Origin: Thermophilibacter immobilis
GTDB taxonomy: Bacteria; Actinomycetota; Coriobacteriia; Coriobacteriales; Atopobiaceae
Length of the DNA stretch: 64,000 nucleotides
NCBI RefSeq assembly: GCF_015277515.1
Contig: NZ_CP063767.1
Span: 744,001-808,000 of the forward strand
Direction: 5' to 3'
The notes below the pieces were generated by a model. That model searched no databases. It was not told where the DNA came from and saw only the letters and a list, made by a program, of their open reading frames with translations. Both the position numbers and the translations under genes were made by a program. Of this stretch, positions 1-64,000 are shown piece after piece (the first letter of the stretch is position 1; every line of letters starts with the position of its first letter).

Positions 1-378
1 CTCATCAACATCGAAGCGAACACGATGGTCTACATGGCGCGTCACCTGTATGTGCCCGCCCTGTCCGAATACTCCGGTGACCTGGCCACCTCCGTGGCCA
101 CCAAGGCCGAGATCGGCATCGACGCCACCGCCGAGCGCGCCCTTACCTCCAAGCTCACCGAGGGCATCAACGCGATCTGCGCCGCGACCGATGACCTCGA
201 CGGCAGAAACGCCGAGACGAGGGCGATCGAGGACCCGCAGCGGGAGTGCGACGCCTATCGTGGCGCGGTCCTGCCCGCCATGGAGCGCCTGCGCGCGGCT
301 GTCGACGCGATGGAGGAGTTCTGCGGCACCGACTATTGGCCCGTGCCCACCTACAACACGATGCTCTTCTGGGTGTAG
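1..378 (+). CDS. glnN: Glutamine synthetase type III, C-terminal end (partial)
   Basis: Reading frame 1 is open from the first base and gives the last 125 residues of a protein whose start lies outside the window. The residues around MARHLYVPALSEYSGDLA and the closing YWPVPTYNTMLFWV match the C-terminal region I recall for type III glutamine synthetases (about 700 residues), which make glutamine from glutamate, ammonia and ATP in the cytosol. The catalytic domain is not visible here, so the assignment rests on the tail alone. A strong GC hairpin follows 29 bases after the stop, so this is the end of its transcription unit. Confidence 0.8.
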   Translation, partial: LINIEANTMVYMARHLYVPALSEYSGDLATSVATKAEIGIDATAERALTSKLTEGINAICAATDDLDGRNAETRAIEDPQRECDAYRGAVLPAMERLRAAVDAMEEFCGTDYWPVPTYNTMLFWV

Positions 379-406
379 GAACCTCTGCACCTATCCTCCT
401 TCCTCT

Positions 407-434
407 GGCCGCCCCGCTCTCTCGCGGGGCGGCC
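407..434 (+). terminator. Hairpin terminator after the glutamine synthetase gene
   Basis: Perfect 11-bp GC-rich stem (GGCCGCCCCGC with its complement) and a 6-base loop. The run of five T lies 13 bases further on at 452-456, so the distance is longer than in a textbook intrinsic terminator. The rest of the gap up to 621 shows no gene or repeat that I can support. Confidence 0.6.
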
Positions 435-621
435 GCCTTGTGGGCGCTCTCTTTTTGCCAAGATGGCTCGCCCACCGAGTGCACGCTATTCGGCTCGACA
501 TGACGAGAAGACCGGTCTTCACGCCTGCGTCTGCCCAGTTCACAGGGGGTGCGCGTGCGCGGCACAGCAGATAAGAGCGTTCGCTTGGCGAAGAAAGGCC
601 CGCAGCCGTACCCCGTAGAGG

Positions 622-642
622 TATAGTAAGTACCAGTTTACT
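622..642 (+). promoter_or_regulatory. Candidate -10 and small inverted repeat before the HMA gene
   Basis: TATAGT at 622-627 could be a -10 element, and it overlaps an inverted repeat AGTAA-N8-TTACT (625-642) that ends 17 bases before the start codon. No good -35 is visible. A metal-responsive operator would fit the downstream HMA protein, but the arms are only 5 bp and do not match a metalloregulator box that I know. Confidence 0.3.
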
Positions 643-659
643 CTGCGGGGAGGGGTCCC

Positions 660-1052
660 ATGAGTCCGTTCGACATCGTCCTTATCGTCCTCGTCATCGC
701 TGCTGTGGCCCTAGGGGTCCGGCGTGCTATAGGTACGGCCCGCGGCACACGCGACTGCTGCAGCGGTGCGGTCAAGGACTCCGGCCGCACGAGCGCGGAT
801 GCGGCTTCCGTAAGCGTGTCCGACATCGATCCCTCGCACTATCCCTACGAGGCAGTCCTCGAGGTGGGGGGCATGACCTGCGAGCACTGCGTGTCCAACG
901 TCACCAACGTGCTCAACGGCGTCGAGGGAACCTGGGCTACGGTCGAGCTCGCAGGCGGCCAAGCCCGCATACGCTCCAAGCCCCCGATCAATGAGGATCT
1001 CCTGCGCGCGGCCTTGGAGGCGGCGGGTTACCGGCTCGTTTCCCTGCGCTAG
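660..1052 (+). CDS. Membrane-anchored heavy-metal-associated (HMA) domain protein
   Basis: 130 residues. Residues 4-22 form one membrane segment, followed by a short basic stretch with a Cys-Cys pair at 33-34. Residues 61-130 are an HMA domain with the metal-binding loop GMTCEHC at 71-77, the fold that binds Cu(I) and similar soft metals in chaperones and P-type ATPases. The N-terminal part resembles the small Cys-containing membrane proteins associated with FeoB. Start ATG has GGGGAGGGG just upstream. No copper ATPase or CsoR-type regulator is next to it, so the partner is unknown. The domain call is firm; metal identity and role (chaperone, sensor, buffer) are inference. Confidence 0.8.
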   Translation: MSPFDIVLIVLVIAAVALGVRRAIGTARGTRDCCSGAVKDSGRTSADAASVSVSDIDPSHYPYEAVLEVGGMTCEHCVSNVTNVLNGVEGTWATVELAGGQARIRSKPPINEDLLRAALEAAGYRLVSLR

Positions 1053-1110
1053 CCCCGGCTCCTCCCCATCTCCGCCGACCATCGCGCCCCGGTTCCGTCC
1101 CGCCTTCGGT

Positions 1111-1229
1111 CGAGTGCGTAGAAGTCCACCTGTTTTTTGCAAAAATGTTGACTTTTACGGACTTTTCCTCGCGTTTTCCCTGATGGGTTACGAACGGTTG
1201 TCGGACCTTTCCTGACATCTACGCACTCG
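1111..1229. repeat. 119-bp palindromic element, copy 1 (inverted relative to copy 2)
   Basis: The ends are 12-bp perfect inverted repeats, CGAGTGCGTAGA and its complement. Reverse-complemented, its first 60 or so bases match the element at 2599-2717 with only a few differences, and the rest has diverged. It lies between the HMA gene and the 3' end of the minus-strand gene 1279-2469. There is no coding capacity, so it resembles a MITE or an extragenic palindrome. Confidence 0.8.
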
Positions 1230-1278
1230 TGAAAGGGCGACCCGCGTGGACGCTGCCGGAGACCCCAGGGGCTAGGAG

Positions 1279-2469
1279 CTATGCGCGCGGGGACGCGGCG
1301 AGAAGCGCCCGCCAGTCGATGAAGACGTCCTTGCGGAGCCTCCGACGTGCGGCGAGAAACTCGGCCGTCCGCACGGGCGGGCTCACGGCAAGCTTGCGCG
1401 CCACGAGGTGGGAGAGCGCATCGAAGCGCCGCTCGTCGGCGAGCTGGCCATAGGTCGCCTCGACCACTTCGGTATCCATGAGCTGCAGCGCGGCCGCGCG
1501 ATCGGCGTCGGAGAGGTAACTTGTCTCGTTGTTGTGGTGCAGCGCGCTCTTGCACTCGAGGTCGAGCGCGTCGCGCCCTTCCTGTTTTTCCCAGTACAGG
1601 TCGCAGTAGCAGCAGCTCCTTCTCGCCAGACGTCTGGCAGGATCGCTTAGGGCAACGCGACGGTTGTGCGAGAAGCCCCCGTATCCTTCGCCGCCGCGGG
1701 CCTCGTCCCAGCCCAGAAGCATGCCCGTCTGCACCTCAAAGGGTGAGGCCGCTCCCGCAACGGCGAGGCGAACGGCCTCGGCGAGGCGCCCGCGCCCCCG
1801 TACGCCCCGGCAAGAACCTGACTCCACGAGCGCGCCCAGCCGGTCACAGGTGACGAGGGCGGGTCTCGACCAGACGTCGGAGAGTCGTCCCGCCCTGTCA
1901 AAGGCGGGCCTCCACGAGCCAAAGTCGGGAAGCTCGCCTCTCGCCTGCATCTCCTCGAGCAGCCTGCGGATTGGTTCGGGTGGCTCGTACACCGCAAACG
2001 ACCCCGCAAGCTCAGAGACTGCCATGACGAGGCGGGGAAGGCTGAGGGTGGCAGCAATCAGCAGCAGCGTGAACGCGGGCGAGGTCACGGCCAGGGCATC
2101 GTGCACCTTCACGAGCGAGCCGGCCGGCAACTCCCGTGACCACACGTGTGGGTGTACAACCGCCGCTCGGCGGCGATTGTCTCGTGTGGTGTAGAGCATG
2201 TCGACGGGGACGTCCGTGCACAAGGAGAGTGACGGCGAGCTGTTGAGCACCGCATAGGCGGAGGCGTCCTCGCAGGGTCGGCCCGTCACCGAGGCCACGG
2301 CGCGCCAGAAGGGGAGCTCGCGCACGCATGCGACATGCGCCTCAAGGGCCTTCTCGGCAGAAGAGCCCAGCTCGGGTACGTCGGTCCACCCCCTCGTGGC
2401 GAGCGTGCGTATGAGCGGTGGCGTCCTCCACCAGGCAAAGGCCGAGGCGCCGCAGATGGTCGGTTCCAT
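1279..2469 (-). CDS. Uncharacterised protein with a possible PD-(D/E)XK-like C-terminal motif
   Basis: 396 residues, no signal peptide and no convincing membrane segment. I do not recognise the family with certainty. A Cys cluster CCYC at 286-289 is followed by LDLECKSALHH (302-312), then SDADR and a VVEATYGQL strand; this E-x-K plus downstream D/R and T-x-x-Q pattern recalls the DUF559/Vsr-like branch of PD-(D/E)XK nucleases, but the first acidic residue is not clear. The gene stands alone and is bracketed by two inverted copies of a 119-bp palindromic element, which suggests a mobile or selfish unit. Function is unassigned; nuclease is a hypothesis only. Confidence 0.6.
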   Translation of the reverse strand: MEPTICGASAFAWWRTPPLIRTLATRGWTDVPELGSSAEKALEAHVACVRELPFWRAVASVTGRPCEDASAYAVLNSSPSLSLCTDVPVDMLYTTRDNRRRAAVVHPHVWSRELPAGSLVKVHDALAVTSPAFTLLLIAATLSLPRLVMAVSELAGSFAVYEPPEPIRRLLEEMQARGELPDFGSWRPAFDRAGRLSDVWSRPALVTCDRLGALVESGSCRGVRGRGRLAEAVRLAVAGAASPFEVQTGMLLGWDEARGGEGYGGFSHNRRVALSDPARRLARRSCCYCDLYWEKQEGRDALDLECKSALHHNNETSYLSDADRAAALQLMDTEVVEATYGQLADERRFDALSHLVARKLAVSPPVRTAEFLAARRRLRKDVFIDWRALLAASPRA

Positions 2470-2598
2470 GGACCCCCTCTCGTGGTGAGGAGCTCCTTAC
2501 CCTCACCTCGCGTGCCTCAGACGCCGCGCACTCGGCGAGCGGCGCGCCCCGGCCCCGACGGGTGTCTTCTCGGCCGCCTCGTTCTGGCTCCGCTTCCG

Positions 2599-2717
2599 CG
2601 AGTGCGTAGAAGTCAGGAAAGGTCTGACAACCGTTCGTAACCCATCAGGGAAAACGCGGGAAGACGTTTGTAAAAGCTGACAATTCAGAGAAAGAGACTC
2701 GGACTTCTACGCACTCG
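2599..2717. repeat. 119-bp palindromic element, copy 2
   Basis: Perfect 16-bp terminal inverted repeats, CGAGTGCGTAGAAGTC at 2599-2614 and its complement at 2702-2717, followed by ATTTTT. It has the same length as the copy at 1111-1229 and lies in the opposite orientation, so the pair frames the gene between them. It occupies most of the 307-base gap between two minus-strand genes; nothing else was found there. Confidence 0.85.
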
Positions 2718-2776
2718 ATTTTTGGTGGAGTGCGTGGCTGGCGGCGTGGCTGGCGTCGCGGCGGCCGGTGGCCAGA

Positions 2777-3520
2777 TCAGCGCCTTGCGTCCCGCTCATT
2801 GAGGCGGGCCACGAGGTCCGGCAGGGCGCCTGCGAGCTCGCAGATCGTCCCGTGCCAGACGGCACGACCGGGGCGGCCGTGCCCCACGTAGGCGGTCCTG
2901 AGCCCGCAGTCAGGACGCGCGAAGTCGCGGGTGGCGTCGTTGCCCACCATGAGGCACTCCTCCACGCGCACTCCCAGGCGGTCCGCGAACTCCTGGTAGT
3001 AGCGGGCGCACGGCTTGCAGCGCGTAGAGTTCGAGAACGTGGATATGGCGGCGAAGTCCTCCTCGTAGAGTCCGGCCCAGCCCATGCGCGCCCGGTCGCA
3101 GGCAAGCGAGAAGGTCGGGTTGGTTGCCAGCCCGCAGACGAGGCCCGCCGACCAGGTCGCCTCGACGGCCTCGCGGTTTCCCCGCTGGGGCCGCGCCCGC
3201 ACGATGCCGTCGGAGAAGCCGGGCACGACCTCGCGCTCGTAGCAGTCGATGAGGTCGCGGATGACGGGGTCTGACAGGGGGATTCCCGTGGCCTCGTAGA
3301 AGGTTTGGTTAAAGAGCTTCTCATTGGTCACGGCGTCGGTGCGCCCCGCGCGCTCGAGCGCCAAAAAGCTCCTGGCGTAGGGTACGCCGAGCGAGACGGC
3401 GCTCACGCGTGCCGCGCTCGCCAGAAGGCGCGAGGCTCCCGCCACGTAGCGCGCGATGAACCCCGCCAGATTGAGGCTGAGGAGCGTGTCGTCGAGATCG
3501 AAGAGCACCGCACGTATCAT
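2777..3520 (-). CDS. HAD-superfamily hydrolase
   Basis: 247 residues with all four HAD motifs: DLDDT with nucleophile Asp8 and Asp10, motif II Thr133 in LATN, motif III Lys169, and motif IV GNDATRD with Asp195 and Asp199. The helical cap lies between motifs I and II (about 15-100), as in type C1 enzymes such as YjjG-like nucleotidases and phosphoglycolate phosphatase-like proteins. It would hydrolyse a small phosphorylated metabolite in the cytosol; the substrate cannot be read from sequence. It is transcribed divergently from rpsA, and its 3' end lies 59 bases from a palindromic repeat. Confidence 0.8.
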   Translation of the reverse strand: MIRAVLFDLDDTLLSLNLAGFIARYVAGASRLLASAARVSAVSLGVPYARSFLALERAGRTDAVTNEKLFNQTFYEATGIPLSDPVIRDLIDCYEREVVPGFSDGIVRARPQRGNREAVEATWSAGLVCGLATNPTFSLACDRARMGWAGLYEEDFAAISTFSNSTRCKPCARYYQEFADRLGVRVEECLMVGNDATRDFARPDCGLRTAYVGHGRPGRAVWHGTICELAGALPDLVARLNERDARR

Positions 3521-3578
3521 GGGAACCCCTTCGTGGCTCGTCCTTCTGCGGAAAATAGTAAATACCCAAACCTCGTGC

Positions 3579-3608
3579 TTGAAAAACCCATGTGAGAAAG
3601 GCTAATCT
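3579..3608 (+). promoter_or_regulatory. Candidate rpsA promoter
   Basis: TTGAAA at 3579-3584 and TAATCT at 3603-3608, 18 bases apart, in the divergent gap between the HAD gene and rpsA. This would leave a leader of about 135 bases before the TTG start. The -10 is a poor match, so the placement is tentative. Confidence 0.4.
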
Positions 3609-3751
3609 AGTTCATGTGTGGGTACAGGGCCCGCACAAACGTATCTGTCGGTCCCCGAGAGCATGCAAGTTTCCACGTAGACGCCACGATTCACGGCACT
3701 GCAGGCAGCGACCATGACGACCGGGGCCCCGTTTTCGAAAGGGGTCCACCT

Positions 3752-4939
3752 TTGAGTGAGATTCAGAACTCGTCCGTCTTTGCGCTGGATGACATATCCG
3801 ACGAGGAGATGAACAGCCTCATCGATGACACCGTCACCGACTTCGATGAGGGAGATCTTGTCACCGGCACCGTCGTCAAGATCGAGCACGATGAGGTCCT
3901 GCTTGACATCGGCTACAAGTCCGAGGGCGTCATTCCTTCTCGCGAGCTCTCCATTCGCAAGGACGTCAACCCCGCCGACGTTGTTGCCCTGGGCGACAAG
4001 CTCGAGGCGCTCGTGCTCCAGAAGGAGGACAAGGAGGGCCGTCTCGTCCTGTCCAAGAAGCGTGCCGAGTACGAGCGCGCTTGGAACGCCGTCGAGGAGA
4101 AGTTCAACTCTGGAGAGACCGTCGAGGGTGAGGTCATCGAGGTCGTCAAGGGCGGCCTGATCCTTGATATCGGCCTGCGCGGCTTTCTGCCCGCCTCTCT
4201 CGTTGACCTGCGCCGCGTGAAGGACCTCAACGCCTACATGGGTACGCGCATCGAGGCCCGCGTCATCGAGATGGACCGCAACCGCAACAACGTCGTCCTT
4301 TCTCGCCGCGTCGTGCTCGAGGAGGCTCGCAAGGCCGAGCGCCAGGACATTCTCTCCAAGCTCAAGGTCGGCATGCGCCTCAAGGGCACCGTCTCCTCGA
4401 TCGTCGACTTCGGCGCCTTCGTCGACCTCGGCGGCATCGACGGCCTGGTCCACATCTCCGAGCTCTCCTGGAACCACGTCAACCACCCCTCTGAGGTCGT
4501 CAAGGTCGGCCAGGAGGTCGAGGTCCAGGTGCTCGACGTCGACCTCAACCGCGAGCGCATCTCGCTCGGCCTCAAGCAGACCACCGAGGACCCCTGGCGC
4601 TCTCTCGTTCGGAAGTACCCGGTCGACGCCATCGTCGAGGGCACCGTCACCAAGCTCGTCACCTTTGGTGCGTTCGTCGACCTGGGCGAGGGCGTGGAGG
4701 GCCTGGTCCACATCTCCGAGATGGCCAAGCAGCACGTTGACGTGCCGTCGCAGGTCTGCGCCGTGGGTGACACCGTCCAGGTGAAGGTCATGGAGATCGA
4801 CCTCGACCGCCGCCGCATCTCCCTCTCCATGAAGGCTGCCGCCGAGACGCTGGGCGTCGAGGTCGAGGTCAAGCCGCTGCCCGAGGAGGACAAGCCGGCC
4901 GAGGAGGAGTCCGAGGAAGAGGCTCCCGTCGAGGAGTAG
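3752..4939 (+). CDS. rpsA: 30S ribosomal protein S1
   Basis: 395 residues from a TTG start chosen because AAAGGGG lies 7 bases upstream and the product then begins MSEIQNSSVFALDD; the frame stays open to 3614 but no ribosome site supports a longer form. Four S1 RNA-binding domains follow at about 33-105, 120-185, 207-275 and 292-360, each with the G-x-V-x-x-I...D-x-G pattern; domains 3 and 4 carry the well-conserved FGAFVDLG...EGLVHISE type core. The C-terminal tail is acidic. Four domains is usual for actinobacterial S1, against six in E. coli. It binds mRNA on the 30S subunit and aids initiation. This is the left anchor of the rpsA-coaE-uvrBAC-rapZ-whiA-gap backbone. Confidence 0.95.
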   Translation: MSEIQNSSVFALDDISDEEMNSLIDDTVTDFDEGDLVTGTVVKIEHDEVLLDIGYKSEGVIPSRELSIRKDVNPADVVALGDKLEALVLQKEDKEGRLVLSKKRAEYERAWNAVEEKFNSGETVEGEVIEVVKGGLILDIGLRGFLPASLVDLRRVKDLNAYMGTRIEARVIEMDRNRNNVVLSRRVVLEEARKAERQDILSKLKVGMRLKGTVSSIVDFGAFVDLGGIDGLVHISELSWNHVNHPSEVVKVGQEVEVQVLDVDLNRERISLGLKQTTEDPWRSLVRKYPVDAIVEGTVTKLVTFGAFVDLGEGVEGLVHISEMAKQHVDVPSQVCAVGDTVQVKVMEIDLDRRRISLSMKAAAETLGVEVEVKPLPEEDKPAEEESEEEAPVEE

Positions 4940-4966
4940 CTTCTCGGTCCTTAGGTTCGTGTGCGA

Positions 4967-4996
4967 GCGGGGTCGCCTGAGGCGGCCCCGCTTCTT
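4967..4996 (+). terminator. rpsA terminator
   Basis: 11-bp stem GCGGGGTCGCC with its complement (one G-U pair), a 3-base loop, then TTCTT. It lies 28 bases after the rpsA stop. Confidence 0.75.
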
Positions 4997-5049
4997 ATGT
5001 GCGGGGAGGCGCGCGAGACGGCGCGTCAGCGTGGCCGTTCGCGGAGGAC

Positions 5050-5158
5050 GCTCACGAATTGAGGCCTGTGGCACGAACGGGCCTCATGTGCGCTGCTCCC
5101 AGCTCCCCATTCGTGAGCGAACCCGGCTTGCGCGTGCTCCAGCCCCGGATTCATGAGC
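5050..5158. repeat. Dispersed 25-bp palindromic repeat, locus A
   Basis: One forward unit beginning GCTCACGAATT at 5050 and two inverted units ending CCCCATTCGTGAGC (5105-5118) and GCCCCGGATTCATGAGC (5142-5158). Related clusters occur at 32164, 37753 and 51171, with a degenerate one near 45797. All lie just beyond gene 3' ends, as REP-type repeats do. Confidence 0.7.
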
Positions 5159-5224
5159 AGCTTGAACGTATCCAGGGGTGCGCGCCGGCGTGCGGGCCTT
5201 GCACAGGGGGCGCCTGCCCCAATG

Positions 5225-5308
5225 TAAACTGCGGTTTAATCCTTGCGCGCACCTTGACGTCACCATTGATAATGAAGCAGAAGCCAGGGGCCCCGCAAAG
5301 GGGGCCTC
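5225..5308 (+). promoter_or_regulatory. Candidate leader of the peptide ABC operon
   Basis: Two structures lie in the 427-base gap before the solute-binding protein gene: a small palindrome TAAAC-TGCG-GTTTA at 5225-5238, possibly an operator, and an 8-bp GC hairpin (5287-5294 with 5301-5308) in the presumed leader. A GATAAT at 5268-5273 could be a -10, but no -35 sits at a normal distance. Regulation here is inferred, not shown. Confidence 0.3.
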
Positions 5309-5366
5309 GCATCCTTTGGCGCATGCCGTAGGCAGCGCGCAGAGGCAGAAGAGAAAGGTACGACCA

Positions 5367-7004
5367 ATGGCAAACACCATGACTCGTCGCAGCTTCCTTA
5401 AGGGTGCCGCTCTGACAGGCGCCAGTGCGTCTGCGGCGACCCTCGCGGGCTGCGGAGGCTCGGACGGCGGCTCCACCACGGACGGGGGAGCCAAGAAGAA
5501 GATTCTGCGCTTCGGCCAGACCAACGCCAAGCTGGGCCTGGACATGCAGAAGTCCACGAACTCCGGATCCTCGTCCATCGCGGACTCCGTCTTCGAGGCG
5601 CCCCTGCGCTGGACCGAGGACAACGAGCTCGTGACCTGCCTGCTCACCGAGATTCCCACGTTCGAGGACGACGGCGTGACGCTGCACTGCACGCTTAAGG
5701 ACAACATCTTGTGCCACGACGGCTCCACGCTCACGGCCTCCGACGTCAAATTCACCTTCGAGCGCATGTTCACCCCCTCCACGGCCGCCAAGTCCACCTA
5801 CATGTACGATCTGATCAAGGGTGCCCCTGAGATGCTGGCCGGCACGGCAACCGAGCTCGAGGGTCTCACCGTGGAGGACGACACCCACTTCACCTTCGTG
5901 CTCTCCGAACCCATGGTCACCTTCGTGAACAACCTGGGCATCAACTACGCCCAGATCTTCCCGCAGAAGGCCTGCGAGGAGGCGGGCGATCAGTGGGGCT
6001 GGGGCACCAACTGCGTGGGCACCGGCAAGTACAAGATCGTCTCCAACGACGACACCACCGAGGTCGTCATGGAGAAGTTCGCCGACTACCATGATGGCGA
6101 GCCCGCCCTCGACGAGCTCGACTACATCTTCTATGACGACAACAACACCAAGCTGATGGCCTACAAGAACGGCGACATCGACTGGTGCGACCTCGCGGCC
6201 GACCAGATCGCCCAGTATCAGGCCGACACCGAGGTTGCCGACCAGATCACCCTCTACGACACGCTCGGCGTGCACTTCGTGAACCTGAACCTCAAGGAGG
6301 GGATGGGCCTCGAGGACGTCCGTGTGCGCCAGGCGCTCTCGCTCGCCGTCAACCGCCAGGAGCTCATCGACACCGTGCTCAACGGTGCCGGCGTTGCCGC
6401 CACGGGCTGGCTCGCCCCGCAGACCCCGGGCTACGACTCCTCGGCCGAGCTGCCCTACGACCCCGAGCGCGCCAAGGAGCTTCTCGCCGAGGCCGGCGTC
6501 TCCGGGCTCAAGCTCGAGGCCAAGATTCGCGCTGGCGTCTACGAGAAGTACATGACCGTCATTCAGAGCTACTGGAGCGAGATTGGCGTCGAGCTCTCCC
6601 TTCAGACCGAGGACAATGGCGTCTGGGCCTCGGACTGGGCCGACGGCAACCTCCAGATCACGGCCCTCGCATGGTTCCCCCTCTACGCGGACGCGGACAA
6701 CCACCTCTACACGTACTTCTACAGCACCAATGCCGCCGGCAAGTCCTCCTTCTATGACAACTCCGAGTTCGACGACCTTGTGAGCCGCGCGCGGCGCTCG
6801 CAGGATCCCGACGAGCGCAAGCAGCTCTACATGGAGGCCGACAACCTCGTCACGCGCACCGACTTTGCGACGGTCCCCCTGTTCTGGCCCAAGAACTCCT
6901 TCGTGGCCAAGCCCTACGTCAAGAACGCCAAGGTCGGCAACCTCATCTATCACATGTTCGATCTTGACATCGACACCACCGACGAGAGCTACACCACGGC
7001 GTAG
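5367..7004 (+). CDS. Peptide ABC transporter substrate-binding lipoprotein (family 5)
   Basis: 545 residues. The ATG at 5367 has GAGAAAGG 9 bases upstream and gives a Tat-type signal, TRRSFLK at 6-12, running into lipobox LAGC with Cys29, so the protein is exported and lipid-anchored. The mature part has the SBP_bac_5 pattern, including DVKFTFERM near the N-terminus and VRQALSLAVNR in the second half. Length is normal for DppA/OppA-type proteins, which bind di- or oligopeptides and deliver them to the permeases encoded next. A 14-bp hairpin separates it from the permease genes, which would allow higher expression of this component. Peptide specificity is inferred from the complete DppBCDF set and the two peptidase genes downstream. 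Confidence 0.88.
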   Translation: MANTMTRRSFLKGAALTGASASAATLAGCGGSDGGSTTDGGAKKKILRFGQTNAKLGLDMQKSTNSGSSSIADSVFEAPLRWTEDNELVTCLLTEIPTFEDDGVTLHCTLKDNILCHDGSTLTASDVKFTFERMFTPSTAAKSTYMYDLIKGAPEMLAGTATELEGLTVEDDTHFTFVLSEPMVTFVNNLGINYAQIFPQKACEEAGDQWGWGTNCVGTGKYKIVSNDDTTEVVMEKFADYHDGEPALDELDYIFYDDNNTKLMAYKNGDIDWCDLAADQIAQYQADTEVADQITLYDTLGVHFVNLNLKEGMGLEDVRVRQALSLAVNRQELIDTVLNGAGVAATGWLAPQTPGYDSSAELPYDPERAKELLAEAGVSGLKLEAKIRAGVYEKYMTVIQSYWSEIGVELSLQTEDNGVWASDWADGNLQITALAWFPLYADADNHLYTYFYSTNAAGKSSFYDNSEFDDLVSRARRSQDPDERKQLYMEADNLVTRTDFATVPLFWPKNSFVAKPYVKNAKVGNLIYHMFDLDIDTTDESYTTA

Positions 7005-7022
7005 CATCCTCCAGGGGACCTC

Positions 7023-7062
7023 GCGGGCGTCTCGGCGCGAAGCTTCGTGCCGAGACGCCCGC
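7023..7062 (+). terminator. Intercistronic hairpin, partial terminator or mRNA stabiliser
   Basis: Perfect 14-bp stem, GCGGGCGTCTCGGC and its complement, around a 12-base loop that itself contains CGAAGCTTCG. Only TCTTG follows, so readthrough to the permease genes is expected. Hairpins at this place in binding-protein operons commonly protect the upstream message. Confidence 0.65.
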
Positions 7063-7125
7063 TCTTGAAGCGGGCGGCGCAGCGAGAGGCTCCGCATCGT
7101 CCGTGCGAACAGGAAGGAGCGGGTG

Positions 7126-8061
7126 GTGAGAGACTATCTCATCAAGAGGATCCTGCTGGCCGTGGGCGTCGTCCTTGCCATCTCGGCCATCACGTTCTTC
7201 GTGCTGAACATCGTGCCGGGAGACCCGGTGCGCATCATGGTGGGTGACATGGCCGATGACGCCACCATCGAGCGGGTCCGCGAGCAGATGGGCCTTAACA
7301 AGCCCGTCATCGAGCAGTTCTTCACCTGGCTCACCAACATGCTGCGCGGTGACTTCGGAACCTCGTACGCCCAGCGCAAGCCGGTCATCGACCTCATCGT
7401 CAACGCCCTGGGCACCACCGTCAGGCTGGCCGGCCTCGCCTACCTGCTCGCGCTCGCCTCCGGCCTGGTCGTGGGCATCGTATCGGCGGTCAACCACGGT
7501 CGGGCCCTCGATCGCACGCTCATGTCCCTCTCGATCCTGGGCATCTCCGCGCCGGTCTTCTGGGTAGCGGTCATCCTCCAGATCATCTTCGCCCTCACGC
7601 TCAAGTGGTTCCCGCTCTCGGGTATAAAGACCTGGCAGGCCTTCGTACTCCCTGTCATCGCGCTCGGCGTGCGCTACGCCGCCTCCATCGCCCGCGTCAC
7701 GCGCACGAGCATGATCGAGGTCCTCTCGCAGGACTTCATGCGCACGGCGGAGGCCAAGGGCATCCGAAAGTGGGCCGTTATCTTGAGGCACGGTCTGCGC
7801 AACGCCCTCATTCCCATCATCACGATCGCGGGCACCCAGCTCGGTGACATCTTCACGGGCTCCATCCTCATCGAGTCGATCTTTGGCATGCCGGGCATGG
7901 GCAAGCTCCTGCTCGACGCCATCAATGCCCGTGACCTGCCCCTCATTGAGGGTGGCGTTATGTACATCGCCATCATTTGCGTCGTGGTCTATCTCATCGT
8001 CGACATCCTGTACGCCGTCGCCGACCCGCGCATCCGACTGGGAGAGGAGGCGGCTGCGTAA
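7126..8061 (+). CDS. Peptide ABC transporter permease, DppB/OppB type
   Basis: 311 residues and six membrane segments, the first at about 8-30 (LLAVGVVLAISAITFFVLN). The short periplasmic stretch after segment 1 and the EAA loop (about residues 200-225, ending in a G near RKWAVILRHGLRNALIP) are typical of the BPD_transp_1 family, which forms the membrane channel with the next gene's product. Two GTG codons are adjacent; the second (7126) is chosen because AAGGAG lies 6 bases before it, against 3 for the first. The stop overlaps the next start by one base (TAATG), so the two permeases are translationally coupled. Confidence 0.88.
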   Translation: MRDYLIKRILLAVGVVLAISAITFFVLNIVPGDPVRIMVGDMADDATIERVREQMGLNKPVIEQFFTWLTNMLRGDFGTSYAQRKPVIDLIVNALGTTVRLAGLAYLLALASGLVVGIVSAVNHGRALDRTLMSLSILGISAPVFWVAVILQIIFALTLKWFPLSGIKTWQAFVLPVIALGVRYAASIARVTRTSMIEVLSQDFMRTAEAKGIRKWAVILRHGLRNALIPIITIAGTQLGDIFTGSILIESIFGMPGMGKLLLDAINARDLPLIEGGVMYIAIICVVVYLIVDILYAVADPRIRLGEEAAA

Positions 8062-9032
8062 TGGCACTCTTTACGAGCGACAGGCGCGATCGCAAGGTCC
8101 AGAGCGCCGAGCAGGTCGCGGGGCGTGCGAGCGAGGCCCAGATTCCCCAGGCGCCCGACGGGGATCCGGACGCCTCGGGCAAGAAGCGGGCGTCGAGCTA
8201 CTGGGCCGTGAGCTGGAACATCTTCAAGAAGAACAAGCTTGGCGTGTTCTGCCTGGTCGCGGTGGTCGCTCTCGTCCTCGTGGCGCTCTGCGCCCCGCTG
8301 CTCGCACCCTATGACCCGGACGCCCAGGAGCTCACCAACATGCTCAAGGCCCCCTCGGCGGCCCACGCCTTTGGTACCGACGAGTTCGGCCGCGACATCC
8401 TCTCGCGCGTCATCTACGGCTGCAGAGTGTCCCTCTCGGTCGGGGTGGTCTCCCAGGCCATCGCGCTCGTCATCGGGTTTCTCGCCGGCGTCGCCGCGGG
8501 CTACTTTGGCGGCAAGGTGGACGCGGTGATCTCCTTCGTAATCCAGGTCTTCTCGAGCTTCCCGTTCCTGCTCTTTGCGATCGTCGTCATGTTCGCCCTG
8601 GGACCGGGCCTCATCAACCTCTACGTGGCTCTGGGCCTGCTCATGTGGACCTCCACGGCGCGCCTCGTGCGCGGCGACGTCATGCGCCTCAAGGGCTCCG
8701 AGTACATCCAGAGCTGCATCCTCTCGGGTGGCAAGAGCTGGCGCATCATCATGAAGCACCTGCTGCCCAATTGCGTCTCCACGCTCATCGTGACCTCCAC
8801 CCTGGGCATCCCGTCGGCGATCCTGTCCGAGGCCTCTCTGTCCTTTCTGGGTCTGGGTGTCCAGCCGCCGATGGCGAGCTGGGGGCAGATGATCTCGGCC
8901 AGCCAGCCCTACATACAGTCGAGCACGTACTACAGCGTCATCCCCGGCATCGCCATCATCATCACGGTCATGGCGTTTAACCTCCTGGGCGACGCGCTGC
9001 GCGACGCCCTCGATCCCAAGATGCGCTCCTAG
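8061..9032 (+). CDS. Peptide ABC transporter permease, DppC/OppC type
   Basis: 323 residues. A cytosolic N-terminal stretch of about 50 polar residues precedes the first membrane segment (CLVAVVALVLVALCAPLLAPY), then HAFGTDEFGRDILSRVIYG, a hallmark of DppC-type permeases, and five more segments with the EAA loop around LSGGKSWRIIMKHLLPN. The ATG overlaps the TAA of the dppB-like gene, which fixes the start even though the frame is open further upstream. With the DppB-like subunit it forms the heterodimeric pore. Confidence 0.88.
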   Translation: MALFTSDRRDRKVQSAEQVAGRASEAQIPQAPDGDPDASGKKRASSYWAVSWNIFKKNKLGVFCLVAVVALVLVALCAPLLAPYDPDAQELTNMLKAPSAAHAFGTDEFGRDILSRVIYGCRVSLSVGVVSQAIALVIGFLAGVAAGYFGGKVDAVISFVIQVFSSFPFLLFAIVVMFALGPGLINLYVALGLLMWTSTARLVRGDVMRLKGSEYIQSCILSGGKSWRIIMKHLLPNCVSTLIVTSTLGIPSAILSEASLSFLGLGVQPPMASWGQMISASQPYIQSSTYYSVIPGIAIIITVMAFNLLGDALRDALDPKMRS

Positions 9033-9044
9033 GAAGGGGGACCC

Positions 9045-10124
<1,080 letters not shown>

Positions 10125-10127
10125 CCG

Positions 10128-11192
<1,065 letters not shown>

Positions 11193-11305
11193 GTCCTCAC
11201 GGGTGTTCTTTACGAGCGGGGGTCAGATTTCTCGCGGCTCATGCGGGCGGCGCATAATCGAGGCAGATAACAGCGACCCCGCGCGAGCGGGAGAAAGCAG
11301 GAGCC

Positions 11306-12559
11306 ATGTCCGACGTTGTTGATCGATTCGTGCGCTATTGCGCGGTTGCCTCGCAGTCCGACCCCCTGACGGCGGACCACGTCCCGTCGACCGAGTCCCA
11401 GTTCAAGATTGCCGAGGTCATTGCCGATGACCTGCGCGAGCTGGGCGCCCCTGACGTAAAGGTGGACGAGCACGCCTATGTCACGGCCCACTGGCCCGCG
11501 AGCGAGGGCTGCGTGGAGCTGCCCACCCTCGGGTTCTGCTGCCACATCGACACGGCGTGGCAGAGCTGGGGCGACCCCGTGCACCCGCTCATACGTCGCT
11601 ACGAGGGAGGGGAGTTCGTCATCGGCCAGGGTCGCGACGGACGCCCCGTCGTCATCAGCCCCGCCACGAACCCGCAGCTCGAGCACCTGGCGGGCACCGA
11701 GCTCGTGACGGCAGACGGAACCTCGCTTTTGGGCGGAGACGACAAGGCCGGCGACGCCATGTGCGTCTCCCTGCTCGCCCGCCTCAAGGCCGACCCGGCC
11801 CTGCCGCACCCCCGCCTGGCCTTCGCCTTCGTCCCGGACGAGGAGATCGGCCACGGGGCGGCCCTGCTCGACCTCGACGAGTTCGGCGCGACCTTCGGCT
11901 ACACCATCGACGGCGGCCCGCTCGGCGAGTTCTGCTACGAGACGTTCAACGCCGCCGAGGCCCACGTGCGCGCCCGTGGGCTCTCGGTCCACACGGGCAC
12001 GGCCAAGGCTACGATGATCAACGCCTCCGAGGCCATCATGCGCTTCCACCAGCTGGTCCCCCCCGCGGAGCGCCCCGAGTTCACCGAGGGCTACGACGGC
12101 TTCTTCTACCTCGAGCGCATGGAGGGCAGCTGCGAGGAGGCGAGCGCCGACTACATCATCCGCGACCACGACCAGGCGCAGATGGAACGCCGCGCCCAGA
12201 TTCTGCGCGACGCAGTCCAACTCGTGAACGCCCAGTTTGGCACTGACGTCCTCTCAATCGAGATTCACGATCAGTACCGCAACCTCGCCGACGTGGTCTG
12301 CCTCCCCGAGAACGCCCATCTGATCGAGAACGCGCGCTCCGCCTACGCCGCGATCGGGCAGGAGATGACCTGCATCCCCATGCGCGGCGGCACCGACGGC
12401 TCCCAGCTCTCCTTCAGGGGCTTCGCCTGCGCGAACCTCTCGGCGTGCTACTACAACGCCCATGGCGTGCGGGAGTTCGTGCCCGTGCGCGAGCTCGAGT
12501 CCATGGTCGACATGCTGCAGGCGCTGGTCGGCCTCTACGCACGGCCACAGACGGCGTAG
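11306..12559 (+). CDS. pepT: Tripeptide aminopeptidase, PepT-like (M20)
   Basis: 417 residues. Zinc-site motifs of M20B peptidases are in order: HIDT (about residue 79), GGDDKAGDA with the bridging Asp (about 142), DEEIGHGA with the catalytic and ligand Glu (about 176), and a late His in CYYNAHGVREFVP. The lid domain lies between. PepT removes the N-terminal residue of tripeptides in the cytosol. It sits behind a complete peptide importer and ahead of an M42 peptidase gene, so it probably degrades imported peptides. ATG 11306 has AGAAAGCAGGAG upstream. Length agrees with PepT (about 410). Confidence 0.85.
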   Translation: MSDVVDRFVRYCAVASQSDPLTADHVPSTESQFKIAEVIADDLRELGAPDVKVDEHAYVTAHWPASEGCVELPTLGFCCHIDTAWQSWGDPVHPLIRRYEGGEFVIGQGRDGRPVVISPATNPQLEHLAGTELVTADGTSLLGGDDKAGDAMCVSLLARLKADPALPHPRLAFAFVPDEEIGHGAALLDLDEFGATFGYTIDGGPLGEFCYETFNAAEAHVRARGLSVHTGTAKATMINASEAIMRFHQLVPPAERPEFTEGYDGFFYLERMEGSCEEASADYIIRDHDQAQMERRAQILRDAVQLVNAQFGTDVLSIEIHDQYRNLADVVCLPENAHLIENARSAYAAIGQEMTCIPMRGGTDGSQLSFRGFACANLSACYYNAHGVREFVPVRELESMVDMLQALVGLYARPQTA

Positions 12560-12598
12560 GGGAGGGCGAACGGTATGAATGAGGACGAAGGAGTGGCA

Positions 12599-13654
12599 AT
12601 GAGCTACGAGATAGATCCCGAGCGCCTGGTTCGGACGCTTCACGAATGCGTCGAGATCGAGAGCCCTGTGGGCTACTACCCCGAGATTCACGAGTGGCTG
12701 CACGAGGTCCTCGCCGAGATGGGCTATGAGATGACCGTCGACCGCAAGCAGACCGCCTACGTGCGCGTCGCCGGGCGCGACGGCTCCAAGACCGTCTGCG
12801 TGGGGGCCCACCTGGACACCATCGGGCTCATCGTGCGCGGCTTCAACGACGACGGCACCCTGCGCGTTCGCCAGCTCGGCGGAATCAACTACCACAGCAT
12901 CGAGGGCGAGACCTGCCTCATCCACTGCCGCGACGGCCGCACGGTGTCCGGCCAGGTCGTCTGCAACCACCACTCGGTGCACGTCTGGGCCGAGGCCAAG
13001 ACCGACGAGCGGACCGAGGACACCATGTCCGTCTCGATTATCGGTGACGTGAGCTGCCCGGCGGACGCGCGTGCCCTCGGCGTGAGCGAGGGAGCCATCG
13101 TGGGCATCGACCCCCACTTCGAGGAGTTCGACAACGGCTACCTGGTCAGCCGCCACATCGACGACAAGGCGGCCGTCTCCGTGCTGCTCGACGTTCTGCG
13201 TTGGCTCGCGACCACGGGCGAGAAGCCCGTCTACGACACCCTCTTCGCGTTTCCCATCTACGAGGAGATCGGCCACGGTGGTGTCTGGGTGCCCGCCGAC
13301 GTCTCGGAGTACGTGGCCCTCGACATCACGCTCATCGGGCCGGACTACGACGCCGACGAGCATAACGTGGGCATCATCGCCGCCGACGCCAAGGGCCCCT
13401 ACGACTGGGGCCTCACCAACACGCTGATCGCCTGCGCCACGACTGCCTGCGACGAGGGCAAGTGGAACACCCAGGTCTGCTTTCACTACTCCACGGACGC
13501 CAACGCCGCCTACACGCACACCAACGACCTCGCGAGCGGGGCCTTTGGCATGGCGTGCCTTAGCTCCCACGGCCGCGAGCGCTGCCACGTGGACGCGCTC
13601 GTCCAGACCGAGAAGCTCTGCCGCGCCTATCTCATGGGCGAGGGCCGCGCGTAG
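12599..13654 (+). CDS. M42 family metallopeptidase (glutamyl/deblocking aminopeptidase type)
   Basis: 351 residues. Metal-ligand motifs of the M42 family are present: GAHLDTIG (His, about residue 68), SRHIDDKAA (Asp, about 185), EEIGHGG (Glu pair, about 221), a downstream Asp in VALDITLIG and a late His in SSHGRERCH. These dinuclear aminopeptidases form large tetrahedral cytosolic complexes that trim short peptides. The start at 12599 has GAAGGAG 5 bases upstream; an in-frame ATG at 12575 with GGGGAGGG is a possible alternative that adds eight residues. Placement after pepT and the peptide importer suggests joint use in peptide catabolism. Confidence 0.85.
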   Translation: MSYEIDPERLVRTLHECVEIESPVGYYPEIHEWLHEVLAEMGYEMTVDRKQTAYVRVAGRDGSKTVCVGAHLDTIGLIVRGFNDDGTLRVRQLGGINYHSIEGETCLIHCRDGRTVSGQVVCNHHSVHVWAEAKTDERTEDTMSVSIIGDVSCPADARALGVSEGAIVGIDPHFEEFDNGYLVSRHIDDKAAVSVLLDVLRWLATTGEKPVYDTLFAFPIYEEIGHGGVWVPADVSEYVALDITLIGPDYDADEHNVGIIAADAKGPYDWGLTNTLIACATTACDEGKWNTQVCFHYSTDANAAYTHTNDLASGAFGMACLSSHGRERCHVDALVQTEKLCRAYLMGEGRA

Positions 13655-13698
13655 GGGCGCATGCCCTGCGGCTCGCCGAGACTTAGGATGCACGGCTT

Positions 13699-13729
13699 CG
13701 AGCCCGTCCTCTGGCTGAGGACGGGCTCG
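13699..13729 (+). terminator. Hairpin terminator after the M42 peptidase gene
   Basis: Perfect 13-bp stem beginning CGAGCCCGTCCTC with a TGGCT loop, followed by TTT. It closes the peptidase unit. Confidence 0.75.
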
Positions 13730-13732
13730 TTT

Positions 13733-14005
13733 GCTGCAGTTTGGGCCTTCGGTACACGTTTCTGCGCCCGCTTCTGCGGTTTGGGCTTTCGACACGCGCC
13801 CCCAGGGGTCGCGCCTTGGCTGGCCCCTCGGATTATTCATTTCAGGTTTTATCGCACTGCTCTGGGCTGGCCCTTCGCTGAGTCCCATCTTCAGATAATT
13901 AATTTTATATATGATATATTTGGGCAGCGAGAAAAGAGGTGCGCGTCGAAAGGGCAAACTGCATCTCGGAATCGCAAAACGTGTGTCGAAGGTCCAAACT
14001 GCAGC
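13733..14005. repeat. 273-bp nested inverted-repeat element
   Basis: Outer arms of 29 bp (13733-13761 and 13977-14005, three mismatches) enclose inner arms of 24 bp (13776-13799 and 13939-13962). Outer and inner arms are themselves related (G-C-A/G-GTTTGGGC-C/T-TTCG), so the element is two direct plus two inverted units around a 139-bp core that is AT-rich near 13900. It fills most of the 434-base gap between the M42 gene and the zinc-ribbon gene. No gene is visible inside. Confidence 0.8.
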
Positions 14006-14088
14006 AGAGCCGAGGCCCTTTCGCGAATTCTCTAGGACGGATTGGGTAGAACAACCAAATTGACTCACTCAGTGGAAGGGAACGTGTC

Positions 14089-14499
14089 ATGGCATCTGGG
14101 GACTGGCAGCGCAAGGCAGTGGATTGGCTCCAAGGAAGACAGGGGCCCGACGATCTCGCGCGTTTCTCCGTGGACGTGGCGGCGGTCCTCGTGATCGTGA
14201 ACTTCTTTGTGCGAACGAGCTGGCTCGGCTGGGTCGCGCTCGCCCTGCTCGTCTACTCGATGTTTCGCATCCAGTCCAAGAACCTGGGCGCCCGCTCGAG
14301 GGAGAACGCCTCGTTTCTCAGGCTGCTCGGACCCGTGCGTCCGTGGGTCCAGAACCCCAAGGCGGCCTTTGCCGAGGTTAAGGGCTACAAGCACGCAAAG
14401 TGCTCCTCGTGCGGGCAACGCGTTCGCGTGCCACGTGGCAAGGGGACGCTGCGTGTGAGCTGCCCGAAGTGCCACACCAAGTTCGAGGTCAAGTCGTAG
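14089..14499 (+). CDS. Small membrane protein with C-terminal zinc ribbon
   Basis: 136 residues. Two adjacent membrane segments, about 28-43 and 45-60, are followed by a cytosolic stretch and a zinc ribbon with CxxC pairs at Cys105/Cys108 and Cys125/Cys128. The pattern suggests a rubredoxin-type knuckle that binds one zinc and perhaps nucleic acid or protein. I know no precise function. GGAAGGG lies before the ATG. The gene stands alone, between a repeat element and a 14-bp palindrome. Confidence 0.7.
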   Translation: MASGDWQRKAVDWLQGRQGPDDLARFSVDVAAVLVIVNFFVRTSWLGWVALALLVYSMFRIQSKNLGARSRENASFLRLLGPVRPWVQNPKAAFAEVKGYKHAKCSSCGQRVRVPRGKGTLRVSCPKCHTKFEVKS

Positions 14500-14529
14500 C
14501 CCCAGCCCTTCCGCAGACTCCCTTCGCGT

Positions 14530-14569
14530 TGGACGTGCGACTCTAGTAGTATCGTGAGTCGCACGTCCA
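14530..14569. promoter_or_regulatory. 14-bp perfect palindrome upstream of the NMT1-type ABC genes
   Basis: TGGACGTGCGACTC at 14530-14543 is repeated exactly as its complement at 14556-14569 around a 12-base centre. There is no T-run, so it is either an operator or a bidirectional hairpin between the zinc-ribbon gene and the solute-binding gene, whose TTG start lies 24 bases downstream. Confidence 0.5.
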
Positions 14570-14592
14570 CGTAGCGAAGAGGGGACCTTACC

Positions 14593-15636
14593 TTGATCGG
14601 AAGAAGAGAGTTTCTCAAGCTGGTCGGCGCCGGCGCGTCCGCCTTGGCGCTCGCGGCCTGCGGCGGCACCGCCGAGCAGCCCGACCAGACGGCCGCGACT
14701 GACGACCAGATGTCGACGACGCAGGAGGCCGCGCCCGTCTTGGTGCGCACCTCAGCTCTCAAGGGCCCCACGGCCATGGGGCTCGTGCGCTTCATGAGCG
14801 AGGCGGACGCCGGCAACCTGGCCGACAACGACTACACCTTCCAGATCGTGTCCTCGGTCGACGAGGTCGCCCCCCTCATCGCCAAGGAGGAGGTCGACGT
14901 TGCGGCCGTGCCGGCCAACCTCGCCTCCGTGCTCTACAACAAGACCGAGGGTGGCGTGCGCGTCATCGCGATCAACACGCTGGGCGTCTTGTACCTCTGC
15001 GAGCAGGGTGACGCGGTGTCCACGGTGGCAGACCTCGCGGGCAAGACCCTCTACGCCAGTGGCAAGGGGGCCACGCCCGAGTACGCGCTCTCCTACATCC
15101 TGAAGAAGAATGGCCTTGAGCTGGGCACGGACGTCCAGGTGGAGTGGAAGAGCGAGCACGCCGAGTGCGTTGCCGCGCTCGCCGAGGACCCGAGTGGCAT
15201 CGCGATGCTGCCGCAGCCCTTCGTGACCACCGCCCAGATGCAAAACGATCAGATTCGCGTGGCCATCGACCTCAACAAGGAATGGGACGCGGTCCAGTCT
15301 GGCGACGAGCAGAGTTCGCTCATCACGGGCGTCGCCCTCGTGCGCTCGGCGTTTGCCGACGAGAACCCCGCGGCGGTTGACGCGTTTCTCGGCCACTACG
15401 CGGAGTCGGTCGAGTTCGTGAACAATAACGTCGCCGACGCGGCCAAGCTCGTGGGCGACTACGATATCGTGCCGGAGGCCGTGGCGGCCAAGGCCCTGCC
15501 GGAGTGCAACATCGTGTGCGTCACCGGGAGCGACATGAAGGAGCGGCTCTCCGGCTATCTTGCGGTCCTGTCCGACCAGAACGCCGACGCCGTGGGCGGG
15601 GCGCTGCCGGGCGACGACTTCTACTACGGCGCGTAG
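14593..15636 (+). CDS. ABC transporter substrate-binding lipoprotein, NMT1/SsuA-like
   Basis: 347 residues from a TTG start with AAGAGGGG 8 bases upstream. A Tat-like GRREFLK is followed by lipobox LAAC with Cys23. The mature protein has the two-lobe NMT1/SsuA pattern (EEVDVAAVPANLASVLYN; later ASGKGATPEYALSYIL), as in binding proteins for nitrate, sulfonates, thiamine precursors and riboflavin. Permease and ATPase genes follow directly, giving a complete three-gene importer. The ligand cannot be read from sequence and no riboswitch is visible upstream to help. Confidence 0.82.
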   Translation: MIGRREFLKLVGAGASALALAACGGTAEQPDQTAATDDQMSTTQEAAPVLVRTSALKGPTAMGLVRFMSEADAGNLADNDYTFQIVSSVDEVAPLIAKEEVDVAAVPANLASVLYNKTEGGVRVIAINTLGVLYLCEQGDAVSTVADLAGKTLYASGKGATPEYALSYILKKNGLELGTDVQVEWKSEHAECVAALAEDPSGIAMLPQPFVTTAQMQNDQIRVAIDLNKEWDAVQSGDEQSSLITGVALVRSAFADENPAAVDAFLGHYAESVEFVNNNVADAAKLVGDYDIVPEAVAAKALPECNIVCVTGSDMKERLSGYLAVLSDQNADAVGGALPGDDFYYGA

Positions 15637-15644
15637 GGCCCGCC

Positions 15645-16442
15645 TTGACGCCGGGCACGGACGCCAGAGGCAAGCGTCATCCGGCCGCTCTCCGGGGACC
15701 CTGGGGCGAGCGGCTTGCGAGCGTGGCCTTCTGGCTCGTGGTCTGGGGGCTCGCGAGCAGGGTCATCGGATCGCGCATCATCCTCGTGGGACCCCTCGAG
15801 GTCGCGGGGCGCCTCGTCGAGCTCATGGGGACTCGCGAGTTCTGGGACTCGGTAGCCCTCTCGCTCCTCCGCATCGCCGCGGGGTTTCTGGCGGCTGTGG
15901 CGGCGGGCGTGGCATGCGCGGCGCTCGCGAGCCGCGTGCGGGCCGTGCGGGCCCTTCTGGCTCCGGTCGTGGGCGCGGTGAAGGCGGCCCCCGTCGCCTC
16001 ATTCGTGATCCTGGTGCTGCTGTGGGTCTCGTCGCGCGAGCTCTCCGTCATCATCTCCTTCCTGATGGCGTTTCCCATCGTCTATACCAACGTGCTCGAG
16101 GGCATCCGCCAGACCGACCCCCAGCTCCTGGAGATGGCCGACGTCTTTGGCGTGAGCGGACGAGCGCGCGTGAGGTTCGTGTACGCGGCGCAGGTCCTGC
16201 CGTACCTGCGCGCGGCGCTCTCGCTCGCCCTGGGCCTCTCCTGGAAGTCTGGCATTGCGGCCGAGGTCATCGGCCTGCCGGACCTCTCGATCGGCGAGCA
16301 CCTCTACGACGCCAAGGTCTACCTGGCCACGCCGGACCTCTTCGCGTGGACCGCAGCCGTCGTGCTCCTCTCGGTAGGGATCGAGGCGCTCGTGACCCGC
16401 GGGCTCGACGCGCTCGTCGCGCGCTGGGAGGCACGGCCATGA
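15645..16442 (+). CDS. ABC transporter permease, SsuC/TauC type
   Basis: 265 residues if translation starts at the TTG 8 bases after the preceding stop; the ribosome site is weak and the frame is open further upstream, so the start is uncertain. Six membrane segments and the EAA-type loop (MADVFGVSGRARVRFVYAAQVLPYLR) mark a BPD_transp_1 permease of the SsuC group. Its stop overlaps the ATPase start (ATGA). It forms the channel for whatever the preceding lipoprotein binds. Confidence 0.82.
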   Translation: MTPGTDARGKRHPAALRGPWGERLASVAFWLVVWGLASRVIGSRIILVGPLEVAGRLVELMGTREFWDSVALSLLRIAAGFLAAVAAGVACAALASRVRAVRALLAPVVGAVKAAPVASFVILVLLWVSSRELSVIISFLMAFPIVYTNVLEGIRQTDPQLLEMADVFGVSGRARVRFVYAAQVLPYLRAALSLALGLSWKSGIAAEVIGLPDLSIGEHLYDAKVYLATPDLFAWTAAVVLLSVGIEALVTRGLDALVARWEARP

Positions 16443-17071
16443 GCGCCGACAAGGGCGCGGACTTCGCGCTCGTGGGCGTCGGCAAGGCCTACGGGAGCGT
16501 CTGCGTGCTCGCCGGGGCGTCCGCGACGTTTACGGGAGGTCGCGCGCACGTGATCTGCGGCCCCTCGGGCGCGGGCAAGACCACGCTCCTGCGCCTGCTC
16601 CTGGGGCTCGAGGCACCCGACGCGGGCTCGGTGGCGCGCCCTCGCGGCGCGCGCCTGGCGGCGACCTTCCAGGAGGATCGCCTCTGCGACAACCTCACGG
16701 CCACGGCCAACGTGCGCCTGCCCCACGCCCACCTGCGCGGTGACCAGAAGGCCTCGTTTCTGGCGCGCGAGCGTCAGGCGCTGGAGTCGGTGGGCCTGAC
16801 CGTGGACGCGCGTCCCGTCCGCGAGCTCTCCGGGGGCCAGCGTCGTCGCGTGGCCCTTCTGCGCTGCGTGCTCGCGGACGCGGACGCGCTCTTCCTCGAC
16901 GAGCCCCTCAGGGGAATGGACGAGGCCACGGTCGAGCGGACCATGGCGTACGTGGCTCCGCTTCTGGCCGGAAGGAGCGTCTTCTGGGTCACCCACGACG
17001 AGCGCGAGCGGCGCTGGCTCAGCGGCTGCGAGGACTGGCGCGTGGAGGAGGGGCTCGTTCGGCGCGCGTAG
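16439..17071 (+). CDS. ABC transporter ATP-binding protein, SsuB type
   Basis: 210 residues, short for the family because the C-terminal helical extension is minimal. Walker A GPSGAGKTT at about 40-48, Q-loop FQEDRL, signature LSGGQRRRVALLR, Walker B ADALFLDEPL and switch WVTHDE are intact. ATGA overlap with the permease shows translational coupling. A GC hairpin 46 bases after the stop ends the three-gene unit. Confidence 0.85.
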   Translation: MSADKGADFALVGVGKAYGSVCVLAGASATFTGGRAHVICGPSGAGKTTLLRLLLGLEAPDAGSVARPRGARLAATFQEDRLCDNLTATANVRLPHAHLRGDQKASFLARERQALESVGLTVDARPVRELSGGQRRRVALLRCVLADADALFLDEPLRGMDEATVERTMAYVAPLLAGRSVFWVTHDERERRWLSGCEDWRVEEGLVRRA

Positions 17072-17116
17072 CGAACGGCGTGGCGTCTGCCGGCTCCCTG
17101 GAGAAAGCGCGTTTAC

Positions 17117-17140
17117 CGCCCGCCCCGCGCAGGGCGGGCG
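17117..17140 (+). terminator. Terminator after the SsuB-type gene
   Basis: 9-bp stem CGCCCGCCC with its complement and a CGCGCA loop, followed by CTTGC. It separates the ABC unit from coaE. Confidence 0.6.
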
Positions 17141-17202
17141 CTTGCGTGTGCGATGATGAGAAAAGCCTCTAAACGAATCTCAACCGCAGCAAGGGGTAAC
17201 CC

Positions 17203-17808
17203 GTGTACACCGTCTTTCTCGCCGGGGGCATCGCCTCGGGCAAGTCAACCGTCGCCCGCGAGCTCGAGCGCCTGGGAGCCTGGCGCGTCGACCTCGACCA
17301 GATCTCGCGGGCCGTCCTCGAGCCGGGCTCGGCCTGTCTCGCCGAGGTGTCCGCCGCCTTTGGCGACGACCTCGTGGACGCGCGGACCGGGGCGCTCGAC
17401 CGCGCGCTTCTCGCCCGCAGGGCCTTCTCCGACGCTGCGTCAACGGCGCTTCTGGAGGCAATCGAGCTCCCCTACATCAAGGGCGCGCTCGTCCGCACGC
17501 TCGCGGGCGAGTGCTGCGCCCTGTCCAAGCCGGCCGTGTGCGTCGTGGAGGTCCCCCTGCTCGACCGCATGGAGCCCCTGTTCGACCTCGCCGACGAGAT
17601 CCTCGTCGTGACCTGCCCCGTCGAGGTGCGTCGCGAGCGCGCCTCTGGTCGCGGCATGGACGCGGCCGACTTCGACCGGCGTCGCGCCTCCCAGCCCACC
17701 GACGACTACCTACGGGCCCATGCCGACCGCGTGCTTGAGAACGCGGGGGACGAGAAGGACCTCATGACGGCGGTGCGCAGCTGGTGGAACACGCATGGCT
17801 GGTCGTAG
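17203..17808 (+). CDS. coaE: Dephospho-CoA kinase
   Basis: 201 residues from a GTG with AAGGGG upstream. P-loop GGIASGKST at 8-16, the DLDQISR motif at about 30 that binds dephospho-CoA, and the lid helix with RRASQPTDD near 165 are as expected. It phosphorylates the 3'-OH of dephospho-CoA, the last step of CoA synthesis, in the cytosol. coaE between rpsA and uvrB is the conserved actinobacterial position. The following transglycosylase gene overlaps it by 14 bases. Confidence 0.92.
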   Translation: MYTVFLAGGIASGKSTVARELERLGAWRVDLDQISRAVLEPGSACLAEVSAAFGDDLVDARTGALDRALLARRAFSDAASTALLEAIELPYIKGALVRTLAGECCALSKPAVCVVEVPLLDRMEPLFDLADEILVVTCPVEVRRERASGRGMDAADFDRRRASQPTDDYLRAHADRVLENAGDEKDLMTAVRSWWNTHGWS

Positions 17809-18424
17809 GCGCACTCGGGGGCGCGTCGCGCGCCCCGTCCGCCTCTGGCGGTGGTTTCGTGTGTTGCCCGTGGCTGCGCTCGTCCTGACGCTCGCCGTGT
17901 GCGGGACGCTCGCGACGTTCTCCACGACGCTTCTGCGCCCGGTCTTCTATCCGGTCGAGCATGCCGAGGCAATCGTCGCGGCCTCCGAGCGCCATGGCGT
18001 GGATCCCGCGCTGACCTGCGCGGTCATCAAGTGCGAGTCCAGCTGGGACGCGGAGGCGCTCTCCTCGGCGGGCGCCGTGGGCCTCATGCAGCTCATGCCC
18101 CAGACCGCGCGCGACCTCGCCGAGATGGGCCTCGTGGATCCGGGGGCCTACGATCCGGCAGACCTCACAAACGCCGAGACCAACATCGAGTACGGTTGCG
18201 CCTACCTGGGCTATCTCCAGGGGCAGCTCTCCTCCCTCGACGAGATCGTGGCGGCCTACAACGCGGGCCTCGGGTCCGTCCAGGGCTGGATCTTAAGCGG
18301 CGGCTCCATTCCGGACGGCATCGAGTACGCCGAGACCCGCGCCTACCTCGAGCGGGTTCGCCTGGCCTACGAGGGCTACCAGCGGAGCTACCCAGCGGGC
18401 ATCGCGGTAGCTGCGACGGCGTAG
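17795..18424 (+). CDS. Lytic transglycosylase, SLT domain
   Basis: 209 residues. A basic N-terminus and one membrane segment at about 22-44 anchor it facing outward. The SLT domain (about 58-190) has catalytic Glu81 in KCESSWD, the GLMQLMPQT motif at 96-104 and AAYNAGLGSVQ near 151, as in Slt70/MltC-type enzymes that cleave peptidoglycan to 1,6-anhydro-muropeptides. It overlaps coaE by 14 bases in another frame and so is probably co-transcribed. It may act in cell-wall turnover, or alongside murJ and other envelope genes in the window. Confidence 0.88.
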   Translation: MAGRRRTRGRVARPVRLWRWFRVLPVAALVLTLAVCGTLATFSTTLLRPVFYPVEHAEAIVAASERHGVDPALTCAVIKCESSWDAEALSSAGAVGLMQLMPQTARDLAEMGLVDPGAYDPADLTNAETNIEYGCAYLGYLQGQLSSLDEIVAAYNAGLGSVQGWILSGGSIPDGIEYAETRAYLERVRLAYEGYQRSYPAGIAVAATA

Positions 18425-18483
18425 GGCCTGACGGCGTGGCCGGCCCAGCCGGCTTTGCCCCGCGGCCCGGACCCGCGTCCGAG

Positions 18484-20772
18484 CTAGCGCTGGGGGCGGG
18501 CGAGCGAGTGGTAGACGTCCACGAGAACGTCGTCGCGACCGATGTCAAGCAGCGCGCCCGTGAGGGGCCGCGCCACCGAGAAGACCTCGGCGTCCGTGCA
18601 GGCGATGAGCGCGTCAAGGGTTCGCTGCCTGATCTGGCCGAGGTCGCCCGTGGGAATGCCCCCCGCCTCGAGGGTGGGGAGGACCTGGTCGTCGGCGAGG
18701 ACCCTGAGGTTCCGGTCCGCCTCGAGCATGTCCGCGAGTTCGCGGCGCGTCTGCTCCGCCATCTCCGCGTGCAGCGTGAGCGAGCGTTGGTAGCAGGCCA
18801 CGGCGAGGTCGCTCCTGCCGAGCTTCCACTCCATGTACGCGAGGCGATAGAAGCAGATGGCCATGTCGCGCGCCGTCGAGGAGCGTTCAATGGCCCCCTT
18901 GAGCAGGTCAACGGCCTCGAAGATGCGCGACTGGTCCTCAAGGCAGCGCACCTTGGCAAGCGCGGCGTCGGGCGTCATGGGCGCCACGCGCATGAGCTCG
19001 TCGGTGTGGGCGAGCGCCTCGTCCGCTCGGTTGAGCACGCTGAGGCCGCGCGCCGCGATCGAGTGGGCGCCGTAGTACTCGTCGGGAACGAGTCGTACCC
19101 GACGCCCCTGGTCGTCGCAGGTGCGGTTGTAGGAGATGCGCTCGGAGACCGAGTTGAAGTAGCGGTAGACCGAGTCGTGGTCGTCGAGGTAGAGGCCCAT
19201 CTGCGTGATGGGGGAGAGGGCAAGGTCGAGCGCGCCCAGGGCCGCCTCCAGCTCGTCGGGGGCGGGGGTCGTGTCGAGTACCTCTCGGACGTGGCGCGCG
19301 GCCGCGCCCAGGGTGCCGCCGTCCACGAAGAGCTTGGCGAGCGCCGGCTTGTTGGTGACGTCGAGGGTGCCGTCCACGAGCGCCCGGCTCGTGCGCGTGC
19401 ACGCCTCGGCCACCGAGAGGTCTGCCGTGCGGTCTCGCAGGCCGACGAGCCGGGAGACCGCGCCCTGGGTCGTGTCGCCGAGCTCGACGACGAGGGCGTT
19501 CCAGGAGCTTACGCGCCCGGCCTTCTCCATGATGCCGAGGTCGCTCATCTCGCGCGCGCCTGTGGCGCGCGCGAGGGGGTCCGGGCAGGGGGAGTCATCG
19601 AGCTCGACCTCGCGATGGCGCTCGGGCGGGTTGAGGGCCTCGTCGTCCAGAAGGCAGAAGGGCTCGACGCCGGTGAGCCAGCCGTCCTCGGCGGCAGCCC
19701 AGCGAAGGGCGGGGTCGGCGGGCAGTCCCCCGTCGAGGGCGTGGGGCCCGCGCGACGCCGCGCGCAGCCGCTCGAGGGCCTCGCGCGTGAGGTCGAGCGA
19801 GAGGAGCACGTCGGCGTTGGTCTTCTCTCGGCAGTTGACCACGACGTGCGCGAGCGCGCTCGAGGACGCGAGGGCTCCGCGTCCCAGGAGCAGTGCGGTC
19901 CTCAGCGCGTAGGCGCGCGCCAAGCGCGCCTGACCGCGCGGGTCAAGGACGGCCGCAAGGGCCAGGCAGGAGGGACGCGGCACGAGCGTCTCGACGTAGA
20001 GGGCCCCCGCCGCGACGTTGGCCCTGAAGTCCGCGACGCTGCGAAACGGCGTGGGGACGTTCTCGACGAAGCTGGAGAAGCGCACGCGGCAGTCCCACTC
20101 GCCGCCCTTCTCGGCGCTGTCGGGGAAGTACCCGAGGGCCTGCTCGCCAGGGTGGGCGAGGGGCTCGAGGTCGGCCACGGTGGAGAGGATCTGGGCCACG
20201 CTCCCCTCGGAGCCCCCCTGGGGCAAGGCGGGCCGCGAGGCGAGGTCCTCGTACACGTTGAGGGCTGCCTCTATGCTGATCAGGCGGTCGTAGTCGGCGT
20301 CTGTGAGCTCGGTGGCCGTGCGCGGGGCGAGCCACCAGCGCCCGTTTCGCCTGAGCCTGCTGGTGCCCACGGCGGGGGCGCCCTCCCAGTCCATGAGGCC
20401 CGCGCGCACGAGCAGGGCGGGCAGCAGTCCGTAGTCGGCGTTCGGCTCCTCCTGCCCGTGCGAGACGAGGTCGCGTAGGGTCAAGATGACGTCGTCGCTG
20501 CGCAGCAGGAGGCCGTCCAGGCTGGCGGACGCCTTCTGCGTCACGATTCCGGTCGCACCAGCCGCCTGCTTTCGGCCCCCTTCCTCCCGTTGCCACAGGG
20601 TGCCAAAGTGCAGGGCGCACCCGCCGGCCGCGATGGACGCCACGAGCCCCTGCGTGAACAGGCGGACGTTGCCCCGCGAGGAGAAGGTGACGATCAGGCA
20701 GAAGACGGCCACGACCGCGCTCAGGACCGCGGCGTCTCTGGGGGATATCTTCGATTTCTTGCGGTGCGCCAC
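18484..20772 (-). CDS. Large membrane-anchored TPR protein, uncharacterised
   Basis: 762 residues. The basic N-terminus is followed by two membrane segments at about 13-28 and 37-55. A long soluble part has no family I can name. The C-terminal third (about residues 555-720) has tetratricopeptide-like helices, with ARGLSVLNRADEALAHTDELMRVAP, IFEAVDLLKGAIERSS and AICFYRLAYMEWKLGRSDLAVACYQRSL as the clearest repeats, suggesting a protein-binding scaffold. It lies on the minus strand between coaE-transglycosylase and uvrB, splitting a pair that is close in many Actinobacteria. Function unknown. Confidence 0.75.
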   Translation of the reverse strand: MAHRKKSKISPRDAAVLSAVVAVFCLIVTFSSRGNVRLFTQGLVASIAAGGCALHFGTLWQREEGGRKQAAGATGIVTQKASASLDGLLLRSDDVILTLRDLVSHGQEEPNADYGLLPALLVRAGLMDWEGAPAVGTSRLRRNGRWWLAPRTATELTDADYDRLISIEAALNVYEDLASRPALPQGGSEGSVAQILSTVADLEPLAHPGEQALGYFPDSAEKGGEWDCRVRFSSFVENVPTPFRSVADFRANVAAGALYVETLVPRPSCLALAAVLDPRGQARLARAYALRTALLLGRGALASSSALAHVVVNCREKTNADVLLSLDLTREALERLRAASRGPHALDGGLPADPALRWAAAEDGWLTGVEPFCLLDDEALNPPERHREVELDDSPCPDPLARATGAREMSDLGIMEKAGRVSSWNALVVELGDTTQGAVSRLVGLRDRTADLSVAEACTRTSRALVDGTLDVTNKPALAKLFVDGGTLGAAARHVREVLDTTPAPDELEAALGALDLALSPITQMGLYLDDHDSVYRYFNSVSERISYNRTCDDQGRRVRLVPDEYYGAHSIAARGLSVLNRADEALAHTDELMRVAPMTPDAALAKVRCLEDQSRIFEAVDLLKGAIERSSTARDMAICFYRLAYMEWKLGRSDLAVACYQRSLTLHAEMAEQTRRELADMLEADRNLRVLADDQVLPTLEAGGIPTGDLGQIRQRTLDALIACTDAEVFSVARPLTGALLDIGRDDVLVDVYHSLARPQR

Positions 20773-20872
20773 GCGCGCTCCTATCTCTTCTTGTTTTCAG
20801 GCCTGATTCTATCTCAGGTCCCGGACACACGGCGTTCGTCGACGCGCGGGGAAGCCCGTCGGAAACAAGTAT

Positions 20873-20886
20873 AGAACACCTGTTTG
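20873..20886 (+). promoter_or_regulatory. Candidate LexA (SOS) box before uvrB
   Basis: AGAACACCTGTTTG resembles the Gram-positive LexA consensus CGAACRNRYGTTYC at most positions. A TACACT at 20904-20909 could be the -10, which would place the box over the -35. A similar sequence lies before uvrA. Confidence 0.45.
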
Positions 20887-20944
20887 GTATCGAGGTCTTG
20901 GGGTACACTGTAGGGCACGCACATCGTCGTAGGGAGGAGCGCGC

Positions 20945-23185
20945 ATGCCCGTCGCACACACGACGCCCGAACCGCAGGACCAGGAGCGCTTTGGCGCGGA
21001 GCTCGTGCGTTTCGGCGTCGAGCAGGGCACCGAGGCCCTCAGGGTCGTCTCGCCCTTCGAGCCCGCCGGCGACCAGCCCCAGGCCATAGACAAGCTCGTC
21101 CACGGCATAGAGGAGGGCCTGCGCTACCAGACGCTCATGGGCGTCACCGGCTCGGGCAAGACCTTCACCATGGCCAAGACCATCGAGCGCCTCAACCGCC
21201 CCACGCTCATCATGGAGCCCAACAAGACCCTCGCCGCGCAGGTGGCCTCCGAGATGCGCGAGCTCTTCCCCCAAAACGCCGTGGTCTACTTCGTCTCCTA
21301 CTACGACTACTACCAGCCTGAGGCCTACGTCCCGCAGACGGACACCTACATCGAGAAGGACTCCTCCATCAACGAGGAGGTGGAGAAGCTGCGCCACCAG
21401 GCCACCTCGAGCCTTCTGTCTCGCAGGGACGTCATCGTGGTGGCGTCGGTCAGCTGCATCTATGGCATCGGCAGCCCCCAGGACTACGCGGGGCTGGCCC
21501 CCAGCGTGGACAAGAAGGTCCCGCTTGAGCGCGATGAGCTCATCCACAGCCTCATAGAGATCCAGTACGACCGCAATGACTACGACCTCGGCCGGGGCAC
21601 CTTCCGCGTGCGCGGCGATACCGTGGACGTGTTTCCCCCGTACGCGGAGAACCCGCTGCGCATCTCCTTCTTCGGCGACGAGGTCGAGCTCATCGCCGAG
21701 GTGGACTCGCTCACCGGCGAGGTCCTACGCGAGTTCGACGCCATCCCCATCTGGCCGGCCTCGCACTACGTCACGGAGCGCCCCAAGATCACGCACGCAA
21801 TCCACACCATCAACGAGGAGCTCGAGGCGCGCGTGGCCGAGCTCAAGGCCAACGACATGCCCCTGGAGGCCGAGCGCCTCTCCCAGCGCACGGGCTACGA
21901 CCTCGAGATGCTCGAGACCATGGGCTACTGCAACGGCATCGAGAACTACTCGCGCCACATGGATGGGCGCAAGCCGGGTGAGCCCCCCTATACGCTCATC
22001 GACTACTTCCCCCAGGACATGCTCTGCATCATCGACGAGTCCCACGTCACGGTGCCCCAGATCCGTGGCATGCACGAGGGAGACCGCTCGCGCAAGGTGA
22101 CCCTCGTCGACCATGGCTTTCGCCTGCCCTCGGCGCTCGACAACCGCCCCCTGCGCTACGACGAGTTCGAGGCGCGCATCCCCCAGTTCATCTACGTCTC
22201 GGCCACCCCGGGCGACTACGAGGAGTCCGTCACCCAGCAAGAGGTCGAGCAGATCATCCGCCCCACGGGGCTTCTCGACCCCAAGATCGAGATTCGCCCC
22301 GTCGAGGGGCAGATCGACGACCTCATCGACCGCATCAGGGAGCGCACGGCTCGAGGCGAGCGCGTGCTCGTGACCACGCTCACCAAGCGCATGGCCGAGG
22401 ACCTCACCGACCACCTGCTCGACGCGGGCATCAAGGTCAACTACATGCACTCGGACACGGCCACGCTCGATCGCGTGGACATCATCCGCGACCTGCGCGA
22501 GGGCAAGATCGACGTGCTCGTGGGCATCAACCTTCTGCGCGAGGGCCTGGACATCCCCGAGGTCTCCCTCGTGGCCGTCCTGGACGCGGACAAGGAGGGG
22601 TTCCTGCGCAACCGCCGCTCCCTCATCCAGACCATGGGGCGCGCGGCCAGAAACGCCCAGGGCGAGGTCATCATGTACGCAGATTCGGTGACCGACTCCA
22701 TGCGCCTGGCCATGGACGAGACCATGCGCCGCCGCCAGATCCAGGAGGCCTACAACCAGGAGCACGGCATCGTGCCGCGGACCATCAAGAAGTCGATCAC
22801 GGATGTCGCGTCGTTCATCTCCGACGCCGACCGAACGCTCGAGGGTAAGACGCGCGACCGTCATGGCACCGGGAGCCACGGCGCGTTCGAGAGCCTGTCG
22901 GACACCGACGTCGCGGCCGACGCGCGCGAGGTGGCCGTGGAGCTCGCCAAGCTGCCGTCCGACGAGGTGCACCAGGTCATAGACGCCCTCGAGGAGGAGA
23001 TGGCCGCTGCGTCCGAGAACATGGACTACGAGGCCGCCGCGCGCATCCGCGACCAGCTCGTCGAGCTCAAGACGCAGGTCGAGGGCGGGAGCGCCGAGGA
23101 GGTCATCGCGCGGCTCAAGACCGGCGCGCGCAAGGGCAGCGCCCATGCGACGCGTCGGCGCTACAAACCAAGAAAGAAGCACTAG
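20945..23185 (+). CDS. uvrB: Excinuclease ABC subunit B
   Basis: 746 residues. Helicase motifs include [10 protein letters not shown] (about residue 62) and [15 protein letters not shown]. The beta-hairpin region [18 protein letters not shown] that pries the DNA strands is intact. The C-terminal UVR motif ([25 protein letters not shown], about 680-705) contacts UvrC. Slightly longer than usual, with an N-terminal extension of about 30 residues and a basic tail ending [18 protein letters not shown] lies upstream of the ATG. It verifies damage in nucleotide excision repair after loading by UvrA; uvrA and uvrC are both in this window. Confidence 0.96.
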
Positions 23186-23219
23186 GCGCGCCGCAGGCGC
23201 GGGGGAGAGGAGAAGGTTC

Positions 23220-24470
23220 GTGACAAAGAGGGACAAGAGGACCGAGAAGGACCGGGGCAACCTGCTCGATCATCTCACGCATGGGTTCGGCGACTTTGCC
23301 GGCGCCGACTACGAGAGCGCCGACAACCTGTTCGGCTATCTCGCCCACGAGTTCGAGGGATTCGCCGAGCGCCCCCTGACGGACGTGGACAGCCTCGTGC
23401 TCTCCTGCCTGTCCTACTATCGCCTGCCCGACGAGGCCCGCGCGGCCCGCACCCACGAGGGGATGCCCCTGCACGAGCTCTTCCGCGCGGATTGGTTCGA
23501 CCAGATGACGCGGGGCTTCTGGGATCCCGCGGGACTCGTGCGGCTCCTGGCCTGCGCGGTGGCGAGCCCTCGCTTTAGGGACCTTAGGGTCAGCGACTAC
23601 GTCGAGGACTTCGACGGCGAGTCCGAAAAGCAGTTCGCCGCCGTGACGCTGCGTCTGCCCTCGGGTGACGCCTACGTCTCGTTTCGGGGCACCGACAACA
23701 CGATCGTGGGCTGGAAGGAGGACTTCAACATGGTCTTCAGGACGGGGGTTCCCTCCCAGTGCGCGGCTCTGGCCTACCTCGAGGAGGTGGGGCCCACCGT
23801 GGAGGGGGAGCTCTTCCTCGGAGGCCACTCCAAGGGTGGCAACCTCGCCGTCTACGCGCTGTCTCGATGCTCGGACGAGCTGGCCGCGCACGTCGCGCGC
23901 GTCTTCTCGCACGACGGCCCCGGCTTCATGGACGAGGCCTTCGCGGGCACGACGTGGGAGGATCGCGCGCGCCTCGTCTCCAAGACGGTCCCACGCTCCT
24001 CGCTCATCGGGATGCTCTTCGAGCACGAGGGGGGCTACACCGTGGTGGGCTCGTCGATGACGGGCATCATGCAGCACGACCCGTTCTCGTGGATCGTGGA
24101 GAAGGGCGCCTTCGTGTGCGAGGAAGGCCTCGGCCGCGGCGCGGTCTTCATCGATCGCGGCCTCAACGAGTGGGTCTCGAACATGCCCACGGACCAGCGC
24201 GAGGAGGTCGTGAACCTGCTCTTCTCGGTGCTCTACGCGAGCGGGAAGGATACCTTCGCGGACCTCAGCGAGAACTGGCAGACCACGGTTCCCGCGATGC
24301 TCGAGAAGCTGGGATCCCTCGAGCCCGAGCAGCGCTCGCGCATCACGGGGGCGCTCTCCCTGCTCGTGCGGGCGCTTCTGCCTGACGTGGACCTCTCCCA
24401 GATGCTGTCCCGCTTCTCTCCGGTGGCCGCTCTGGCAGGGAAAGGGGACAATGGGGGCGAGGGCGCGTGA
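23220..24470 (+). CDS. Lipase-like alpha/beta hydrolase (DUF2974/Mbeg1-like)
   Basis: 416 residues from a GTG with GAGAGGAG 7 bases upstream. SFRGTDNTIVGWKEDFNM (about 154-171) and the nucleophile elbow GGHSKGGNLA with Ser204 are the signature of the DUF2974 family, cytosolic alpha/beta hydrolases related to class 3 lipases. An Asp (HDGPGF) and a His (MQHDPFSW) lie later as plausible triad members. It follows uvrB by 34 bases on the same strand. The substrate is unknown. Confidence 0.8.
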   Translation: MTKRDKRTEKDRGNLLDHLTHGFGDFAGADYESADNLFGYLAHEFEGFAERPLTDVDSLVLSCLSYYRLPDEARAARTHEGMPLHELFRADWFDQMTRGFWDPAGLVRLLACAVASPRFRDLRVSDYVEDFDGESEKQFAAVTLRLPSGDAYVSFRGTDNTIVGWKEDFNMVFRTGVPSQCAALAYLEEVGPTVEGELFLGGHSKGGNLAVYALSRCSDELAAHVARVFSHDGPGFMDEAFAGTTWEDRARLVSKTVPRSSLIGMLFEHEGGYTVVGSSMTGIMQHDPFSWIVEKGAFVCEEGLGRGAVFIDRGLNEWVSNMPTDQREEVVNLLFSVLYASGKDTFADLSENWQTTVPAMLEKLGSLEPEQRSRITGALSLLVRALLPDVDLSQMLSRFSPVAALAGKGDNGGEGA

Positions 24471-24537
24471 GCGGGGCCGCGTCCGCTGCGTTTTGGGTAC
24501 AGTAGGGGTTCGACCAATGAACGTACAGGAGGTAACG

Positions 24538-24822
24538 ATGGCAGCGAAGATTGTGGTGGCATGCGGCTCTGGGGTCGCGACGTCCGGGATGGTCGCGACC
24601 AAGGTGGAGAAGCTGCTGGCGGCAGAAGGCGTCGAGGCCCAGATCGTGGCCGTTGAGATCGCCGGTCTCGACGAGGCCCTGAAGGATGCGGACGCCTACA
24701 TCCCCGTGGTCAGGACCGAGACGACCTACGACGTGCCCACTATCAACGGGGTGGCCTTTCTCACGGGCATGAACCAGGAGGAGGAGCTGGCTCGCCTGCT
24801 GGAGGTCGTGCGCAACAAGTAG
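24538..24822 (+). CDS. Orphan PTS EIIB component, galactitol type
   Basis: 94 residues. KIVVACGSGVATSGM near the N-terminus, with Cys9 as the phosphorylated residue, is typical of GatB/UlaB-like EIIB domains, which pass phosphate from EIIA to an incoming sugar. CAGGAGG 5 bases before the ATG supports this start. Unusually, no EIIA, EIIC or sugar-metabolism gene lies next to it; a hairpin terminator follows. It may serve a transporter encoded elsewhere or act as a signalling phosphocarrier. Confidence 0.85.
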   Translation: MAAKIVVACGSGVATSGMVATKVEKLLAAEGVEAQIVAVEIAGLDEALKDADAYIPVVRTETTYDVPTINGVAFLTGMNQEEELARLLEVVRNK

Positions 24823-24884
24823 CGGGTCGCATCCACCGTCGCGCTTCGTGCCCCGCCCTCTGGTTCTCGATTGCGGGTCCCCGC

Positions 24885-24906
24885 CCCCCATCTCCTACGA
24901 TGGGGG
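24885..24906 (+). terminator. Hairpin after the EIIB gene
   Basis: 7-bp stem CCCCCAT with its complement and an 8-base loop, followed by CAAGTTCTT. The next 150 bases show only weak GC palindromes and no supported gene. Confidence 0.5.
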
Positions 24907-25065
24907 CAAGTTCTTGATATGAAGGTCGTGACCCGCATTCCGCGCCAAACGTTTTGCCTGTTGGCGGGTGGTGGGGAGGGTTCTTTTGCCTCTTGGGCAT
25001 CAAGGTGTCTCCCCAATTCCGCGTAGCGGTGCCGAGGCGATGAGAGAGCCCCCAACAATCGCCCG

Positions 25066-25187
25066 CTATTTATGTACGTCTGGATTCTACATAAATAGGA
25101 AAATCAATTGCAAATGCGCAGGTCGCCGAGAAGAGAAGGCTGCGTGCCATTTTTTATGTACGACTCGGCTCATACATAAAAAATGGC
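25066..25187. repeat. Pair of AT-rich perfect hairpins
   Basis: CTATTTATGTA (25066-25076) pairs perfectly with 25088-25098, and GCCATTTTTTATGTA (25146-25160) pairs perfectly with 25173-25187. Loops of 11 and 12 bases begin alike (CGTCT and CGACT). The stems share TTTATGTA, so they look like two copies of one hairpin module. CCGAGAAG words follow at 25228 and 25258. The pair sits in the 456-base gap upstream of a minus-strand gene's stop. Confidence 0.75.
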
Positions 25188-25278
25188 CGCATGGCAGGAG
25201 GGGGACGGGACCGCCGAGGGTCGGAAGCCGAGAAGACCCAAAGCCAGGAGTCAACAGCCGAGAAGAACGTCCGCCCTC

Positions 25279-26946
25279 CTACCGCGCGAGGCTCTCTACG
25301 ATCTTCTCGGCACATAGGATGCCGTCGGTGGCGGCGCTCATGATCCCGCCCGCGTAGCCCGCGCCCTCGCCCACGGGCCACAGCCCGGCCGTGGCGACGC
25401 TCTGGCCGTCCTCGCCGCGCGTCACGCGCGCCGGCGAGCTCGAGCGCGTCTCCACTCCGGTGAGCACGGCGTCTGCCGCGTCGAAGCCGCGCAGGTGGTG
25501 GGCCATCTGCGGAATCGCCGCGCGCAGGGTATTGCTCACGTAGTCCGGCAGGCACCCGTCGACGGCGCCCCACGAGACGCCCCTGGGATAGGTGGGCTCC
25601 ACGCGCCCTGCCGCGCTTGAGGCCACGCCCTGCAGGAAGTCGCCCACGAGCTGGGCGGGGGCCACGTAGGCGCCGCCGCCGGCCGCAAAGGCCGCGCGCT
25701 CGCAGCGCCGCTGCAGCTCGATTCCCGCAAGCGGGTCGTCTCCCGGCAGGTCGGTGGGGAACACGTTGGCCAGAAGGCCCGCGTTGGCGTTGGCGCCGTC
25801 GCGCCCGAAGAGGCTCATGCCGTTCGTACAGACGCCGCCGACCTCGCTGGCGGCACTGACTACGTAGCCGCCGGGGCACATGCAAAACGAGAACGCGCTG
25901 CGTCCCGAGTCCAGGTGACAGGAGAGCTTGTAGGGGGCCGCCCCCAGGACGGGGCTCCCGGCTGCGGGGCCCCACAGGGCGCGGTCGATTGCGGCCTGGG
26001 AGTGCTCGATGCGCACGCCCATCGCAAAGGTCTTGCGCTCCAGGGCCACCCTGCGGTCGCGCAGGAGCTCGAAGACGTCGCGCGCGGAGTGGCCGCAGGC
26101 CAGGACCGCGCAGTCAGTCTCCACGCGCTCCTCGCGCACGCACCCGCCCGCGTCCTCCTGCGCGAGCGTCACCGCGCGCAGGCGACCCCCCGAGACGTCC
26201 AGGTCGACCATGCGGCAGCGGCAGCGCACCTCTCCGCCCGCCGCCTCGATCTGACGCACGAGGTCGTCCACCACGCGCGGCAGCACGTCGGAGCCTATGT
26301 GGGGCTTGGCGTCCCAGAGGATCTCGCACGGGGCGCCCGCGTCCACGAAGGTCTCCAGGATGAGCCGGTGGGCGGGGCTCCTGGTGCCGGTCTGGAGCTT
26401 GCCGTCCGAGAAGGTCCCCGCGCCGCCCACGCCGAACTGGATGTTGCTCTCCACGTCGAGCGCGCCGGTTCGGTTGTGCTGCCCCACGACCTCCGCGCGT
26501 CGGGCCGCGTCGTCGCCGCGCTCCACGAGCAGGGGCGCCAGACCCGCGCGGGCGAGCGAGAGGGCGCAGAAGAGTCCGGCGCACCCGGCCCCCACCACGA
26601 CGGGCCGCGTCGCAACCGCGCGGGCCACGGGGGCGGGAAAGTCGAAGGCCTTCTCGTCCTCGTCCACCAGGCTGACGCCGCGGTCGGCCTTTGCGCGCGC
26701 GAGTCTGCCCAGGAGGTCTCGCTCGTGCGCCTTACCGCCCACGAGCCCCGCGCGTAGCGTGAAGGTGAGGTGGACGCTGCCGCGCTTGCGGGCGTCGATC
26801 GAGCGCCGGCGTCTCTCCACGCCCGCAAGCTCGTCTGCTCCCACGCGCAGGCGCTTGGCCAGGGCGCGCTTGCACGCTGACCGCTCGTGCTTGTCGGTTC
26901 CGTCGAGCTCGGAGAGGGCAACGCGGACTCCGGTCACCTCGAGCAT
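25279..26946 (-). CDS. FAD-dependent oxidoreductase, uncharacterised YdhS/COG2509-like
   Basis: 555 residues. An N-terminal domain of about 95 residues is followed by the dinucleotide fold VVVGAGCAGLFCAL (about 113-126). FGVGGAGTFSDGKLQTG near 168 and CPGGYVV...NGMS near 350 are typical of a widespread family of uncharacterised flavoproteins related to COG2509. WPVGEGAGYAGGIMSAATDG at the C-terminus completes the FAD site. The substrate is unknown. Its start overlaps the end of the next flavoprotein gene on the same strand by 13 bases, so three minus-strand genes (mrp, BaiN-like, this one) probably form one operon. Confidence 0.8.
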   Translation of the reverse strand: MLEVTGVRVALSELDGTDKHERSACKRALAKRLRVGADELAGVERRRRSIDARKRGSVHLTFTLRAGLVGGKAHERDLLGRLARAKADRGVSLVDEDEKAFDFPAPVARAVATRPVVVGAGCAGLFCALSLARAGLAPLLVERGDDAARRAEVVGQHNRTGALDVESNIQFGVGGAGTFSDGKLQTGTRSPAHRLILETFVDAGAPCEILWDAKPHIGSDVLPRVVDDLVRQIEAAGGEVRCRCRMVDLDVSGGRLRAVTLAQEDAGGCVREERVETDCAVLACGHSARDVFELLRDRRVALERKTFAMGVRIEHSQAAIDRALWGPAAGSPVLGAAPYKLSCHLDSGRSAFSFCMCPGGYVVSAASEVGGVCTNGMSLFGRDGANANAGLLANVFPTDLPGDDPLAGIELQRRCERAAFAAGGGAYVAPAQLVGDFLQGVASSAAGRVEPTYPRGVSWGAVDGCLPDYVSNTLRAAIPQMAHHLRGFDAADAVLTGVETRSSSPARVTRGEDGQSVATAGLWPVGEGAGYAGGIMSAATDGILCAEKIVESLAR

Positions 26947-28169
26947 GGGCCTTCCTTTCCTTGGGCGCGTGCGGCCGCCCCGCTGCCGGCGACCAGGCCG
27001 CTCTTCCAGGCCCAGGCCAGGTTGAACCCGCCGCAGGCTCCGTCGACGTTCAGGGACTCGCCGCAGGCGAAGAGCCCCGGTGCCTTGTGGCCCTCGAGCG
27101 TGGTCGCATCAAACTGGCTGACGAGAAGCCCGCCGCGCGTGAGCTGGGCGCGCTCGGGTCCGGCCGGGCCGCGTACAACAAAACGCAGGTCGCGGGCTCG
27201 CTCGAGCTGCTCGGACGGTGCGGCTCCCAGGGCGGCAGCGATTCTGGGGTCGAGCAGGCCGGACGTGCCTCCGGCCCGCTCCACGAGCTCGCGTGCTCGG
27301 GTGGCGTCCAGTCCGCAGGTGAGGTCGAGCGAGACGACGTCGCCGGGACGAGCCGCGCGCGAGAGGTCGAAGGTCACGATGCCCGAGATCCCGTAGGCGC
27401 GAAAGAGGACCTCGCCCCTCTCGCGGGCCAGAACGCGACCGTCGCGCAGGAGCCGGGCGACCACGTGGGCGCGCCGGCCGTCGAGGGCGGCCAGATTGGC
27501 GTTCCCGATCGCGTCACACGCAAGCGAGCAGAGCACGGGCTCGTAAGGCGCCCGCTCCAGGCCGAGCTCGTCTGCGAGCGAGGGGCCGCCGCCGCAGGCG
27601 AGCACGACCGCGCGGGCATCGAGCGTACCCGTCGCAAATCCAGCGGAGGCGTCGCGCCAGCTCACGCGCCAGGCGCTCCCATCGTCGCCCTTCTCCAGCC
27701 CCGTGACCTCGCGCGCGCAGGCGAGCGTGGCCCCCGCATGCCGCGCGCGGCCGACAAGCACGTCGCGCACGGAGGTGGCCTGCCGCGAGAGGGGGTAGAG
27801 CCGCTCGTCCTCCTGTGCCCAGGCCAGCCCGCAGCCCCTGAAGAACGCGAGCACGTCCTCGCCAAAGTGCTCGCCGCAGACGGCCTTTACGAACGCGGGG
27901 TCGTTGTAGCGCTCCGGCGAGAGCTCCGCGTTGGAGAAGTTGCAGCGCCCGTTGCCGGTGGCCAGGATCGTGCGGCCGCACTCCAAGTCGCGCTCGAGCG
28001 CCACGACCGAGGCGCCGGCCTCGGCGGCCGCGATCGCGGCAGCGAGGCCGGCCGCCCCGGCGCCCAGCACGGCAACGTCATAGCGGGCGTCCACGGCCAC
28101 GGCCAGAGCCGTGTCGAGCGCTTGCTCGCGCAGCCGCGAGCGCGACGTTCCTCTCGCCCGTGCGCCCAC
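26934..28169 (-). CDS. HI0933/BaiN-family flavoprotein
   Basis: 411 residues. The FAD-binding fold DVAVLGAGAAGLAAAIAAAEAG starts at about residue 31, and ILATGNGRCNFSN is a strong HI0933/BaiN signature. FACGESLNVDGACGGFNLAWAWKSG near the C-terminus is the second signature. BaiN-type proteins were linked to bile-acid dehydroxylation in Clostridium scindens, but most homologues have no proven substrate. The GTG start at 28169 has no clear ribosome site and lies 3 bases after the mrp stop, so the first 20 to 30 residues are uncertain. Confidence 0.82.
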   Translation of the reverse strand: MGARARGTSRSRLREQALDTALAVAVDARYDVAVLGAGAAGLAAAIAAAEAGASVVALERDLECGRTILATGNGRCNFSNAELSPERYNDPAFVKAVCGEHFGEDVLAFFRGCGLAWAQEDERLYPLSRQATSVRDVLVGRARHAGATLACAREVTGLEKGDDGSAWRVSWRDASAGFATGTLDARAVVLACGGGPSLADELGLERAPYEPVLCSLACDAIGNANLAALDGRRAHVVARLLRDGRVLARERGEVLFRAYGISGIVTFDLSRAARPGDVVSLDLTCGLDATRARELVERAGGTSGLLDPRIAAALGAAPSEQLERARDLRFVVRGPAGPERAQLTRGGLLVSQFDATTLEGHKAPGLFACGESLNVDGACGGFNLAWAWKSGLVAGSGAAARAQGKEGPCSR

Positions 28170-28172
28170 GCG

Positions 28173-29048
28173 CTACGCGAGGTCCGTGCCGAGGGCGTCG
28201 TAGAACTCGGCTACGCGCACGACCGCGTCCACGGCGTCCGGGAGAAGGTCGCGGGGCAGATCGCGCTCGAGGGTGCCCGCGTCGCAGGCGGCGGACAGAG
28301 CGGGGTCGATGGGTAGCTGGCCCAGGGCCTCCACCTCGAAGGCCTCGGCGGTCTGGGCCAGGCGGCTCGGACCGTAGGGCTCGATCCTCGCGCCGCAGTC
28401 CGGGCAGGTGACGTAGGCCATGTTCTCGACGAGGCCCACGACCGGCATCTTCATCATGTTCGCCATGTTCACGGCCTTGCCCACGACCATCTGCACGAGG
28501 TCCTGCGGGGAGCTCACGATGACGACGCCCTCCACGGGCAGCGACTGGAAGACGGTGAGCGCCACGTCGCCGGTTCCCGGGGGCATGTCAATGAGCAGGT
28601 AGTCGAGCTCGCCCCAGGCGCAGTCGCCCCAGAACTGCTTGATCGCGCCGGCCACGACGGGCCCGCGCCAGAGCACCGGGTCGCTCTCGTGCTCGAGCAC
28701 GAGGTTGGCGCTCATGATCTTGAGGCCGCCGGCGGTCAGGTTGGGCAGCAGCAGCTCGCCCATGGCGCGCGCGTGCTCGCCGGACAGGCCGAACATCTTG
28801 GGTATGGAGGGGCCGGTGATGTCGGCGTCGAGGATGCCCACCTTGGCCCCGCGACGGGCGAGCTCGACGGCGAGGAGGCCGCAGACGAGAGACTTGCCCA
28901 CGCCGCCCTTGCCCGACACGACGCCTATGACGTGATGCACGTTCGACTTGGAGTTCTGAGGCTCCTTCACCGGCGCGCTCGGCTGCTTGGGCCCGTGCAG
29001 CGCCTCGTCGACCTCCTGGCGCAGCTTCTCCTGCTCTTGCTCGTCCAT
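28173..29048 (-). CDS. mrp: Mrp/NBP35-family P-loop ATPase (iron-sulfur carrier)
   Basis: 291 residues from an ATG preceded by GAGAGGA. The deviant Walker A SGKGGVGKS (about residue 45), LIDMPPGTGD and the C-terminal TCPDCGARI with its CxxC are the family features; the cysteines bridge an iron-sulfur cluster between two subunits. These proteins deliver clusters to apo-enzymes in the cytosol. The N-terminal 35 residues are a polar, charged linker instead of a MIP18 domain. It is probably the first gene of the operon with two flavoproteins. Confidence 0.9.
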   Translation of the reverse strand: MDEQEQEKLRQEVDEALHGPKQPSAPVKEPQNSKSNVHHVIGVVSGKGGVGKSLVCGLLAVELARRGAKVGILDADITGPSIPKMFGLSGEHARAMGELLLPNLTAGGLKIMSANLVLEHESDPVLWRGPVVAGAIKQFWGDCAWGELDYLLIDMPPGTGDVALTVFQSLPVEGVVIVSSPQDLVQMVVGKAVNMANMMKMPVVGLVENMAYVTCPDCGARIEPYGPSRLAQTAEAFEVEALGQLPIDPALSAACDAGTLERDLPRDLLPDAVDAVVRVAEFYDALGTDLA

Positions 29049-29176
29049 GACCGTCCTCTCGTTGACGCCTGGTGGCGTGAGTGTGTGACGGCCCAATTCT
29101 ACCCGAGCACACAGGGAGGAGTCGGGCATACTTGTCCGAGGCCCCACAGGACCCCTTCGACGAGAGGAGGGCCACC

Positions 29177-29572
29177 ATGGCTCAGCTCGATATTCGCACG
29201 ATGCGCGCGGAGGACCTCGACGAGAAGGTCGACGTGCACGTGCAGACCTGGTTCGAGACGTACGAGGGGCTCGTCCCCGACGCGTGGAGCCGCGAGAACG
29301 TCACGTCGGAGAAGATGCGCGCCTTTCAGCTCCGACGCGGGTTCGAGCGCACCTTCGTGGCCTGCCTGGACGATAAGATCGTGGGCTTCGCGAGCTTCGA
29401 GCCCGAGGCGCGCGCCTTCGTGGGGAGGCCGGGCGTCTACATGCTCGTCTCCGACGATGCCACGACGCTGCACGACTACCATCGGGCGAAATGCGCTGCC
29501 GCAGGACCTGGTACCGCTCGCTTGCTGGAGCGGCCTGGGCACGCTCATGATGAGCGCATGACCGCGAGCTGA
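29177..29572 (+). pseudogene. GNAT acetyltransferase, truncated after the acetyl-CoA strand
   Basis: The open frame gives 131 residues from an ATG with GAGAGGAGG upstream. Residues 1-95 look like a normal GNAT N-terminal half (IRTMRAEDLDEKVDVHVQTWFETYEGLVPD, then VACLDDKIVGFASFEPEARAFVGRPGVYML). The acetyl-CoA loop R/Q-x-x-G-x-G/A that should follow is absent; instead the frame runs into DDATTLHDYHRAKCAAAG and stops early, while another frame ends GLGTLMMSA. I read this as deletion or frameshift decay. A palindromic repeat begins 17 bases after the stop. Confidence 0.6.
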
Positions 29573-29588
29573 GGCCCTCGCAGCAAAA

Positions 29589-29738
29589 GAGGGTACGTGC
29601 GCTTTCCCTCAGGGTACGTACGAAGTTGCAATTTTTAAAGTTGTAGCGCAAGAAGAATCCGCAGGTAGAGCGCTTGCTGATAAACGCATCAATCTAGAAA
29701 GTTCGTACGTACCGTGAGGGAGGGGTGTACGTACCCTC
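29589..29738. repeat. 150-bp element of two direct and two inverted GGGTACGTAC units
   Basis: Units GAGGGTACGTGC (29589) and CAGGGTACGTACGAA (29610) are mirrored by TTCGTACGTACC (29702) and GTGTACGTACCCTC (29725-29738), giving imperfect arms of about 36 bp around an AT-rich 77-bp core. The layout is like the element at 13733-14005, with a different unit. No coding capacity is seen. Confidence 0.78.
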
Positions 29739-29782
29739 GAGGGGGGCTACGCCGAACGGCTAGGGAAGTCGGTCAGCTATGG

Positions 29783-29837
29783 ACATATCGAAAAACAATA
29801 CGATACATATTGAAAAACGATAAAAGAGCGGTATCCT
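29783..29837 (+). promoter_or_regulatory. Promoter with 22-bp direct-repeat operator before the DUF2975 gene
   Basis: ACATATCGAAAAAC at 29783 recurs as ACATATTGAAAAAC at 29805, exactly 22 bases on (two helical turns). TTGAAA (29810-29815) inside the second copy and TATCCT (29832-29837), 16 bases apart, form a fair promoter. The XRE-type regulator encoded two genes on is the obvious candidate to bind the repeats. Confidence 0.6.
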
Positions 29838-29863
29838 AAGGTCACCCGACCCAAGGAGCCCCC

Positions 29864-30322
29864 ATGTCTCATCGTGCGCTGTCCTGGATGCTCAAGCTCT
29901 TAGACGTCTGCTCGGTCGCCGGCTGCCTCGTGGTGACCGCGGGCGTGATGCCCGCTGCGGAGGCGGCCGGCGAGCTGCCGCAGGGCTCCGTCGTCCTGTT
30001 CGCCTGCGGCGTGGCGCCTCTGATGGTGGTGGCCGCGGCGGCGTGGGCGCTCTTCTCGGCGATTGGACGGGGAGAGACGTTCGTGGTCGCGAACGCCCGG
30101 CGCTTGCGCGTCATGGGCGTTGCCGCGGCCGCGTCGGCCGTGGTGTGGGTCGTGGGCCTCGCGCTCGTTGCGCTCGGGGCCGTCAAGGCGAGCTTCTCCG
30201 TCGTGGCGTCGCTCTCCGTCGCCCTCGTGTTCTGTGTGGCCCTCGCGACGGTTGCCGCCGCGCTGTCCCTGCTCACCGACAGCGCGGCCGACCTCAAGTC
30301 CGACAACGACCTGGTGGTGTAG
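29864..30322 (+). CDS. DUF2975 membrane protein
   Basis: 152 residues with four membrane segments (about 12-30, 43-66, 82-102 and 112-135) and a loop SAIGRGETFVVANARRLRVMG between segments 2 and 3, which is the hallmark of DUF2975. These proteins are usually paired with a small YozG-type HTH regulator, as here, 2 bases downstream. Their molecular role is not known. AAGGAG lies before the ATG. A direct-repeat operator and a clear promoter lie upstream. Confidence 0.85.
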   Translation: MSHRALSWMLKLLDVCSVAGCLVVTAGVMPAAEAAGELPQGSVVLFACGVAPLMVVAAAAWALFSAIGRGETFVVANARRLRVMGVAAAASAVVWVVGLALVALGAVKASFSVVASLSVALVFCVALATVAAALSLLTDSAADLKSDNDLVV

Positions 30323-30324
30323 GA

Positions 30325-30558
30325 ATGGGCGCGATCGTCGTCAGCCTTGACGCCGTCCTCGCCGAGAGGCGCATGACGCTCACCGAGCTCTCGGAGCGCG
30401 TGGGGGTCACGGTGGCCAACCTGTCCATCCTCAAGACCGGCAAGGCACGGGCCGTGCGCTTCTCCACCCTTGCCGCCATCTGCCGGGAGCTCGACTGCCA
30501 GCCGGCCGACCTCCTGCGCTACGCGCCCGACGAAGACGAGCTGTCAGAAGGGGAGTAG
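30325..30558 (+). CDS. Small XRE-type HTH regulator (YozG-like)
   Basis: 77 residues, essentially one helix-turn-helix domain: LDAVLAERRMTLTELSERVGV, then VANLSILKTGKARAVRFSTLAAICRELDCQPADLLRY, with an acidic tail. This compact form without a C-terminal domain is the usual partner of DUF2975 proteins. The start 2 bases after the DUF2975 stop, with TAGGA as part of its ribosome site, implies coupled translation. It probably controls its own operon through the 22-bp repeats upstream. Confidence 0.88.
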   Translation: MGAIVVSLDAVLAERRMTLTELSERVGVTVANLSILKTGKARAVRFSTLAAICRELDCQPADLLRYAPDEDELSEGE

Positions 30559-30562
30559 GCAC

Positions 30563-32122
30563 ATGTCACATTCGATCTCGAACGGGGGACGCCCGGCGCC
30601 CCCCTGGTACGACCCTGCCGATTTTTCGGCCCAAAAGAGAGCGGGCGGAGCGACGGAGAAGACCCCCGCTCCGCTGCCAACGCGAAGCGCGACCGCACCT
30701 ACGAGGCAGGACGTCGCGGTCCTGGCCTGCTCCGTCCTCCTGGCCCTGTTCTGGTGCGCGGCCGTCTCGCCGTTTGCCCTCTCGGCGCTGTTCGGCCTTG
30801 CGGGCGGGGCCGCCCTCTGCGCAGGCGTCCTGGGGTTTCTGGGGTGCGCCCTCGCGCTCGCGGCGCGGCGGGCGCGCTGGACGCGCTGGTCTCGCGCACT
30901 CGTCGCCCTGACGCTCGGGCTCGCCTGCGTGCCGGCGCTTACGGCGGACGAGTGGGTGCGCGCGCTCAACGCCCCCGTGCTCGCGCTCTCCTGCATGCTC
31001 ACCTACCTGCTGCTGAGCGGACATCCCGAGGGTGAGGTGCTCGGCGCGTCCGGCCCCGTGCGTGGGGTCGCCGCGTTCGTGCGCGCGCAGTTCGCGCATT
31101 GGGGAGACCTTGCAAAAGTCGTGTCCGCGCGGGGAAGGGGAGGCTGGCGCGCGATCGGCAGCGTCGTCGTGGGGGCCCTGTGCGCCCTGGTCGTGCTCGC
31201 CTGGGCGCTGCCTCTTCTGGCCTCGGCTGACGCCGCCTTCGGGGCCCTCGTCGGTGACGCGCTCGACGTCCTTCTGGGTGCCGACGCGACGGGGCGCGTC
31301 ATGGACGTCTGCCGCTTCGCCATCGTCCTGCCGATGTGCTTCTCGCTGCTCTTCGGGGTCCTGCACGCGCAACCGCGTCCGGCGGAGGCTGGCGCGACGT
31401 GGCGGGGACCTCGGGCGTCCGTGGCGTCCGTGGGAACGATGCTAGTCCTTCTCGATGCGGTCTACCTGGCTTTTGTTGTCGTGCAGTCCTCGTATCTCTT
31501 CGGGGGCCCGGGAGCGCTCGGGCTCGTCGGAGGCTACGCGGCGTACGCCCGCTCGGGCTTCTTCGAGCTCGTGGGCGTGGCCGCGCTAAACCTCGCCGTG
31601 GTGCTCATCTGCATCTGGTTGCGCGCGGATGCGACGCGCTCACGGGTGATCTGCACCCTCGAGCTCGCGCTCGTGGGGTCGACGGCGGTCATGCTCGTCT
31701 CGGCCGCGTGGCGCATGGGCCTCTACGTGGGGGAGTACGGTCTCACCCGTCTGCGCCTGCTCACGATCTGGGGCATGGTGGCCATCGCGTTTCTGCTCGC
31801 GCTCGCGGTCGCCAAGGCGCTCCGGCCGCGGACGCGCCTGTTCCGCGCGGCGCTCGTGGGGGTGCTCGGCCTCTGGCTCGCCTTTGCGCTCGTGGGTCCC
31901 GACGCCCTGATCGCTCAGGTCAACGTATACGGCTACCTCTCGGGTTCCATCGAGCGGGTGGACGTGGACTACCTGGGGGGTCTGTCCGCAGACGCCGTGG
32001 GTCCGATCGCGCGCCTCGCTTGCGAGGCGCGCGATCCGAACGTGGCCGCCGGGGCGGCGCAGGCGCGCATGAACGTTGCGTCCGCGGCGCGACTCCAGCC
32101 CTGGCAGACTCGGGGTCTCTAG
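30563..32122 (+). CDS. DUF4153/DUF4173 multi-pass membrane protein
   Basis: 519 residues, starting 4 bases after the HTH stop with GGGGAG before the ATG. A polar N-terminus of about 50 residues is followed by roughly 11 to 12 membrane segments. GLYVGEYGLTRLRLLTIWGM near residue 395 is the recognisable DUF4173 motif, and the C-terminal RLACEARDPNVAAGAAQARMN is soluble. The function is unknown. The trio DUF2975-HTH-DUF4173 forms one compact operon. Confidence 0.8.
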   Translation: MSHSISNGGRPAPPWYDPADFSAQKRAGGATEKTPAPLPTRSATAPTRQDVAVLACSVLLALFWCAAVSPFALSALFGLAGGAALCAGVLGFLGCALALAARRARWTRWSRALVALTLGLACVPALTADEWVRALNAPVLALSCMLTYLLLSGHPEGEVLGASGPVRGVAAFVRAQFAHWGDLAKVVSARGRGGWRAIGSVVVGALCALVVLAWALPLLASADAAFGALVGDALDVLLGADATGRVMDVCRFAIVLPMCFSLLFGVLHAQPRPAEAGATWRGPRASVASVGTMLVLLDAVYLAFVVVQSSYLFGGPGALGLVGGYAAYARSGFFELVGVAALNLAVVLICIWLRADATRSRVICTLELALVGSTAVMLVSAAWRMGLYVGEYGLTRLRLLTIWGMVAIAFLLALAVAKALRPRTRLFRAALVGVLGLWLAFALVGPDALIAQVNVYGYLSGSIERVDVDYLGGLSADAVGPIARLACEARDPNVAAGAAQARMNVASAARLQPWQTRGL

Positions 32123-32163
32123 GGCCGCGTCCCGGCTGGTGCCGCGCGTCGCACGCACGACTC

Positions 32164-32271
32164 GCTCACGAACGCGGCGCCGGGGCACGATTTCTCGCTG
32201 CACGCGCAGGAGTCGAGGGCCGTGGCAGCCGGAGGAGGGGCCCAACGTGCCACGGCCCGGGATTCATGAGC
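32164..32271. repeat. Dispersed 25-bp palindromic repeat, locus B
   Basis: A forward unit starting GCTCACGAACGCGGC at 32164 and an inverted unit CACGGCCCGGGATTCATGAG ending at 32271 flank about 60 bases. It is the same family as loci A, C and E and lies beyond the DUF4173 gene stop. Confidence 0.65.
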
Positions 32272-32281
32272 GCTGGGGGCG

Positions 32282-32348
32282 TCGAGAAGCGTCAGAGGTG
32301 TCGGGGACCACCGAGAAGTGCCGGGACCGCCGGGGACGCGCCGAGAAG
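32282..32348. repeat. Short degenerate tandem repeat with CGAGAAG at 29-30 bp spacing
   Basis: TCGAGAAG at 32282 and CCGAGAAG at 32311 and 32341 start successive units that also share CGGGGAC near the middle. The same word at 30-bp spacing occurs at 25228 and 25258. It occupies part of the 363-base gap before uvrA; no gene is visible there. Confidence 0.5.
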
Positions 32349-32375
32349 CCTCCTCTTGCCGCCCCGCAACAAACC

Positions 32376-32389
32376 CGTACACGTGTTTG
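32376..32389 (+). promoter_or_regulatory. Candidate LexA (SOS) box before uvrA
   Basis: CGTACACGTGTTTG matches the Gram-positive LexA consensus CGAACRNRYGTTYC at about 12 of 14 positions. TACACT at 32440-32445 may be the -10. It shares ACAC-N-TGTTTG with the site before uvrB. Confidence 0.45.
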
Positions 32390-32485
32390 CACCTTCCGTG
32401 AACCGCCCGCCGTTCGCCTACCAATCGCTACCGCTTGGCTACACTAGAGAGTGGTGAAAATCGTTCAGGTCAGACGGAGGAGCAC

Positions 32486-35353
<2,868 letters not shown>

Positions 35354-35357
35354 TCCG

Positions 35358-35864
35358 ATGGCGCGCCGAGAGAAGCTGCAGAAGACCAACGCCATGCGCG
35401 AGCTCGAGGCCGCCGGGGTGGACTTCTCGTTCGAGACCTACGAGGCCGACGAGGGCGACGACTCGAGCGAGCTCGGCCTGCGCGTGGCCCAGGCGCTCGG
35501 CGAGGACCCCGCGTCCTCGTTCAAGACGCTCGTCTGCGTGGCGCCGGAAGCGGGCCACGTGGTCTGCTGCATCCCGGTGGCCGACGAGCTCGACCTCAAG
35601 AAGGCGGCTGTGGCGGCGGGCGAGAAGTCCCTCTCGCTCATGCACGTGCGCGACCTCGAGCCCACGACGGGCTACGTGCGTGGGGGCTGCTCGCCGGTGG
35701 GCATGAGGAAGCGCTTTCCCACGCTCATAGACGAGACGGCCCAGCTCTTCGACTTGATTCACGTCTCGGGGGGCCGACGGGGGCTCTCGCTCGCGCTCGA
35801 CCCCGCCGACCTCGCTGCCTTCTGCGGTGCCTCCTTCTCCGACCTCGTGCGCGACGGGCGCTGA
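35358..35864 (+). CDS. ybaK: YbaK/EbsC-family Cys-tRNA(Pro) deacylase
   Basis: 168 residues. The YbaK fold is seen in KTNAMRELEAAGVDFSFETYE, FKTLVCVAPEAGHVVCCIPVADELDLKKAA and the catalytic-core GYVRGGCSPVGMRKRFPTLID, which holds the conserved GG-x-S-P-x-G. It clears Cys-tRNA(Pro) mischarged by prolyl-tRNA synthetase, in the cytosol. It starts 4 bases after uvrA and is presumably co-transcribed. Length is normal. Confidence 0.9.
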   Translation: MARREKLQKTNAMRELEAAGVDFSFETYEADEGDDSSELGLRVAQALGEDPASSFKTLVCVAPEAGHVVCCIPVADELDLKKAAVAAGEKSLSLMHVRDLEPTTGYVRGGCSPVGMRKRFPTLIDETAQLFDLIHVSGGRRGLSLALDPADLAAFCGASFSDLVRDGR

Positions 35865-35999
35865 GAAGGTTGCGGTATCCGGGCTGGCGGCGCGCCCGCC
35901 TGTGAAGGAAAGGCGGGGAATGCGCTCGCGCACGCGCCTTCTGTCTCCTCGGTGACAAAATTACAATCTCTGTGTTGTGAGTGAGAGGAAGACCACGAG

Positions 36000-37679
36000 G
36001 TGAGCTACCAGCCCAAGCACATGCGCGGCAAGGCCGGTTCTGCCGGCGACGCCGCCCTGGCCGAGCGCGAGAAGAGCGAGCCTCACGAGGACACCCCCGA
36101 CCTGCGCCAGGCGCAGGTGGGTCGCAGCGCGGCGCTCATGAGCGTCCTGGTGGTCGTGAGCCGTCTCACGGGCTTCTTCAGGACCTGGGGCCAGGCATAC
36201 GCCATTGGCGTCACGGTCATGGCGAGCTGCTACTCCATTGCCAACAACCTGCCCAACCAGCTTTACGAGCTCGTCGCGGCCGGCATGCTCACCACGGCCT
36301 TCCTGCCGGTCTACATGTCCGTCAGGAAGCGCGCGGGCACCAAGGGGGCGAGCGCCTACACCTCCAACCTCGTCTCGATCGTGCTCGTGTTCATGGGCGC
36401 GGTGACGGTCCTGGGCTTCGTGTTCGCGGCCCAGGTGGTCTACACGCAGTCGTTCACGGCCACCTCCGACTTCGACTTCGACCTCACGGTCTACTTCTTT
36501 CGCTTCTTCGTGATTGAGGTCGTGCTCTACGCCCTCTCCTCGATCTTCTCGGGCGTGCTCAACGCCGAGCGCGACTACTTCTGGGGACAGGCGGCCCCGA
36601 TCTTCAACAACTTCGTGACCACGGCCTCCTTCTTCGCCTATGCCTTTCTGGCGCCCTCGAGCCCCGAGCTCGCCCTGGTCATCCTCGCTCTGGGCAACCC
36701 GCTTGGCGTGGCCATCCAGGTCCTCCTGCAGATCGGGCCCATGCGTCGGCACGGGATCCGCCTGCGCCTCCACATCGACCTGCGCGACCCTCTGCTCAAG
36801 GAGACCCTCAAGATCGGCATCCCCTCGCTCGCGGTCGTGGTCGCCTCCTTCGTGACCCAGTCGGTCCAGTCCACGGCGTCTTTGTCGGTCGTGGCCACCG
36901 GAGCCTCGATTACCTACTACGCGCGCCTGTGGTACACGCTGCCGTACTCGATCCTCACGGTGCCCATCACCACGGCCATGTTCACCGAGCTCTCGGACAG
37001 CTGGGCGCGCGAGGACCTCCCGGCGTTCAGGCGCGGGGTCTCCTCGGGCGTGAGCCAGATCCTCTTCTTCATGATCCCGTTCATGCTGTACCTCGCGGTC
37101 TTCTCGACGCCTCTGATCTCGGTTCTGGCGGCGGGCAAGTTCACTCCCGAGGCCCTCACCATGACGGCGTCCTACCTCGCCGTCTACGCGCTTTCGCTGC
37201 CGTTCTACGCCGTCTACATGTACCTGCAGAAGGTCGCCTCATCGATGCGTCGGATGGCCCTGTGCGCCTGGGCCAACGCCATCGCCGCCGTGGTGCAGGT
37301 GGCGGCCCTGCTGACGCTCACCACGACCTTCGGTCTTAACTTCGTGGCCTTCTCGTCGACGTTGTTCTTCCTGACCCTCGACGTGGTCATGTTCGTGAGC
37401 CTCCGCGCGCACCTGGGCAGCCTCGGGCTTGGCCCCATGCTCGTCTCAGTCGCCAAGATCGCGGCGCTGGGCGTTGCGGGGGCGCTCGTGGGCGCGGCGG
37501 CGCTCTTTGCGCTCAACACGTTCGCGGGCGACTGCACGGGCCTCACCGTCCGCTCGATTCTCTACTGCGGTCTGGCGGGGGTCCCGGCGGCGGTCGTGAC
37601 CTACGGGGGAGCCCTGCTGCTCAAGATGCCCGAGGCGTCTCTCATTCGCAGCCTGGGACGCCGGCTTGCCCGTCGCTAG
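36000..37679 (+). CDS. murJ: Lipid II flippase MurJ (MviN)
   Basis: 559 residues from a GTG with GAGAGGAAG 8 bases upstream. A polar, charged N-terminal extension of about 40 residues is followed by roughly 14 membrane segments. VSRLTGFFRTWGQAYAIGV is the usual MurJ segment 1 with its conserved Arg, and VFSGVLNAERDYFWGQAAPIFNN fits a later signature. It moves lipid II across the cytoplasmic membrane for peptidoglycan synthesis. A divergent spacing of 135 bases from ybaK suggests its own promoter. A palindromic repeat cluster follows. Confidence 0.9.
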   Translation: MSYQPKHMRGKAGSAGDAALAEREKSEPHEDTPDLRQAQVGRSAALMSVLVVVSRLTGFFRTWGQAYAIGVTVMASCYSIANNLPNQLYELVAAGMLTTAFLPVYMSVRKRAGTKGASAYTSNLVSIVLVFMGAVTVLGFVFAAQVVYTQSFTATSDFDFDLTVYFFRFFVIEVVLYALSSIFSGVLNAERDYFWGQAAPIFNNFVTTASFFAYAFLAPSSPELALVILALGNPLGVAIQVLLQIGPMRRHGIRLRLHIDLRDPLLKETLKIGIPSLAVVVASFVTQSVQSTASLSVVATGASITYYARLWYTLPYSILTVPITTAMFTELSDSWAREDLPAFRRGVSSGVSQILFFMIPFMLYLAVFSTPLISVLAAGKFTPEALTMTASYLAVYALSLPFYAVYMYLQKVASSMRRMALCAWANAIAAVVQVAALLTLTTTFGLNFVAFSSTLFFLTLDVVMFVSLRAHLGSLGLGPMLVSVAKIAALGVAGALVGAAALFALNTFAGDCTGLTVRSILYCGLAGVPAAVVTYGGALLLKMPEASLIRSLGRRLARR

Positions 37680-37752
37680 CACGTGGTTTGGGGCATGTGC
37701 GTCGGCATGTGCGTCGCCTGATGCCCGAAGTGAGCGGGGCGCGTCCCACGGT

Positions 37753-37860
37753 GCTCACGAATCCGGGGCTATGGCACGTATCGACCGGTTTCGCTCACGA
37801 ATCCAGGGGTGGGGCACCTGGCACGGGGGTCAAATGTGCCACGGCCCCGGATTCGCGAGC
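37753..37860. repeat. Dispersed 25-bp palindromic repeat, locus C (best copies)
   Basis: Two forward units at 37753-37777 and 37793-37817 and one inverted unit at 37836-37860. The unit is GCTCACGAATCCGGGGC followed by two variable bases and TGGCAC. This is the least degenerate locus and defines the consensus. It lies 74 bases after murJ. Confidence 0.85.
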
Positions 37861-37912
37861 GTGCCCTATCCCATTGCCGCCCCTCCCGTCGCCACTTCTC
37901 CTGCTGCCGCCC

Positions 37913-38344
37913 CTATGGGTAGATGACCACCTCCCCGAAGCTGTTGACGACGAGTGGCGCTTCCGACGTCCCCTCCGCTCTCATGCGCCCACAGGAGTCG
38001 AGCCGCTCCAGAAGAGCGTCCTCGAGCATGCCCTCCTCGAGAGGTGAGTCCTCCTGTCGCTCGCAGAAGAGCTTCTCGAAGAGAGACTCGGCCTCGGCCG
38101 CGCGGTCGTAGTAGCCTTTATCACCCGCGCCTGCCTCTGGCCCCTCCGCGCGCTCGGAAGAGCGATTCGTCTCGGAGAGGGCCCGCATCGTCACGAGGCA
38201 GCGCATCGCCTCGGCGAACGCGGGGTCGTCAGCCTGGTCCTCGCGCATCGTGATGACGAGCGTCTGGGCGGGGTAGTCCTGCTCCCTCCTCTCGAACTCG
38301 GCGTACTCGAGCGCCATGCGTGCCTGCGGCCAGTACAGTGCCAT
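37913..38344 (-). CDS. Uncharacterised small acidic protein
   Basis: 143 residues from an ATG with AAGGGAG upstream. No signal peptide, membrane segment or family is recognised. The sequence is acidic, with helical stretches (MALEYAEFERREQDYPAQTLVITMRED, AESLFEKLFCERQEDSPLEEGMLEDALLERLDSCGRM) and a hydrophobic end, APLVVNSFGEVVIYP. It is alone on the minus strand between murJ and the his operon. It reads as a real gene because codon use and the ribosome site are good, but the function is unknown. Confidence 0.6.
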   Translation of the reverse strand: MALYWPQARMALEYAEFERREQDYPAQTLVITMREDQADDPAFAEAMRCLVTMRALSETNRSSERAEGPEAGAGDKGYYDRAAEAESLFEKLFCERQEDSPLEEGMLEDALLERLDSCGRMRAEGTSEAPLVVNSFGEVVIYP

Positions 38345-38767
38345 GTCGTGCTCCCTTCTTGGGGTCGGTTGGGGGCCGAGCATAGCAGGTGGGTCCCGAC
38401 GTCCCTCTTACCGCGCCCTGACCACCCCCTTACGGGGCAGCTTGAGCCCTATGATTCGAACTCTGATTTTATGAGGACTTCGGCGAGCGGTCGCCCAGAG
38501 GCGTCGGACGGCTCTGCCGCGCGGGCATCCGCCGGTTCGGCTTCTTTTGGGCACCTGCCGCGCGTCGACGGCCCCCCGCTCGTCGCTGCCGGCCTTTGTG
38601 CGGCCGCAAAAGTCGCGGGAACGCCCCCAGACAAACTGCGTCCCGCATTCTCGCAGGTAGAGGGGTCGAGGGTTTTTGTCAGTCGAGAAGTCCTGACCTG
38701 TGCGGCCTCGCTTCCCGCCGCGCTTCGTTACGATTCCTTTACGCGCGCCCCCTGTCCGCCCCCGGGC
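38345..38767. other. 423-base intergenic region upstream of the his operator
   Basis: No gene, tRNA or leader peptide could be supported. A short run of His codons, as in classical his attenuators, was looked for and not found. Base composition is mixed, with a GTCAG-N10-CTGAC inverted repeat near 38680. The his operators occupy the next 33 bases. Confidence 0.5.
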
Positions 38768-38800
38768 ACTTTACTGTGATAAACTTTACTGTGATAAAGT
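38768..38800. promoter_or_regulatory. Tandem his operators before hisZG
   Basis: Two overlapping palindromes 15 bases apart: ACTTTA-CTGTGA-TAAACT (38768-38785) and ACTTTA-CTGTGA-TAAAGT (38783-38800, perfect arms). The hisI operator at 47064-47081 has the same form. A TrpR/YerC-type repressor is a plausible binder, but none is encoded in the window. The GTG start lies 49 bases downstream. Confidence 0.75.
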
Positions 38801-38849
38801 ACCTCGCATGAGAAGGACGGCTCGGCCCTCGGGCCGGAGAGGACCAGAC

Positions 38850-40520
38850 GTGAGTGGAGAGACGCCCCGTGGCTTTCGTGACATCCTTCCCGAGGAGGCG
38901 CTCGCGCGCGAGCGCATCTCGGACGCCGTTCGCTCGTGCTTCTCGTCCCATGGCTACCTGCCCGTGGAGACGCCGCTGCTCGAGGACCGCGCGGCGCTGG
39001 AGCGCGGGAGCTCCCTCAGGGACTCTCCGTTCCAGCTTTTCGACGCCGATGACAGTCTGCTCGTCCTGCGCCCCGACCTCACGCTCCCCGTCGCGCGCCT
39101 CGTGGCCGGCCGCGTCGGCGAGAACGAACTGCCCGCGCGCTTTCGCTACAGCGCCCCGGTCGTGCGGGAGGAGCCCTCGCTGCGCGGCCAGCCCCGTCAG
39201 TTCACGCAGCTCGGCGTCGAGCTCGTGGGCACGGACGGCACCGCCTCGGAGGTCGAGGTCGTGCTCCTGCTCGCCGAGGTCCTGGAGACCCTGGCGGTGC
39301 CGGGCTGGAAGATCGTCTTTGGCTCCGTCACGCCGCTGACCGCGCTGCTCGACTGCTGCGCCCCCACGTCCGAGTTCCTGGACGCCGCGCTCGCGCTCGT
39401 GCACGACTCGGACCTCGTGGGCCTCGACGAGCTCGCCGCCGCCACGCCCGACCTTGCGCCCGCCGTGGCGCGGGCCCTCACCGAGGTCTGCCGCATGGCC
39501 GGCGGCGTCGACGTCATCGGACGAGTGGACGAGCTCCTCGCCGCGGCCGGCGTCCCCGAGGACGGCCGCGGCACCGCCGAGCTCTCCGCCCTCGTGGGAA
39601 AGCTCGCGGGCCTCTTCGAGGCCGGGCGCGTGTCCTTTGACTTCTCGATCATCAACTCGTTCGACTACTACACGGGCATCATCTTCAAGGGCTACGCGGA
39701 GGGCATCGCCGCGAGCCTCGCCTCGGGCGGCCGCTACGACGTGGTCCTGCGCAACTTCGGCCGCCCCGGCCTGGCGGCCTGCGGCTTCGCCCTGTCGCTC
39801 GAGCGGCTCCAGGAGGTCCTCGGCGAGCCGGGAGAGTCCGGCGTGGTCACCCCGGGCGTGCGCCTGGCCGAGCGGCCCCTGCGCATCGCGGTCCCCAAGG
39901 GGTCCCTGTTCGAGGACACCCTGCGGGTCCTGGCGGCCACCGGCCTGCCCGCCGCGGAGCTCGCCCATCCCGGGCGCAAGCTGATCGTGGCGTCGGGCGA
40001 CGTCGAGTACGTCATCGTGCGCGCCCAGGACGCCCCGGCCTTCGTGGGCCACGGCGGCGCGGACTGCGGCATCTGCGGGAGCGACTCGCTCATAGAGGCC
40101 GGCCTTGACCTCCTGCAGCTCGTTGACCTGGGCTACGGCGGCTGTCGCTTCGTGGTCGCAGAGCCTGCGGGCCGCGCGGGCGCCGCCGAGGACGCCTACC
40201 GCTGGCGGGGGACCGTGCGCGTGGCCACCAAGTACCCCCGCATCACCCAGCGCTACTATGACGGCATCGGCCAGCAGGTCGACATCGTGCACCTCCACGG
40301 CAACATCGAGCTCGGCCCCATCGTGGGCATGACCGACCGCATCGTGGACATCACGGCCACGGGCACGACGCTCGCCGAGAACGACCTCGTGGTCGTGGAC
40401 GACGTCATGGAGTGCACGGCGCGCTTCTTCGCCGGGCCCGCGGCATATCGCTGCGACAGGAGGATTCGCGACCTCGCGGAGCGTCTCGCCGAGGTCAGGG
40501 AGAAAGGCGTGAGACCATGA
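38850..40520 (+). CDS. hisZG: HisZ-HisG fusion: ATP phosphoribosyltransferase regulatory plus catalytic subunits
   Basis: 556 residues in one frame. The GTG is chosen because GGAGAGGA lies 7 bases upstream; an ATG at 38808 lacks a ribosome site and abuts the operator. Residues 1 to about 335 are HisZ, a histidyl-tRNA synthetase paralogue (GFRDILPEEA, LLVLRPDLTLPVARLVA, ARFRYSAPVVRE, FDYYTGIIFKGY). Residues from about 342 are short-form HisG (LRIAVPKGSLFEDTL, GGADCGICGSD, YPRITQRYYD and the PRPP loop DITATGTTLAEN). Short HisG normally needs HisZ as a separate subunit; here both are joined. It catalyses the first, feedback-controlled step of histidine synthesis. It overlaps hisD by 4 bases. Confidence 0.92.
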   Translation: MSGETPRGFRDILPEEALARERISDAVRSCFSSHGYLPVETPLLEDRAALERGSSLRDSPFQLFDADDSLLVLRPDLTLPVARLVAGRVGENELPARFRYSAPVVREEPSLRGQPRQFTQLGVELVGTDGTASEVEVVLLLAEVLETLAVPGWKIVFGSVTPLTALLDCCAPTSEFLDAALALVHDSDLVGLDELAAATPDLAPAVARALTEVCRMAGGVDVIGRVDELLAAAGVPEDGRGTAELSALVGKLAGLFEAGRVSFDFSIINSFDYYTGIIFKGYAEGIAASLASGGRYDVVLRNFGRPGLAACGFALSLERLQEVLGEPGESGVVTPGVRLAERPLRIAVPKGSLFEDTLRVLAATGLPAAELAHPGRKLIVASGDVEYVIVRAQDAPAFVGHGGADCGICGSDSLIEAGLDLLQLVDLGYGGCRFVVAEPAGRAGAAEDAYRWRGTVRVATKYPRITQRYYDGIGQQVDIVHLHGNIELGPIVGMTDRIVDITATGTTLAENDLVVVDDVMECTARFFAGPAAYRCDRRIRDLAERLAEVREKGVRP

Positions 40521-41923
40521 GAGAGATCGTGCTCGAGGGGGGCCGTCGCCTCACGGCGGCCGACCTCAATCGCTCGGGGCCCCTGCCCGCCGAGGCCGTC
40601 CAGGCCGCCGAGAAGATCGTGGACGACGTCCGCGCGCGGGGAGACGCCGCCGTGCGCGAGCTCTGCCTGCGCTTCGACGGTGTCTGCCCCAAGAGCTTCC
40701 GCGTGCCCGACGAGCTTGTCGCCGGCGCGGCGGACCTGGTGGACCCCGAGTTCCTGTCCGCGCTCGACCGCGCCTACGACCAGATCCTGGACTTCCACGA
40801 GCGGGAGCGCACGCAGTCCTGGTTCACCACACGACCGGATGGCACGATCCTCGGCATGCAGGTCACGCCGGTGGCCTCGGTGGCCGTCTACGTGCCCGGC
40901 GGGCGGGCCCAGTACCCCTCGACGGTCCTCATGGACACGGTGCCCGCCAAGGTCGCGGGCGTGGGGCGCGTGGTCATGCTCACCCCGCCCCAGGCCGACG
41001 GGTCCCTCTCGGCCTACACGCTCGCCGCCGCGGCCCTCGCGGGCGTCGACGAGGTCTACGCCGTGGGGGGCGCGCAGGCCATCGCCGCCGCCGCGTACGG
41101 CACCGAGTCGATCGCGCCCGTCGACAAGATCGTGGGGCCCGGCAACGCCTTCGTGGCGGCCGCCAAGCGCCGCGTCTCGGGCGACGTGGGCATCGACATG
41201 GTGGCCGGCCCCTCCGAGGTCTGCGTGCTCGCCGACGCCACGGCCGACCCCGTGGTCGTGGCCGCCGACCTCATGGCCCAGGCCGAGCACGACCCGCTCG
41301 CCCACTGCTTCCTCGTGACCTGCGCACCCGACCTGCGCGACCTGGTGGAGGAGGCCGTGAGCTGGCTCGTCTCCCAGAGCCCGCGCGAGAGGATCACCCG
41401 CGCCTCCCTGGAGGACTGCGGCGCCGTCGTGGTCGCGCCCGACCTCGCCCGCGCCGTCGAGGCCGTCAACGAGATCGCCCCCGAGCACCTCGAGCTCCAC
41501 TGCGCAGACGCCTTCTCGCTCCTCGGCAAGGTCAGAAACGCCGGCGCCATCTTCGTGGGCGCCTGGAGCTCCGAGCCCCTGGGCGACTACGTGGCCGGCC
41601 CCAACCACACGCTGCCCACGGGCGGCACGGCTCGCTTCTCGAGCCCCCTTGGCGTCTCCGACTTCCAGAAGCGCTCGAGCGTGATCAGCTACACGCCCGA
41701 GGCCCTGCTCGCCGACGCCCCCGCGGTCCAGGTGCTCGCCCAGTCCGAGGGCCTGTGGGCCCACGCCCTCTCGGTCGGGCTGCGCCGCAGGCTTGCCGAG
41801 CAGGGCCTGGACTCCTACGACGACCCCGCGGCCGCCTGCGTGGACGCTTACCGCGTGGCCTGGCCCCACGACCTCGACGCGCCGGGGAAGGCCTCTCTGC
41901 CCGGCTGCGAGGGGAGGGCCTGA
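40517..41923 (+). CDS. hisD: Histidinol dehydrogenase
   Basis: 468 residues. The ATGA overlap with hisZG fixes the start. GPGNAFVAAAKRRVSG, GIDMVAGPSEVCVLAD, the zinc ligands in QAEHDPLAH and GPNHTLPTGG are all intact. It oxidises histidinol to histidine in two NAD-dependent steps in the cytosol. It is the second gene of the his operon, with a further 1-base overlap (TGATG) to hisC. It is somewhat longer than the E. coli enzyme (about 430), mainly at the C-terminus. Confidence 0.95.
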   Translation: MREIVLEGGRRLTAADLNRSGPLPAEAVQAAEKIVDDVRARGDAAVRELCLRFDGVCPKSFRVPDELVAGAADLVDPEFLSALDRAYDQILDFHERERTQSWFTTRPDGTILGMQVTPVASVAVYVPGGRAQYPSTVLMDTVPAKVAGVGRVVMLTPPQADGSLSAYTLAAAALAGVDEVYAVGGAQAIAAAAYGTESIAPVDKIVGPGNAFVAAAKRRVSGDVGIDMVAGPSEVCVLADATADPVVVAADLMAQAEHDPLAHCFLVTCAPDLRDLVEEAVSWLVSQSPRERITRASLEDCGAVVVAPDLARAVEAVNEIAPEHLELHCADAFSLLGKVRNAGAIFVGAWSSEPLGDYVAGPNHTLPTGGTARFSSPLGVSDFQKRSSVISYTPEALLADAPAVQVLAQSEGLWAHALSVGLRRRLAEQGLDSYDDPAAACVDAYRVAWPHDLDAPGKASLPGCEGRA

Positions 41924-43011
41924 TGGCCCCTCGCTCCGACGTCGGCGGCCGCGTGCGCCCCGCGCTCAGGGGCCTGGCGCCCTACGACCCGGCCTTCTCG
42001 GCCTGCCGCGTGAACCTCTCGGCTAACGAGAACACCCACGAGGTGCCCGCCCCCGTGCGCGACGCCGTGCGCGAGGCGCTTCTCGCCACGCCGCTCAACC
42101 GCTACCCGGACCCCCTGGCCAACGACCTGAGGGACGCCCTCGCGGCCTGGCACGGCGTGGGCCGCTCCTCGCTCATCGTGGGCAACGGCGGCGACGAGAT
42201 CCTCTACAACCTGCTTCTGGCCTTTGGCGGGCCGGGGCGCACGCTCGTCCACTGCCCGCCGGACTTCGCCGAGTACGAGAACTTCGCCGCGATCACCGAG
42301 ACGGCCTGCGTGGACGTCTGGCGTGACGCCGAGGACTTCTCGGTGGACGCGGACTCGCTCGTGGACGCCGCGCGCGCGGCCGACCTCGTGATCGTGACCT
42401 CGCCCAACAACCCCACGGGCGACCTCTTTGACCCCGCGCTCGTGCGGCGCCTGCTCGACGAGACGGGCGCTCTCGTGCTCGTGGACGAGGCCTACGTGGA
42501 GTTTGCGCCCGAGGGCTCGAGCCTCGCCTCCTGGGTCGCGGGCGACCCCCGCCTCATGGTTCTGCGCACGCTCTCCAAGGCGTTTGCGCTCGCCGGGCTG
42601 CGCTGCGGCTATCTCGTGGCCGACCCGGCCGTGGTCGACGTGCTCACGTCCATCCGCCAGATCTACTCGGTCGACGTCCTCGCCCAGGCCGTGGCCGCGG
42701 CCTCCCTCGCCTGCCGCGACCAGATTCGTGGCCTGGTCGCCGACATCGTGGCCGAGCGCGCGCGCCTGGCCGCGGGCCTCGCGCGCATGGTGGGCGTGAA
42801 GGTCTGGCCGAGCGCGGGAAACTTCGTGCTCGTGCGCATGGCCCGCGCGGGCGTCATCCGCCGCCGTCTGCGCGACGAGCGCTCGATCCTGGTGCGCGAC
42901 TTCAGCTACGCGCCGGGGCTTAACGACTGTCTGAGACTGACCGTGGGCGCGCGCGAGGAGGACGACGCCCTTCTCGGCGCGCTCGCGGAACTGACGAGGG
43001 GGGAATCATGA
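41923..43011 (+). CDS. hisC: Histidinol-phosphate aminotransferase
   Basis: 362 residues. The PLP enzyme signatures are in order: [11 protein letters not shown] near the N-terminus, [28 protein letters not shown], and [17 protein letters not shown] with the Schiff-base Lys. The ATG overlaps the hisD stop by one base. It transfers the amino group from glutamate to imidazole acetol phosphate. Length is normal for HisC. Confidence 0.95.
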
Positions 43012-43595
43012 CAAGGACGGCACAGGTGGTCCGCGCGACCGCGGAGACCGACATCGGGGTCCAGGTTGATCTCGACGGGACGGGCACCGCCGACGTGGCG
43101 ACCGGGGTCGGCTTCTTCGACCACATGCTGAGCGCCCTGGCGCGCCACTCGCTCGTGGACCTGACGGTGCGCGCGAAGGGCGACACCTGGGTGGACGACC
43201 ACCACACCGTGGAGGACGTGGGCATCGCCTGCGGTCAGGCGCTCGCCCAGGCCCTGGGCGACAAGCGCGGCATCCGCCGCTTTGGCAGCGCCGCGGTCCC
43301 CCTCGACGAGGCGCTCGTCCTGGCGGCGGTGGACGTCTCCGGAAGGGGGGAGCTCTTCTGGGACGTGCCGATAGGCCCCGCCAAGGTCGGCACCTTTGAC
43401 ACCGAGCTCGGCCACGAGTTCTTTGTGGGGCTCGCACGTGACGCTGGCATCACCTTGCACCTGCGGCTCGTCTGCGGCAAGAACGCACATCACATCCTCG
43501 AGGCCACCTTCAAGGCCGCGGCCCGTGCGCTGCGCGTCGCCGTCGAGAGCGACCCGCGCGTCGACGACGTCCCCTCGACCAAGGGGAGCCTGTGA
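43008..43595 (+). CDS. hisB: Imidazoleglycerol-phosphate dehydratase
   Basis: 195 residues, monofunctional (no HAD phosphatase half as in E. coli). [35 protein letters not shown], the later ELGHEFF and [19 protein letters not shown] give the His/Glu manganese sites. It overlaps hisC by 4 bases. Because the phosphatase half is missing, a separate histidinol-phosphatase is required; a PHP-type candidate lies at 46123-46971. Confidence 0.95.
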
Positions 43596-44260
43596 TGGCG
43601 GACGGCGGTCGCATCGTCGTCGTCGACTACCACAAGGGCAACCTCCTGTCGGTCGCCCGAGGCCTCGCCGAGGCCGGCGCCACCGCCGAGGTCACGGACG
43701 ACACGGCACGGATTCGCGCCGCCGCGGGCGTGGTCCTACCGGGGGTGGGCAGCTTCGAGGACGCCATGGGCTACGTGCGCGCCTCGGGGCAGGACGAGGC
43801 CCTTCTCGACGTCATGCGGGCGGGCGTCCCCTTCCTGGGCATCTGCCTGGGGCTGCACCTCATCTTCGAGCGGGGGAGCGAGTGCTCCCCCGGCACCGAG
43901 TGGGTCCGTGGCCTGGGGCTCCTCCCGGGCAGCGTCACGCGCCTGGACGCGGGTCGCCTCAAGGTCCCTCACGTGGGCTGGGACCAGATTCACCTCACCG
44001 AGCACGGGCGCGCCTGCCCGCTCTTCGAAGGCGTGCCCGAGGGCGCCAACGTCTACTTCACCCACTCCTTCGCGCTCGCGGGAGACGTGGGTGCGGCCGT
44101 CGTGACCGCGCGCACCCACTACGCGCGGAGCTTTGCCTCGGCCGTGTGGGAAGACAACGTCTACGGCGTCCAGTTCCACCCCGAGAAGTCCTCGGCGGCG
44201 GGTCTCAAGATCCTCTCCAACTTCGCGGGCATCGTGCGCGAGCGGGAGGTGCGGCCATGA
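43595..44260 (+). CDS. hisH: Imidazole glycerol phosphate synthase, glutaminase subunit
   Basis: 221 residues. Class I glutamine amidotransferase: VLPGVGSFEDAM, the nucleophile Cys in LGICLGLHL, and VQFHPEKSS with the catalytic His-Glu. The ATG at 43595 overlaps the hisB stop by one base and has AAGGGGAG 6 bases upstream; the adjacent GTG is less well placed. HisH supplies ammonia to HisF. A stop-start overlap with hisA follows. Confidence 0.94.
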   Translation: MADGGRIVVVDYHKGNLLSVARGLAEAGATAEVTDDTARIRAAAGVVLPGVGSFEDAMGYVRASGQDEALLDVMRAGVPFLGICLGLHLIFERGSECSPGTEWVRGLGLLPGSVTRLDAGRLKVPHVGWDQIHLTEHGRACPLFEGVPEGANVYFTHSFALAGDVGAAVVTARTHYARSFASAVWEDNVYGVQFHPEKSSAAGLKILSNFAGIVREREVRP

Positions 44261-45008
44261 TCGTCTTCCCGGCCATAGACCTCGTGGGCGGCCGCGTGGT
44301 GCGCCTCGCGCGCGGCGACCGCTCGAGGATGGACGTCTACTCCGACGACCCGGCCGCCGTGGCGGCCGACTTCGCGCGGCGCGGCGCCACCTGGGTGCAC
44401 GTGGTGGACCTCTCCGCCGCGCTCGAGGAGGACGGGCCCGCGCGCGCGGCCAACGCCGCCGCGATCCGCAACGTCTGCGCGGTGCGCGGCCTCTCCGTGG
44501 ACGCAGGAGGCGGGGTGCGCGACCTCGCCGCCGTGGAGCGCCTGGCAGACCTGGGCGTGCGGCGCGTGGCCATCGGAACGGCGCTCGTGCGCGGCGAGAC
44601 CTTCGCGGCTGAGGCGGCCCGCAGCTTCGGCGACCTCGTGGTCGCCGACGTGGCCGCCCGTGGCGGCCGGGTGTGGGTCAACGGATGGCGCGAGGACGCG
44701 TCCCTCGCCGCCGACGAGCTCGTGGCGCGCCTCGCCGGGCTGGGCTACCGCCACCTCGTCTTCACCGACGTCGCCCGCGACGGCATGCGCTGCGGCGTCG
44801 ACGTCGACGCCTACCGCCACGTGGCCGAGGTCGCGGGCTTTCCCGTGGTGGCCTCGGGCGGCGTCACGGACGCGGGCGACGTCCGCGCCCTCGCCGCGGC
44901 CGGCCCGGGCGTGATCGAGGGCGTCATCTGCGGGCGGGCCCTCTACGAGGGGTCCCTCTCGCTGGGGGACGCCCTCGCGGCCGCGCGGAGCTCACGAGAG
45001 GAGCCGTC

Positions 45009-45015
<7 letters not shown>
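44257..45015 (+). CDS. hisA: ProFAR isomerase
   Basis: 252 residues, beta/alpha barrel. The catalytic Asp in [18 protein letters not shown] and the second in [12 protein letters not shown], and phosphate-binding GGGVRD and ASGGV loops, fit HisA rather than HisF. It isomerises ProFAR to PRFAR. It overlaps hisH by 4 bases and hisF by 7. Actinobacteria often use PriA (HisA/TrpF); I cannot separate PriA from HisA by eye. Confidence 0.92.
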
Positions 45016-45776
<761 letters not shown>

Positions 45777-45860
45777 GGGGGCCCTCGCGGCTGCCCCAGC
45801 TCCCGATTCGTAAGCGCGGCGTCTCGTCCCCAGTTTGCCCGGGCCCCTGCCCCCGTGAGT

Positions 45861-46122
45861 CGCCGCATGTGTCCCGCGCTGCCGTGACCAGGTGTCTTGC
45901 GCGAGGCGCTTGCGGCATTCTGGTGTCGAGAAGCGCCGCATGTGCCCCGTCGGGTACTGGCGCGTCTCCTCCGCGGGGCGCTTCACGCGATTCTCGCCGT
46001 CAGAGCGCCGCGAGCGTCCCGCTTGCCGCGGTCGCCCATCCTGTGCGGGCCCCCTGCGGCCTTGCATCACCGAGAGGCGCCGCGAGCGCCCCGCACGGGT
46101 CCCGCCGTCGCCAGCGCCCGCC
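45861..46122. repeat. Degenerate 72-bp tandem repeat, about 3.6 copies
   Basis: Cores CGCCGCATGTGTCCCG, CGCCGCATGTGCCCCG, CGCCGCGAGCGTCCCG and CGCCGCGAGCGCCCCG start at 45861, 45934, 46006 and 46078, a spacing of 73, 72 and 72 bases. Units also share GGCGCTT, ATTCT and a GAG-rich end. The array fills the gap between the convergent hisF and PHP genes. A single poor copy of the GCTTACGAATCGGGAG-type repeat precedes it near 45797-45815. Confidence 0.7.
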
Positions 46123-46971
46123 CTACGCGAGTGCGACCGTCTCCCAGTCGCCGTCGGCGTGGGGGACCTCGACGCAGCGATAGCCGCAGCGCGCGGCGTG
46201 GGCGTAGGCCTCGCCGACGCCCCAGCAGACGTCGGGCGCGCAATGGGCGTCGGAGCCTACGGTCAGCGGCACACCGGCGGCGGCGAAGCGCTCGAGAAGG
46301 CCGCGCGTGGGGTAGTAGTCGGCCACGCTCTTGCGCAGGCCAGCCGTGGAGAGCTCCACGCGCCGGCCCGTGTCGCGCGCGCACGAGACCATCCGGTCCC
46401 AGAGCGGCGCCAGGTCGATCATGGGCGTGAGACCCTCGCGCGCGAAGCGCATCGCGAGATCGGGGTGGGCCATGCTGTCGAAGGCGAGGGGGCTCTCGCA
46501 GGCGGCGCACCACGCATCCGCGTAGCGCCGCCAGACCTCGTCGGGGCCCAGGGCGCGCCAGACGTGGAGGTCGGCCGTATAGTCGATCCAGCCGACGTCG
46601 TCGCCGGCGCGCGCGGGGTCGCCGATCCAGTGGACGCTCCCCAGGCGCACGACGGCTCCCGCGCTCCAGCGCTCGACGAGGGGCTCGCAGCCGACGTACC
46701 AGTCGCACTCGAAGCCGTAGACGAGCTCCGGGCCGTCGTCGAGCCGCCCGGCGAGCGCGCGGGCCTCCTCGAACGCGGCCCGGTGCGCGGCCAGGTCGCT
46801 CTCGACCACCTGCGCCTCGCCGGTGGGGTCCATGCTTGCCGGCAGCGTGAGGTGGTCGGTCGAGACGAGAACCGCGCAGCCGGCGGCCGCAGCCGCGCGG
46901 ACGTTCTCCTCGAAGGTGGACGTCCCGTCCGAGAAATGGGTGTGCGTGTGGCAGTCGACGATCGGTGTCAT
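46123..46971 (-). CDS. hisJ: PHP-domain histidinol-phosphatase (HisJ/HisK type)
   Basis: 282 residues from an ATG preceded by GAGGAGAG, which overlaps a rival upstream GTG. The PHP metal motifs are VDCHTHTHFSDG at the N-terminus, VSTDHLTLP, GFECDWY, RLGSVHWI, SMAHPDLAMRF and GSDAHCAP. These match the PHP-type histidinol-phosphatases of Gram-positive bacteria. It would hydrolyse histidinol phosphate, supplying the step missing from the monofunctional HisB. It is divergent from hisI and shares the operator-bearing gap of 136 bases with it. Confidence 0.85.
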   Translation of the reverse strand: MTPIVDCHTHTHFSDGTSTFEENVRAAAAAGCAVLVSTDHLTLPASMDPTGEAQVVESDLAAHRAAFEEARALAGRLDDGPELVYGFECDWYVGCEPLVERWSAGAVVRLGSVHWIGDPARAGDDVGWIDYTADLHVWRALGPDEVWRRYADAWCAACESPLAFDSMAHPDLAMRFAREGLTPMIDLAPLWDRMVSCARDTGRRVELSTAGLRKSVADYYPTRGLLERFAAAGVPLTVGSDAHCAPDVCWGVGEAYAHAARCGYRCVEVPHADGDWETVALA

Positions 46972-47063
46972 GGCTCTCCTCACGTGTGGGTCTCATCCGG
47001 CCGGGCTCCCGGCGGCCGCGCGGTGTCCTTCTCGGCACGTTGGCTCGTCTCGGCTCCCGTTGC

Positions 47064-47081
47064 ACTGTAGTGTAGTAAAGT
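47064..47081. promoter_or_regulatory. his operator before hisI
   Basis: ACTGTA-GTGTAG-TAAAGT, the same 6-6-6 palindrome as the sites before hisZG with one arm mismatch, followed by ACTAG. It lies 26 bases before the hisI start and 92 bases before the divergent phosphatase start, so it may control both. Confidence 0.7.
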
Positions 47082-47107
47082 ACTAGACCTCGGACAAGGA
47101 GGATCAC

Positions 47108-47524
47108 ATGGCCCAGACCAACGCGCCGCGCGCCTATGCGGGCGAGAGGCTCGAGAGCGTCACCCCGGACGGCGCGCGCATACGCTTCGACGAGCGCGGC
47201 CTCGTCCCCGCCGTGGTCCAGCAGGCAATGACCGGCGAGGTCCTCATGGTCGCGTGGATGAGCGAGGAGTCTCTCGCGCTCACCCTCTCCACAAAAACCA
47301 CGTGGTTCTGGAGCCGCAGCCGCCGGGAGCTGTGGAACAAGGGGGCCACGAGTGGAAACGTCCAGCACGTGCACCGCGTCCTCGTGGACTGCGACGCGGA
47401 CACGCTGCTCGTGGAGGTGGACTCGCCGGGCCCGGCGTGCCACACCGGGCATCGCAGCTGCTTCTTCCGCGCGCTGGACACCGAGAACGTCGATATGTCC
47501 GGCTTCAAGGTAGACCCACGATAG
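47108..47524 (+). CDS. hisI: Phosphoribosyl-AMP cyclohydrolase
   Basis: 138 residues with AAGGAGG 5 bases before the [40 protein letters not shown], the metal-site [11 protein letters not shown] and the Cys-x-His...Cys pattern [11 protein letters not shown] are all present. It opens the purine ring of phosphoribosyl-AMP, step 3 of the pathway. It is monofunctional, with hisE as a separate gene 10 bases after its stop. Confidence 0.95.
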
Positions 47525-47534
47525 AGGAGGCCCC

Positions 47535-47852
47535 ATGGGCGAGCGCACCGCAGACGTGAAGGACGCGAGGATAGGGGAGACCCTGGAGGGGCTGGCCGCT
47601 ACCATCCACGACCGTCGGACGGCGCCCGTGGACGCCTCCTACACGGCGCGCCTGCTCGCAGGCAACGAGGACGAGCTGCTCAAGAAGCTCGCCGAGGAGG
47701 CCAGCGAGGTCATCATGGCCTGCAAGGACGACGACCACGACCACATCCGCTACGAGGCGGGCGACCTGGCCTACCATCTGCTGGTCACGCTCGAGCGCTA
47801 CGGCGTCACGCTCGCCGAGCTCGCCGGCGAGCTCGAGGCCCGCCGCCGCTGA
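47535..47852 (+). CDS. hisE: Phosphoribosyl-ATP pyrophosphohydrolase
   Basis: 105 residues. SYTARLLAGNEDELLKKLAEEASEVIMACKD, then YEAGDLAYHLLVTL, is the MazG-like helical core with its E-E-x-x-E and E-x-x-D metal motifs. It removes pyrophosphate from phosphoribosyl-ATP, step 2. It ends the second his unit; GAGGAGG overlaps the hisI stop. Confidence 0.95.
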   Translation: MGERTADVKDARIGETLEGLAATIHDRRTAPVDASYTARLLAGNEDELLKKLAEEASEVIMACKDDDHDHIRYEAGDLAYHLLVTLERYGVTLAELAGELEARRR

Positions 47853-47942
47853 CGCCCTCCCGTCGCCAAACGCTATAGTAGGCACGCAGGAGCCGCCGCG
47901 CGGGCGGCCCCGCGATTCGTCATGAAAGAGGTCCCCACGAGC

Positions 47943-49205
47943 ATGGCTACGAGGCCAGACAACGTCACCCCCGAGCAGCTTCCCCGGCTGCTCCAGCCCG
48001 TCATCCTGGGCGCGGACTACTCCGCCTACGCCTACGTGCGCGCCTTCTGGGAGGCCTACGAGGCCCGCTCCCTCATCTACGCGAGCTTCGACGTCAAGTC
48101 CATCTCGCGCACCCGCTTCGCCGAGTACCGCGTGGTGGACGGCATCGACCGCGAGGAGGTCCTTCTCGCCACGCTCGAGGCGCTGGGCGAGGAGCTCTGC
48201 GCCTCCGGGCGCGTCTGCTTCCTCGTGACCTGCGGAGACTTCTACGCCCGCATCGTCTCGCAGCACAAGCCCGAGCTCGAGCGGTGGTTCTACACGCCCG
48301 TCGTGGACTTCGATGTCCTCGACTTCGTCACCCAGAAGGAGAACTTCTACCGCGTCTGCGACCAGATCGACATGCCCTACCCCAAGACGCGCTACCTGGA
48401 CTGCGCGGATCTTGCCGCTCAGGTCGACGACGAGGGGTTTCGCTACCCGCTCGTGGCCAAGCCCTCCAACTCGGCGGCCTACCACTACGCGGAGTTTCCC
48501 GGCAAGAAGAAGGTCTTCATCGTTCGGACGCCCGAGGAGCTCCGCCGCATCTACGCCGCCCTCAGGGCCTCATGCTACGACGAGAGCCTCATCGTCCAGG
48601 AGTTCGTCCCCGGCGGCGACTCCCACATGTACGCCGTCTACGCCTACGCGGACGGGGACTCCGACCCCGTGTTCATGGTCTGCGGCCACGTGGGCCTGGA
48701 GGACCACCACCCCGAGGCGATCGGAAACGCCGTGGCCATCGTCCCCGAGCACAACGACGAGGTCTGCGCCGCCGTGGCGCGCTTCATGAAGAAGGTCGGC
48801 TACCACGGCATGGGCTGCTTCGACGCCAAATACGACGAGCGCGACGGGAGCTTTCGCTTCCTGGAGATGAACACGAGGCCCGGTCGGAGCTCGTGGCTCG
48901 TGCTGCTCGCGGGGATCAACTACGCGCGCATGCAGGTGGAGGAGGTCGTGCTCGGCCGCCGGCCCGCCCCCGCCCGTCCCGCTGACGACTGGGTCTACGT
49001 GGCGGTCCCTCGGCGCGTCATCGCCCGCTGCATGCCCGCCGGCGCGCTCAGGGACCGCATCCTGGCCGCCTACGCCAACGGGTCGGCGCGCTTCGCCCTG
49101 GGCTGGGATGCCGACTCGATCTCCCAGCGCCTCTGGGCGCGCGTGAACTACCTGCACCAGGTCTCCAAGTTCAAGCGCTACCTGCCCGAGGGCGATCGCC
49201 CGTGA
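47943..49205 (+). CDS. ATP-grasp ligase, uncharacterised (COG3919-like)
   Basis: 420 residues. A Rossmann-like N-terminal domain (PVILGADYSAYAYVRAFWEAY) precedes the ATP-grasp core: YPLVAKPSNSAAYHYAEFPGKKKVF (Lys for the nucleotide), IVQEFVPGGDSHMYAVYAY and FRFLEMNTRPGRSSW with the metal-binding Glu and Asn. This layout is seen in carboxylate-amine ligases, including the D-aspartate ligases of peptidoglycan cross-bridges, which is one possible role. The start at 47943 has AAAGAGG upstream; an ATG at 47922 has none. It overlaps uvrC by 4 bases, so they share a message, with TATAGT at 47874 as a candidate -10. The substrate is unknown. Confidence 0.78.
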   Translation: MATRPDNVTPEQLPRLLQPVILGADYSAYAYVRAFWEAYEARSLIYASFDVKSISRTRFAEYRVVDGIDREEVLLATLEALGEELCASGRVCFLVTCGDFYARIVSQHKPELERWFYTPVVDFDVLDFVTQKENFYRVCDQIDMPYPKTRYLDCADLAAQVDDEGFRYPLVAKPSNSAAYHYAEFPGKKKVFIVRTPEELRRIYAALRASCYDESLIVQEFVPGGDSHMYAVYAYADGDSDPVFMVCGHVGLEDHHPEAIGNAVAIVPEHNDEVCAAVARFMKKVGYHGMGCFDAKYDERDGSFRFLEMNTRPGRSSWLVLLAGINYARMQVEEVVLGRRPAPARPADDWVYVAVPRRVIARCMPAGALRDRILAAYANGSARFALGWDADSISQRLWARVNYLHQVSKFKRYLPEGDRP

Positions 49206-51151
49206 GCGAGGTGCCCCAGGGCCCCGCGCCCCAAGGCGGGGAGCCCTCCCTCTCCGACCAGGTCGCCCTCGTCCCCACCAGCCCCGGCTGCTACCTCTGG
49301 AAGGATGCCAAGGGCGAGGTCGTCTACGTGGGCAAGGCCAAGAACCTGCGCTCCCGCATGCGCCAGTACGTGACCCTGCAGGACGACCGCGAGAAGATTC
49401 CGCTCATGATGCAGGTGATCACGTCCTTCGACTACGTGGTCGTGGGCTCCGAGCACGAGGCGCTCGTCCTGGAGCGCAACCTCATCGCCCAGTACCACCC
49501 CTACTTCAACGTCGACTTCAAGGACGACAAGAGCTACCCCTACATCGCCATCACGGAGTCCGACGTCTTCCCGGCCATCAAGTACACGCGCGAGCGCCAT
49601 CGCAAGGGCACGCGCTACTTCGGGCCCTACACCGACGCCAAGGCCGCCCGCGAGACCATCGACACCCTGCGCAAGGTCGTGCCCGTCTGCATCTCCACCT
49701 GCGCGGAGTGGAAGCGCGCCCGCCGCATCCTCGAGAAGGACCCCGGTGAGGCCTCCGTGGCCAACATCGTGCTCGCCGAGCGCTGCCGGCCGTGCTTCGA
49801 CTACCACGTGGGGCGCGGGCCTGGCGTCTGCGCGGGCATGATCGACACGGTCGAGTACGCGAGCCATGTCCGCCAGGTCGAGCGGTTCCTCCAGGGGCAG
49901 CGCGCGGACATTGTGGGCGAGCTCGCCGACCAGATGCACGACGCCGCCTCCGAGCTTGACTTCGAGCGCGCGGGACGGCTCAAGGCGCGCCTCGACAGCC
50001 TCTCCGCCCTCGACGACAGGCAGGAGGTCATGTTCTCCTCGGACGTGAGCCTGGACCTCGTGGGCTTCTACCGAGAGGAGACCATCAGCGCGGCTTGCGT
50101 CTTCGTGGTGCGCGAGGGCCGCACGGTGCGCTCCGTTGAGTTCATCCTCGACAAGGGCCTCGACGTCTCGGCCGAGGAGCTCGCGGGCGGCTTCGTCAAG
50201 CGCTACTACGACGAGACCGCCGACGTCCCGGCCGAGGTGGACCTGGACGTCGAGCTCGCCGACGCCGACGTCATCGCCGCCTGGCTCGCCGAGAAGCGCG
50301 GCCACAACGTGCGCCTGCACCGACCTCAGCGCGGCGAGAAGCGCCACCTGCTCGACATGGCCGCCACCAATGCGCGCCACGCCCTCATGCGCTACATGGT
50401 GCGCACCGGCTACGCGGACGAGCGCACCAACAAGGCCCTGCTCCAGCTCGAGAGCGCGCTGGCCCTGGACGCGCCCCCGATGCGCATCGAGTGCTTCGAC
50501 ATCTCGACTTTGCACGGTCACTTCACGGTGGCCTCCATGGTCGTCTTCACCAACGGGCGGCCGGACAAGTCCCAGTACCGCCGCTTCAAGATCCGCGCCG
50601 AGCTCGACGAGGCCAACGACTTCGTCTCCATGTCCGAGGTGCTGGGCCGGCGCTACGCCCCCGAGCGCATGGCCGACGAGCGCTTTGGCTCGAGGCCCGA
50701 CCTTCTCGTCGTGGACGGCGGCAAGCCCCAGCTCACGGCCGCGATCGAGCAGCTCGACGCCCTGGGGCTGGACATCCCCGTCTGCGGCCTGGCCAAGGCA
50801 GACGAGGAGGTCTTCGTTCCCTGGGACGAGACCCCGGTCGTGCTGCCCTCCGGCTCGCCCTCGCTCTACCTCATCAAGCAGGTCCGCGACGAGTCCCACC
50901 GCTTCGCGATCACCTTCCACCGCGAGCTGCGCGACAAGGCCATGACGGTCTCGGTGCTCGACGAGGTGGAGGGCGTGGGACCCAAGCGCAAGCGCGCCCT
51001 CATGCGGCGCTTCGGCTCGCTCAAGCGCCTGCGCGCCGCGAGCGAGGAGCAGATCGCGGCCACCCCCGGCATTCCCGCCGAGGTGGCCAGCACCGTCTGG
51101 CAGGCGCTGCGCGTGGGCGAGGCCGAGACGGGAGAGCCGAGCGCGTCGTAG
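49202..51151 (+). CDS. uvrC: Excinuclease ABC subunit C
   Basis: 649 residues from a GTG overlapping the preceding stop (GTGA). The GIY-YIG nuclease domain is at about 22-105 (GCYLWKDAKGEVVYVGKAKNLRSR), the UVR motif at about 235-270 (ADQMHDAASELDFERAGRLKARL), the RNase H-like domain at about 420-545 (IECFDIST, LLVVDGGKPQLTAA), and helix-hairpin-helix motifs at the end (LDEVEGVGPKRKRALMRRFG, AATPGIPAEVA). It cuts on both sides of the lesion in nucleotide excision repair. In many Actinobacteria rapZ follows; here about 10 kb intervene. Confidence 0.96.
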   Translation: MSEVPQGPAPQGGEPSLSDQVALVPTSPGCYLWKDAKGEVVYVGKAKNLRSRMRQYVTLQDDREKIPLMMQVITSFDYVVVGSEHEALVLERNLIAQYHPYFNVDFKDDKSYPYIAITESDVFPAIKYTRERHRKGTRYFGPYTDAKAARETIDTLRKVVPVCISTCAEWKRARRILEKDPGEASVANIVLAERCRPCFDYHVGRGPGVCAGMIDTVEYASHVRQVERFLQGQRADIVGELADQMHDAASELDFERAGRLKARLDSLSALDDRQEVMFSSDVSLDLVGFYREETISAACVFVVREGRTVRSVEFILDKGLDVSAEELAGGFVKRYYDETADVPAEVDLDVELADADVIAAWLAEKRGHNVRLHRPQRGEKRHLLDMAATNARHALMRYMVRTGYADERTNKALLQLESALALDAPPMRIECFDISTLHGHFTVASMVVFTNGRPDKSQYRRFKIRAELDEANDFVSMSEVLGRRYAPERMADERFGSRPDLLVVDGGKPQLTAAIEQLDALGLDIPVCGLAKADEEVFVPWDETPVVLPSGSPSLYLIKQVRDESHRFAITFHRELRDKAMTVSVLDEVEGVGPKRKRALMRRFGSLKRLRAASEEQIAATPGIPAEVASTVWQALRVGEAETGEPSAS

Positions 51152-51170
51152 GCGTGTGGGTGCGCGAGGC

Positions 51171-51277
51171 GCTCGCGAATCCGGTCCCCGTGGCGGGCTC
51201 CGGCCGCCTCGCCCGTGCCCTGCCCCCGAGCTCATGAGCGTCTGTCGCCGGGGCCTGCCCCGGCCCCGCATTCGTGA
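51171..51277. repeat. Dispersed 25-bp palindromic repeat, locus E
   Basis: A forward unit GCTCGCGAATCCGGTCCCC at 51171 and two inverted units, CCCCCGAGCTCATGAGC ending at 51239 and GGCCCCGCATTCGTGAG ending at 51277. It lies 19 bases after uvrC, at the left edge of the lower-GC insertion. Confidence 0.7.
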
Positions 51278-51346
51278 GTGCCAAATTTATCAAAGTATAC
51301 CTGGTAGCCTTCCCGTGCGCAGGAGTAGGCCTGAGCGTGATGGGCT

Positions 51347-51997
51347 CTAGGGCTCAAGCAGATCCTCGACCTTGCAGTCGAGCGTTTGAGCCAAGTGCCA
51401 GACGGAGAGGGCATGGGCGCGGTTGATGTCTTTTTTGCGCTGCTCATACTGCTGGATTGCGCGTAGCGAGACGCCCGAGGCCTCTGAAAGCGCCGCCTGG
51501 GTGAGTCCGGACACTGAACGAAAAGTGCTCAGGCGCGTAGGCACCACCGTGTGTAGATAGATCTCCTCTAGGGCAAGTGACGCCGCACGTGGAGTAGCCG
51601 TTTGATTTTGAGTGTATAGATTGATTAAATCGTCTGCGGACAGGTACAGCGAGATGGCTCGAAAGCTTGCTCCTGTCATCCACTGGTGAAAAGCGAGAAC
51701 CTCCCCGCACCATCGAGCTCGGTCGCGTACGCCCTTGGGAAGGCGTTTCTCCGAGGAGAGCATGGTTTCAAGCGATTCGATGCCGTCTCCCTCGCAGACT
51801 GCAAGTACGAGTTCGATGCCCGAGTCGCTTACCTGCGGGCAAGCATCGGGCCCATCAAAGGTCCGTGAGATGGTTGAGGTGCAGAAGAGGTCGTAGAAGT
51901 GAGCCACGCCCCCGGGAAGATGCTTTTCAGCAAAGTCAAAAGCCTTCCCAAGCGTGTTTGCGGCTGTTTTTAGATACTGTTCGTCGTATGGGTGCAA
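51347..51997 (-). CDS. XRE-type regulator with an N-terminal DUF3990/DUF3791-associated domain
   Basis: 216 residues. The N-terminal part (YLKTAANTLGKAFDFAEKHL, FYDLFCTSTISRTFDG, WCGEVLAFHQWMTGASFRAI) resembles a Firmicutes protein family that, as I recall, is often encoded beside DUF3791 and DUF3990 genes. The last 60 residues are an XRE helix-turn-helix (SGLTQAALSEASGVSLRAIQQYEQRKKDINRA). An HTH at the C-terminus is unusual for XRE regulators. No DUF3990 or DUF3791 gene is nearby. It is divergent from the permease-HyuA genes and probably controls them. GC is visibly lower than in uvrC. Confidence 0.72.
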   Translation of the reverse strand: MHPYDEQYLKTAANTLGKAFDFAEKHLPGGVAHFYDLFCTSTISRTFDGPDACPQVSDSGIELVLAVCEGDGIESLETMLSSEKRLPKGVRDRARWCGEVLAFHQWMTGASFRAISLYLSADDLINLYTQNQTATPRAASLALEEIYLHTVVPTRLSTFRSVSGLTQAALSEASGVSLRAIQQYEQRKKDINRAHALSVWHLAQTLDCKVEDLLEP

Positions 51998-52343
51998 TTC
52001 TTCACCACCGTGTAATTATATGGATAAATTGTGTATTAATAACCACTTCTCCTACCGTTCACCGGAGTATATCCTCACGTTAACTCAGAGAGTATGCAGA
52101 TAAATAGCAGAGTCAATCTCTCAGAAAGGGACTATCTCTACAGAGATACTAAGGCATGCTTTGTGCAGATTCAACCAAGTGGTACGCAAAAGCCACTGGG
52201 TGGCGTAGCTCATTGTCATCCCGTATCACCCCATGCCGCTTACGACAAAGCGGACAGGGAGAGTGGTGAATGGGTGCTAGATTGGGCCGCGTCGTTTAGG
52301 TGGGTCCCGCAGTCTATTGGACCCTGTCAGTAAAGGAGGGGAC
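51998..52343. promoter_or_regulatory. AT-rich divergent control region with a 16-bp palindrome
   Basis: A 346-base gap between the XRE regulator and the permease gene. It has AT-rich stretches near the regulator start, the palindrome TATCTCT-AC-AGAGATA at 52133-52148 and a 6-bp hairpin GGGTCC/GGACCC at 52302-52324 just before the ribosome site AAAGGAGGGG. The palindrome is the best operator candidate. No small gene could be supported. Confidence 0.45.
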
Positions 52344-53624
52344 ATGGCCACTGTGCAGGTAGCCCTGATTCTCGCTGTGTTCATTGCGGGCGTTGCGCTC
52401 ATGATGACCAAGAAGATGCCCGCAATTCTCGCGTTGCCCGTCATGGGTATTCTGATTGCGGTCGTAGCCGGAGTCCCGTTCACGTCAAGTGACGCTGACG
52501 CCAAAACCATCATGGGCTTTGTGATCAGCGCCGGCGCAGCCAAGCTTGCGACCACCATTACGGTCACGATTTTCGGGGCCATCTTTGCCAAAGTGGTTCA
52601 GAAAGAGGGAATTTCAGACGCCATCATTCGAAAGGCAGCAGAGCTTGCTGGTGATAAACCCTTGGCAATCGCGCTTGTGCTCACGGCGGCCATCGCACTT
52701 ATCTTCACGGCCATGAGCGGGGCTGGCCCTGTGATTATGGTTTCCCAGATTGCTATACCCCTGTTTCTTTCCGCCGGCATCTCTCCTGTAGTCGCTGCAA
52801 GTCTAATCTTGTTTGGCCTCAACATCGGCTTGCTCTTCAACGTGTCGCAGTATCAGCTTTATGTTGATACTATCGGTATGGACATGGGGGTCATCACCTC
52901 GACATCGGTAATCATGGGCATTGTCTGTGCCGTGGTGACCGTCGTCTACGTTGTGGTCCACACGCGCGGCAAGTCGACCTCGGCCGCTTGGGCCATGAAA
53001 TCTGACGACACCACCACAAAAGGCGTTAACCCCGTGGCGCTCATCATGCCCATTATCCCTATCGTGCTCGTCTTCTTCCTTAAGTGGAACGCTGAAACCG
53101 CCCTCATCGCAACCATCGTGATTACCGCTCTCATCACAAAACCGAAGCAGGCTATGCAGGTACTCTCGAGCTCGGTGGTTGAGGGCATCAAGGACGTCGC
53201 TGGAGTCGTAGGTCTCATGGTCGGCATAGGAATTCTACTCAACGGCGTGGCCGCCCCGCAGACCTCTGCGCTCATGCAGCCCATCATTTCTCTGATCCTT
53301 CCGTCTAATCCCCTTGTTTATGTGGCGCTGTTTACGATTCTCTCGCCTTTGGCACTCTATCGTGGCCCCCTCAACATGTATGGTCTAGGGTCTGGTCTTG
53401 CTAACATCTTTGTGGCTGCTGGTACGTTGTCTCCGGCTGCGGTGGGCATGGCGCTGCGCTCCACGAGCGTTGTCCAGTGCGTCGCTGATCCAACTAACAC
53501 ACAAAACGTTATTGTGGCCGACTATGCCAATGTGGACGTAAACGACATCCTGAAGTCCACGCTGCCGTATACCATGGTCATGGCGTTTTGTATCCTCGCA
53601 TACACTGCCGTCACCCTGTTCTAG
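52344..53624 (+). CDS. Ion-transporter-superfamily permease (GntP/CitMHS-like)
   Basis: 426 residues with about 11 to 12 membrane segments and AAAGGAGGGG before the ATG. The opening VALILAVFIAGVALMMTKKMPAILALPVMGILIAVVAGVPF, and two halves each with a re-entrant-like small-residue stretch (AMSGAGPVIMVSQIAIP; GLGSGLANIFVAAGTLSP), fit secondary carriers for organic acids. The substrate is unknown; the neighbouring HyuA-like and FAD genes suggest a small carboxylate or cyclic amide. GC and codon use are lower and less skewed than in the surrounding genes. Confidence 0.75.
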   Translation: MATVQVALILAVFIAGVALMMTKKMPAILALPVMGILIAVVAGVPFTSSDADAKTIMGFVISAGAAKLATTITVTIFGAIFAKVVQKEGISDAIIRKAAELAGDKPLAIALVLTAAIALIFTAMSGAGPVIMVSQIAIPLFLSAGISPVVAASLILFGLNIGLLFNVSQYQLYVDTIGMDMGVITSTSVIMGIVCAVVTVVYVVVHTRGKSTSAAWAMKSDDTTTKGVNPVALIMPIIPIVLVFFLKWNAETALIATIVITALITKPKQAMQVLSSSVVEGIKDVAGVVGLMVGIGILLNGVAAPQTSALMQPIISLILPSNPLVYVALFTILSPLALYRGPLNMYGLGSGLANIFVAAGTLSPAAVGMALRSTSVVQCVADPTNTQNVIVADYANVDVNDILKSTLPYTMVMAFCILAYTAVTLF

Positions 53625-53701
53625 GTCTTGTTGTCAACGGTTGAGGAACGGGGCGCTTTAGTGCCCCGTTCCCATTTGCTCAGAACCCAGAAAGGCAATT
53701 C

Positions 53702-55852
53702 ATGAGTAAGAGAACTGTCAGAATTGGTATAGATGTTGGAGGAACTTTCACCGACGCCGTCGTGGTCGACAACGAGACTTATGAGGTCATTGCCAAAGAG
53801 AAGGTACCCACTACCCACCATGCCGAGCAAGGTGTGGCCGCAGGTATCGTGACAGCTATCGAGAAGGTGCTCACCAAAAATCGTATCTCTCCCGATGACG
53901 TCATCTTCATTGCGCATGGCACGACTCAGGCCACCAATGCCCTGCTTGAGGGTGATGTAGCCAAGGTTGGTATCATCGGCATGGGGCATGGCGCCGAGGC
54001 CGGACGCTCCCGTAGGGAAACTACGGTGGGGAATATTGAGCTTGCGCCTGGGAAGTACCTTGCTACAGAACACGAGTTTCTTGACAGCTCGTCTATGAGT
54101 GACGCTGCCATTCACCATGCGGTCGAGACCTTGCGCTCCCGCGGCTGCGAGGTCATTGTGGCCTCGGAGAGCTACTCGGTGGACGATCCTACCAACGAAC
54201 TGCGGGTTATCAAGGTTGCCAACGACTGTGGGATGATTGCCACAGGCGGTTACGAGATTTCGCAACTTTATGGGCTATCTTCCCGTACGCGTACGGCCGC
54301 CGTTAACGCGGCACTCATCCCTAAGATGATGGAAACGGCCGACATGACCGAGGCGGCTGTGCGCGGCTCAGGCATCTCTAAGCCGCTCATGATTATGCGC
54401 TGCGACGGCGGGGTCATGTCCATCGATGAAGTTCGCAAACGCCCCATTCTCACCATGCTCTCAGGTCTTGCCGCTGGCGTGGCGGGCGCGCTCATGTACG
54501 AAAAGATAACTGACGGCATCTTCCTCGAGGCAGGTGGTACATCCACCGATATCTCGGCCATCAAGGACGGTAAGGTCATGATTAAGAACGCCGAGGTAGG
54601 TGGACATAAGCTCTACCTTACTTCGCTTGACGTACGTACGCTGGGTGTTGCGGGCGGATCCATGATCGTGGTTGAGGGTGGTCATCTGAGCGATGTGGGG
54701 CCACGTTCAGCCCATATCGCCGACCTGGATTATGAGGTATTCACCCCCGTCGAGAAAATCGTGGATCCTCGGGTGAAGCTTATCGCTCCACGCAAGGAGG
54801 ACAGACCCAGCTATGCTGCGATAGCCTGCAGAAACGGCGAGTCTTACGCCCTCACGCTGGCGGGAGCTGCCAATATCTTGGGCTATGTGCCGTCAGGAGA
54901 CTATGCATCTGGAAATATAGAGGCGGCACGGTTGGCATGGCAGGCCTTAGCCTCGTCTCTGGGCAGCTCTGTCGAGGACCTCTGTCGGCAGGCTATGGAC
55001 ATTGCCATGGGCAAGGTGGCAGAGGTCGTACGGAGCCTCACTATCGACTACGACCTCAATCCCAATCTCATCTATCTCATAGGCGGTGGCGGGTCGGCTT
55101 CCGTGGTGGCCCCGGCGCTCGGAGACAAAATGGGTATCCGGCATCGTATTGCTGCCAATGCTCCTTATATATCCACGATCGGCGTCTCTCTGGCTCTAGT
55201 GCGTGAGCAAATCGAGCGAAACGTTTCCAACCCCACCGACGCGGACATTCGCAAGATTCGCCATGACGTCACGGAGGTTATAGTACGTGCCGGTGCTGCT
55301 GCTGAGACCGTAGACATTACCGTGGAAATCGATGCGCAGAGAAGTATTTTGCGCGCTACAGCAACGGGAGCCACGGAGTTGCGCACCAAGGATCGTGTGG
55401 GAGAGAAACGCTCTGAGACTGAGCTTGCAGCCCTGGTGGCCGAGGCGGCTGAAGTGGACGTTTCGGCCGTGAGCTGCGTAGCTTCCGAGGGCCGCTGGCA
55501 CGTTTTTCAGGTCACCGCTCAAAAAAAGGCCCTCTTTGGTCTGGTCCGATCCAAGAAGAAGCTCATTCGCGTGGTGGACGAGGAGGGTGTTATCCGACTG
55601 CAAAAGGACGATGCTCGCGTGTGCGTCTTCACAAGGGAAGAGCTCTCTGAGGGCTTCTCGTCATTCGTAGACTCCATGACGCGCTACAGCGATGCGGGGG
55701 CCACGCTTCCCAAGACATACCTCTTCTTTGGGCAGAAACTTTCCGATCTCTCAGGGGTGCTTAATAAGGAGCAGCTCATGAGCCTTGCTGAGCTAGAGCT
55801 CGAATTTGCCGGAGAAAATCAGCCTATCGTGGCCGTTGCAGCTAGAGACTAG
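53702..55852 (+). CDS. Hydantoinase/oxoprolinase subunit A-like protein (solitary HyuA)
   Basis: 716 residues. The N-terminal RIGIDVGGTFTDAVVVDN and AHGTTQATNALLEG, and the central EAGGTSTDISAIKDGKV and IGGGGSASVVAPALG, are the actin-like ATPase signatures of HyuA/5-oxoprolinase A. The last 180 or so residues (ITVEIDAQRSILRATATGATELRTKDR onward) are not part of the usual core. HyuA normally works with a HyuB subunit; none is present here. It probably couples ATP hydrolysis to opening of a cyclic amide or to another carbonyl activation. The next gene starts 2 bases after the stop. Lower GC suggests transfer. Confidence 0.82.
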   Translation: MSKRTVRIGIDVGGTFTDAVVVDNETYEVIAKEKVPTTHHAEQGVAAGIVTAIEKVLTKNRISPDDVIFIAHGTTQATNALLEGDVAKVGIIGMGHGAEAGRSRRETTVGNIELAPGKYLATEHEFLDSSSMSDAAIHHAVETLRSRGCEVIVASESYSVDDPTNELRVIKVANDCGMIATGGYEISQLYGLSSRTRTAAVNAALIPKMMETADMTEAAVRGSGISKPLMIMRCDGGVMSIDEVRKRPILTMLSGLAAGVAGALMYEKITDGIFLEAGGTSTDISAIKDGKVMIKNAEVGGHKLYLTSLDVRTLGVAGGSMIVVEGGHLSDVGPRSAHIADLDYEVFTPVEKIVDPRVKLIAPRKEDRPSYAAIACRNGESYALTLAGAANILGYVPSGDYASGNIEAARLAWQALASSLGSSVEDLCRQAMDIAMGKVAEVVRSLTIDYDLNPNLIYLIGGGGSASVVAPALGDKMGIRHRIAANAPYISTIGVSLALVREQIERNVSNPTDADIRKIRHDVTEVIVRAGAAAETVDITVEIDAQRSILRATATGATELRTKDRVGEKRSETELAALVAEAAEVDVSAVSCVASEGRWHVFQVTAQKKALFGLVRSKKKLIRVVDEEGVIRLQKDDARVCVFTREELSEGFSSFVDSMTRYSDAGATLPKTYLFFGQKLSDLSGVLNKEQLMSLAELELEFAGENQPIVAVAARD

Positions 55853-55854
55853 TC

Positions 55855-56526
55855 ATGCGCAACGTTGACATACGCAGTATTCCGTATGCGACTGACGAAA
55901 CACTCAGCGTACTCGAGCTGCTGAATGATCGCTCGACGACGTCTGCCGAGCCGTCTGACATAGCGACAGTAGCTCGTGCTGCCTTGTCACTTGGTCGCAA
56001 TGAGGCCATGCGTTGGAGGGGCTTTAATCTTACGGTGGAGCTTCAACGTGCGGGCATGGAGGTACGACACGTGAAATCATCGCCAAGCGGAGGGGGCTCT
56101 CCTGTCCGCCTGGCAGCTCTTACAGTCTTTGGCAAAAGTCCTGGAAAAGAGCGTTATGTGGATCTCTTCTTGGATGAGATAGCCCGCAAGCAGGAGGCTC
56201 TCGCTACCTGTGGGATTGAGATGAGCTTGGATGAACTCGTAGAGATTCATCTAGCGCATGAGTTCTATCACTTCGTGGAGTTCTCCCACAATCGAAGAAC
56301 CGAAGAGATGGTGCCTGAGGTGCGTATGCGTGGTCGATGGGCCGCGCGCCATCACCGACTGAAGCATGCGGGTGAGGTGGGGGCTCATGCATTCGCCAAG
56401 GAATGGACGGGTAGCGCGCTGCATCCGATTCTTTTGGATGTCATAGTCCAGATGACCTGGAGTAGACCAATGCGCGATGACTTCGAAGGCCGCGTCAGAA
56501 GGGCCTGGGAAATTCTGGGCATGTGA
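55855..56526 (+). CDS. Uncharacterised HEXXH zinc-metalloprotein candidate
   Basis: 223 residues. IHLAHEFYHFVEF contains HEFYH at 135-139, the HExxH zinc-binding motif with Glu136 as the catalytic base. A Glu at 174 in HAGEVGAHAFA is a plausible third ligand, as in minigluzincin-type peptidases. There is no signal peptide, so it should act in the cytosol. I do not recognise a family. It starts 2 bases after the HyuA-like gene and is followed by the FAD gene, so it probably belongs to the same pathway, either as an amidohydrolase replacing HyuB or as a maturation protease. Confidence 0.65.
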   Translation: MRNVDIRSIPYATDETLSVLELLNDRSTTSAEPSDIATVARAALSLGRNEAMRWRGFNLTVELQRAGMEVRHVKSSPSGGGSPVRLAALTVFGKSPGKERYVDLFLDEIARKQEALATCGIEMSLDELVEIHLAHEFYHFVEFSHNRRTEEMVPEVRMRGRWAARHHRLKHAGEVGAHAFAKEWTGSALHPILLDVIVQMTWSRPMRDDFEGRVRRAWEILGM

Positions 56527-56552
56527 CGTGTCGAGGAAGGAAGAGGGGATGT

Positions 56553-57893
56553 ATGGAGACCTACACATTTGCGCATAACAGCGTACGGATTTTGGGGACC
56601 TGGGACACCGTGGTTGTAGGGGGTGGTACGGCGGGTTCTTCGGTCGCCATCAGTGCTGCGCGCGAAGGCAACAAAACGCTTGTGGTGGAACGCTACGGCT
56701 CCTTAGGCGGTACACCTGCTCATGCCCTCGTCTCTCCGATGATGGATTCGCGTTGCCCGCATCTACGCAATCTGGATGAGCTAGAACGCCATCTTCAGAC
56801 GCATGGTCTTATCACGCGCGAAGGCAAAGACCGCATGGGTTATGTTTGGTTTACGCCCGAAGCGCTCTCGGACTCGCTGGAAGACATGCTGCTCGACGCC
56901 GGTGGCCGGGTTCTCTACGACGCCACACTTGTTAGGGCCGATGTAAGCGAAGGTCGCATCAGGGCCGTCGAGGTCATGACCGTGGAGGGCCCCTGTGCGA
57001 TTCTGGCGCATCAGTTTGTAGATGCTACCGGGGATGCAGTTCTCTCTCGCATGTCCGGAGTTCCCTGCGTGGCTGGTGACGATGCCGGCAACAACCAAAT
57101 CTGCTCTCTGCGCTTCGAAATGGGGGGAATTGACGTTGATGCCTACCGTGCGTACTGTCTCTCCCTAGGAGATGACTTTTCTCCGCTCGTGGATGGTCAC
57201 TTCTGGGAGTCTGCCATGGTGGCGGGCAGGGGCTTTGTACTCGAGCCTCTGTTCAGAAGGGGGGTCGCCGACGGGATGCTGGAAGAATCTGACCTGGTCT
57301 ACTATCAGTGCTTCTCCCTGCCAGGAGAGCCGGGAGTGATGGCGTTCAATTGCCCCCATTTGCCGGAACTGCACCGTAATACGTCTGCGCTCGCCCGCTC
57401 TGAGGCGCTCACCGAGGGCCGACGTCGCATACGCAGGCTGACCGCGTTTCTCGTTCATTATATGCCGGGCTTTGAGCACGCATTTTTGGTACGCGAGGCT
57501 AATATGCTAGGAGTGCGTGAGAGCTGGCGCATCCAAGGCAGCTACATACTCGACGTTAGCGATTACGTGGGCCGCGCTCGTTTTGATGATGCGGTGGCGC
57601 GAGGAACTTGGTACATTGATGTCCACTCTGCGACCAAGGGCCTTGTTCATATGGAGAAGTACGCTCGAGGTGAATACTATGAAATCCCGTATCGCTGCCT
57701 TACCAATAAGGTTATACGCAATATTTTGACGGTGGGCCGCTGCATCTCCACGAGTTTTCTCGTCCAGGCCAGCGTGCGCATCCAGCAGACCGTCATTGAT
57801 ATGGGTGACTCCGCAGGCCGCGCCTGCGCGCGAGCCCTCTCGTCAGACGTTGACTTGGCGGACTTCAACGGCCGCGGTCTCATGGAAGAGTGA
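56553..57893 (+). CDS. FAD-dependent oxidoreductase (FAD_oxidored family)
   Basis: 446 residues. The FAD fold TWDTVVVGGGTAGSSVAISAAREGNKTLVVERYGSLGGTPAHALVSPMM near the N-terminus, the middle QFVDATGDAVLSRMSGVP and the C-terminal NILTVGRCISTSFLVQASVRIQQTVIDMGDSAGRAC match the PF12831-type flavoproteins. AGAGGGG lies before the ATG at 56553. It is the last of the lower-GC genes; GC rises sharply at nanK, 10 bases further on. The substrate is unknown. Confidence 0.8.
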   Translation: METYTFAHNSVRILGTWDTVVVGGGTAGSSVAISAAREGNKTLVVERYGSLGGTPAHALVSPMMDSRCPHLRNLDELERHLQTHGLITREGKDRMGYVWFTPEALSDSLEDMLLDAGGRVLYDATLVRADVSEGRIRAVEVMTVEGPCAILAHQFVDATGDAVLSRMSGVPCVAGDDAGNNQICSLRFEMGGIDVDAYRAYCLSLGDDFSPLVDGHFWESAMVAGRGFVLEPLFRRGVADGMLEESDLVYYQCFSLPGEPGVMAFNCPHLPELHRNTSALARSEALTEGRRRIRRLTAFLVHYMPGFEHAFLVREANMLGVRESWRIQGSYILDVSDYVGRARFDDAVARGTWYIDVHSATKGLVHMEKYARGEYYEIPYRCLTNKVIRNILTVGRCISTSFLVQASVRIQQTVIDMGDSAGRACARALSSDVDLADFNGRGLMEE

Positions 57894-57903
57894 GGAGGAA
57901 GCC

Positions 57904-58854
57904 ATGAGCCAGACCATCGTCGCCGTCGACATCGGCGGTACCAAGGTCGCCTGCGGCATCGTGACCCTGGGAGACGGCACCCCTCGAATCTCGAGCGTCG
58001 AGAAGGTCCCGACCGAGGCCGAGAGGGGAGGGGCGCACGTCCTCTCCGTCGTCATCGAGCGGGTCGCCTCGGCCATCCGTCACGCGGGCGCGAGGCCCGT
58101 GGGCGTGGGCATCTCGTCAGCCGGCGTGGTGAACCCGCGCACGGGAGACATCACCTTCGCGAACGACCTCATGCCCGGCTGGGGAGGCACGTCGCTCTCC
58201 TCCGAGGTCACGACAGCGACGGGCTTTCCCTGTCGCGTGCTCAACGACGTTCACGCCCACGCGCTCGGCGAGGCGCGCTGGGGCGCGGGCCGAGATGCGC
58301 AGAGCTGCCTGGTGGTCGCCGTGGGCACCGGCGTCGGCGGGGCCTTCGTCGAGAGAGGCCACGTCATGCTTGGCGCGCACGACGAGGCCGGACACATCGG
58401 CCACGTCTGCTGTCCGGCCGCGTCTGGCGTGCCGTGCTCCTGCGGAGCCGTGGGTCATCTCGAACCCGTTGCCGCGGGTCCCGGGATCGTCTCCGAATAC
58501 GTGCGACGGGGCGGGACGAAGACCTTGCCGGACGGCACGCCAGTAGACGGGGCTGAGATCGATCGCCGCGCCGCCGCTGGTGACGAGGCCGCCCGTGCCG
58601 CACAGGCCCGCGCGGGCCATGCCCTCGGCGAGGTTCTTGGCAGCATGTGCAACATGCTCGATCCGGCGTGCGTGATTCTCTCGGGCTCCGTGGCCCAATG
58701 CGGATCGGACTGGTCGGACGCCCTGCACGCCTCCTTCGTCGATCAGGCCATGCCCCCCGTCGCCAAAACCCCCCTTATGGGCGGCACCCTTGCGGGCGCC
58801 GCGCCCCTTATCGGCGCTGCCGAGAACTTCGCACGCTCGGCCTATGTCCTGTAG
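57904..58854 (+). CDS. nanK: ROK-family kinase, probably N-acetylmannosamine kinase
   Basis: 316 residues. The nucleotide loop VAVDIGGTKVACGIV, the catalytic-region NDVHAHALGEARWG, GTGVGGAFV, the zinc motif with EAGHIGH and the following CxCGAVGHLE, and LDPACVILSGS are standard ROK features. The neighbouring nanE makes ManNAc kinase the likely role, phosphorylating ManNAc at O6 in sialic-acid breakdown; glucokinase is the alternative. GAGGAAG precedes the ATG. High GC contrasts with the gene immediately upstream. Confidence 0.8.
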   Translation: MSQTIVAVDIGGTKVACGIVTLGDGTPRISSVEKVPTEAERGGAHVLSVVIERVASAIRHAGARPVGVGISSAGVVNPRTGDITFANDLMPGWGGTSLSSEVTTATGFPCRVLNDVHAHALGEARWGAGRDAQSCLVVAVGTGVGGAFVERGHVMLGAHDEAGHIGHVCCPAASGVPCSCGAVGHLEPVAAGPGIVSEYVRRGGTKTLPDGTPVDGAEIDRRAAAGDEAARAAQARAGHALGEVLGSMCNMLDPACVILSGSVAQCGSDWSDALHASFVDQAMPPVAKTPLMGGTLAGAAPLIGAAENFARSAYVL

Positions 58855-58887
58855 CAGGGATCTCCCTGTTGTCGAAGGAGTGATCAC

Positions 58888-59577
58888 ATGCGCGTCAGCC
58901 CGCTTGTAGAGTCTCTTAGGGGCAAGCTCATCGTCAGCGTCCAGGCGTATCCGGGCGAGCCCCTGCGCCACCCCGAGACTATGGCCCAGATGGCGCGGGC
59001 CTGCGAGTTGGGGGGCGCTGCGGCGATTCGCTGTCAGGGCCTCGCCGACATCGCGGCCATCAAGGGGTGCGTCGAGGTCCCCGTCATCGGGCTATGGAAG
59101 GAGGGGCATGAGGGCGTCTACATCACGCCGACCCTGCGCCATGCGCTCGCGTGTGCGAGCGCCGGTGCCGATGTGGTGGCACTTGACGCCACCGACCGGG
59201 CCCGCCCCGACGGCCGTACCTTCGAGGAGACCGTCGTGGACTTTCGCTCTTCGACCGATGCCCTCCTCATGGCAGACTGCATGACGATCGAAGATATCCG
59301 TCGCGGCGTGTCCGCCGGCTGCGATGTGGTCTCCACGACGCTCTCTCACAACAAAGCTGCGATTGACACCACTCTTGACGATGGTCCCGACCTGGCAATT
59401 CTGCGCGCCGCCGCGTCGGAGTTCCCCGACTTCCCGATCGTCTGCGAGGGTCACGTCCACACTCCGGTCGACGCCCGGCTCGCGATTGACGCGCGCGCCT
59501 GGGCCGTGGTCGCCGGCACGGGCATCACGCATCCGACAAGCATCACGAGCTGGTTCAAGGCGGCGATCGAGGGCTGA
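58888..59577 (+). CDS. nanE: N-acetylmannosamine-6-phosphate 2-epimerase
   Basis: 229 residues, TIM barrel. IVSVQAYPGEPLRHPETMAQMARACELGGAAAIRCQ, DIAAIKGCVEVPVIGLWK, GVYITPTLRHALACASAGADVVALDAT and the catalytic Lys region are NanE signatures. It converts ManNAc-6-P to GlcNAc-6-P. GAAGGAG lies 7 bases upstream of the ATG. No nanA, nagA or nagB is in the window, so sialic acid use would need genes elsewhere. Confidence 0.9.
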   Translation: MRVSPLVESLRGKLIVSVQAYPGEPLRHPETMAQMARACELGGAAAIRCQGLADIAAIKGCVEVPVIGLWKEGHEGVYITPTLRHALACASAGADVVALDATDRARPDGRTFEETVVDFRSSTDALLMADCMTIEDIRRGVSAGCDVVSTTLSHNKAAIDTTLDDGPDLAILRAAASEFPDFPIVCEGHVHTPVDARLAIDARAWAVVAGTGITHPTSITSWFKAAIEG

Positions 59578-59681
59578 CGGCGGGCCGTGCGCGCGCCGCC
59601 GCGCCCCGCTCTCGTGCAAGCGGAGAGGGAAGGCGCCGCGGCGCGACTCTCGGATCTTTGCGCCCGGTGTGTGCTTGGCCC

Positions 59682-60014
59682 CTATACCCCCGCAACCTCG
59701 TGCTGGTAGCTCTCGCCCCACGCTCTCAGCGCGTCGAGGACGCCTTTGAGGCTGCGTCCTCGCTCGGTGAGCGCGTACTCCACGTGTGGGGGAACCTCCG
59801 GATAGACGGTGCGGGTGAGCAGGCCGTCGGACTCCATGGAGCGTAGGTTCTGGGTGAGCACCTTCTGCGAGATGCTCCCCACGCCGCGCTTGAGCTCGCT
59901 GAACCTTAGGGTTCCCCCGAGCAGCTCGCGCAGGATGAGGACCTTCCAGCGATTCGATATCAAGGCGAGAGTCACCTCGACGGGACAGGCGGGCAGCTCG
60001 GTCTTGTCAGCCAT
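59682..60014 (-). CDS. HxlR-family transcription regulator
   Basis: 110 residues, a single winged-helix domain: CPVEVTLALISNRWKVLILRELLGGTLRFSELKRGVGSISQKVLTQNLRSMESDGLLTRTVYPEVPPHVEYALTERG. The Cys near the N-terminus is typical of the family, whose members often sense reactive electrophiles or oxidants. AAGGAGG precedes the ATG. It is divergent from an NAD(P)-binding protein gene, the usual arrangement for HxlR control of a detoxifying reductase. Confidence 0.9.
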   Translation of the reverse strand: MADKTELPACPVEVTLALISNRWKVLILRELLGGTLRFSELKRGVGSISQKVLTQNLRSMESDGLLTRTVYPEVPPHVEYALTERGRSLKGVLDALRAWGESYQHEVAGV

Positions 60015-60045
60015 GTGACCTCCTTGGTTTCAAAACAGTATCTAC

Positions 60046-60061
60046 AGTACTTAAAAGTGCT
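60046..60061. promoter_or_regulatory. Candidate HxlR operator
   Basis: AGTACTT-AA-AAGTGCT, an inverted repeat with one mismatch, in the 138-base gap between hxlR and the NAD(P)-binding protein gene. Related half-sites (CAGTA, TTACT) lie on both sides. Confidence 0.5.
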
Positions 60062-60152
60062 TACTTTCAAAAGGAATGCTAACGCACGAGAATGAGCGTG
60101 ACAAGTACGCAAGGGGCTCTCCGCTCGGAGCCCCCGGCGAGGGGAGAAGCAC

Positions 60153-60788
60153 ATGAGGATTGCAGTCGTAAGCGCCAACGGAAGGGTCGGCCGGCTCGTT
60201 GTCCACGAGGCGGTGGCGCGCGGCCACGAGGTCACCGCCGTTGTGCGAGCCGAGAGCAAGACCGAGGCGACCGCCGTCATCCAAAAAGACCTCTTTGATC
60301 TCGAGGCGTCCGACCTTGCCGACTTCGACGTGGTCGTAGACGCGTTCGGCGCTTGGCAGGAGGAGACGCTGTCCCAGCACTCCGCCTCGCTCGCGCACCT
60401 GTGCGACGTGCTCTCCGGCACCCCCGTCCGCCTGCTCGTGGTCGGTGGCGCAGGGAGCCTCTACACCGACCGTGCGCACACCCGGCATCTGATGGACAAT
60501 GCGGACTTCCCGGCGTCCTTCCTGCCGCTTGCGTCTGCCATGGGCAAGTCCCTGGACGAGCTGCGCAAGCGCTCTGACGTTCGCTGGACCTACCTTTCTC
60601 CGGCCGCCGACTTCCAGGCAGAGGGGGAGCGCACGGGTTCGTACGTGCTCGCCGGCGAGGAGCTCGCCAACAACGAGCGCGGCGAGTCCGTCATCAGCTA
60701 TGCCGACTTCGCGATTGCGATGGTCGACGAGGCCGAGCGCACCGACGGGTCACACGTGGGCAAGCGCATCTCGGTCGTGCGGGCGTAG
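60153..60788 (+). CDS. NAD(P)-binding protein, atypical SDR (YwnB-like)
   Basis: 211 residues. The N-terminal RIAVVSANGRVGRLVVHEAVARGHEVTAVVR is a Rossmann fold with a variant G-x-x-G-x-x-G motif (SANGRVG in place of GATGxxG). LLVVGGAGSLY and WTYLSPAADF are typical of NmrA/YwnB-like proteins, which bind NAD(P)H and often act as quinone or stress-related reductases. GAGGGGAGAAG precedes the ATG. Divergent pairing with an HxlR regulator suggests induction by a reactive compound. Confidence 0.82.
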   Translation: MRIAVVSANGRVGRLVVHEAVARGHEVTAVVRAESKTEATAVIQKDLFDLEASDLADFDVVVDAFGAWQEETLSQHSASLAHLCDVLSGTPVRLLVVGGAGSLYTDRAHTRHLMDNADFPASFLPLASAMGKSLDELRKRSDVRWTYLSPAADFQAEGERTGSYVLAGEELANNERGESVISYADFAIAMVDEAERTDGSHVGKRISVVRA

Positions 60789-60822
60789 TCCAAGGCACCC
60801 TCTGCATGCGTCACGTGCGTCG

Positions 60823-60953
60823 GGTGCGCGAAAGTCACGGGAGACATCCTTAAGAGACCTCTCGAGACATCCTTAAGAGACCTCTCGCGACCTGCGTAGA
60901 CGCTGCGGAGAAGTACGGGCTGCTCGGCAGGGGTGCCCGACTTTCGCGCACTC
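60823..60953. repeat. 131-bp palindromic element with an internal 23-bp tandem duplication
   Basis: The ends GTGCGCGAAAGTC (60824-60836) and its complement (60939-60951) resemble the ends of the 119-bp elements at 1111 and 2599 (GTGCGTAGAAGTC). Inside, a 23-bp unit starting GAGACATCCTTAAG is duplicated exactly, 60841-60863 and 60864-60886. It occupies the gap upstream of rapZ. Confidence 0.75.
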
Positions 60954-61038
60954 AAAAATCTGGTTGTGAGCGCGGGGTGCGGCCCTACGCCGCCTCCGTC
61001 TCGCGCTATCCTGATAAGAGGCGGACGAGAGGGGGGCC

Positions 61039-61983
61039 ATGCAGACGAATACCCAGAACACGCAGAACACCCAGCGGATGCGCGCCGCCGAGGACCGCGA
61101 GCGCGTGCCCGACGTCGTCGTGATCACGGGCATGAGCGGCTCGGGCCGCACGCAGGCCCTGCACGTCTTCGAGGACATGGGCTACTTCTGCATCGACAAC
61201 CTGCCCCCGCGCCTGATCCTCACCCTCGCCGACCTCGTGGGCATCAACACCGGCGTGGGCCGCCACCTCGCCGTGACCTGCGACCTGCGCAGCCAGGGCC
61301 TCTTCACCGAGTTCGCCGAATCGATCGACCAGCTCCGCGCCCACGAGTTCACCTGCACGGTGGTGTTTCTCGACACCTCCGACGAGGTCCTCATGCGTCG
61401 CTACGACGAGAACCGCCGCCGCCACCCCCTGGCCGCCCCGGGGGAGTCCCTCGCCCACACCATCGCGCGCGAGCGCACCCTCCTCGCGGCCGTGCGCACA
61501 GCCTCGGACCTTGTGATTGACACCTCCCACCTGCGCATCAAGGACCTGCGCGCCCGCCTGAGGCGCGCCTTCTCGGAGCTTGGCGACCAGCAGCTCATGG
61601 AGGTCAGCGTCTTCTCCTTCGGCTTCAAGCACGGCATGCCCGCCGAGGCTGACCTCATGGTCGACGTGCGCTTTCTGCCCAACCCGTTCTACGACCCCGA
61701 GATGCGGCCCCTCACGGGCAACGACCAGCTCGTGGCGGACTTCGTCCTCAACAACCCCACCACCGAGAAGTTCCTCGACGCATGGTGGGGCCTCCTCGAC
61801 GTGGTCATGCCCGGCTACGTGGCCGAGGGCAAGGCCCACCTCTCGATTGGCGTGGGCTGCACGGGCGGCCAGCATCGCAGCGTGGCCATCGCCAGCGCCA
61901 CGGCCTCCTACCTCGAGAAGGGCGGCTACCACGTGAGCCTGTCCCACCGCGACCTGCCGCTCGCCGGCGCGAGGACGAGCTAG
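61039..61983 (+). CDS. rapZ: RapZ/YvcJ-family nucleotide-binding protein
   Basis: 314 residues. P-loop GMSGSGRTQ near residue 33, with Arg in place of the usual Lys, as is common in actinobacterial members; then FEDMGYFCIDNLPP, and the C-terminal domain with DVRFLPNPFYDPEMRPLTG and IGVGCTGGQHRSVAIA. In E. coli RapZ is an RNA adapter controlling glmS; in Gram-positives the family's role is less clear. A G-rich AGAGGGGGG precedes the ATG. whiA starts 1 base after the stop. Confidence 0.92.
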   Translation: MQTNTQNTQNTQRMRAAEDRERVPDVVVITGMSGSGRTQALHVFEDMGYFCIDNLPPRLILTLADLVGINTGVGRHLAVTCDLRSQGLFTEFAESIDQLRAHEFTCTVVFLDTSDEVLMRRYDENRRRHPLAAPGESLAHTIARERTLLAAVRTASDLVIDTSHLRIKDLRARLRRAFSELGDQQLMEVSVFSFGFKHGMPAEADLMVDVRFLPNPFYDPEMRPLTGNDQLVADFVLNNPTTEKFLDAWWGLLDVVMPGYVAEGKAHLSIGVGCTGGQHRSVAIASATASYLEKGGYHVSLSHRDLPLAGARTS

Positions 61984-61984
61984 C

Positions 61985-62944
61985 ATGTCGTTTACCGCAG
62001 AGGTCAAAGACGAGCTCTCCCGCGTCGAGGCTCCGGACGTCACCTCCGAGCTCGCGCAGCTCTCGGCCTTGATCAGGGTCTGCGGGACGCTCTCCTTCAG
62101 GGGGCCGGAGCGCTATTCGATCAAGATCACCACCGAGACCGGCGCGGTTGCGCGCACCCTCATCAAGCTCACGCACAAGATCTTCGACCTCGAGACGTCG
62201 CTTACGGTGCGTCGCTCGGTCCTGCACAAGACGAGGAACTACCTGATCGAGATACCCGAGCAGGACGCGCTCGCTGAAGACCTCGTGCGCCTGGGGATCC
62301 TCGCGACCGGTCGCGGCCTAACGACGGGGGTGCCTGCCTCGCTCGTCCGCTCGCCTCAGGGCCTTTCGGCGTTCGTGCGCGGGGCCTTCATGGCCGGCGG
62401 CTTCATCGCCGATCCCCGGGGTGACTTTCACCTGGAGATCGCGGTGACGAGGGAGGACTTCGCCCGTGGCTTGGCCGAGCTCATCGGCTCCCTGGGCGTT
62501 TCGGCTCGTCTCAATCGCCGGCGTGGCGCCTTTGCGATCTACCTCAAGAGCTTCGACGACATCATCGTGCTCCTGCGCGCCATGGGCGCCCGCCGCATGG
62601 CGCGCGTCGTGGAGGCGGCCCGCGCGCAGAAGTCGGTCAAGAACGACGTCAACCGCCGCGTCAACGCCGAGATGGCCAATCAAGTGCGCTCGAGCGGGGC
62701 TGCCCTGTCCCAGCTCGATCTCATCGACCGCGCCGAGCGCACCCTCGGCCTGGCGTCCCTGCCGCCTGCGCTCGCGTCGTTTTGCGAGGCGCGCCGCGCC
62801 CACCCGGAGCTCTCCTTGGTGGCGCTCGGTGCCGAGCTCGACCCGCCGGCGTCCAAGTCCGCCATATACCATAGGGTGCTGCGCCTGCAGGGCCTCGTCG
62901 AGGAGGCGGAGCGCGCCGAGAGGAGCCCCGGGGCGGACCTCTAG
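61985..62944 (+). CDS. whiA: WhiA, DNA-binding protein
   Basis: 319 residues. FTAEVKDELSRVE at the start, the homing-endonuclease-like domain (VRGAFMAGGFIADPRGDFHLEIAV), and the C-terminal helix-turn-helix region (HPELSLVALGAELDPPASKSAIYHRVLRLQGL) are complete. WhiA is a sporulation regulator in Streptomyces and a cell-division or metabolism factor in non-sporulating Gram-positives. It is coupled to rapZ (1-base gap). The yvcK/cofD-type gene usually found between rapZ and whiA is absent. Confidence 0.93.
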   Translation: MSFTAEVKDELSRVEAPDVTSELAQLSALIRVCGTLSFRGPERYSIKITTETGAVARTLIKLTHKIFDLETSLTVRRSVLHKTRNYLIEIPEQDALAEDLVRLGILATGRGLTTGVPASLVRSPQGLSAFVRGAFMAGGFIADPRGDFHLEIAVTREDFARGLAELIGSLGVSARLNRRRGAFAIYLKSFDDIIVLLRAMGARRMARVVEAARAQKSVKNDVNRRVNAEMANQVRSSGAALSQLDLIDRAERTLGLASLPPALASFCEARRAHPELSLVALGAELDPPASKSAIYHRVLRLQGLVEEAERAERSPGADL

Positions 62945-62965
62945 CGCTCACACGCTTCTCGCAGG

Positions 62966-62991
62966 TGGGGGCCAAAGACTCGGTGCCCCCC
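62966..62991 (+). terminator. Possible terminator between whiA and gap
   Basis: GGGGGCC and GGTGCCCCC form a GC hairpin with a short loop, without a T-run. A TACACT at 63023-63028 follows and could be the gap -10. Confidence 0.4.
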
Positions 62992-63106
62992 CAATCACGT
63001 GCCTAGTGAATCTCGTGTGGGGTACACTACCCAAAGTACGTTTTGCGCTCTGTGACAACTTGGCATGCCTGGGACAAGCCCCGGCGGCCACGTGAAAGGA
63101 GAAAGC

Positions 63107-64000
63107 ATGGCAGTAAAGGTTGCAATTAACGGCTTTGGTCGTATCGGTCGTCTGGCGTTTCGCCAGATGTTCGGTCACGAGGGCTCCGAGATCGTCGCCA
63201 TCAACGACCTCACCTCTCCCGAGATGCTCGCCTACCTGCTTAAGTACGACTCTACCCAGGGCAACTACGCCCGCGACCACGAGGTCGTCGCCGACGAGGA
63301 CTCCATCACCGTCGACGGCAAGAAGATCACCATCTACAAGGAGGCCGACGCCAACAACCTGCCCTGGGGCAAGCTCGGCGTCGACGTCGTCCTCGAGTGC
63401 ACCGGCTTCTACACCTCCAAGGCCAAGGCGCAGGCCCATGTCAACGCCGGCGCCAAGAAGGTCGTCATCTCCGCTCCCGCAGGCAACGACTTGCCCACGG
63501 TTGTCTTCAACGTCAACCACGAGACGCTGACCGCAGATGACAACATCATCTCCGCCGCCTCCTGCACCACCAACTGCCTCGCTCCCATGGCCAAGGGCCT
63601 GAACGACTTCGCGGGCATCGAGTCCGGCATCATGACGACCATCCACGCCTACACCGGCGACCAGATGACGCTCGACGGCCCGCAGCGCAAGGGCAACTTC
63701 CGTCGCTCCCGCGCGGCGGCCGAGAACATCGTCCCCAACAGCTCAGGTGCCGCCAAGGCCATCGGTCTCGTGCTCCCCGAGCTCAACGGCAAGCTGACCG
63801 GTGCCGCCCAGCGTGTCCCCACCCCCACCGGCTCGCTCACGAACCTCTACGCCGTGGTCGACAAGGCCGTCACGGCCGACGAGATCAACGCGGCCATGAA
63901 GGCCTACGCCGCGACCATCCCCGACACGTTCTCCTACAACGAGGATCAGATCGTCTCGCGCGACATTGTCGGAGAGACCCATGGCTCCATCTTCGACGCC
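63107..64000 (+). CDS. gap: Glyceraldehyde-3-phosphate dehydrogenase, type I (partial at the window end)
   Basis: The first 297 residues are present and the frame is open to the last base. [20 protein letters not shown] is the NAD-binding loop, [15 protein letters not shown] has the catalytic Cys (about residue 150), and [13 protein letters not shown] has the His that activates it. AGGAGAA lies before the ATG. It makes 1,3-bisphosphoglycerate in glycolysis. It is the right anchor of the conserved backbone. Confidence 0.96.

Follow-up and report, generated by a model that had tools for sequence, protein, structure and literature searches.

Gene content and composition of the island

Within a 64,000-nucleotide stretch of Thermophilibacter immobilis DNA (the window) lies a compact group of five genes in the order XRE-type regulator, permease, HyuA, HEXXH gene and FAD oxidoreductase, followed by genes for a ROK-family kinase and NanE:

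51347-51997, minus strand: divergent XRE-type regulator; its HTH lies towards the C-terminus, and nothing matched its N-terminal part
52317-53624, plus strand: permease of DcuC/CitMHS/DctM type, carboxylate type by weak matches
53702-55852, plus strand: HyuA-type ASKHA ATPase subunit (Pfam Hydant_A_N and Hydantoinase_A)
55855-56526, plus strand: HEXXH zinc protein, predicted IrrE/ImmA-like (M78) fold
56523-57893 (ORF), plus strand: FAD-dependent oxidoreductase, PF12831 (Pfam 1.2e-92)
57904-58854, plus strand: ROK-family sugar kinase (Pfam ROK 2.5e-44)
58888-59577, plus strand: NanE, putative N-acetylmannosamine-6-phosphate 2-epimerase (NCBIfam NF002231, 239.3 bits, cut-off 189)

The GC content of 51347-57893 is 0.558 as compared to 0.683 in the remaining window, and none of 90 same-sized windows outside the island falls below 0.640. 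The low-GC island described in an earlier, sequence-only reading of this DNA is thus real: its base composition marks it as foreign, and it brings a permease and a regulator of its own. The HyuA stop and the HEXXH gene start are 2 bases apart, and the ROK kinase gene starts (57904) 10 bases after the FAD oxidoreductase stop, with NanE then at 58888. The low GC stops at 57.9 kb, and the transcription unit probably extends past that point into ROK-NanE. ROK and NanE are old neighbours of this chromosomal slot, and their GC3 values (0.84 and 0.82) are nearer that of uvrC (0.96) than are the values for the four plus-strand island genes (0.57-0.66).

For the permease, the matches to NCBIfam DcuC_1 (E 5e-8) and Pfam DctM (E 0.013) both fell short of their cut-offs, and a sequence search of solved structures returned nothing for it; the same search gave FAD-domain matches only for the FAD oxidoreductase. 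The likelier start of the latter is ATG 56553, as alignments with five relatives begin inside the long ORF (first aligned residue 11 in three, 22 in one and 6 in one). The regulator matched Pfam HTH_3 with E 3.7e-4 and 20.9 bits, below the cut-off of 23.

A conserved four-gene module

The island is a copy of a conserved, widespread module comprising the permease, HyuA, the HEXXH protein and the PF12831 flavoprotein, which we did not find described in the literature searched. Among the best 80 of 522 HyuA relatives, a HEXXH relative follows HyuA in 78 loci, lying within 300 bp in 77 and at 311 bp in one; of the two exceptions, one sits on a cut contig and the other lacks a HEXXH relative. The profile used was built from 17 coriobacterial sequences, four of the 80 loci belonging to it, and it had no other match among 3,658 ORFs. 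This neighbourhood search, which the sequence-only reading had proposed, therefore shows the HEXXH gene conserved beside HyuA in other genomes and supports it as HyuA's standing partner. In the same best 80 of 522, a permease is found near HyuA in 76 loci and an FAD oxidoreductase in 74. A flavoprotein is also lacking near the copies L016, L018, L019 and L021, which come from another set of loci.

Similarly, the 16 of 200 relative genomes with a nearly full-length HyuA of this type are the same 16 that carry the HEXXH family, where the length cut was our own choice (19 matches in 16 genomes), shorter or weaker HyuA matches, present in 19 other genomes, were counted as other HyuA types and left out, and profile A3 contains sequences of 14 of the 16 positive genomes, so that the result is circular for those but not for the 184 negatives. 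Four of the best 80 of 522 loci (L061-L064) come from genomes already among these 200. In a survey covering six of eight plasmid matches (all but H4 and H7), four plasmids, three haloarchaeal and one of Streptomyces, carried similar sets with the zinc protein. On Selenomonas pSRC1 the order is FAD-permease-HyuA, and no HEXXH match was found on that plasmid; at G060:C12 the HEXXH gene lies four genes downstream of HyuA.

HyuA, the absence of HyuB and the zinc protein

HyuA matches Pfam Hydantoinase_A (1.1e-63) and Hydant_A_N (2.8e-26), both over cut-off, and has no Pfam match beyond residue 503. Its ATP-site motifs (G9-T15, T17 and G278-T280) are invariant in 82 sequences, and its model, compared over residues 2-573, gave Z 33.0 against acetone carboxylase and Z 21.2 against caprolactamase A. 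According to PMC5214803, the core of the hydantoinase family includes a beta (HyuB) subunit, with the gene order AB. The HyuB family PF02538 had no match in the T. immobilis genome (one contig, 2.16 Mb, 99.93% complete) nor in 15 other module-bearing genomes, 13 of which reach 90% completeness or more with no more than 5% contamination; none of the 16 genomes thus yielded a match, whereas the same model matched 6 of 14 control genomes. HyuA accordingly stands without HyuB, as had been noticed from the window itself, and no HyuB lies elsewhere in the genome where it might be co-regulated.

The HEXXH protein has six invariant positions in an 86-sequence alignment, H135, E136, H139, E174, A177 and F180, of which E174 would serve as a zinc ligand; according to PMC5552922 the zinc ligands of IrrE are His82, His86 and Glu113. 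It has no Pfam match, the M78 model included, and that model matched one of four haloarchaeal and Streptomyces relatives, below cut-off (17.8 bits, cut-off 22). Sequence search of solved structures gave nothing significant, and a single-protein query of viral_contigs, which reaches close relatives only, found no relative. Its AlphaFold2 model (pLDDT 93.9) aligned in VIA-align to IrrE 3dte with Z 8.6 (108 of 223 residues aligned, 2.9 A), and the top four rows were all IrrE/PprI entries (Z 8.6, 8.4, 8.3 and 7.8) with the next row at 5.5, where best values of 7 to 8 are common even without a true relative. Foldseek gave no match at E<=0.001, so the likeness to IrrE rests on VIA-align. An IrrE/ImmA-like (M78) zinc peptidase fold is a prediction from the model.

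A predicted peptidase fold, together with low conservation (the zinc protein is the least conserved of the four module proteins in 2172 of the 2278 locus pairs possessing all four), raises the possibility of a processing or regulatory protease, which would either act on HyuA, maturing or removing it (the extra C-terminal part of HyuA may be the site), or cleave the local repressor. IrrE cleaves the XRE-type repressor DdrO, PMC7907104 describes COG2856 proteins as partners of XRE regulators across many bacteria, and the window has an XRE gene. However, homologues of this regulator occur in only five of the best 80 of 522 loci (L061-L065), RpiR, DeoR, LacI, GntR and other regulators occurring instead, and the HEXXH gene comes after HyuA rather than after a regulator. 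Regulator homologues were also seen in coriobacterial loci L012-L015 and L017, four of which are from the same genomes as L061-L064. We therefore rejected an XRE-protease pair as a general explanation of the HEXXH gene while retaining it as a rival for this clade, and consider a protease role overall to be possible if somewhat unlikely.

Sugar genes around the module and a proposed pathway

The module recurrently keeps the company of sugar genes. NanE, ROK, NagA/NagB, a KDG-kinase-like family, aldose epimerase and RpiR/SIS regulators recur among its neighbours; one of the searches behind this was a family scan that covered 70 of 129 operon-linked proteins shorter than 700 aa and listed 25 of 94 families. 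For example, the order at L067 is NanE-RpiR-size gene-permease-HyuA-HEXXH-FAD-ROK-NagB-NagA, and L018 lies near a KDG-kinase-like gene and a KDPG aldolase fragment (its C-terminal part). An Asp/Glu/hydantoin-racemase-family gene and an OPT transporter were each seen near the module once (L126, L091). Among the best 80 of 522 loci, 13 have a NanE relative no more than 6 kb from HyuA, and a ROK-type gene is present in 27 (24 by another search). Hydantoins and 5-oxoproline, which the sequence-only reading had proposed for growth tests, are not supported as substrates, given this company and the slot upstream of ROK-NanE, and no neighbour supporting their use stood out among the families listed. 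We thus read the module, from gene context, as a pathway for a sugar or sugar-acid derivative.

The chromosomal slot points the same way. The window reads uvrC-island-ROK-NanE, and in all ten congener regions (taken from 21 other genomes of the genus with NanE) ROK adjoins NanE, with transporter genes and a DHDPS/NanA-family gene upstream; uvrC comes next in 7/7 extended regions. The island therefore occupies the slot where congeners keep a transporter-plus-aldolase-family cassette, apparently genes for sialic-acid uptake and splitting, and from this position it probably feeds a sugar compound into the amino-sugar pathway. In the T. immobilis genome the best match to the congener DHDPS-family gene is at 31%, as compared to 75-99% between congeners, and the best-scoring match to the congener ABC transporter gene is 38%. 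The ROK kinase, which matched glucokinase and N-acetylmannosamine kinase models below cut-off, is probably a hexosamine kinase fed by the module.

Our best explanation, to which we give an even chance, is that the four-gene module takes up and degrades a sugar or sugar-acid derivative, with HyuA working without HyuB. The permease would bring a sugar-derived compound into the cell, HyuA would spend ATP on phosphorylating a carbonyl (enol or imidate) by analogy with its family, the zinc protein would complete or enable this step, and in most copies the flavoprotein would add a redox step. The sugar set free, most likely ManNAc in this genome, would be phosphorylated by ROK and converted to GlcNAc-6-P via NanE. 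A more specific version, which we hold to be unlikely, makes HyuA and the M78-fold zinc protein a two-part ATP-dependent enzyme that forms, with the flavoprotein, a NanA-independent route to ManNAc (to other sugars in other copies), one that would be spread over Bacillota, Actinomycetota, Spirochaetota and haloarchaea; HyuA would phosphorylate the carbonyl of the sugar derivative and the protease fold would carry out the cleavage that HyuB does elsewhere. Several observations bear on the link to ROK-NanE. Since these genes trail another cassette in congeners, their place here could be a leftover and not a working link. NanE is near only the 13 of the best 80 of 522 copies mentioned above and others lie beside other sugar genes, which may mean that the substrate varies. 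Finally, four weaker DHDPS-family relatives (26-31%) exist in the T. immobilis genome; one of them clusters with a YhcH-family gene and a BNR-repeat protein, and ROK-NanE could receive its substrate from that side instead.

It is also conceivable, though doubtful, that HyuA and the flavoprotein replace the aldolase NanA in converting sialic-type (2-keto-3-deoxy) acids to ManNAc or mannose. The slot upstream of ROK-NanE is consistent with this, as are NanE, lyxose isomerase, AGE-family epimerase, YhcH and sialate-esterase-type genes near copies, and DHDPS/NanA-family genes were found within 6 kb of none of the best 80 of 522 loci, one lying at 7.2 kb (these and the congener counts were made by tblastn). 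However, HyuA-family chemistry is not known to cleave sialic-type acids, copies near KDG-kinase-like, FGGY kinase, GH127 or rhamnosidase genes suggest other sugars, and the substrate of the old cassette itself is inferred, since its DHDPS-family gene does not reach the NanA cut-offs. Similarly improbable is a foreign island that landed beside ROK-NanE by chance: the low GC3 of its genes would fit, and two of the ten congeners (G022 and G030) have both the cassette and a module copy elsewhere without adjacent NanE, but the island fills exactly the uvrC-to-ROK stretch that holds the cassette in congeners, ROK follows it closely, and NanE and ROK adjoin the module in other phyla too. Least probable is the sequence-only reading's idea in a narrow sense, a hydantoinase, oxoprolinase or lactamase with the HEXXH protein as metal-dependent hydrolytic half in the place of HyuB, which the intact motifs and predicted fold of HyuA, its constant pairing with the HEXXH gene and the second subunit of caprolactamase (whose metal site, according to PMC8453981, is proposed for hydrolysis, with mutants of its residues inactive) would favour, but against which stand the recurrent sugar genes and the peptidase fold predicted for the HEXXH protein.

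If the sugar-derivative pathway is correct, then gut, rumen, soil and salt-lake microbes in number carry an undescribed sugar pathway, many proteins named hydantoinase or oxoprolinase are misnamed, and a HyuA-type ATPase functions without HyuB and with a partner of peptidase fold. The module would also offer a setting for testing uncharacterised families, namely the HEXXH family, DUF4127 (for which no papers were found in the literature searched) and the L058_6 family.

Four known systems resemble parts of this arrangement. As in sialic-acid/ManNAc catabolism (NanA-NanK-NanE), ROK and NanE lie downstream, at the site of the congener cassette, but the genome lacks a close relative of the congener DHDPS-family or ABC transporter gene, and HyuA, a zinc protein, a flavoprotein and a single permease take the cassette's place. 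With the hydantoinase/ketone carboxylase family (HyuAB, 5-oxoprolinase, caprolactamase CapAB, acetone and acetophenone carboxylases) the module shares the HyuA N-terminal and ASKHA domains, ATP-site motifs and fold, whereas it has a zinc peptidase-fold protein after HyuA instead of HyuB and the C-terminal part of its HyuA is without a Pfam match. The Pseudomonas jessenii caprolactamase likewise combines an ATPase subunit with a metal-dependent second subunit (PMC8453981), although CapB is a HyuB-type subunit with a D/H metal site and the module partner has HEXXH and a predicted peptidase fold. Finally, IrrE/PprI and ImmA (COG2856, peptidase M78) share with the zinc protein HEXXH, a downstream Glu and the predicted fold, whereas the window protein has no Pfam M78 match, an inconstant XRE partner and, as its regular companion, a metabolic ATPase.

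The low-GC island and its HyuA

The sequence-only reading had described a low-GC island carrying a HyuA-HEXXH gene pair and a HyuA without HyuB, the second (beta) subunit usual for this family (PF02538), and both descriptions were borne out. GC is 0.558 across 51347-57893 as compared to 0.683 in the rest of the window, and none of 90 same-sized windows outside the island fell below 0.640. Similarly, GC3 is 0.57-0.66 across the four plus-strand genes (permease, HyuA, HEXXH gene and FAD flavoprotein, together the module), as compared to 0.96 for uvrC upstream and 0.84 and 0.82 for the ROK kinase and NanE genes downstream. The genes were found as described, with HyuA ending at 55852 and the HEXXH gene starting at 55855. 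No HyuB match was present in the organism's own genome (one contig, 99.93% complete), and none was found in 15 other module-bearing genomes searched.

The predicted HyuA structure (pLDDT 85.4) matched acetone carboxylase (Z 33.0 over 506 residues), acetophenone carboxylase (Z 25.4) and caprolactamase A (Z 21.2). In this whole-model comparison all matches were confined to residues 2-573, the part beyond being without a match. Across 82 sequences the ATP-site motifs do not vary.

The HEXXH gene as partner of HyuA

Among 200 relatives, the own genome counted as one of them, 35 contained any match to the window HyuA, and 16 contained nearly full-length matches at 40% identity or more (n=19). The HEXXH-family profile matched those 16 genomes and none of the remaining 184, giving 18 HEXXH matches for the 19 HyuA matches; the one HyuA lacking a partner is in G094, where the contig stops 1.1 kb after HyuA. 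In another relative (G060:C12) the HEXXH gene lies four genes downstream of HyuA, after an L058_6-family gene, a DUF4127 gene and the FAD gene. A scan of named genomes with the C-terminal part of HyuA gave 522 relatives, of which the best 80 were used for all counts over loci. In 77 of these 80 loci, a profile built from 17 coriobacterial sequences only placed the HEXXH gene no more than 300 bp past HyuA, and in L129 the distance was 311 bp; the gene is conserved beside HyuA in other genomes. Of the exceptions, L089 ends inside or at HyuA, and L072 has no HEXXH gene beside the HyuA in question and one about 10 kb further in the same genome. This profile had no further match among 3,658 ORFs. 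The permease was near HyuA in 76/80 loci and the flavoprotein in 74/80. In L054, and likewise in L055, two flavoproteins related to that of the window flank one module (3471-4853 and 10573-12003 in L054), one 61% and the other about 30% identical to it.

Similar gene sets appeared on plasmids, six of the eight plasmid matches having been opened. Plasmids of Halostagnicola, Haladaptatus and Halocatena carry HyuA, a related transporter (32-37% identical to module members), a PF12831-like flavoprotein (27-33% identical to module members) and a downstream gene matching the HEXXH profile, with E values of 1.7e-15 to 4.4e-9 when four sequences were searched. A Streptomyces plasmid has the same gene set, its HEXXH-profile match reaching E 2.7e-9 in a search of ORFs from three loci. 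Selenomonas pSRC1 has HyuA, transporter and flavoprotein, and gave no HEXXH match in a search of the plasmid alone, run without a positive control. No HEXXH gene adjoins a Deinococcus HyuA of 38% identity. Two haloarchaeal copies (L203, L207) lie near genes annotated as AGE-family epimerase and sulfatase-like, which are again sugar-related neighbours.

The HEXXH protein model (pLDDT 93.9) had IrrE/PprI as its top matches (Z 8.6, 8.4, 8.3 and 7.8 over 105-108 residues), followed by CapP (Z 5.5). Because the aligner itself cautions that models lacking any true relative often reach a best Z of 7 to 8, the IrrE assignment leans also on the motif. H135, E136, H139, E174, A177 and F180 are invariant in 86 family sequences, and the zinc ligands of IrrE are two His and one Glu according to PMC5552922. 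The HEXXH protein is also the least conserved of the four module proteins in 2172 of 2278 locus pairs, which we would not expect if it were an enzyme whose small substrate is fixed; a protease rather than a small-molecule enzyme is therefore kept as a serious rival.

Chromosomal slot and sugar-gene company

The window order is uvrC, island, ROK, NanE. We fetched 10 regions from the 21 other genomes of the genus with NanE, and all 10 show three consecutive genes, DHDPS-family, ROK and NanE, next to genes for an ABC transporter. A binding-protein gene is visible in nine, the tenth being cut by its contig, and uvrC comes next after it in 7/7 regions extended. We call this cassette sialic-acid-like, after its company. 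NanA is a member of the DHDPS family, and the cassette's DHDPS-family protein scores below the NanA model cut-offs. None of the cassette genes has a match in the window above 45% identity; the best own-genome match is 31% for the DHDPS-family gene, and the best-scoring one for the large ABC transporter gene is 38%. Two relatives (G022, G030) carry the cassette plus a module copy elsewhere, and therefore the module does not in every genome simply stand in for the cassette. A GFO/IDH/MocA oxidoreductase gene follows NanE in 9/10 regions and has no match in the window from 59577 onward.

Among the same 80 loci (best of 522), a cluster of about 285 residues, represented by an RpiR/SIS regulator, occurs in 50, ROK-type genes lie nearby in 27 by clustering (24 by tblastn), and a NanE relative is found no more than 6 kb from HyuA in 13 by tblastn (11 by ORF calls). 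For example, L067 reads NanE, 286-aa gene, permease, HyuA, HEXXH, FAD, ROK, NagB, NagA, with NanE, NagB and NagA each above its model cut-off, and in L066 FAD is followed by NanE, ROK and NagA. L018 has a LacI regulator, a PfkB kinase that comes near KDG-kinase models and a partial (C-terminal) KDPG-aldolase domain next door on the opposite strand; L019 has relatives of this regulator and kinase. Other copies lie near aldose epimerase, D-lyxose isomerase, sialate-esterase-type, YhcH, DUF1537, FGGY, GH127 and rhamnosidase genes. DHDPS-family genes were within 6 kb of 0/80 copies, with one at 7.2 kb. Two families without known function recur, of which the name DUF4127 was not found in the open-licence papers searched.

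Recurrent families at module loci (best 80 of 522)
L137:6746-7441 and L058:9892-10677: L058_6 family, about 231 residues, no Pfam match; in or near the module in 9/80 loci
L058:10674-12149, L071:15643-17154 and others: DUF4127-family genes near the module; 7/80 loci

Proposed pathway and known HyuA-type systems

Given this gene content, linkage and slot, and the predicted folds, we interpret the module as a pathway for a sugar derivative and infer its chemistry, substrate and regulation; against this stands the finding that module neighbours differ between lineages. HyuA with the zinc partner instead of HyuB would perform the first committed step, and in this genome the product would enter ROK and NanE, most likely as ManNAc. 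It also speaks against this reading that ROK-NanE might be fed by a second, sugar-acid-like cluster of the same genome:

L208 (C1:436000-455999), locus 6237-13843: DUF1537 kinase, iron alcohol dehydrogenase (Fe-ADH), DapA-family, CitMHS transporter, BNR-repeat and YhcH-family genes

No description of the module was found in the literature searched, which covers open-licence papers only and so does not prove the module new. We regard it as a HyuA-type system in which HyuB is missing and a conserved partner of another kind is present. In the HyuA family a carbonyl is activated with ATP, and alpha and beta subunits are the norm (PMC5214803); in caprolactamase an essential metal site, the proposed place of hydrolysis, is on the second subunit (PMC8453981). 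As compared to hydantoinase and ketone carboxylase-type systems, the module HyuA shares the predicted fold within residues 2-573 and the ATP motifs, whereas no HyuB was found in the 16 genomes searched and the conserved HEXXH gene follows HyuA instead.
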